Virus record (IMG/VR): IMGVR_UViG_3300010885_009894
Location: 1-26,786 of that record
Strand: one strand, 5' to 3'
Length of the DNA stretch: 26,786 nucleotides
Source: a virus
Part shown: in pieces, positions 1-26,786 of the stretch
Layout of the letters: each line of letters begins with the position of its first letter
Numbering within the stretch: position 1 is the first letter of the stretch
The notes under the pieces: generated by a model
What the model saw: the letters and a program-made list of their open reading frames with translations, nothing else
What the model was told of the DNA's origin: nothing
Databases searched by the model: none
Program-made: the position numbers and the translations under genes

Positions 1-1213
1 CAATTGCTGTGCCGCCGCCGCCGGGATCACCATAATAGCCATTAATGCCACAGCGAGGGGAACTACCGCAAGATTGGCCTGATTGTCCTTCTCCTGACCC
101 TTTACTACCGCCTTGAATAACCATACCGGTTCCAACTGAGTAAGTGCCGGAGCCGCCGCCGCTGGATCCGGAACTTCCGCCATATGCCGAAATTAATACA
201 CTTCCGCCGCGGCTGATTGTCGAGCTTCCGCCTGTGCCACTTGCGCTGCTGCTACCGGAACCACCACTGACTCCATTACCAACAGTTACAGTTAATGATT
301 CACCCGGAGTAACAGACCAATTGTTTGAATAAACAACGCCACCACCACATCCACCAGAGCCAGCCAGCCCACCAGAGTCACCATCGCCACCACCACCACC
401 GCCAACAGCAATTGCGCTAATTGTTGTAACTCCAGTTGGAACGACAAAAGAATAAGTGCCGGGCGTTGTAAAAGATTCCTGACCACTAACCGACGTCGGT
501 GTAGCGTATCTACACGCTATAATTGAATTATATAAAGATGATATTTGTGTTGAGGTTAATTCGTAATTCCATATACCATACATAGCAAAGCGATTTCCGG
601 TCGCATTATAGCTGTTTGAGCCACTAGCAGCATGGCCATTACCAATGGTAAACACAGTGCCATATGCCGGTAAACTGCTGTTGGAACTACCGTGAAGAAC
701 TCCATTTCTATATGCTTTTGTTACGCCACCGCCGGGTTGTATTACCCATACATGGTGTTCCCAATTGCCAGGAGTTCCAAGTAGTGTGGGATTAAACAGA
801 TTACTGTCACCGTCCCAAGAGTTAGCAACAAATCGACCGTGAACACTGCTGCTATGCCACATACTGATGCCTTCGCTTGAACTTGCTGCTTTTAAAAATG
901 ACCAGGGCATGTACTGTCCATTAACTGAAGGTACAAAAACTAAAACACTAATCGAAACACGACTTATGCCAGACCAATTTGGAGTCCAGTTTGTGGTTAT
1001 ATAACTGCCAGAGCTGCCAGTAGTTTCTAAAGTTGGCATGTTTGTTATAGTTTGTCCACCTATCGAAGCATTAACGACTGTGTTAGTAACACCACTAGAA
1101 GCAGAAGCCAATGTTACAGAACTACCATTTACTAATGTTTTACCGTTATTACTAGTTATTGCTGAAAAATCTGTTGCAAATAATAGTCCAGTAGAATATG
1201 CACCCGAAGTCAC
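1..1213 (-). CDS. Tail fibre/adhesin with LamG-like and glycine-rich domains (partial, runs off window)
   Basis: This frame stays open from position 1222 to the window edge with no stop, about 407 codons. The first half reads as a concanavalin/LamG-like jelly-roll, with 'WEHHVWVIQPGGG', 'KAYRNGVLHGS', 'FTIGNGHA' and 'MYGIWNYELTSTQISSLYN' in the usual order. It then passes into 'FTTPGTYSFVVPTGVTTISA' followed by a glycine-rich region, the common fibre-tip architecture of phages. Its likely role is host-surface glycan binding. The start is uncertain. The frame begins directly after the TAG that ends the upstream 298-aa gene, and it is the same frame. The first candidate start is GTG at 1213, nine bases after that stop, with no visible Shine-Dalgarno; the first ATG (1039) lies inside the domain. 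It may therefore be the C-terminal part of the upstream protein reached by readthrough or separated by a nonsense change. The domain calls are solid; the gene boundary is not. Confidence 0.75.
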   Translation of the reverse strand, partial: MTSGAYSTGLLFATDFSAITSNNGKTLVNGSSVTLASASSGVTNTVVNASIGGQTITNMPTLETTGSSGSYITTNWTPNWSGISRVSISVLVFVPSVNGQYMPWSFLKAASSSEGISMWHSSSVHGRFVANSWDGDSNLFNPTLLGTPGNWEHHVWVIQPGGGVTKAYRNGVLHGSSNSSLPAYGTVFTIGNGHAASGSNSYNATGNRFAMYGIWNYELTSTQISSLYNSIIACRYATPTSVSGQESFTTPGTYSFVVPTGVTTISAIAVGGGGGGDGDSGGLAGSGGCGGGVVYSNNWSVTPGESLTVTVGNGVSGGSGSSSASGTGGSSTISRGGSVLISAYGGSSGSSGGGSGTYSVGTGMVIQGGSKGSGEGQSGQSCGSSPRCGINGYYGDPGGGGTAI

Positions 1214-1222
1214 AAGATCTAT

Positions 1223-2119
1223 CTAGGTGGTGGCGACGCTGCCACCACTCCAGGAAACGGTACCTGTACCAGCAGTAATTGTTGTAATTTTGTAACCGCC
1301 CGTGGGTGATGTGGTTGAACCCGTTAATCCACTGCCGATTGTGATTGTGAATATTTGTGAATATTTAAGAACAACAACTCCTGTACCCCCTGCGCCTCCG
1401 CTGCCGCCACCGCCAGCGGCTCCGCCACCGCCGCCGCCACCGGTATTAGGCGTTCCTGCAGTTCCTGCAGGAGAACCGCCATAGCCGCCGGGACCTCCGC
1501 CATTGCTGGCAGTACCAGCAGGAGCAGACGCTCCAGAATATCCACCACCACCACCACCACCGGCATAATAAGTTGCTGTAATAGATGAAAAAATGCCCAC
1601 GCCCCCATCACCGCCCTTATTACTTCCAGTGTTTGCGTTTTGCCCTGGGCCGCCGGCGCCACCACCACCACCGTTAGTATACGGAGGACTTCCAGAACTT
1701 CCACCACCGCCGGCATACCCCTGACCCGGAGTACCTGCACCACCTTGAGAAGGACTTCCGCGATATCCAGCACCACCGCCTGATCCTCCTGCATTTCCTC
1801 CAATTTGACCTGGAGATTCTGCACCACCATATCCACCGCCTAGCGCCGTGTAACTATAAAATATAGAATTACCACCATTTGTTCCGTTTGTTGAATTAGG
1901 AACACCCCCAATGCCAACAGTTACATTATATGTTCCAGATGGGTTTAAAATAGTACCTGTAACTACACCGCCACCACCACCACCACCACCTGTGTTCCAC
2001 CCGCCTGCTCCACCACCGGCAACAATTAAATATTCCACAGTAGGACCCGTTGCTGTATTTTTATATGGTGCTGTTATTCCCCAAAAGGCCACCGAGCGCA
2101 TTGATGCTGATATTGTCAT
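1223..2119 (-). CDS. Glycine-rich tail adhesin (298 aa)
   Basis: A short N-terminus ('MRSVAFWGITAPY') leads into 'VEYLIVAGGGAGG', the classic opening of phage glycine-rich tail domains. Poly-Gly stretches with scattered Pro, Ser and Tyr follow, ending in 'GTGVVVLKYSQ' and a beta-rich tail 'GGYKITTITAGTGTVSWSGG'. In the phage S16 gp38 adhesin, comparable Gly-rich motifs pack as polyglycine-II helices that present variable receptor-binding loops; a similar role at a fibre tip is inferred here. Unlike the three Gly-rich proteins at 13511-17069, this one contains no cysteine. The ATG lies three bases from the stop of the upstream fibre gene, with a GGAT sequence just before it. It ends in TAG while most neighbours end in TAA, and the same frame stays open beyond it. 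Confidence 0.85.
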   Translation of the reverse strand: MTISASMRSVAFWGITAPYKNTATGPTVEYLIVAGGGAGGWNTGGGGGGGGVVTGTILNPSGTYNVTVGIGGVPNSTNGTNGGNSIFYSYTALGGGYGGAESPGQIGGNAGGSGGGAGYRGSPSQGGAGTPGQGYAGGGGSSGSPPYTNGGGGGAGGPGQNANTGSNKGGDGGVGIFSSITATYYAGGGGGGGYSGASAPAGTASNGGGPGGYGGSPAGTAGTPNTGGGGGGGAAGGGGSGGAGGTGVVVLKYSQIFTITIGSGLTGSTTSPTGGYKITTITAGTGTVSWSGGSVATT

Positions 2120-2121
2120 GA

Positions 2122-3234
2122 TTATCCAAAGTTAGCAGATGCTGATCCCAGCACAGTCCATGTGCTTGCTCGTCTGATCAGGCTAAATGCCCAAATGTCT
2201 GTTTTGTTTACAGTTCCGGTAGGGACTAAACTTCCAAACCATTTGATCGTTTGCGTAACCCCGTCAATATTACATCCTGTAATTTTGTAGGCAGTTGCAC
2301 CCTGAGGCACAATGATATTCATAGTTATCACTTTACCGTTAGTAGTGGGCAAGTTTGTAAGGTTAACTGTCCAGTCGATTGCGGGAGAGGTTGTGTGATA
2401 AAACAGTGTGCCTTGACTAAAGTTGTATGCAACCACCGATGCGCTAACTACATCAATAATTGCTTCTCTACTTGATGTTATGTCAATTAATTCCGTTGCC
2501 GTTAATCCCGTTGTTGATATTCCGGTGTAGCTGGTAATTAATCCATTCACTGCTAGACTGTCTAATACACCAACAGACGTAATATTAGTCTGTGCAGGTG
2601 CTACTATTGTGCCATTTAATGTTTGCGCATATACAGTCGACCACACTTTATCTACTGAGCCTAAATTTAAATTATTACCCAACAATGGTAGAAATGATTT
2701 ATTAACGTTTAAAGCAGAATCAGTATGATTCCAAACTAGTTCGGCGCCCGCGCCTGAAATTCTAATGCCGCCGCCATTGGCCTGTTGAGACGACGCTGCA
2801 TTTTTTGCTATAACAACCGACACATCTGCAATTTCTAAAGTAGATGAATTAATTACAGTTGTTGATCCAGCAACTTCTAAATTTCCATTGACAACTAACG
2901 TGTTTACAGTTGTTGTGCCACTAACATTCAATGTACTAGCCGCGGTGATCGAATTTAGTGTTGATGCCCCGGACACTGTTAAAGACGATAATGTAGTTGA
3001 CGGGGTTGTGGAAGTTACAGTACGTGCTTGCCACGTGCTTGCTAGTGCATTGTAGGACAGTAGCTGATCATTGGTTGCGGCGGCCACATCAACGTCTGTT
3101 AGATCATCGAGATTTAGGGTGCCACCGCTTGATCTGTTTTTCCAGGTGGTCCCATTCCATATCCACGTGTTAGTACCATTAGAATAGGTGGTTACATTGG
3201 GTACAAGGTTTGTATTGGGAAAGTTTATGGCCAT
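2122..3234 (-). CDS. Modular tail fibre protein (370 aa)
   Basis: The N-terminus 'TYSNGTNTWIWNGTTWKNRS' is a short module frequent at the start of marine phage fibre proteins, followed by 'LDDLTDVDVAAATNDQLLSY'. The middle (about residues 75-220) is Ser/Thr/Val-rich repetitive beta sequence typical of trimeric fibre shafts. It includes 'GGGIRISGAGAELVWNHTDS' and 'LLGNNLNLGSVDKVWSTVYA', motifs seen in T4-like fibre proteins. The C-terminal 110 residues look globular. The protein is probably a fibre or baseplate-attached spike. It is first in its transcription block: a 66-base gap containing a late-promoter-like box precedes it, and the SD is weak (AGAG). The two downstream Gly-rich genes follow with almost no gap and are probably co-transcribed. 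The structural call is confident; which fibre it forms is unknown. Confidence 0.82.
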   Translation of the reverse strand: MAINFPNTNLVPNVTTYSNGTNTWIWNGTTWKNRSSGGTLNLDDLTDVDVAAATNDQLLSYNALASTWQARTVTSTTPSTTLSSLTVSGASTLNSITAASTLNVSGTTTVNTLVVNGNLEVAGSTTVINSSTLEIADVSVVIAKNAASSQQANGGGIRISGAGAELVWNHTDSALNVNKSFLPLLGNNLNLGSVDKVWSTVYAQTLNGTIVAPAQTNITSVGVLDSLAVNGLITSYTGISTTGLTATELIDITSSREAIIDVVSASVVAYNFSQGTLFYHTTSPAIDWTVNLTNLPTTNGKVITMNIIVPQGATAYKITGCNIDGVTQTIKWFGSLVPTGTVNKTDIWAFSLIRRASTWTVLGSASANFG

Positions 3235-3250
3235 GTTGTTATCTCTTTGT

Positions 3251-3260
3251 ATATTTATTA
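3251..3260 (-). promoter_or_regulatory. Putative T4-type late promoter box before the 370-aa fibre gene
   Basis: On the minus strand this reads TAATAAATAT, close to the T4 late -10 box TATAAATA. It lies 16 bases or more upstream of the ATG at 3234, in one of the few real intergenic gaps. Four other gaps in the window carry a similar ATAAATAT core. The gap is AT-rich, so chance cannot be excluded. Confidence 0.45.
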
Positions 3261-3300
3261 TGCGTTTAATTCAATAACTAGATTAAACCAGTTTGCACAA

Positions 3301-4959
3301 TTAGCCCCAGGCTCTTATTTTTCTTCTAGGGTATAACATTCCCGATGCCAAGGTAGGTCTAGATTTAAATGTATTTCTGGGCAGGGTTTGCCCACTTATG
3401 GGTCTTTCTAATTTATAAAATAGATATCGATTATTCCCGTTATCACCAAACCATTGATAGTTCCCCCAGCTTGAGCCAGTGCTCCCAATCTGATTTTTTT
3501 TGGAATTTTCTATAAGATATGTCAACGCTTCGCTGGCAGTTAGATTGGGATTTTGTTCAGCCAAACAAGCCAATGTTCCGCAGACCTGTGGACTAGCCAT
3601 GCTGGTTCCGGAAATACTACCTATTTTATAACTTGAATTTCTAGGGTCGTTTGCTAAGGTAAGGCCATATTCAGTGGCAGCAGTTGAGTCAAAAAATGAG
3701 GAAACAATGTTGGTTCCTGGAGCCCATATGTCAACACGGTTACCAAAGTTGCTAGAACTGTTTTTATATTCTGCCTGCTGAGCACTAACGTTGCCGACCA
3801 CAATTACACCGGCTGCAACTGCTGGACTCGATCCCTGAGAATGAACATAGTCAAAGCCACCAATTCTAATACTATTATTGTAATCTTGATTGCCACTATA
3901 TGCAGAATTCCAAAAACTATTACCCGCTGCTGCCACAACAATAACGCCATCGGCTATGGCATCTATGACGTCGGCATCGAGAGCAGCATATGTGCTTGGC
4001 ATTCTATAAAGATATGTACCAGCTGGAACTGGAACGCCATTCAGTTCTAACGATATTTTTTTATTGGCGGTGCTTAATGCTGAGATATCTGTAAATACGC
4101 CTCTGTAGGTAACACCAGTGATCGATGTTAGTTGAAGATCGCCGTATGAATAACCCCAACTGTGATTGGTTACGGTTGGGTTTCTTCGCCCAGTCGCAGG
4201 ATTAATGGCCTTGTTTTTATGAAACGCTCTAAGATAATCAAAAATATAAAGTTCCCAATTGGCAGGGGAGTTTGCGCCAGCATAACCAAATTCCATATTA
4301 TAGATATTGGCATCTCTGGCCCAACCTTGTGTATTACCCGCTACTGTTCCTGCAACGTGTGTTCCGTGATTGCTAGACATATTGCTATAATCGTATACTC
4401 CGCTTGTAGATATTCCGACAACTGAACTCAATGTAAACCAATTAAATTGATTGACTCTGCTACCGCCGGTGCCGTCTACGTTTAGAGCAAACTCGGGATG
4501 GAGAGGATTTATGTGTGCGTCAACTACTACAACATCTACATTTTTTCCTGAACTTGTTGTAGTTACAGTTTGACTACTTTGTGTGAACGATCCATCGGTC
4601 CCCCAACCTGCTAGTGTCTCGCCGCCAGCTACTCGATATAAACCCCAATTTTTGTCATTGGTATCAATATTGGGACTTTTTTCAAAGTTTCCAGCTTGTG
4701 TCCAATGATGTACAACTTCAATGCCCATTTCTCTAGGAGGACGTTCTACTGCTATTACTCTAGGATCAGTTCTTAGTTGAACTGCTTCTTCATCGGTCAA
4801 CATGAAATGCGTGTTTCTACTAAGTTCTCTCAACTGTGTTATATCAACAATTCTATTTGGAATATAAAGTGCGCCGTCAGGCGACTCCATATCTGCGATA
4901 ATTGAATCCGCATCAGCCATTGTTTTAGCAGTAACAACGTATTCTTTTAAATCGCTCAT
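3301..4959 (-). CDS. Subtilisin-family (S8) serine protease with propeptide, tail-associated
   Basis: The full S8 catalytic set is visible: Asp147 in 'VDVVVVDAHINPLHPEF', His198 in 'NHGTHVAGTVAG', the oxyanion Asn347 in 'GVIVVAAAGNS' and Ser453 in 'SGTSMASPQVCG'. Residues 1-75 resemble an inhibitor-I9 propeptide ('EYVVTAKTMADADSI' and 'LTDEEAVQLRTDPRVIAVER'), which in subtilisins acts as intramolecular chaperone and inhibitor. No signal peptide is seen, so it probably acts in the infected cell during assembly or as a virion component. The C-terminal 60 residues are basic and proline-rich and match nothing I recognise. An SD (GAGG) lies seven bases before the ATG, inside the end of the upstream fibre gene, so the two genes are coupled. 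Fibre maturation or digestion of host surface protein are both possible. The protease call is very confident; its role is inferred. Confidence 0.95.
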   Translation of the reverse strand: MSDLKEYVVTAKTMADADSIIADMESPDGALYIPNRIVDITQLRELSRNTHFMLTDEEAVQLRTDPRVIAVERPPREMGIEVVHHWTQAGNFEKSPNIDTNDKNWGLYRVAGGETLAGWGTDGSFTQSSQTVTTTSSGKNVDVVVVDAHINPLHPEFALNVDGTGGSRVNQFNWFTLSSVVGISTSGVYDYSNMSSNHGTHVAGTVAGNTQGWARDANIYNMEFGYAGANSPANWELYIFDYLRAFHKNKAINPATGRRNPTVTNHSWGYSYGDLQLTSITGVTYRGVFTDISALSTANKKISLELNGVPVPAGTYLYRMPSTYAALDADVIDAIADGVIVVAAAGNSFWNSAYSGNQDYNNSIRIGGFDYVHSQGSSPAVAAGVIVVGNVSAQQAEYKNSSSNFGNRVDIWAPGTNIVSSFFDSTAATEYGLTLANDPRNSSYKIGSISGTSMASPQVCGTLACLAEQNPNLTASEALTYLIENSKKNQIGSTGSSWGNYQWFGDNGNNRYLFYKLERPISGQTLPRNTFKSRPTLASGMLYPRRKIRAWG

Positions 4960-4960
4960 T

Positions 4961-6940
4961 TTAAGCCTCGATTTTTAATATAGTCAATGTTACAACAATA
5001 GTAGTTGTGCTGCCACTTAGATTTGTAACTGCTAATTCGATATTTGTTGTTGGTGTGCTTTCGTTATTAAAACCAATAGTCCCGGGCCCAATTATAATTG
5101 TTTGAGCCCCTGAAGTTATAACCTCTGCTATAACACCAGATCCCGGAGTTGGATCAGAGGTTTGTAATCGACTAGAATCTAACGTCCTTGATGTTAGATC
5201 GGAATATATTCTTACCCAAGCGGCCGCCGAAGTTTGGATCTTGTACAATACATAACCCTTGAATCCAACAATGGTCAAGTTACCTGTAGCATTATTTGCC
5301 AAACTAGCTGTAGTCCCAGCAACAGTTCCACGTGATGCCAAGCCCGCGTTATTGACAGTAATGACACCCACCATGTTGCCATGTATTGAACAAATATATC
5401 GGTAAGCACCATTAACATCTGCTGGAATTTGCCAGTACAGCGTTCCTGTAACCTTACCTTGAGCATTTGTTCCTGTACTAACTGTCCCGTCAACTGCTAC
5501 ATGAATTAGACCAGTATCGTAATTTACGCCACCGCTGGTTTGTATCAAAAACGGATGACCGGTGACATTTAAATTAAATGCAATAGTAGTACCGCTAATG
5601 GTATATATAGTAGGATTGTTACCCGAGTACTGATTGTTGAACAAGTATGCCGCCGATGACGGAGCAGTAACATCCAGCCGTGTAATAGCAGGGTAGGTGG
5701 TGATGCTGGTAGCAGATGCACTAATAACGCCGCTGCCATTTATTGTAACTGTGGTGCCATCTATTTTGACGCCACCTAGTTGTGTAGTAGTGGCTGTGGC
5801 CAATGCGATAGAGCCCGATGTGTTGACAAGTCCACTAGTGGCAACTGCTGGCACGACAACTCCACCTAGTTGTGTAGTAGTGGCTGTGGCCAATGCGATA
5901 GAGCCCGATGTGTTGACAAGTCCACTAGTTGAAGCCGCTGGTATTATAACACCACCTAACACTGTGGTAGTGGCTGCGGGTAATGAATAGGTGCTGCCTG
6001 CTGAAACACCAGTTACTGTTCCAGTAAACACTGGATTATTAAACATTGTTGCTTTACTTTCATTTGTTACATTACCCAATCCGACCATTGCTGCGGTAAT
6101 GCCAGTTACTGTTCCTGTAAATATCGGGCTAGCTGTAGGGGCCTTGCCGGCAACGGTACTATTTAAAGTTGTTAGAAATAACGGATCGTTATTCAGTGCT
6201 GCTGCAATTTTGCCCAGCGTGTTTAACGCCAACGGTGCAGAATCAACAACGGTATTAATTGAAAGGTCCACGTATGCTTGACTAACTCCCGAGCCCCCAG
6301 ATACGCCCCCAGCCGATGCAGGTTGAACCCACTGATCGCTAGTGCCGTCTTTGTAATAGACAAACAACTCACCGGTATTTGAATTAAACCATAAACTACC
6401 AGTTTCAGTCACAGACGGTGCTGTATCACTTACTTGAACAGAAACGCCGCTGCCTGTAGTGCCGCCCCCGGGTAGAGGTGGGGGGGCCGTTCCCCCGCTG
6501 CCCCCGCCTCCCGGAGCAAACGATCCAACCACAGTGGGGCGTTTGAGTGGCAGCATAGTTTCTGAATATGTGGCAAACAGACTAATTCTAGAGCCTGCAT
6601 AAGCAGCATTTGCAGGGCTGGCTTTTAGGCTAAGCCAACTGTTAGTAACTTCAGCGGTTACTGTGATCAGTTGATCATCTACACTGGTACGACCATACAC
6701 TGTAAAACTTGCATGATCAGGGCGGGCAACTACCATGACCTGCAACGACTCTTTCTGATTTGAATCAAACTCTACAGTGATAAAGTAATTGGCGCTGGTA
6801 AATGCTCCAACAAACCAACGATCGATTTCAGTGTTGGTGTAGACTTGAAGGTGATCACCTTTGTAAGAGAAATTGGTGCCAGATTTTAGCGCAAGTGTGC
6901 CTTGTGGTCCTGGAATAAAGTACTGGGTTAAATTTAGCAT
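4961..6940 (-). CDS. Multidomain tail fibre with collar-type repeats and cupredoxin-like domain (659 aa)
   Basis: The N-terminal domain (about 1-140) is followed by a Gly/Pro linker (143-165) and the fibre module 'GSLWFNSNTGELFVYYKDG' (181-199). Residues 240-310 hold 'APTASPIFTGTVTGITAAM'-type shaft sequence. Residues 320-392 contain repeated 'ATTTQLGGV' units on a 30-residue period. Residues about 416-530 read as a cupredoxin-like beta-sandwich with potential type-1 copper ligands: His462 in 'VTGHPFLIQTSGG', then Cys517, His520 and Met523 in 'YRYICSIHGNMVGVITV'. The C-terminal 125 residues are beta-rich and not recognised. It is probably a trimeric fibre. SD TAGGA precedes the ATG, inside the loop of a short hairpin. 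It is first gene of the block that continues into the protease. Whether metal is bound cannot be told from sequence. Confidence 0.85.
   Translation of the reverse strand: MLNLTQYFIPGPQGTLALKSGTNFSYKGDHLQVYTNTEIDRWFVGAFTSANYFITVEFDSNQKESLQVMVVARPDHASFTVYGRTSVDDQLITVTAEVTNSWLSLKASPANAAYAGSRISLFATYSETMLPLKRPTVVGSFAPGGGGSGGTAPPPLPGGGTTGSGVSVQVSDTAPSVTETGSLWFNSNTGELFVYYKDGTSDQWVQPASAGGVSGGSGVSQAYVDLSINTVVDSAPLALNTLGKIAAALNNDPLFLTTLNSTVAGKAPTASPIFTGTVTGITAAMVGLGNVTNESKATMFNNPVFTGTVTGVSAGSTYSLPAATTTVLGGVIIPAASTSGLVNTSGSIALATATTTQLGGVVVPAVATSGLVNTSGSIALATATTTQLGGVKIDGTTVTINGSGVISASATSITTYPAITRLDVTAPSSAAYLFNNQYSGNNPTIYTISGTTIAFNLNVTGHPFLIQTSGGVNYDTGLIHVAVDGTVSTGTNAQGKVTGTLYWQIPADVNGAYRYICSIHGNMVGVITVNNAGLASRGTVAGTTASLANNATGNLTIVGFKGYVLYKIQTSAAAWVRIYSDLTSRTLDSSRLQTSDPTPGSGVIAEVITSGAQTIIIGPGTIGFNNESTPTTNIELAVTNLSGSTTTIVVTLTILKIEA
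5772..5929 (-). repeat. Two 68-bp exact tandem repeats on a 90-bp period in the fibre gene
   Basis: The segments 5772-5839 and 5862-5929 are identical by eye. They encode two copies of the unit ending in 'ATATTTQLGGV', with a more diverged third unit adjacent. Nucleotide identity, not just protein similarity, points to recent duplication or gene conversion in the fibre shaft. Confidence 0.85.
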
Positions 6941-6960
6941 GTGATCCTACCGTTATCACA
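6940..6960 (-). promoter_or_regulatory. Small hairpin around the SD and start of the 659-aa fibre gene
   Basis: On the minus strand TGTGAT (6960-6955) can pair with ATCACA (6945-6940), leaving a nine-base loop that holds the SD GGTAGG. The A of the start codon lies in the stem. A six-base AT-rich stem is weak, so any effect on translation is speculative. Confidence 0.35.
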
Positions 6961-6970
6961 ATATTTATCT
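6961..6970 (-). promoter_or_regulatory. Putative late promoter box before the 659-aa fibre gene
   Basis: The minus strand reads AGATAAATAT about 20 bases upstream of the ATG at 6940, matching the TATAAATA late box except at its first bases. It is back-to-back with a similar box on the plus strand at 7010, making a divergent promoter region. Confidence 0.5.
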
Positions 6971-7009
6971 AATATTTGCATCAGTCAATATTAGCAATAC
7001 CTGTTGATT

Positions 7010-7019
7010 CTAAATATAA
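7010..7019 (+). promoter_or_regulatory. Putative late promoter box before the plus-strand HAD-like gene
   Basis: The sequence CTAAATATAA lies about 25 bases before the ATG at 7044 and shares the TAAATAT core with the other boxes. It is followed by an SD, AGGG at 7033-7036. Confidence 0.4.
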
Positions 7020-7043
7020 GTATATTACTAACAGGGCATAGAC

Positions 7044-7577
7044 ATGAATCGATTCAAATATCTTTTAGATAACATTCCAGCAAGATCCAGTAGCGGAGTA
7101 CTTGGAATTTTCCCTTGGGGATTAATTATTGATGATAAGGAAACTAGCATTAAAAATCAAAAATTAACCTTTATTGAAGAAGGTGTTGATTTCTTACAGT
7201 ATATTGCTAGTAAAAAAACGCCTATGGTATTGTTTCTCAATCAGTTTAAACCCCCTGTGCCTATGAACACTCTCAAAGAATTTGCAGAGGCAGTTGAAGA
7301 CTTTGTTAAAAAACAAGGTGTTGATCTAGTGGGAATGTATTGGTGTCCAGGAAGCGATAAAAAAGACCCGTTTGTGGTTCCAAACGCCGGCATGTTTCAT
7401 CGAGTGACTGAAAACACAGGAATAACCTGGGACGGAATGCCAGTTATTTCTAATAACGAACTAGATTTATCCGCAGCACTAAAAGTCAAGGCATTACCGA
7501 TTAAAATTGGTGGTAACAGTACCAAGTGGACAACATTTGCATCTCTACCAGACTGGCGTAATTCTCAATCTAACTAA
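7044..7577 (+). CDS. HAD-fold protein lacking catalytic residues (177 aa)
   Basis: The layout resembles the HisB-N/GmhB branch of HAD phosphatases: a first strand (20-31), 'FIEEGVDFLQYIASKK' (43-58), 'PMVLFLNQ' (60-67), 'GVDLVGMYWCPG' (92-103), 'VPNAGMFHRVTENTGI' (112-127) and 'VISNNELDLSAALKVKALPI' (134-153). However, the motif-I DxD is replaced by Phe23-Pro-Trp25 in 'GIFPWGLIIDD', the motif-III Lys is missing before 'PNAGM', and the motif-IV Gly-Asp is Ser-Asn. As read, it cannot be an active phosphotransferase of this family. It may be a binding or scaffold protein. It is the only gene on this strand and has a good SD (AGGG). Its stop overlaps the end of the convergent oxygenase gene by eight bases. 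The fold call is moderate; function is unknown. Confidence 0.65.
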   Translation: MNRFKYLLDNIPARSSSGVLGIFPWGLIIDDKETSIKNQKLTFIEEGVDFLQYIASKKTPMVLFLNQFKPPVPMNTLKEFAEAVEDFVKKQGVDLVGMYWCPGSDKKDPFVVPNAGMFHRVTENTGITWDGMPVISNNELDLSAALKVKALPIKIGGNSTKWTTFASLPDWRNSQSN

Positions 7578-8148
7578 CTTGACGTATAGTGGGTGTTGGA
7601 TCTGGTTGAAAACATAACCAACCGGTTATAATATATTTGACCTCAGTGGGTGCCACTACTCCCCGATGATGATGAGTCCATTGGGCAGGCCAGATCAATG
7701 TAAGACCGGCGTTGGCAGGTGTAACTATATTCTGATGTAAAAATTCTGTGCCACCGCCATCGACTATGTCATTTAGGTATGTCATATATGCAAAGTGTCT
7801 TTGCAGTGTACCTACCGTTCCGTCATTTTCGCAGTGAAGTGTATTGAAATATTGCCCCGGATTGTATCGTTGTATCCTAGGCGGAGTCCATCCCCAAGGA
7901 TGCAATTTTTCGTAACATAAAGGATATAATTCTTTATATTTTTCAATAGTGTCATGCAATGCCTTTTCGTATTGCTGGCATAATACATCATCAAAGTCTT
8001 TTAAATCATAATGCTGATACCATGGGGTCCATGCTATAAATTTATCAACATTACTTTCTCCTTTTTCCACTATGCTGTTACACAGTGTTGAATCAATATA
8101 CCAACCTGCAATGAACGTATTTGTACTGTTAATTGAATGTTCTTTCAT
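7570..8148 (-). CDS. Prolyl-4-hydroxylase-like 2OG-Fe(II) oxygenase (192 aa)
   Basis: The core reads as the double-stranded beta-helix of the P4H-like oxygenases found in many aquatic phages: 'IQRYNPGQYFNTLHCENDG' gives the HxE metal pair (His105, Glu107), 'HFAYMTYLNDIVDGGGTEF' the central strands, 'WPAQWTHHHRGVV' the distal His (159-161), and 'KYIITGWLCF' the 2OG-anchoring basic residue (Lys171). The family hydroxylates peptide or small-molecule carbons using 2-oxoglutarate and O2. Phage members have no settled substrate. Here it ends the six-gene enzyme operon, overlapping the preceding nitrilase gene by 20 bases. It stops with TAG, so amber is a normal stop in this genome. Hydroxylation of fibre residues before sugar addition is one idea, not shown. 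Confidence 0.85.
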   Translation of the reverse strand: MKEHSINSTNTFIAGWYIDSTLCNSIVEKGESNVDKFIAWTPWYQHYDLKDFDDVLCQQYEKALHDTIEKYKELYPLCYEKLHPWGWTPPRIQRYNPGQYFNTLHCENDGTVGTLQRHFAYMTYLNDIVDGGGTEFLHQNIVTPANAGLTLIWPAQWTHHHRGVVAPTEVKYIITGWLCFQPDPTPTIRQVS

Positions 8149-8902
8149 AGCATGTCAGTTTAAAATAATCAGTGCTGTGATCTCTCGCTGAGACTAATTC
8201 AGCCGAAGGCAGATATATGCCGCATTGTACTCCAGTTTGCCCTTCCCATATATCACCTTCCATCTTGTATGTATTTTCAGAAACTACTGTATACCATTTA
8301 CCAAGATTACTAAACATCTTTGCACATAGATTGTGCCATTCGCGGAACATGTGGCCTTGGGGACCTTTAGGAGTATTTGCACAGGCAAATAATATATTGC
8401 AGCCTTGTTCTTTTAAACTTCTCACTAGCTTACCCGATGCATCTGGATAGGACATCGGATCGGCCCATAGGTCGCTACATATTAATCCTGCAATTTTCAT
8501 TCCTCTATAATCGATTACCTGAACACCGTTGCCAGCAGTATAGTAGTGCTCAAATAGAATGTTTTTATAATGTACGTGTTCAATATTTCCATTAATAATA
8601 AATTGTAATGTATCACACCATTGATCATATTCATTAAACCATGCTGTACCCAGTACTAGATCTACGGCTTTTTCTTTAGAGTATGCAGTTATGTCTTTAA
8701 CTGCATCAGATAACTGTAAAATTTTAGTATCAGATGCGTTAACTGGGCTCCACATATATCCGCTTAATGCACATTCAGGAGTAGACATAATATCTACGCC
8801 GTTATTTGCTGCCCAATCTATTGCACGTTTAATTTCAGTTAGATTTTGTTGAATATTTGTTGTTACCGGAATTTGGCAACCTGCAATAACTAGCGGTTTC
8901 AT
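8129..8902 (-). CDS. Nitrilase-superfamily carbon-nitrogen hydrolase (257 aa)
   Basis: The Glu-Lys-Cys triad of the nitrilase fold is present in order: Glu43 in 'MSTPECALSGY', Lys113 in 'HYKNILFEHYYTAG' and Cys142 in 'IAGLICSDLWADP'. The N-terminal 'VIAGCQIPVTTNIQQNL' is also typical, and 257 residues is the usual single-domain length. These enzymes hydrolyse non-peptide C-N bonds in amides, N-carbamoyl compounds or nitriles, and some transfer acyl groups. The N-carbamoyl specificity of some members is notable next to a carbamoyltransferase, but the substrate cannot be read from the sequence. The gene starts two bases from the stop of the SGNH gene with a weak SD, so translation is probably coupled. 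Phage-encoded members of this family are unusual. Confidence 0.87.
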   Translation of the reverse strand: MKPLVIAGCQIPVTTNIQQNLTEIKRAIDWAANNGVDIMSTPECALSGYMWSPVNASDTKILQLSDAVKDITAYSKEKAVDLVLGTAWFNEYDQWCDTLQFIINGNIEHVHYKNILFEHYYTAGNGVQVIDYRGMKIAGLICSDLWADPMSYPDASGKLVRSLKEQGCNILFACANTPKGPQGHMFREWHNLCAKMFSNLGKWYTVVSENTYKMEGDIWEGQTGVQCGIYLPSAELVSARDHSTDYFKLTCYERTFN

Positions 8903-8903
8903 A

Positions 8904-9686
8904 TTAATTTAATTGATTTTCAATTGTGTAATTGTACAATTTGTTTGCCCAGTCAATATGATTTAATCTAGTAGGGTGTACAGGTAGAGATGCCCATCCC
9001 GACGATGGTGCTATTGGGCGGTATGTATTCCAGAAACTATACTCTCGAGTTGTCGGAGACATGTATTCTTTGCCTATCATGCTGACCATATGCGCTGCAT
9101 GAGGTTGCAATGCATCGGTAATTAACTGATCAATTCCGTTAAATTGTAAAATTGTTACCCCTAATCTATTTGCTAGACTAGTAAGAGATATACTATAGTT
9201 TAATAATAATTCTTGTTGATAAAAATCATAGGCCCAATAATTTGTAAAGTATTGGAACACTCCGGGTAATGTGTGAGATAACGAACCAGTTTGTCCGCAT
9301 ATTTCCTGAGGAGTTACACATAAAAACGACCCTTCGGTGCCCGGGTGAGTTACATTGGGTGCAGTTTTTTTAATTTCTGCAGGAACATCTATTTTAAAGG
9401 GATTAACAAGTTCCAATCGTGCAGGGCCAGTCCATTGGATAACTACCATCCCTGAAGTACCGTATTCTTGGTAGCATCGGACAATTTCTTCTTGAGCAAC
9501 TCTATAAATGCTACCGTTACTTCTTCCTGGCCATCCGCGGTTTACAACAGTATCTGCACGTAACAATGTACCAAGGTGTGCAGGCCATGCATTATCTTTG
9601 TCTTCGGGTAAAGATGACCCGACAACTGTAGTATCAGTTCCCCAGGTCAGACTACACCCTACTGCTAACAGCCAATCTTTTTTCAT
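8904..9686 (-). CDS. SGNH/GDSL-like hydrolase fold protein (260 aa)
   Basis: Block I is 'LLAVGCSLTWGTDT', placing the candidate nucleophile at Ser12. Block II is 'VVNRGWPGRSNGSIYRV' with the expected Gly and Asn. 'MVVIQWTGPARLEL' matches the block-III position but has Trp-Thr where esterases usually have GxND. Near the C-terminus 'VHPTRLNHIDWANKLY' occupies the site of the catalytic DxxH but lacks a clear Asp two residues before the His. This pattern recurs in a group of phage SGNH-like proteins. They may be esterases or acyltransferases on sugars, or catalytically altered. It lies third from the end of the enzyme operon, its ATG immediately after the upstream stop. The fold call is fairly confident; activity is uncertain. 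Confidence 0.7.
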   Translation of the reverse strand: MKKDWLLAVGCSLTWGTDTTVVGSSLPEDKDNAWPAHLGTLLRADTVVNRGWPGRSNGSIYRVAQEEIVRCYQEYGTSGMVVIQWTGPARLELVNPFKIDVPAEIKKTAPNVTHPGTEGSFLCVTPQEICGQTGSLSHTLPGVFQYFTNYWAYDFYQQELLLNYSISLTSLANRLGVTILQFNGIDQLITDALQPHAAHMVSMIGKEYMSPTTREYSFWNTYRPIAPSSGWASLPVHPTRLNHIDWANKLYNYTIENQLN

Positions 9687-9689
9687 TTA

Positions 9690-10439
9690 TTAACTTGTTA
9701 AACTGCGGTCTTTCAAATACATTTCAAATCCTTCCATTGTAGCAGGGTCGTCTAATAGCACATGAGGCCTAAACGGATTTGATAATTTATTTTTTTCAAT
9801 CGCCACATCAAACGCTAGACTAATACGTACATCGTCTCCCTCGTACACGTCACTACAATGAGGTACCCAACTAGGAAATAGTATCAATCTGCCTTCTTTG
9901 GTGGCAAAGCTGTTTGTTTGATCAGGACGAGAACAATTTATTAAATGCAACAGTGTTGGAGCAGTTGTTAGGTAGTATGTTGAGCTGAGATATGCAGTAG
10001 CATCGCTCATGTGAGCATGTTTAGAAATCCATTCACCTTTTCTCAGTACATTTGCCCACCCGTGTACATAGACTTTTACACGAGGATAGTTCAGCTCTTT
10101 TAAAAATAATAGGTAGTGTTTTCTAAAGATGTGAAATAGCTTTTCTAACTCTGGACTCATCTGAAATCGATCAAGTTGATCCCCGTCTTTGGCATTTTGG
10201 TCCCAAAATAAGTTATGCTGTTTCCAGTGCTGTGTGTGAGCATACGGATCGTCATGTTGTTTTGGAACTTCACTTACCAACGTTTCTCTTGCTATTTGTT
10301 TTTCAAATTCCAGTATTTGATTTCGTAATGCTGCTCGTAGAGAATCACTGCCGCCGTCCATTGTTTCATACAGAGGCATTTTTAAATTTGCAGCAAATTT
10401 AGTTTCTGGTATATCTGAATTAAACCAATGAACGGCCAT
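9690..10439 (-). CDS. 2OG-Fe(II) oxygenase-like protein (249 aa)
   Basis: The C-terminal half resembles the putative 2OG-Fe(II) oxygenases grouped as TIGR02466: 'WISKHAHMSDATAYLSSTYY' supplies a metal His (141 or 143), 'GRLILFPSWVPHCSDVYEG' the distal His194, and 'DVRISLAFDV' the 2OG-binding Arg205. The N-terminal 110 residues are helical and unassigned. I start it at the ATG at 10439 (MAVHWF), because AAGGA lies eight bases upstream; an in-frame ATG 24 bases earlier would overlap the carbamoyltransferase gene and lacks such a site. Only one base separates it from the upstream stop. The typical HxD Asp is not obvious, so activity is less certain than for the P4H-like protein. This makes two oxygenases of different subfamilies in one operon. 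Confidence 0.7.
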   Translation of the reverse strand: MAVHWFNSDIPETKFAANLKMPLYETMDGGSDSLRAALRNQILEFEKQIARETLVSEVPKQHDDPYAHTQHWKQHNLFWDQNAKDGDQLDRFQMSPELEKLFHIFRKHYLLFLKELNYPRVKVYVHGWANVLRKGEWISKHAHMSDATAYLSSTYYLTTAPTLLHLINCSRPDQTNSFATKEGRLILFPSWVPHCSDVYEGDDVRISLAFDVAIEKNKLSNPFRPHVLLDDPATMEGFEMYLKDRSLTS

Positions 10440-10440
10440 A

Positions 10441-12210
10441 TTACATTCCTTGTTGTTCTGCAAAATTATGAGGTACTGTAATCAGTTTACCAACTTCCGG
10501 TAAAAACAAGTACTTCAGCTCACTGCTACGTAGGGTGTACAATGCGTCTTCAATCGTTTCAACTAGCGGATCTCCACCAAGATTAAAGCTAGTATTAAAC
10601 AAGATTGGTACTCCGGTGAGGCGTTTAAATTCTGCAATCAAATCATAATAGTGTTTGTTCTCATCAACGGTAACTGTTTGAATACGGCAAGTTCCATCTA
10701 CGTGAATAATACTAGGAACTTTTTCAGCAACACCCGGTTGGCAGTTTACTGCATACATCATGAATGGAGTTGAATCCATTCCTCTTAAGTCAAACCACTC
10801 ATGTACATCTTCTTGTAAAATTGTGCCAGCAAACGGACGGAACCATTCACGATGTTTAACTTCGTTGACGATATCTTTACCATCTTTAACACGGGGATCG
10901 AACAATATAGATCTATTACCCAGCGCACGTGGGCCTGCTTCGCTGCGACCTTGGAACATACACACAATTGTTTCTTCACTGATTAATTTTGCAATTGACT
11001 CAACGGTTGCATCTTCAATTGTTTCACCATCCATTAATCTTGCATCGTACTTTCCATCTTTTTCAAAATAGTTAGGACCGTAATAAATGGTCTTATGCGG
11101 ACGACGAGTAACATCTTCATTTATTTCATGATGTACTAGTTTTGCAGCGCCAATGCATGTGCCGCCGTCGTGGGCAATTGGTTCTATAAAGAGATTAATG
11201 CCTTCTGGTAGATGTTTTAAGTATTCGTAATTGCCAACACAGTTTAAACCAAAGCCACCGGCAATTACGATATTCTTTTCGCCGGTTCGTTTTACAGCAT
11301 CAAGAATTAATCTAACTATCTGTTCTTCACAGGCATGCTGTACTGCATATGCTAGATCCATTTTACTTTCTAACGAATCGTTATTTAATGCAGGGTATAA
11401 CACCCTGTCAATATATGCACCATTTGGATAGTTAGGGGTGAATAAATTACGATTACTTATATGACGAGCATCCGCTCCAAGAAAGATCGGCGGAATGTCT
11501 GGATTAGCTTTACCGTAAGGAGCAAGACCCATTGCTTTTCCAGCTTCAATGAAGCTAAATCCACAGTATTCTGTCATGGCCTCATAACACTTTGTAATTC
11601 CACAATGGTCTGTAAACATAACATCGTGGATGTCTTCCGGTTTGCCGCGATTCGCGTGAGGAACTTGTAATTTTTCAAGAGCAACTCGTGGACCGCGGAC
11701 TCCGATATGCTTAAATCTGGTTGCAAAATTTGCAGGATATGATGCGGCAAAAATTGTTTCTAATTCAAATCCAGTCTCGCCACTATCGCCTAATGGGATA
11801 AACGTTCCTGCTCCGTCGACAATCAAACAGGCCGCTGTTTCGAATCCGCTATTGTAGAATGCACAAGCAGCATGTAGCTCATGGTGTAGGTGCGCTAGAT
11901 CAATAACTTGCGGATGTTTCGGTTCATCTAAATTGCGAATTAATCCTAATTTTCTTGCCCAGCCAGTATACATGTCGTCGCCGGTAAAATCAATTTTTCC
12001 AGCAGTGGCCAGCGGCTGTGTATGTGCAACTACTAGATAGTCAAGACTATCTGTATACTCTTTAATTTTTAACATACCAGCTAATGGGCCACCGTCGTAT
12101 TTTTTTCGGCTTAGGCGTTCTTCCTCGATGTAAAATACAACTTCGCCATCTTTTAGCAAACAAGTTGCGCCGTTGTGTCCTCTGGTAATGCCTGCAATCC
12201 ATTGTGTCAT
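10441..12210 (-). CDS. O-carbamoyltransferase, NodU/CmcH/TobZ family (589 aa)
   Basis: Both domains of the family are present at full length. The N-terminal kinase-like domain has 'IAGITRGHNGATCLLKDG' with His12, 'FYIEEERLSRKKYDGG', the metal/nucleotide motif 'LAHLHHELHAACAFYNSGF' (His109, 110, 113) and 'ACLIVDGAG' (Asp132). 'IVIAGGFGLNCVGNYEYL' and 'EPIAHDGGTCIGAAK' follow. The C-terminal YrdC-like domain has 'GRSEAGPRALGNRSILFDP', 'VKHREWFRPFAGTILQED' and 'GVPILFNTSFNLGGDPLV'. The enzymes make carbamoyl-adenylate from carbamoyl phosphate and ATP and move the carbamoyl group to a hydroxyl, usually on a sugar. It has a good SD (AAGGA) and sits second in the operon, after a glycosyltransferase, so a sugar acceptor is likely. 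Some phage relatives have been linked to DNA-base modification; that alternative stays open. Confidence 0.95.
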   Translation of the reverse strand: MTQWIAGITRGHNGATCLLKDGEVVFYIEEERLSRKKYDGGPLAGMLKIKEYTDSLDYLVVAHTQPLATAGKIDFTGDDMYTGWARKLGLIRNLDEPKHPQVIDLAHLHHELHAACAFYNSGFETAACLIVDGAGTFIPLGDSGETGFELETIFAASYPANFATRFKHIGVRGPRVALEKLQVPHANRGKPEDIHDVMFTDHCGITKCYEAMTEYCGFSFIEAGKAMGLAPYGKANPDIPPIFLGADARHISNRNLFTPNYPNGAYIDRVLYPALNNDSLESKMDLAYAVQHACEEQIVRLILDAVKRTGEKNIVIAGGFGLNCVGNYEYLKHLPEGINLFIEPIAHDGGTCIGAAKLVHHEINEDVTRRPHKTIYYGPNYFEKDGKYDARLMDGETIEDATVESIAKLISEETIVCMFQGRSEAGPRALGNRSILFDPRVKDGKDIVNEVKHREWFRPFAGTILQEDVHEWFDLRGMDSTPFMMYAVNCQPGVAEKVPSIIHVDGTCRIQTVTVDENKHYYDLIAEFKRLTGVPILFNTSFNLGGDPLVETIEDALYTLRSSELKYLFLPEVGKLITVPHNFAEQQGM

Positions 12211-12222
12211 ATTACAAATTCC

Positions 12223-13149
12223 TTATTTTACAGTTTGTTTAATGTGTGTTTCTATACTTGTGTATAGATTTTCAAATTCTTCAGACGATAAGCTCAATGC
12301 TTGATCGTTAATTCTATCAGCTAAATGACTGTTGAAGTCACTAATTCTAATAGGTGCATATTCTTTTGTAAACCCCGGTTTTTCCCAAATATTAAAGTGT
12401 TGAGGGTGTGACACATTTATTGCAAAAGTGCTGCCGAGTATTACCGTTCCTGGCACATTAAATGCATAGGCAAAGTGTTGTCCTACACTGTCACACCCAA
12501 TAAAATAGTCAGCAAGTTCGATTACCGCTGCCCACTTGCGCAGATCAAAATTCTTTGGCTGAATAGTAAATGTATCGTTTTTAGTTGGGAATTCACTCAT
12601 GGAAATCACATTGTATGTTTTGCGCAGGCGTTCTACAATTTTTAAATAGTCAGCTTGCTCGATACTACGAGTACCCATATCGGCAACGATTCCAAGATCG
12701 TCGTTGGGCTGAGACCCTCGACCGTATGGTTGTATTACAATTGTTTTGTCTTTGCCGTGTTCTTTTCTTGCAATATTTAATGCAGCAAGTGCATGTAGCT
12801 CTTCGTCTTTGTTTAGGTAAAGAGCAGGGCGAGTCTGTGTGCGTAATTCTGTGTGTCCATTTATTTGTTTATCAAATGCCTGTGCTATACTGCATCGTTG
12901 ATTGTAGTAATCGTTATCCCTATAAGGCTCAGTTGTGACAAGCTCACCATGTTTAATAATATCTTTAAATAGATTTTTATGATTTACGTCAAATACTTTA
13001 TCCTGTAGTAATGGATTACCCCAAAACATATCTAATCCGGATTCACATACAATGTAAAATTCATCGTGTGTTTTAGCATATTCTTCTAGAGCGGGTAATG
13101 CACTAACCACTCTGCCTGAACCGCCGTTTATAAAGAAGACTTTATACAT
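12223..13149 (-). CDS. Glycosyltransferase, GT9/heptosyltransferase-like (308 aa)
   Basis: It looks like a GT-B enzyme of the ADP-heptosyltransferase type: an N-terminal Rossmann start 'VFFINGGSGRVVSALPALEE', a mid-protein 'KTIVIQPYGRGSQP', and the C-terminal donor-site signature 'DYFIGCDSVGQHFAYAFNVP' followed by 'GTVILGSTF'. Family members transfer a sugar from a nucleotide donor onto a surface glycan. Length fits the family. It is the first gene of the six-enzyme operon. The ATG follows directly after a T-tract; the only SD candidate is AGGGG, 11 bases upstream, which lies in the 3' arm of a long hairpin. Translation could therefore depend on which promoter made the transcript. The family is moderately certain; the substrate is unknown. 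Confidence 0.7.
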   Translation of the reverse strand: MYKVFFINGGSGRVVSALPALEEYAKTHDEFYIVCESGLDMFWGNPLLQDKVFDVNHKNLFKDIIKHGELVTTEPYRDNDYYNQRCSIAQAFDKQINGHTELRTQTRPALYLNKDEELHALAALNIARKEHGKDKTIVIQPYGRGSQPNDDLGIVADMGTRSIEQADYLKIVERLRKTYNVISMSEFPTKNDTFTIQPKNFDLRKWAAVIELADYFIGCDSVGQHFAYAFNVPGTVILGSTFAINVSHPQHFNIWEKPGFTKEYAPIRISDFNSHLADRINDQALSLSSEEFENLYTSIETHIKQTVK

Positions 13150-13199
13150 AAAAAAAATAACCCCTAATATCAGTGTATTGCTCTGATATTTATGGGGTT
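13150..13199 (-). terminator. Hairpin plus T-tract between tail-adhesin genes and enzyme operon
   Basis: On the minus strand AACCCC-ATAAA-TATCAG (13199-13183) pairs with CTGATA-TTA-GGGGTT (13173-13159), with a small internal bulge and a nine-base loop, and is followed by eight Ts (13157-13150). This is a textbook intrinsic terminator for the 91-aa gene upstream. The T-tract directly abuts the ATG of the glycosyltransferase gene. The 3' arm also contains AGGGG, that gene's only SD candidate. Confidence 0.8.
13185..13194 (-). promoter_or_regulatory. Late promoter-like box embedded in the hairpin
   Basis: The minus strand reads CATAAATATC, one mismatch from TATAAATA in the first eight bases. 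With T4 spacing (+1 about six bases past the box) the transcript would start near 13181, in the hairpin loop. It would then lack the 5' arm, leaving the AGGGG SD unpaired and the terminator unable to form. Confidence 0.5.
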
Positions 13200-13233
13200 A
13201 CTTTTATTATTGCAGTAAATGTGAGTTACATGG

Positions 13234-13509
13234 TTATCTGTTAGATAATATCAATTCCTGATCCATGTTTGGCATTTGAGGCCAAACAATTTTGCTGAGA
13301 TCGTCAAGATCAGCATACGTGATCGGTATGTCTCGAAGAACTTGTTTATACTCTCTCCACATGGATTGGATAGATTCTGGAGAATCAAAATTATAACGAG
13401 ACTCTGCCAGTAACAGCATTTGGTCTCGACGCATTCTAACAATTTCCCATGTAACAGGGGGGGTGTCTTGCGTTGGTTCTGTTTCGATAATAATTGGATC
13501 TTGTATCAT
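13234..13509 (-). CDS. Tail-fibre assembly chaperone-like protein (91 aa)
   Basis: Residues about 19-82 carry the pattern of small phage tail-assembly chaperones of the PF16778 type: 'WEIVRMRRDQMLLLAESRY' near the N-terminus, then 'SMWREYKQVLRDIP', then 'IVWPQMP'. Such proteins are usually encoded next to the fibre they help fold. This one directly follows the 429-aa Gly/Cys-rich adhesin: its ATG begins one base after the upstream stop, and the SD is weak (AAGGG, 12 bases away), so coupled translation is likely. A hairpin terminator follows. The same motif occurs in the 194-aa protein at 14803-15387. The family match is by eye. Confidence 0.7.
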   Translation of the reverse strand: MIQDPIIIETEPTQDTPPVTWEIVRMRRDQMLLLAESRYNFDSPESIQSMWREYKQVLRDIPITYADLDDLSKIVWPQMPNMDQELILSNR

Positions 13510-13510
13510 A

Positions 13511-14800
13511 TTAGTAATATACCCTTACGTAACCAGCTGCGCCAATACCGCCAGTTGTGCTCTTGTAATAACACTGCGACATGCTTGATGATGATCCGCC
13601 GCCGCCGGGAAAGTTGCCCGGTTTAGTGTTGTTATGTCGATCACACTGTGAATAACTAGTAGTACCGCATGTATATTGTGCAGTACCCGGAGTATTGTAT
13701 GCGGATACTGTTTCATTTCTAGAATACATTGACATGGATCCAGTTGCTGTACTTAATGTTATTGCACTACCAGCTCGGGTGAGACTCACAGTAAATGTAC
13801 TGCTAGTAGGAACAGATACTACATAATATGCAGTGCTTGCTTCAATGCCGCCAAAGACTGCGCCTAAAAAATACACCTGTGTCCCAACTGGAATTTTTGC
13901 AGTGTCAGTTGTGCTTATAGTTAATACGTTAGTGCTAACTGTAGTATTTGTCACTGTTAAAATTAACTGGCCTGGATTATCACCGCCGATGCCTGCAACA
14001 GAGTTAGTATTTGTACAGGAGGTATTGAATCTATAATAACTCCAGCAGTTACACGAATACCCGTGCCATGTACCGTCACCGCCCCATGGTGCGCTACCTC
14101 CAAGACTATGTTGATTGCTACAATATCCGCCACACCCCGGAGATGTTGCGCCGGTTGCTGATGCACTAACGTGGTATGTGGTTGGAAAGTTTGAAGCTGC
14201 ACGATATCCAGTGCATCCGTAATTGCAGCCGCAATCGCCTGTTGGGTCTTCCGATCCAAATGGTGAACCACAAGCCCTGGCGGTGCAACCGCAGTACCAG
14301 TAGCACTGAGCAGTTCCTGTGCGGCCACCATGGGAATCTGCACAGATTGTTCCGTTTCTTAATACTAATGAGCACTGGCCTCGGCCTCCTGCACAACACC
14401 AATTTGAACCAGCATTATAGCCACCACCTTGGCATCCGCCTGCACCTGCACATATATCTAATACATCGCCGGGTACAACAGGAAACGTTTGGCGTACCCA
14501 TGTGGCTCCGCCGCCGCCCGGGTTTGATCCGCAACAATCTCCGTTTATTACAGACGGGCCACCGCCCCCACCGCCCCATAGCTCAACTGTAACTGATGTA
14601 ACTCCAGCCGGAACAGTCCAAGAACACAGGCATCCAAGCGGTGTTGTAGTACCTTGGCAGCAACATCCTTTTTCCCCGGCCGTTAGATCCGGTGAACAGC
14701 CGTATACTTCTAAAGATCGTATACAGAACGGTGCGCTAGGTACAGTGACTGGTTGTGCGCAGCACGGTGAACCTTTATTAACACAAACGACATATGCCAT
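13511..14800 (-). CDS. Glycine- and cysteine-rich tail adhesin with inserted beta module (429 aa)
   Basis: After a Cys-rich N-terminus (1-58) comes 'CSWTVPAGVTSVTVELWGGG', the entry to a glycine-rich adhesin domain, then Gly-rich sequence full of cysteines. I count 33 Cys in 429 residues, including CC and CCC clusters. It ends in 'GGIGAAGYVRVYY', matching the ends of the two upstream paralogues. Residues about 279-358 are different: a Cys-free Thr/Val/Ser-rich block ('YYVVSVPTSSTFTVSL') of the same type as the repeats in the 1277-aa fibre. A strong SD (AGGAG) precedes the ATG. The likely role is a receptor-binding tip. Many Cys could allow disulfide or metal cross-linking, which would be unusual for a protein assembled in the cytoplasm. 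Confidence 0.82.
   Translation of the reverse strand: MAYVVCVNKGSPCCAQPVTVPSAPFCIRSLEVYGCSPDLTAGEKGCCCQGTTTPLGCLCSWTVPAGVTSVTVELWGGGGGGPSVINGDCCGSNPGGGGATWVRQTFPVVPGDVLDICAGAGGCQGGGYNAGSNWCCAGGRGQCSLVLRNGTICADSHGGRTGTAQCYWYCGCTARACGSPFGSEDPTGDCGCNYGCTGYRAASNFPTTYHVSASATGATSPGCGGYCSNQHSLGGSAPWGGDGTWHGYSCNCWSYYRFNTSCTNTNSVAGIGGDNPGQLILTVTNTTVSTNVLTISTTDTAKIPVGTQVYFLGAVFGGIEASTAYYVVSVPTSSTFTVSLTRAGSAITLSTATGSMSMYSRNETVSAYNTPGTAQYTCGTTSYSQCDRHNNTKPGNFPGGGGSSSSMSQCYYKSTTGGIGAAGYVRVYY
13727..13966 (-). other. Inserted ~80-residue 'YYV' beta module inside the adhesin gene
   Basis: The encoded block has 'VGTQVYFLGAVFGGI', then 'STAYYVVSVPTSSTFTVSL', then 'TLSTATGSM', the same order as each half-unit of the array at 18142-20629. 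It contains no Cys, while the sequence on both sides is Cys-rich, so it looks like a module inserted in a surface loop. Confidence 0.75.
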
Positions 14801-14802
14801 TA

Positions 14803-15387
14803 TTATTCTCCTGTTGGTGCAGGCGGTGAGCTGTATTTGCCTTCAACGTACCATACACACCGCGGTTTAATATCATCAGGAACGCCATTACGAGCAGATG
14901 CTGGATAAGGAGGCACGTAATCGTGCCAAAATACAGTTGCAGGTGTTCTACCTGCTGTCTGTTCACGGTCTACAATGTTACGCAACAGTGCTCGATATTC
15001 AATCCAATCTGATTTAAGAGGGTCAGGCGTATCTATGTTGAACATGTTGTCGCTTGAAGCTAACATTATATTGCGGGCTGCTCTAACATCGTCCCAATTT
15101 GGTGCTGGTCTGTAGACTAAATTCAAATCATTAGTGTCCCAATTCCATGTACATTCGCCGACTAGTACATCAAACAACGGATCACCTTGTCTTAGATTGC
15201 CAGCATTAATAAACAGTTGTTCTGTTGTGGACCCAGGGAGTATTTCCACATAGTCTCTAAATGGTCCCAATACTTCGTCTCTATTGTGATCCGGTAATTC
15301 ACTTTCTTTAAATCGAAAATTTTCGATATGCCCGGGTTGAGAGCTATCAGCTTTCCATACCATTAAATATTGTTTTTCTGTTGTCAT
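14803..15387 (-). CDS. Protein with C-terminal tail-assembly chaperone-like motif (194 aa)
   Basis: I start it at the ATG at 15387 (MTTEKQ), because AAGGAT lies eight bases upstream; an earlier in-frame ATG at 15411 overlaps the preceding gene. Residues 1-95 hold an unrecognised globular domain ('YLMVWKADSSQPGHIENF'). From about residue 98 the pattern 'WDDVRAARNIMLASSDNMF' followed by 'DWIEYRALLRNI' matches the 91-aa chaperone-like protein at 13234-13509, position for position in its W, VR, R, L, D-P and W-EY-LR residues. It lies between two Gly/Cys-rich adhesin genes, two bases from the downstream one, consistent with a dedicated folding or attachment factor. The role is inferred from context. 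Confidence 0.65.
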   Translation of the reverse strand: MTTEKQYLMVWKADSSQPGHIENFRFKESELPDHNRDEVLGPFRDYVEILPGSTTEQLFINAGNLRQGDPLFDVLVGECTWNWDTNDLNLVYRPAPNWDDVRAARNIMLASSDNMFNIDTPDPLKSDWIEYRALLRNIVDREQTAGRTPATVFWHDYVPPYPASARNGVPDDIKPRCVWYVEGKYSSPPAPTGE

Positions 15388-15401
15388 GTCATTTATCCTT
15401 A

Positions 15402-16241
15402 TTACATCCAAATTCTTACAAGGCCGGCCGCGCCATTACCGCCACAGAAGCAATAGCCACACCCGGTCATAAAGGCCCCACCTGTGCCGCCACCACCTGG
15501 AAAATTACCAGTTAGGCCACATCCGCTACCGTGTTTTCCGTTGCCACAAATATTGCCCTGTGTATCACACTGTCCGGCCATATACATGTTACGTCCACCA
15601 AATGGGGAGCCACCGCCGTATGTCCAACCTGCATCCCAACAATTCATTTCTTGTGTATGTACTCCACCGTCATATCCTCGAACATTTAAATCGCCACCTG
15701 TTCCTGGAAATCCGCCGTTTGCTCCAGCCGGTGAGACCCAATGGTAGCATCTAGATTCTCCGCCGTAACCACCATCTGAACAAAAATTAGTCAGTCCTGA
15801 GCCAGTTACAAAGGTAGTTGAACCTTTTTTGCCACAGCAACACCCGTTGGCGCTCATTCCGCTTTCAATGCCGCCACCGTACCCGCCGGCGCCGGCGCAT
15901 ACTGTATAGATAGTGCCAGCAGATAGACCTGTTAATGTTTTTCTAGAATAAGCTCCGCCGCCGCCGCCTGAGCCGTGATAACAGCAGAAGCAAACACCAG
16001 GGGTGCCGCCCCCACCACCGCCACCTCCCCATAATTCGATGATTACAGATGTAACGCCGGCTGGCACAACCCATGCACAGCAGTTCCCAGAACCCATGTT
16101 GCCGGTTTGGCATGTACCACCGGCGCCGCCGGTCATTTGAAACAAACATGCGCCTTGCCCGGGGCTAAATGACCTAGTGCAATTCCATGCGCCTTTTGTT
16201 GTGTTGTCACAAACTATAATATCTGTTCTATATCGTCCCAT
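15402..16241 (-). CDS. Glycine- and cysteine-rich tail adhesin (279 aa)
   Basis: A paralogue of the proteins on both sides: a Cys-containing N-terminus, then 'CCAWVVPAGVTSVIIELWGG', then long Gly-rich sequence with conserved 'TIYTVCAGAGGYGGG' and 'GNFPGGGGTGGAF', ending 'GGNGAAGLVRIWM'. I count 22 Cys in 279 residues, with CC and CCC clusters. The Gly-rich segments alternate with Cys, Asn, Tyr and Trp-rich stretches that could be exposed loops. The likely role is a fibre-tip receptor binder. SD AAGGA lies eight bases before the ATG. The spacing to the 272-aa paralogue is nine bases, suggesting tandem duplication and divergence. Confidence 0.83.
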   Translation of the reverse strand: MGRYRTDIIVCDNTTKGAWNCTRSFSPGQGACLFQMTGGAGGTCQTGNMGSGNCCAWVVPAGVTSVIIELWGGGGGGGGTPGVCFCCYHGSGGGGGAYSRKTLTGLSAGTIYTVCAGAGGYGGGIESGMSANGCCCGKKGSTTFVTGSGLTNFCSDGGYGGESRCYHWVSPAGANGGFPGTGGDLNVRGYDGGVHTQEMNCWDAGWTYGGGSPFGGRNMYMAGQCDTQGNICGNGKHGSGCGLTGNFPGGGGTGGAFMTGCGYCFCGGNGAAGLVRIWM

Positions 16242-16250
16242 TATTATTCC

Positions 16251-17069
16251 TTAGTACCAAATTCTTACAAGGCCGGCAGCACCACAGCCGCCACACATGC
16301 AAGGGCCGCAACAACAGTTCATGTGTGCGCCCATACCACCGCCACCTGGGAATTGACCGCCGCCTGCGGTATACGGATTATACGGGCAGCAATGATTATA
16401 TGTTGTCCATGAGCCGGCTCCCCCGCCCATTGGAGCTGATCCACTTATAGCGTTAGCTCGGCATCCTTCTGATCGACCAAATCTGTGGCCACCTTCGCCG
16501 CAGGCATATACTACATTGCCAACTGTAGTGGATGAACCAATTAGTCCGCATGATGACGGATTACATCCATTCCATGCATAACATGATACCGTCTCGTTAC
16601 AGTTATTACAGTTACCCTGGCCGCCACCAGCACAAAACCCACTTAGACTTCCGCCAGTTACATATGAGGGGTTACCTGTGCCAGCGCCAGTGGAGCCGCC
16701 ACAACCCATGTTACCACCTGTTCCTGAACAAATTGAATAAACTTGACCGGCGGTGACCGGAATAGTTGCAGAAATATAGCCGCCACCGCCACCACCAAGA
16801 CCATTTGAGCAGCAGCAGCAGTTGCCATTGCCAGCCCCACCACCGCCCGAACCCCACATTTCAATTACAACTGTAGTGACTCCCGAAGGAACAGTCCAGT
16901 TGCAGCTGGTGCCGCCCATAACGTCTAATCGATTTTTACTACTACTAGTAGAAATACTGCACTGAAAAATCAGTGCATTACTTTGGCACAAGGTAAGGTC
17001 GGGTACTACTGCGCAAGCGCAGACTGCATTGCTACCTTCTTTGCTGGGTAAATCTTGATATCTTGCCAT
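16251..17069 (-). CDS. Glycine- and cysteine-rich tail adhesin (272 aa)
   Basis: The first of three paralogous adhesins in transcription order. After a 58-residue N-terminus it has 'CNWTVPSGVTTVVIEMWGSG', then Gly-rich sequence with 'NGNCCCCSNGLGGGGG', 'QVYSICSGTGGNMGCGG' and 'GQFPGGGGMGAHMNCCCG', ending 'GCGAAGLVRIWY'. I count 27 Cys in 272 residues, about one in ten and the highest of the three. The stop of the 1277-aa gene overlaps its start (TAATG), with SD AGGAAAG upstream, so it is translationally linked to that fibre. A receptor-binding tip is the best guess. The Cys density has no explanation from the known S16 gp38-type adhesins, which I recall as Gly-rich but not Cys-rich. Confidence 0.83.
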   Translation of the reverse strand: MARYQDLPSKEGSNAVCACAVVPDLTLCQSNALIFQCSISTSSSKNRLDVMGGTSCNWTVPSGVTTVVIEMWGSGGGGAGNGNCCCCSNGLGGGGGGYISATIPVTAGQVYSICSGTGGNMGCGGSTGAGTGNPSYVTGGSLSGFCAGGGQGNCNNCNETVSCYAWNGCNPSSCGLIGSSTTVGNVVYACGEGGHRFGRSEGCRANAISGSAPMGGGAGSWTTYNHCCPYNPYTAGGGQFPGGGGMGAHMNCCCGPCMCGGCGAAGLVRIWY

Positions 17070-20000
17070 TATACGCTTTCCTGTATTCCAATTGCCAGTG
17101 CGTTAACACCGGTGGTGTTGCTGGATGCGTATAGATACGAATTTGGAGGAACAATTACCCCAGTTCTTTCTAATACGCCACCACCCGCAATAATTGATTC
17201 AAATTCTAAAAAGTCACCATTCATTGGCTGTCCTTGTAGGGTCATTGATCCGCTGCCTGTAGTTAATACCTGCACAGGGCCATCTGGCGTTGCTGATAAG
17301 AGCACATGTGTTGAGCTCGGAATCGCCTTGACATAGTATGACGGGATCATAAAATATGATTGACTACTGTTATCAGTTTGTGTAACTGCTGCGCCACCGA
17401 TAGTAGCACTGATTGTGAATGTAGTTCCACTTACGGCTGGATTTAAAATATAATAGCGTTGGAATGGTACAATTCTACCGGCATATGTTCCCGTGAACAC
17501 TACAGGTTGACCTGCTACTAAGTTGGCAGTACTTGCTATAGTAATAGTGTTACCTGATGAAGCAGTTGCGGTAACAACATACGGCAATCCCAAGTTAGAA
17601 CTTAGAGGAATAACGCTACCAAATTGTGTGCCAATAAATTGCACTGGTTGATTTAATGTCAAATTAGCAGTATCACCTGCAGAGATAGTAATCAAGTTAC
17701 TGGTCATAAATGTTACACCAATAGTTGAAACTAGTGTAGTAGCTGCGCCGCCTAGACTAGATGCAAGTGTAGTCACTGTTCCATACAATGATGCAGGCGC
17801 ACTACGAACATAATATGATCTGTAAGGCTCAAATGTTAATCCCTGTGCTGTCTGTAGATACATAATGTTTGACATAGTATTGAATGTTAACAATGTACCA
17901 CCTGCCGATGCACTGAGTGTAAAGGTAGATGTTGATGGAATTGACTGTATGTAATAAACTGTTCCAGCTGATACACCGCCATATGTTTGGCCCAGGAATT
18001 TTACTGGTTGATTGAGTTCTAAAGCCTGTGTTCCGCCATTTACTGTGAATACACCACCACTAACACCGATAATAGTTAATGTTGCCCCAGTGAATACAAT
18101 TGGTTGATTTGCGGTAAGTGCAGAATTTGCAGCGTTAACTGACATTCCGCCGTATTGGGTTGACAATGCAAATACTGTGCCCGCAACGCCGCTGCTCACT
18201 GATGCTGATACTGTAAATGTTGTTGCACTATCAATAGTTTTAACATAGTAGACTGTTCCTGCAACAATGTTACCAAATGTAGCACTGCTGAATACCACTG
18301 GTTGATTCAATGTTAAATTAGTAGTAGTTTGTTGTAGGTTAACACTTGATGATGTAGCAGTAGTTAACGCTACCTGTGCACCACCCCATGAGGCCGACAC
18401 AGTAAATTGTGTACTATTAGGAATAGTTAAAATATAGTAAGTAGTAGTTGCTGCTAGGCCGCCCAATGAGCTTGAAAATTGCACAGGCATACCTATTGTA
18501 AAAGAACTAGTGCTTTCGCAGGTAATAAGATTAGTAGTTACCGTTGTTGCGGTTACTGCAAACGTCTGGGTTGTAATTAAGTTGGATGATGTGGTTGTAG
18601 TACCGATTGTGATAGACTGCGCAGTAGTTGCACTCGTCACTGTAACTGGTAGACCCATTTGTGTACATCCCATTACTAGCCCGCTGCCACCACCCGTGGC
18701 CAGTACAAATACTGCTCCGCCGGGAGTAGATGACACAGTGAATGTATTTAAACTATCTATCGTTTTAATATAGTACACTGTTCCTGCAACAATATTACCA
18801 AACACCGAACCCAAAAATGCTGGTCCACCAAAGGTAATTGGTTGATTTAACACCATGTTGCTAGTGGCCTGGAACATAGTTACACCGGGTGATGCAGTTG
18901 CTAGTACAAATGTTGGGCCACCAAAATATCTTGAAACAGTAATTGTTGTTGGGCTTTCAATTGTTTTAACATAATAAATTTGGTTAGCAACTAAGTTTCC
19001 ACCGGCACCGTTAAAATATATTGGCATGCCAACATCAAGGAAGAAAGTTGTTGTTACAGTAATTAAGTTAGTGGTAGCTGTGGTTGTAGGAGCAGAAATA
19101 CCCTGGGTTGTTAGTAAGTTACTGGTCACAGTAGTTGTGCTGATAAACACATCATGCACAGGGCCAGTATAGCAAGTCATTGTTCCTGAACTTGTTGACT
19201 GTGAAAATGCTGCGCCGCCCGAAGTTGCAGACACTGTGAATGTTGTGCTAGACACTGCACTTAGTACAAAATATGTTGTACCGGGTGATATATTACCAAT
19301 GGCAGTTCCCCAGAATACTACTGGTTGATTAACTATTAAGTTTGCTGTAGAATGCTGTACGTTTAATGAACCCGTTGCGCTTGACAATGCAACTGCTGAG
19401 CCGCCTTGTGCTAGAGAAACAGTAAACTGAGTTGCACTGTTGATAGTCAATACATAATAAGTAGTACCTGCGGTAATACCGCCAAGCGCACCGCTGAATA
19501 CAATGGGTTGATCAACTATCAGTGTACTGGTACTTGAACAGGTAATTAAGTTAGTGGTTGTGGTAGTTGCTGTCACTGCAATACTTGCTGTGGTAATCAC
19601 ATTGGTACTGGTTGTAGTGTTAGAAATTACTATCGGTATTGGTCGAATACGGCCGCCTGTCATAGATCCGCTTGCAGTTGCCAGTGCAAACACCGGGCCG
19701 CCCATAGTAGCCGAAATGGTGAATGTAGTGTTGCTATCTAAAGTTCTTACATAGTAGACAGTGTTTGCAACAATATTACCAAATGTAGTTCCAGTGAACA
19801 CTATTGCTTGACCTAGTGCAAAGTTTGATGTTGATTGTTGTACCGTTATTGAGCCAGTAGCAGTTGTCAATGTTACTGGTGCGCCATCTCTAATAGCCGA
19901 CACTGAAAATTGTGTTGAACTGTTAATAGTGGTAACAAAATATATTGTACCAGCAACTAGGCCGCCAAGTGCTCCGGAAAATACTACTGCATGCCCTATA

Positions 20001-20902
20001 GCCAGTACTGAGGTATTTGCACAGGTAATCAAATTGGTAGTAACAGTGGTTGCTGTAACTGCAATGCTGGCTGTGGTAATTAAATTAGTTGACGTTGTGG
20101 TATCGGAGAAAGTGAAATGTCCTGGAACGTTCTGTAGTGTCTGACTCATCTGTGATGATGATATACAGATCATAGTTCCAGATGCAGTGGTTAATGCAAC
20201 TGCACTGCCGCTGGGCGTGGCCGAAACGGTGAATGTTGTTGAACTGTTGACTGTTTTAACATAGTATCTAATTCTTGCTAGGATACCACCTATCAAGCTG
20301 TTACCAAAAGACACGCCGGTGAACATTACTGGTTGGCCGACTAGTAGATTAGTAGTTGCCTGTTGCAGATTGATGCTGCCTGTAGCAGTAGTCAATGCAA
20401 ATACAGCGCCGCCGTAGATGTCAGATACTGTAAATGTAGTTGCACTTGGAATGGTATTTACGTAGTAAATAGTTCCGCTAACAAGTCCGCCGAGACTGCT
20501 GCTGAATACCACCGGTTGACCAACTACTAATGTGACTGTACTTGCACAGGTAATCAAATTGGTAGTAACAGTGGTTGCAGTAACTGCAATAGTTGCAGTT
20601 GTTAACAAGTTTGTTGACGTTGTAGTATTTGAAATTACCAATGATTGAGTAGTAGCTATTGTACTAGCACTCTGTGCAGCCGATACTGCAATGGGCAGCA
20701 AGTTTTGAGTGGTAGATGCAGTTAGTGGTACTAGTGGACGATCAGTCAATGCTAGTCGAACTTTGGCATCAGCAACGCCTTGTCTGTTTGTAAAGTTAGC
20801 ACTAACTATGATGTTATTGCCAGTAACCGGAGCGACCAGTTGTTGGTAATTGAAAAGATTACCGTTTAAATCTTGTGCGCCAAATTTTGCCGCTATTGCC
20901 AT
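17069..20902 (-). CDS. Giant repeat-array tail protein (1277 aa)
   Basis: The ends look like one small virion protein: residues 1-56 ('NNIIVSANFTNRQGVADAKV', 'RLALTDRP') and residues 1225-1277 ('GDFLEFESIIAGGGVLERTG', 'VNALAIGIQESV') together resemble a roughly 100-residue beta-domain common in marine phages. Between them lies a repeat array. Each super-repeat starts 'TTTSTNLITTASIAVTATT' and contains two half-units of the form 'QPVVFSG..GGLVAGT', 'YYV.TI.S.TTFTVS', 'FALTTATGS'. Super-repeats begin near residues 92, 267, 428, 588 and 768; residues 920-1220 hold more diverged half-units. No Trp-rich or enzymatic domain is seen. It is probably an elongated fibre or whisker-like element. A strong SD (AGGAG) precedes the ATG. 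Confidence 0.82.
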   Translation of the reverse strand: MAIAAKFGAQDLNGNLFNYQQLVAPVTGNNIIVSANFTNRQGVADAKVRLALTDRPLVPLTASTTQNLLPIAVSAAQSASTIATTQSLVISNTTTSTNLLTTATIAVTATTVTTNLITCASTVTLVVGQPVVFSSSLGGLVSGTIYYVNTIPSATTFTVSDIYGGAVFALTTATGSINLQQATTNLLVGQPVMFTGVSFGNSLIGGILARIRYYVKTVNSSTTFTVSATPSGSAVALTTASGTMICISSSQMSQTLQNVPGHFTFSDTTTSTNLITTASIAVTATTVTTNLITCANTSVLAIGHAVVFSGALGGLVAGTIYFVTTINSSTQFSVSAIRDGAPVTLTTATGSITVQQSTSNFALGQAIVFTGTTFGNIVANTVYYVRTLDSNTTFTISATMGGPVFALATASGSMTGGRIRPIPIVISNTTTSTNVITTASIAVTATTTTTNLITCSSTSTLIVDQPIVFSGALGGITAGTTYYVLTINSATQFTVSLAQGGSAVALSSATGSLNVQHSTANLIVNQPVVFWGTAIGNISPGTTYFVLSAVSSTTFTVSATSGGAAFSQSTSSGTMTCYTGPVHDVFISTTTVTSNLLTTQGISAPTTTATTNLITVTTTFFLDVGMPIYFNGAGGNLVANQIYYVKTIESPTTITVSRYFGGPTFVLATASPGVTMFQATSNMVLNQPITFGGPAFLGSVFGNIVAGTVYYIKTIDSLNTFTVSSTPGGAVFVLATGGGSGLVMGCTQMGLPVTVTSATTAQSITIGTTTTSSNLITTQTFAVTATTVTTNLITCESTSSFTIGMPVQFSSSLGGLAATTTYYILTIPNSTQFTVSASWGGAQVALTTATSSSVNLQQTTTNLTLNQPVVFSSATFGNIVAGTVYYVKTIDSATTFTVSASVSSGVAGTVFALSTQYGGMSVNAANSALTANQPIVFTGATLTIIGVSGGVFTVNGGTQALELNQPVKFLGQTYGGVSAGTVYYIQSIPSTSTFTLSASAGGTLLTFNTMSNIMYLQTAQGLTFEPYRSYYVRSAPASLYGTVTTLASSLGGAATTLVSTIGVTFMTSNLITISAGDTANLTLNQPVQFIGTQFGSVIPLSSNLGLPYVVTATASSGNTITIASTANLVAGQPVVFTGTYAGRIVPFQRYYILNPAVSGTTFTISATIGGAAVTQTDNSSQSYFMIPSYYVKAIPSSTHVLLSATPDGPVQVLTTGSGSMTLQGQPMNGDFLEFESIIAGGGVLERTGVIVPPNSYLYASSNTTGVNALAIGIQESV
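18142..20629 (-). repeat. Five ~160-180-codon tandem super-repeats in the fibre gene
   Basis: Unit starts lie near 20629, 20104, 19621, 19141 and 18601. The first two units still share an exact 37-bp match at the same offset (20542-20578 and 20017-20053, 525 bp apart), showing recent duplication or ongoing homogenisation. Later units are conserved mainly at protein level. Confidence 0.85.
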
Positions 20903-20932
20903 AAAATATTCTCCTGATTCCTTAAATTTTTA

Positions 20933-23900
20933 TTACCACGACGATGTCCACATACTATTTAGCGTCAGTGTTCGATCCACATAACGTTTATTAGTAATAT
21001 CGGTCAATGCTGTTGGTACTGCGTTAGTTGTTCCTGTGCCATTAATCACCAACGATCCGCCCGTATTAACAGTCACACTTCCCCCGGATATTACACTAGC
21101 GGCACCGCCAATCTGTGTGGTAGTGGGCAGTGACACTTTTTGTCCTGCTCCTGCTGTTACAATTAGATCAGTGTTATACTGCGTTGTAATTGTATTACCG
21201 GATATGTACACTGTTCCCGCTGTTAGACTGTTAGCTGTAAGATTAGATCCGCCCGCACCCAATAAACTAGTAATAAATGTTCTAATTGCTTTCTGCGTTG
21301 GTACAATGTTATCCGAGTTTGCTAAGAATGTTCCATCTGTTGAAAACTCTCTAATAACAGCGCCTGTTCCGCCAAGTGCAACCGATCCCAGTGATAACTC
21401 GTTCAATCCGCTTAAATTAAATGCATCTGCATTCAATGTTGCAACACCTGTTGCCTGCTCAACTTTAAACAATTCACCAACACGGAAGTTACCGTCTTGG
21501 TCTGTTGATGTGTAGAAGCATCGTCCGCCACCGCTTTCAAGAATTTCATTTTCTTGTGCAACTGGATTATACGGAGCAGATGGGTAATTAGTGTTAGCAA
21601 AATTGCCGGTACCTACATCTAAAAAGTCGTGTCCAGTTAATCGAACTTGACTATATTTTTCTCTAATGGTTATACCCGTTCCGTGAGCCGGTACTGTTGC
21701 TACTGACAAGTAAGGGCTCACTTGCAATATTGCAGTGTAGACACCGGTTGTTGGTTGTAGTAGGCTAGTAACTGACACTAATTTATACACTTGATTTGTA
21801 TTAGAACTGAATACCACGTTCGCACCCGGTTTTGGTGGTGCGCTCAGTTGGCCAACATTAATATACGGACCAAGCTGTAATATATCGGAAAACCCAATAC
21901 CGGAAATAGTGCCTGATGCTGTTGCATAGGCAGTTCCCCTGTTTGACCAATTTGGTTGATCAAGTACCCCATTTGCAACTCTAACAGTATATGTACCATC
22001 AGTGCTATTGCTTGGATCAGTAATAGTCATTGTTGGGGATGAAGCATACCCGGATCCAGGACGAATAATTCTAAATCTATTAATAATGCCGCCGCTTACA
22101 ATGCAGCGTACAAATGCACCACTGCCGCCGCCGCCGGAGAAAGTAATTCTTGGTTCAACAATGTATCGGCTAGTTGAATCTTGTACAGCAGCAACAGTAG
22201 TTCCCGACACAGCAACATCCCATCCCACTGCTGCTACTTTTAATGAGCTAGGAGTAGTTGTAGATAATACTACTTCAGTTCCGCCCGAAGTTAAACTAAC
22301 TGAGAATTCAGTAGATGCATAAACGGTTTTGACATAATACATTGTAGCTGTAGCTGCACCGCCTGATGATGTTCCTAAAAACATAACTTGCTGATTTGCA
22401 ATAAATCCGTGCGCCGTGCCTGTAATAATCCTATTATTAGTTACTGATGTGCTAGTAACTGTCAATTCGGTGCTTTCTTTCAATGGAGTAGCAACTTTTG
22501 TGCCACCGTTGAACGCTCCAACGACTCCATATTGACCAACACCTAGACCGTCAAGTACTAGTAGTCGCATGCCAACATATTGATTGGTCGACGCAGTATC
22601 GGCAGCTGACAATGTAAACGATGTTGGAGTACCTGCTTGAGCATTATTAGTTACAGTAACAAATCCAGTACCACCGTCGGTTACTCGAACTTCGCAAACA
22701 CCACCGTTAACAATATTTGGTGATGCCACGCTTGCATTAATTCCCGAACCGCTAAATGCATAGGCAACTGCTACTTCAAACACTAACCCAGTAGTGGTAG
22801 TGCCGCCAGTGGTTAATGTTGAAATCCCACTCATAGCATTATTATAAGTATCAGTAATACGAATAATTGTTGCATCTACACCGCCAGTCATTACATAATA
22901 AGTGCCAGCAGCAATACCAGTTGCATTGCCAACAAGGGTGCCTGTTACTGTGATCAGTTGTCCAACTCTGTAATTTCCACTGGTCACAGTTAGTTGACCG
23001 CCACTGCCTGCTACAGTAACTGATGCAATAGTGGTTGCATAGTCCTGGCCTGCATTTGAATATTCTAACCATAGAATCTGATTTTGGTTTGTTAGAATAC
23101 TACCAATTAGTGCCTGGTTTGCCTTGTTATTAACTGTGGCGGTTTTTGGCGTTTCGGTAGCGTCCACTCCTTCCGCAACTGATCCGTATGTTCCATATGA
23201 ATTGTTGCCGTTAGTTGCACGGATTTTGCCACCTGTTTCTGCTAGATATGCAATATGTGCATAGTATGAGAACACCGACACTAGCTCGGTTCTTGCTAGA
23301 TTACTACACCAAACGCCAATACCATCACTTAAAACTTGTGTAAAGTCGTTAGCAACAATAGATTTATTACCCGAATTGTGTAATGAGCCGTCAATTTTTA
23401 ATCCAACACATCCTGTTCCAAACGTTGTAACGTTTTGTACATAAGGTGACTTATTAGTAATGTGGACTGATGTATCAGCAATGCCTGTTCCAGGATCTAA
23501 CGATACGTATGCGCCGGCAGTTGGACGCTTTGTTCCGTATGAATTTACAGAACCTAGTGTTCCTGAAAGACCTTTTAGGGTCATATTTCTAATACCAGTT
23601 CCGTTACGAACATAAAACATATTAGATGTTGTGTAACCCGCAGCAGGTTGAATCACAGTACTACGCAATTCGTCACCAACTAGGGCAACGTTTGCAGGAA
23701 TGCTAATAGGTAATATTTCTTCAAATACACCAGTTTTAATAAAAATAGTAGCAGGGCCAGTTACGTTTGCGCAAGCATATCTAACTGTTCTAAAAGGTCT
23801 ATCAAGACTTGCACCGTATCCTGCGGCATCTACTCCAGCAAGTGCTACATAATAAACTTTATCATGCACACCCCAGAATTGCCATGACGGATCACCGGTA

Positions 23901-25471
23901 CTGTTAACTTTTAATTGTTGACCTTCTTGGCCAATTGGCAATCGAACGGCGCCAGTTGGTGCATAGTAGACAGTATCACCTCGTGTAGTTAGTACATTAG
24001 TTGATGCACCTTGTACTAATGAATTCCAGTATGCTCCGGCTAAATCCTCGTCTGGGCGATTCCCAGGGTATGCGCCTGTGTGTTGTGCTACACAAACATA
24101 ACTATTTGAACCGTAGGCAACCGAGTCGCCTAGTTTGTAAACAGTACCTGCTTGCCATAGACCCAGCCATGCAAAACCTTTGGTAAGCATTGACCAATAG
24201 GTTGTATTGCTGTTTGGATTTTGTCCAGTACTATCAACTGCTGCTACATATGCATATCCGCCATACCTGACCACGTCGCCGATTTTGTAAGCTGTTCCGA
24301 TCGTCCAATCATTACGTAACTTAAATCCTGTAGTTAAAATCTTCCAGGTTGACACATTAGTACTCGGAGTGAGTCCTACGTTGTTTGTTACGGCAATGTA
24401 CGAATAACCACCATAGGTTACAATGTCGCCAATTTGATACTTGGTAAGAATATCCCAACTGTCTTCAAATTCTAATCCGCCAACAAAGACAGTAAACACA
24501 TCAGTGTTAAGATCCGAACTAGAAGTATGAGATCCTTGTCCGCAGATCCAAAGATCTGCACCGTATTTTACAATGTCATTTAATTTATATCGTGTAGCAC
24601 TGGCCCAGGCACCTTTAAAATCAAAACTTGAAGATTGCAATGTCCACTTGCTTTGATCTTGTTCTAGCCCTAGTGCTGAACTACCATTACTGGTATGTGC
24701 GGTATTACAGATATAGTTTATTCCACCGTAGCGTACAATATCATTTACACGGTAATAGAAACCTGTGACCCAAGTAGATTGCCAAGTAACGCCGCCTGAA
24801 TACACAGTCCAACTTGATTGATCTTGTTCAAGACTAGTTCGTGATGTATGACCAGTATTACAAATATAGATAATACCGCTATTTCTAACAAGATCATTTA
24901 TTTTATAGTAAGTGGCAGTGGTCCAATTGCTTTTCCACTCTTGGCCGTCTGTAAATTGCTGCCATTTTAATGCTGATAGATCAGTATAGAATCCGCCAGC
25001 CAGTGTGCCTAGAGAAGTATGCCCGTCGATACATACATACGTGCGCCCACCGTAGCGCACAATGTCGCCTTCTTTGTACAGAGTTGAGATTTGCCATGGC
25101 AATGTTTTCCACTGTAGACCGTCTGCAAATAAAATCCACCTGTTGGCATCAACGTCAGTATAAAAATCATTAGCTGGAGCATGACCGTCAAGACAGATAT
25201 AGGTTTTTCCACCATATCTAACAATGTCGCGCTCGTTATAGTAGGCGCCGCCGCCTGTAGTCCACACACCTGCCCAATTTTGACCACTAGTCATTAGGCT
25301 CCATTTTGTGGTGTCTACATCGGTATAGAAGTTTGCAGCAGCAGTATGCCCTGTTAAACAGACATACGAGTTACCGCCGTAGCGGATCACGTCATCTTTT
25401 ACGTATGCAGTACCGGTTACCCATGCACCTTTCCATACAAATCTTAATCTACCTAGTTTAAATTCAGCCAT
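20933..25471 (-). CDS. Very large tail fibre: nine carbohydrate-binding-like repeats, beta-helix and conserved C-terminal block (1512 aa)
   Basis: Residues 13-490 hold nine repeats of about 50-60 residues with the pattern W...W..GT.Y..GD.V.YGG..Y.C...H, for example 'WVTGTAYVKDDVIRYGGNSY' and 'WTIGTAYKIGDVVRYGGYAY'. They resemble CBM5/12-type chitin/cellulose-binding modules. A linker with 'NVLTTRGDTVYYAPTGAVRL' follows. From about 538, 'VYYVALAGVDAAGYGASLDR', 'PFRTVRYACANVTGPATIFI' and 'ANVALVGDELRSTVIQPA' indicate a pectate-lyase-like beta-helix. Residues about 830-1320 contain Val/Thr-rich modules including two 'YYV' units and 'RPGSGYASSPTMTI'. The last 190 residues carry 'TDQDGNFRVGELFKVEQATG' and 'NADAFNLSGLNELSLGSVAL', a block familiar from T4-like cyanophage fibres. 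It is probably a long tail fibre. A late-promoter-like box lies upstream. Confidence 0.9.
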   Translation of the reverse strand: MAEFKLGRLRFVWKGAWVTGTAYVKDDVIRYGGNSYVCLTGHTAAANFYTDVDTTKWSLMTSGQNWAGVWTTGGGAYYNERDIVRYGGKTYICLDGHAPANDFYTDVDANRWILFADGLQWKTLPWQISTLYKEGDIVRYGGRTYVCIDGHTSLGTLAGGFYTDLSALKWQQFTDGQEWKSNWTTATYYKINDLVRNSGIIYICNTGHTSRTSLEQDQSSWTVYSGGVTWQSTWVTGFYYRVNDIVRYGGINYICNTAHTSNGSSALGLEQDQSKWTLQSSSFDFKGAWASATRYKLNDIVKYGADLWICGQGSHTSSSDLNTDVFTVFVGGLEFEDSWDILTKYQIGDIVTYGGYSYIAVTNNVGLTPSTNVSTWKILTTGFKLRNDWTIGTAYKIGDVVRYGGYAYVAAVDSTGQNPNSNTTYWSMLTKGFAWLGLWQAGTVYKLGDSVAYGSNSYVCVAQHTGAYPGNRPDEDLAGAYWNSLVQGASTNVLTTRGDTVYYAPTGAVRLPIGQEGQQLKVNSTGDPSWQFWGVHDKVYYVALAGVDAAGYGASLDRPFRTVRYACANVTGPATIFIKTGVFEEILPISIPANVALVGDELRSTVIQPAAGYTTSNMFYVRNGTGIRNMTLKGLSGTLGSVNSYGTKRPTAGAYVSLDPGTGIADTSVHITNKSPYVQNVTTFGTGCVGLKIDGSLHNSGNKSIVANDFTQVLSDGIGVWCSNLARTELVSVFSYYAHIAYLAETGGKIRATNGNNSYGTYGSVAEGVDATETPKTATVNNKANQALIGSILTNQNQILWLEYSNAGQDYATTIASVTVAGSGGQLTVTSGNYRVGQLITVTGTLVGNATGIAAGTYYVMTGGVDATIIRITDTYNNAMSGISTLTTGGTTTTGLVFEVAVAYAFSGSGINASVASPNIVNGGVCEVRVTDGGTGFVTVTNNAQAGTPTSFTLSAADTASTNQYVGMRLLVLDGLGVGQYGVVGAFNGGTKVATPLKESTELTVTSTSVTNNRIITGTAHGFIANQQVMFLGTSSGGAATATMYYVKTVYASTEFSVSLTSGGTEVVLSTTTPSSLKVAAVGWDVAVSGTTVAAVQDSTSRYIVEPRITFSGGGGSGAFVRCIVSGGIINRFRIIRPGSGYASSPTMTITDPSNSTDGTYTVRVANGVLDQPNWSNRGTAYATASGTISGIGFSDILQLGPYINVGQLSAPPKPGANVVFSSNTNQVYKLVSVTSLLQPTTGVYTAILQVSPYLSVATVPAHGTGITIREKYSQVRLTGHDFLDVGTGNFANTNYPSAPYNPVAQENEILESGGGRCFYTSTDQDGNFRVGELFKVEQATGVATLNADAFNLSGLNELSLGSVALGGTGAVIREFSTDGTFLANSDNIVPTQKAIRTFITSLLGAGGSNLTANSLTAGTVYISGNTITTQYNTDLIVTAGAGQKVSLPTTTQIGGAASVISGGSVTVNTGGSLVINGTGTTNAVPTALTDITNKRYVDRTLTLNSMWTSSW
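24004..25435 (-). repeat. Nine tandem W/Y/GD carbohydrate-binding-like repeats
   Basis: Nine copies of the pattern W-(4-6)-Y-K-x-G/N-D-x-V-x-Y-G-G-x-x-Y-x-C are readable in a row. The final Cys is Ala in copies 7 and 8, and the trailing H-T is lost there too. Copies 1-3 share 'GHTAAANFYTDVD'-like linkers and copies 4-5 share 'SLEQDQS', suggesting stepwise duplication. Confidence 0.85.
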
Positions 25472-25513
25472 GTTCTTCTACCTTTAGTCTTATAGCAATT
25501 TTATTCGACTTTA

Positions 25514-25521
25514 TATTTATC
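25514..25521 (-). promoter_or_regulatory. Putative late promoter box before the 1512-aa fibre gene
   Basis: The minus strand reads GATAAATA, one mismatch from the T4 late box TATAAATA, about 42 bases before the ATG at 25471. It overlaps the TGA stop of the upstream 119-aa gene. Confidence 0.5.
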
Positions 25522-25879
25522 ATACGTTGCCCGGAGCAGGATAAGTGTAAAGTTGATTGATCCGTACCACTAACTCACCGTTATCGTTAATATAATAGTA
25601 CAAACTACGTTGATCCCATCGATATTGTTCGTATTCTAAATTGGCAAATACCAACTCATGGAACACATCACGTCCTTCGAAAAAATCAACTCCCATTTCA
25701 AATCCAGTATAGTCATCATCCCCATCTGCTGGATTATTAATAGTAAGAGAATCTGTACTACTCAATTGATCTAACCTGGCAAAATATAACTCGCCTTCAT
25801 CTGTTCTACGTAATGCATATAGAAATCTCTGATCACTTGCCAGTAGTTGATCTGGATTCTGTCCAATATAATGTGTCAT
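25520..25879 (-). CDS. Small conserved phage structural protein (119 aa)
   Basis: An acidic, aromatic-rich protein with 'FLYALRRTDEGELYFARL', 'TINNPADGDDDYTGFEMGVD', 'FFEGRDVFHELVFANLEYEQ' and 'YRWDQRSLYYYINDNGELVV'. I recall similar proteins next to fibre genes in marine T4-like phages, where function is not assigned. No catalytic motif, membrane segment or signal peptide is seen. SD AAGGAA sits six bases before the ATG, and nine bases separate it from the upstream gene. It is the only gene here ending in TGA, and that stop lies inside the promoter-like box of the 1512-aa gene. A connector or fibre-attachment role is plausible but unproven. Confidence 0.75.
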   Translation of the reverse strand: MTHYIGQNPDQLLASDQRFLYALRRTDEGELYFARLDQLSSTDSLTINNPADGDDDYTGFEMGVDFFEGRDVFHELVFANLEYEQYRWDQRSLYYYINDNGELVVRINQLYTYPAPGNV

Positions 25880-25888
25880 AATTTTTCC

Positions 25889-26221
25889 TTAGATCAACTC
25901 AACATAGCTGATAATTGCATCAACGCTATCCGAAACAGTTGTTTTAATATACAACGTATTACTAGTTGATAAAATTAATTTTTCGCCGCCGTTTACCACA
26001 CGCATGCTGGAATTTGGCGGCAAGACTAAATTTTTCCCGTAATACCCAGTAACCGAGCTTGCGTCATCTTTTAACATGATGTCTACCAGCACAATTCCTT
26101 CTGTCAAATTTGCAATACTCATACCGATAATAGTCATACGACTGTTAGCCGCTGTGGCCATGCACTCTACAGGAACTGTTCCTATATTTTTAATTATTGC
26201 GTTTCTAAAAAATGATGCCAT
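25889..26221 (-). CDS. Small virion-associated beta protein (110 aa)
   Basis: The start at 26221 (MASFFRNAI) is chosen because GGAT lies eight bases upstream and the ATG follows the previous stop by five bases. Extending the frame to 26332 gives an Arg-rich sequence that is only the shadow of the upstream fibre gene. The protein has 'GTVPVECMATAANSRMTIIG', 'VDIMLKDDASSVTGYYGKNL', 'VLPPNSSMRVVNGGEKLILS' and 'SVDAIISYVEL', a pattern seen in short phage structural proteins with a single beta-sandwich. It may attach to the fibre or tail. No enzymatic motif is seen. Confidence 0.78.
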   Translation of the reverse strand: MASFFRNAIIKNIGTVPVECMATAANSRMTIIGMSIANLTEGIVLVDIMLKDDASSVTGYYGKNLVLPPNSSMRVVNGGEKLILSTSNTLYIKTTVSDSVDAIISYVELI

Positions 26222-26226
26222 GTTCT

Positions 26227-26786
26227 TTATCCAAAAATAATTGCACTTAAAATACCAATATCCTGCGCTTCTGCTGCACTGACACCGCCTCCGGCGCCTT
26301 GTCCTGCGTTGATCCAATTTGATCCGTCCCAAATTTCAACACGGAAATTGCCCGGATCTACGTTATATCGCATCATACCCACAGCAAACAATACAGGACG
26401 TTGTTCGGTTAGACCTGTAGGGATCACAAATCCACCGGTACTGTTAATCTTAAAATAGCCGTTGCCGGTCTGGTTAACGTAGGTGATACTGTTATTTACA
26501 GTATTTGTAATTGTGTTATTTTTAAAAGAAAAATTACCAGTATTCACCGCGCCTGTGCCGTTTGGAGCAAGTATTAAATTCTGGTTTGATACTGTAGTTG
26601 ATATAGTATTACCGGTGATATTAATATCACCCGCGGTAATGCTGTTAACATTAAATCTAGTCGAATTTAAATCAGCAACCTGTGTGCCATTGGTGTAAAA
26701 TCTAATAGTATTATCGTTGGCACCTGGCGTTAATTCTGCGGTAATCTTTGTGTTACCGTCTGCATCTTCAACCCCGTCTAGTCTAA
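26227..26786 (-). CDS. C-terminal part of a tail fibre/virion protein (partial, runs off window)
   Basis: The frame is open to the window edge, so the start lies outside; a GTG at 26547 is internal rather than a real start. The readable 186 residues contain 'TIRFYTNGTQVADLNSTRFN', 'QNLILAPNGTGAVNTGNFSF', 'NGYFKINSTGGFVIPTGLTE' and 'MMRYNVDPGNFRVEIWDGSN'. These are motifs of T4-like marine phage fibre proteins that end in a peptidase-like or attachment block, and the sequence finishes with 'GVSAAEAQDIGILSAIIFG'. Five bases separate its TAA from the ATG of the 110-aa gene, so the three genes up to 25520 form one transcription unit. Structural role confident, exact part unknown. Confidence 0.82.
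   Translation of the reverse strand, partial: RLDGVEDADGNTKITAELTPGANDNTIRFYTNGTQVADLNSTRFNVNSITAGDINITGNTISTTVSNQNLILAPNGTGAVNTGNFSFKNNTITNTVNNSITYVNQTGNGYFKINSTGGFVIPTGLTEQRPVLFAVGMMRYNVDPGNFRVEIWDGSNWINAGQGAGGGVSAAEAQDIGILSAIIFG

Follow-up and report, generated by a model that had tools for sequence, protein, structure and literature searches.

A glycosyltransferase–carbamoyltransferase gene pair in phage tail-fibre loci and the association of the glycosyltransferase with cysteine-rich fibres

The window analysed here comprises positions 1–26,786 (26,786 nt) of IMG/VR record IMGVR_UViG_3300010885_009894. Its tail-fibre locus carries the following genes.

4961–6940, minus strand: tail-fibre connector or fibre gene of the other flank (phrog_677, baseplate wedge/tail-fibre connector, E = 1e-19, and other fibre families)
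7044–7577, plus strand: GmhB-like HAD protein (NF006506, E = 3e-7; DxDxT lost)
7570–8148, minus strand: P4H-type 2OG-Fe(II) oxygenase, accessory (PF13640, E = 8e-8; phrog_61, E = 2e-29)
8129–8902, minus strand: nitrilase-superfamily (CN_hydrolase) protein, accessory (PF00795, E = 7e-14)
8904–9686, minus strand: SGNH-like (GDSL/DUF6071-like) protein, accessory (weak matches: Lipase_GDSL_2, E = 0.02; DUF6071, E = 0.008)
9690–10439, minus strand: 2OG-Fe(II) oxygenase of TIGR02466/PF13759 type (PF13759, E = 4e-12; TIGR02466, E = 1e-11)
10441–12210, minus strand: NodU/CmcH/TobZ-type O-carbamoyltransferase (Nol), second core gene (PF16861, E = 1e-58; PF02543, E = 1e-22; phrog_1601, E = 7e-169)
12223–13149, minus strand: GT9-fold glycosyltransferase (GT), first core gene (phrog_8954, E = 1e-96; predicted fold)
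13234–13509, minus strand: tail-fibre assembly chaperone (Phage_tail_APC, PF16778, E = 2e-9)
13511–14800, minus strand: Cys/Gly-rich adhesin, proposed acceptor (Gly_rich_2, E = 3e-7; 33 Cys in 429 residues)
14803–15411, minus strand: second tail-fibre assembly protein (phrog_4912)
15402–16241, minus strand: Cys/Gly-rich fibre protein, proposed acceptor (phrog_4205, E = 2e-28; 22 Cys in 279 residues)
16251–17069, minus strand: Cys/Gly-rich fibre protein, proposed acceptor (phrog_4205, E = 3e-20; 27 Cys in 272 residues)
17069–20902, minus strand: large fibre protein of 1277 residues with ordinary Cys content (grouped with fibre proteins of relatives; no PHROG match)
20933–25471, minus strand: tail fibre protein of 1512 residues (phrog_9851, E = 2e-236), resembling the fibre that opens the cyanophage locus

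An initial annotation had described six minus-strand enzyme genes as a tight operon between adhesin genes. All six ORFs are present where it placed them, with one revised start, and the operon is indeed tight: from the P4H gene to the GT the spacing is an overlap of 20 bases and then, with the revised start, gaps of 1, 3, 1 and 12 bases. Adhesin or tail genes lie on both flanks (phrog_677 match at 4961–6940, Gly_rich_2 match at 13511–14800), and profile searches of the window place tail-fibre-assembly chaperones among them. The revision concerns the PF13759-type (2OG_Oxy_5) gene, whose start codon is most likely the ATG at 10439 (MAVHWF…) rather than the TTG at 10463; this start aligns with the MSVIWF/MGVFWL of relatives. 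Two features had been overlooked: the plus-strand gene at 7044–7577, which is part of the locus, and the Cys content of the adhesins adjoining the cluster (7.7–9.9%). The 'Gly-rich tips' of that annotation are Gly-rich, but are better termed Cys-rich and Gly-rich. A search for relatives of the terminal protein of the window among isolates found none. The marker psbA, used for host sorting, was positive in only one of 50 records, a result that carries no information for fragments.

Both oxygenases had been correctly identified, with Pfam scores above cut-off and Fe/2OG ligand residues present. In the 2OG_Oxy_5 protein, which adjoins GT–Nol in about 20 loci, H141-x-H143, H194 and R205 are invariant in 13 sequences; in the P4H-type enzyme an HxE…H…K pattern is seen in the translation. 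The nitrilase-fold family is likewise secure (PF00795, E = 7e-14), with an E–K–C triad in which E43 and C142 are invariant in the alignment and K113 is assigned by motif; distant PDB matches are the amidase domain of NAD synthetase and Nit2. The SGNH label is tentative: GCSLT and H237-P238 are conserved in the alignment, but the Pfam matches are weak and in the DxxH block the position of the catalytic Asp, whose companion Ser block and His are present, is occupied by Leu in the window. A structure model of this protein (pLDDT 35) was set aside as unusable, and PDB sequence searches with the SGNH-like and P4H proteins gave nothing useful. The GmhB-like protein appears from its sequence to be catalytically degraded, its motif reading IFPWGLIIDD against LDRDGT/V in intact relatives (46 relatives aligned). 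Its gene (pN/pS 0.14–0.56) overlaps that of the P4H enzyme tail-to-tail by 8 bases.

The GT has 308 residues, starts straight at the Rossmann lobe and contains three Cys in total. Its predicted structure (AlphaFold2, pLDDT 90.9) has the GT-B fold of family GT9, in keeping with the earlier 'GT9-like' label; the best solved matches in Foldseek are a plain GT9 protein (3tov, 1.7e-9) and the ADP-heptose heptosyltransferases TibC (4rap, 4e-9), WaaF (1psw, 1.5e-8) and WaaC (2gt1, 1.5e-7). The assignment rests on this fold, because hhalign comparison with WaaC/WaaF gave low probability. Pfam GT families did not match, TIGR02201 (E = 2.5e-4) fell under the curated cut-off for GT9-type models and a PDB sequence search found no significant match to any solved structure. 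In the low-probability hhalign comparison CDS-GQH of the C-lobe pairs with DTG-SH of WaaC. The position of the WaaC catalytic Asp13 is, as judged by motif rather than superposition, apparently taken by an Arg13 invariant in 27 aligned GT sequences. Given this residue and the lack of a significant sequence match, donor and chemistry may differ. No close relative was found when the GT sequence alone served as query; an alignment search of the virus collection returned at least 555 related loci. The GT is the orthologue of cyanophage T4-GC302, previously unassigned and annotated there as 'hypothetical'.

Nol carries Carbam_trans_N and Carbam_trans_C domains, both above cut-off, and matches a carbamoyltransferase (7xb6, 2e-58) and TobZ (7e-50) in the PDB. 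H109-x3-H113 and D348 are invariant in 20 aligned sequences, which bears out the NodU/CmcH assignment; the HxxxH and later Asp are the residues of the Kae1-like site. Nol is not confined to a role with the GT, since phages of the P-RSM4 type have Nol alone of the two.

GT and Nol form the conserved core of the locus. Both are present in 113 of 118 loci; they are on the same strand in all 113 and are immediate neighbours in 102, counts that overstate independence because the loci share ancestry, with perhaps three to four independent events. A fibre or fibre chaperone was detected by our own HMMs within 8 kb of the pair in 93 of the 113. This linkage is more than chance: beyond the shared strand and adjacency, GT and Nol have lower pN/pS (0.16–0.25) than the accessory genes (0.32–0.51). 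Around the pair, 2OG oxygenases, SGNH proteins, nitrilases and flavin halogenases are swapped. We therefore rejected the six genes as a conserved unit, as the initial annotation had them in one island: no locus but the window and that of its nearest relative (L006) combines all themes, the SGNH gene occurs only sporadically, and 63 of 80 nitrilase loci lie in phages without GT or Nol. The nitrilase was also rejected as a dedicated fibre enzyme, since its family occurs near DNA-replication-type genes in other phages. The ADP-heptose genes HldE and HldD lie near GT–Nol in 43 loci, with sister-locus profile matches of E = 4e-94 for HldE, 5e-64 for HldD and 4e-37 for GmhB; the window contains no Hld gene. 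Among isolates, P-SSM2, S-SSM7, S-CAM1 and Sf-FS3 have the same locus, with tail fibres on one side and gp13 or a further tail-fibre gene on the other.

The presence of the GT tracks Cys-rich fibres. Such a fibre is found in 91 of 97 GT loci and in none of 80 control fibre loci, although here too shared ancestry makes the counts overstate independence. In the set found through the nitrilase, 16 loci have both GT and Cys-rich fibre, one has the GT with Cys-poor fibres, none has a Cys-rich fibre without the GT and 63 have neither. Of six apparent exceptions, L052 proved to have two fibres of 45–46 Cys further upstream, L050 is of the same type, and contig ends truncate L022, L092 and L025; the sixth, L053, with GT and no Nol, is borderline, having only a moderately Cys-rich protein (6.7%). 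Vibrio schitovirus SBP1, Vibrio D505 and K479 and Aeromonas HJ05, which are independent lineages for the pairing, have a GT but no Nol, and the GT immediately adjoins a Cys-rich protein, either of the tail or otherwise neighbouring. A paired control is provided by Vibrio phages D63 and 1.004.O, which share a fibre domain with SBP1 and in which the region read contains no GT: their fibres contain only 4 Cys in 1155 and 1176 residues, and 9 of 10 SBP1 cysteines align opposite other residues in D63. The pairing spans differing fibre types (Gly-rich, SBP1-type and a 1390-residue type). The link of the GT to fibres is well supported. In the literature that we searched, the Cys-rich fibres are apparently unremarked.

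The closest described counterpart is the T4-GC302–308 locus of Kyanoviridae (P-SSM2, S-SSM7, S-CAM1), reported as LPS gene clusters (PMC3037559). Both loci have, in the same order, a tail fibre, small Cys-rich fibres, orthologous GT (GC302) and Nol (GC303), variable sugar genes, one or more opposite-strand genes and finally fibre or neck genes. The window differs in having 2OG_Oxy_5, SGNH, nitrilase and P4H genes in place of HldE, HldD and a cupin. It contains no capsid gene; the capsid protein gp23 of its closest relative is nearest to those of the jumbo phages Phosso, Vibrio 2.275.O and GAP32 and points to jumbo T4-like phages rather than to Kyanoviridae. The bacterial autotransporter heptosyltransferases TibC and AAH share the GT-B heptosyltransferase fold, a gene adjoining that of the adhesin and the decoration of that adhesin (predicted for the phage), but they have an N-terminal β-barrel and a four-Cys iron finger (PMC4358343). 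This is not the situation in the phage GT, with its 308 residues and three Cys. Pseudomonas WaaC/WaaF and WapO, which yield 7-O-carbamoyl heptose in the LPS core (PMC8005017), likewise combine a heptosyltransferase fold with a carbamoyltransferase; judged by motif, the phage GT appears to lack the WaaC-type Asp13, a search of the phages found no genes for LPS assembly, and the setting is a fibre locus. For mycobacteriophages it has been proposed that a phage glycosyltransferase modifies a structural protein of its own virion (PMC11256854, a lead), there the capsid rather than a tail fibre, and no carbamoyltransferase or heptose genes are described.

We consider it probable that the phage decorates its own tail fibres, the GT glycosylating the Cys-rich fibres and Nol and the variable enzymes tailoring the sugar. 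The attachment of a carbamoylated sugar by the phage to its own tips had been proposed at the outset, and the proposal is strengthened by the locking of GT and Nol to fibre loci, the heptosyltransferase fold, the HldE/HldD of sister loci and the association with Cys-rich fibres, which extends to unrelated phages. On late expression, the GT would transfer a sugar to Ser/Thr or Cys of the fibres encoded just upstream; the likeliest sugar is heptose, supplied by a donor of ADP-heptose type. Nol would then carbamoylate the fibre-borne sugar, as proposed for WapO on Pseudomonas LPS heptose, and the 2OG oxygenases, SGNH protein and nitrilase would be a fast-changing set that further tailors sugar or protein. 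Phages of hosts without heptose, such as cyanobacteria, would bring their own HldE/HldD; the window phage, with only an apparently dead GmhB-like remnant, would use host ADP-heptose. The sugar on the fibres is probably heptose and the acceptor possibly cysteine.

Alternatively, GT and Nol may modify host LPS or another surface glycan during infection, for superinfection exclusion or receptor masking, their proximity to fibres reflecting receptor–fibre co-evolution. The two enzyme families do make carbamoyl-heptose on Pseudomonas LPS, and the cyanophage clusters have been termed LPS genes. Nevertheless, we judge this unlikely: no Wzy_C/WaaL or Wzx family occurs in 22 records, two of them exceeding 270 kb, and in Vibrio phages the GT alone lies between tail genes. 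Heptose is generally absent from cyanobacterial LPS (PMC4515613), so that the heptose made by cyanophages needs another target. Nor would such remodelling lead one to expect that Cys-rich fibres accompany the GT.

A further explanation is that the Cys-rich fibres accept another modification, or that their tips are disulphide- or metal-bound, with the GT and its partners no more than passengers in a host-range cassette. Cassette exchange is concentrated at fibre loci, and in phrog_4205-like fibres Cys is the most conserved residue (0.76), as structural cysteines would be. The recurrence of the pairing across differing fibre types makes a common structural need unlikely, and we give this account slightly less credence still. 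A role in auxiliary metabolism, producing a carbamoylated metabolite or supporting pyrimidine synthesis, as assigned to the carbamoyltransferase of cyanophage S-SZBM1 (PMC9146016), is improbable. The pyrimidine role was rejected on family, Nol being an O-carbamoyltransferase (TobZ, 7xb6) and not an aspartate carbamoyltransferase, and Nol of this family adjoins the GT within a tail operon. Some phages have bases modified by 2OG oxygenases plus a GT, and PHROG names such as 'DNA endonuclease' are attached to these oxygenases, but the DNA-base modification once offered as an alternative is very improbable here in view of the heptosyltransferase fold, the carbamoyltransferase partner, the tail location, the GT-only loci between tail genes and the finding of no DNA-modification gene beside the pair among the loci examined.

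Decoration of the fibres by the phage itself can be taken one step further, and we do so only tentatively, regarding the outcome as possible rather than likely. Unrelated phages may share a dedicated S-glycosylation in which a GT9-fold enzyme glycosylates (heptosylates) fibre cysteines, the sugar in T4-like phages being carbamoylated and variably oxidised or acylated. SunS is one of the S-glycosyltransferases of glycocins, which are short bacteriocin peptides; the phage GT, of a different family, would share its chemistry if Cys were the acceptor.

The locus has been in sequence collections since P-SSM2, its genes recorded either as hypothetical proteins or as 'LPS genes' without a known use. 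Should the fibres carry carbamoyl-heptose or a comparable glycan, host binding by many marine and freshwater phages would involve chemically modified fibres, and sequence-based predictions of host range would miss the modification. The variable enzyme set could be a chemical counterpart to variation in the fibre sequences. Their association with the GT makes the Cys-rich fibres a concrete candidate acceptor, testable by standard mass spectrometry. We know of no S-linked (thio) glycoprotein of a virion; were S-glycosylation to prove true, it would be the first, and would add a new layer of receptor-binding diversity.

The initial annotation had described six enzyme families in one tight operon, and this is borne out by Pfam, PHROGs and NCBIfam together with short gaps or overlaps on the minus strand, although the SGNH family call is weak. 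With the 2OG_Oxy_5 start reassigned to the ATG at 10439, the spacing from the P4H-type gene to the GT is 20 (overlap), 1, 3, 1 and 12 bases. The window is a single complete virus-collection record (26,786 bases), and the ends of the run and its opposing neighbour are as follows.

12223-13149, minus strand: GT9-fold glycosyltransferase (GT), first of the six genes
7570-8148, minus strand: P4H-type oxygenase, last of the six genes
7044-7577, plus strand: GmhB-like HAD protein, tail to tail with the operon, DxDxT motif lost

A carbamoyltransferase (Nol) search gave 38 loci and a 27-sequence GT alignment the best 80 of at least 555; with reference phages and the window this made 118 distinct loci. 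All evidence is comparative: the loci share ancestry and are not independent, the records are mostly fragmentary, ORF calling was mechanical, and these same loci supplied the sequences for the cluster HMMs. GT and Nol occur together in 113 of the 118, always on the same strand and directly adjacent in 102; Nol is absent from five, two of which are truncated at a contig end. Membership otherwise differs among the 113 pair loci: a 2OG-type oxygenase of any kind (by HMMs built here, counting DUF6445) in 75, GmhB-like HAD in 43, HldE/HldD in 43, SGNH in 21, flavin halogenase in 18 and nitrilase in five. The six genes are thus not a fixed unit, since 2OG, SGNH, nitrilase and the pair recur together only in L006, the closest relative. 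Evolution is slow in the pair (pN about 0.12 to 0.19) and fast in the accessory genes (0.25-0.37). The core of the locus is the GT and carbamoyltransferase pair. L087 and L113 show the reverse order, Nol preceding GT, and there the fibre genes on either side lie on the other strand.

Tryptophan-halogenase-like flavoenzymes lie in fibre loci (L002 7902-9389, L025 13516-15006, L050 1260-2855, L090), and from the recurrence of flavin halogenases halogenation may belong to the tailoring set. The GmhB-like HAD gene retains some constraint (pN/pS 0.14-0.56). Across the window and 45 relatives (e.g. L050, L067, L109) many phages keep it in place, under constraint, without the catalytic Asp motif, making it a candidate pseudo-phosphatase with a different role; DxDxT is unbroken in many relatives (L061, L082, L109 and L112 among them). 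Nitrilase relatives also adjoin 2OG oxygenases outside fibre loci (L146-L151, L160, L165-L167, L220), near clamp-loader or PhoH-like genes and sometimes in tandem triplicate, which is a separate association.

The fibre-locus setting, GT and Nol are shared with cyanophages P-SSM2, S-SSM7, S-CAM1 and Sf-FS3, where a tail fibre and small fibres are followed by T4-GC302, Nol (T4-GC303) and sugar genes; after one or two genes on the opposite strand comes a further tail-fibre gene and/or the neck genes gp13/gp14. T4-GC302, annotated as hypothetical, matches the window GT at 227-267 bits. Sullivan et al. (2010) treat these loci as LPS clusters of unknown use (PMC3037559). The L006 capsid protein has its closest matches (66-72% identity) in jumbo T4-like phages, Phosso and GAP32 among them; the module is thus shared by T4-like groups that are rather far apart. 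Two annotation problems were seen: the cyanophage 'phosphoheptose isomerase' (about 110 aa; L003-L005) resembles a small HAD capsule-type phosphatase, and Nol has been interpreted as a pyrimidine-synthesis enzyme (PMC9146016). Carbamoyltransferase genes that are second copies, split or partial also occur in cyanophages (L002 9937-11046, L003 7056-8213, L128 6178-9772); some of these adjoin thymidylate synthase instead of fibres.

Three small adhesins upstream of the window GT contain 33, 22 and 27 Cys (7.7, 7.9 and 9.9%), against at most 3.5% in all remaining ORFs. A 298-aa tail protein at 1223-2119 is of the opposite kind (35% glycine, zero cysteine). An ORF counts as Cys-rich here if a 150-residue stretch has at least 8% Cys; among the 97 GT loci that extend at least 3 kb upstream, 91 had one (best-ORF median 13.3%). 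In the best 80 loci from a P-RSM4-type fibre search, 0/80 were Cys-rich (median 3.3%), none carried GT and five carried Nol. The best 80 loci found with the nitrilase, a query picked regardless of GT or Cys content, comprised 16 with GT and Cys-rich, one with GT and Cys-poor, none without GT and Cys-rich, and 63 with neither; the window-type loci among them belong to the same family, and the Fisher value (6e-16) serves as a description only, because loci share ancestry. All nine GT loci on MAG contigs (L314-L322, labelled Euryarchaeota, Gammaproteobacteria, Flavobacteriales etc.) are Cys-rich with Nol adjoining; these contigs probably come from phages and were binned into MAGs. Several dissimilar fibre types are represented, long stretches of which contain 8-15% cysteine (the window three, L067-L074, L061, L082, L123-L125), with a maximum of 148 Cys in 1397 aa. 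No described precedent for Cys-rich phage fibres linked to a GT was found in the open literature searched, outside which most subscription papers lie.

Independent cases of a GT relative, with no Nol found alongside, occur in Vibrio schitovirus SBP1, Vibrio phages D505 and K479 and Aeromonas phage HJ05, and the adjoining protein, annotated as a tail protein in the Vibrio phages and unannotated in HJ05, has 41, 41, 39 and 23 Cys, respectively. Vibrio phages D63 and 1.004.O share a C-terminal fibre domain with SBP1 (31-34% identity); their fibres hold four Cys each, and no GT lies within the fibre region read. Nine of ten SBP1 Cys aligned to D63 stand opposite N, V, R, T or S. P-RSM4 has Nol, no GT match and fibres low in Cys. 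Cys-richness therefore goes with GT rather than Nol.

The GT model is confident (pLDDT 90.9) and its closest solved structures are a GT9 protein, TibC, WaaF and WaaC, the last three being ADP-heptose users; sequence similarity is too low to place it in the family. HldE (E 4e-94), HldD (5e-64) and GmhB (4e-37) are encoded in sister loci. Heptose is generally missing from cyanobacterial LPS, marine Synechococcus strains included (PMC4515613), and heptose made by cyanophages therefore needs another destination. Carbamoyl-heptose has a chemical precedent in Pseudomonas (WapO, PMC8005017).

A Cys side chain may be the acceptor, a possibility favoured by Cys gained where GT-less homologues have other residues and by recurrence on unlike fibre types. 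Cys conservation in the phrog_4205-like fibre family is strong (0.76), which would likewise be expected if these cysteines were structural and not acceptors. For a Cys acceptor, one may speculate that the apparent lack of a catalytic Asp, the WaaC Asp13 position seeming to be an invariant Arg in GT, would suit a thiol nucleophile. From these comparisons the most economical account is that GT would glycosylate the neighbouring fibres and Nol would then carbamoylate the attached sugar, while oxygenases and other accessory enzymes may tailor the sugar or protein.
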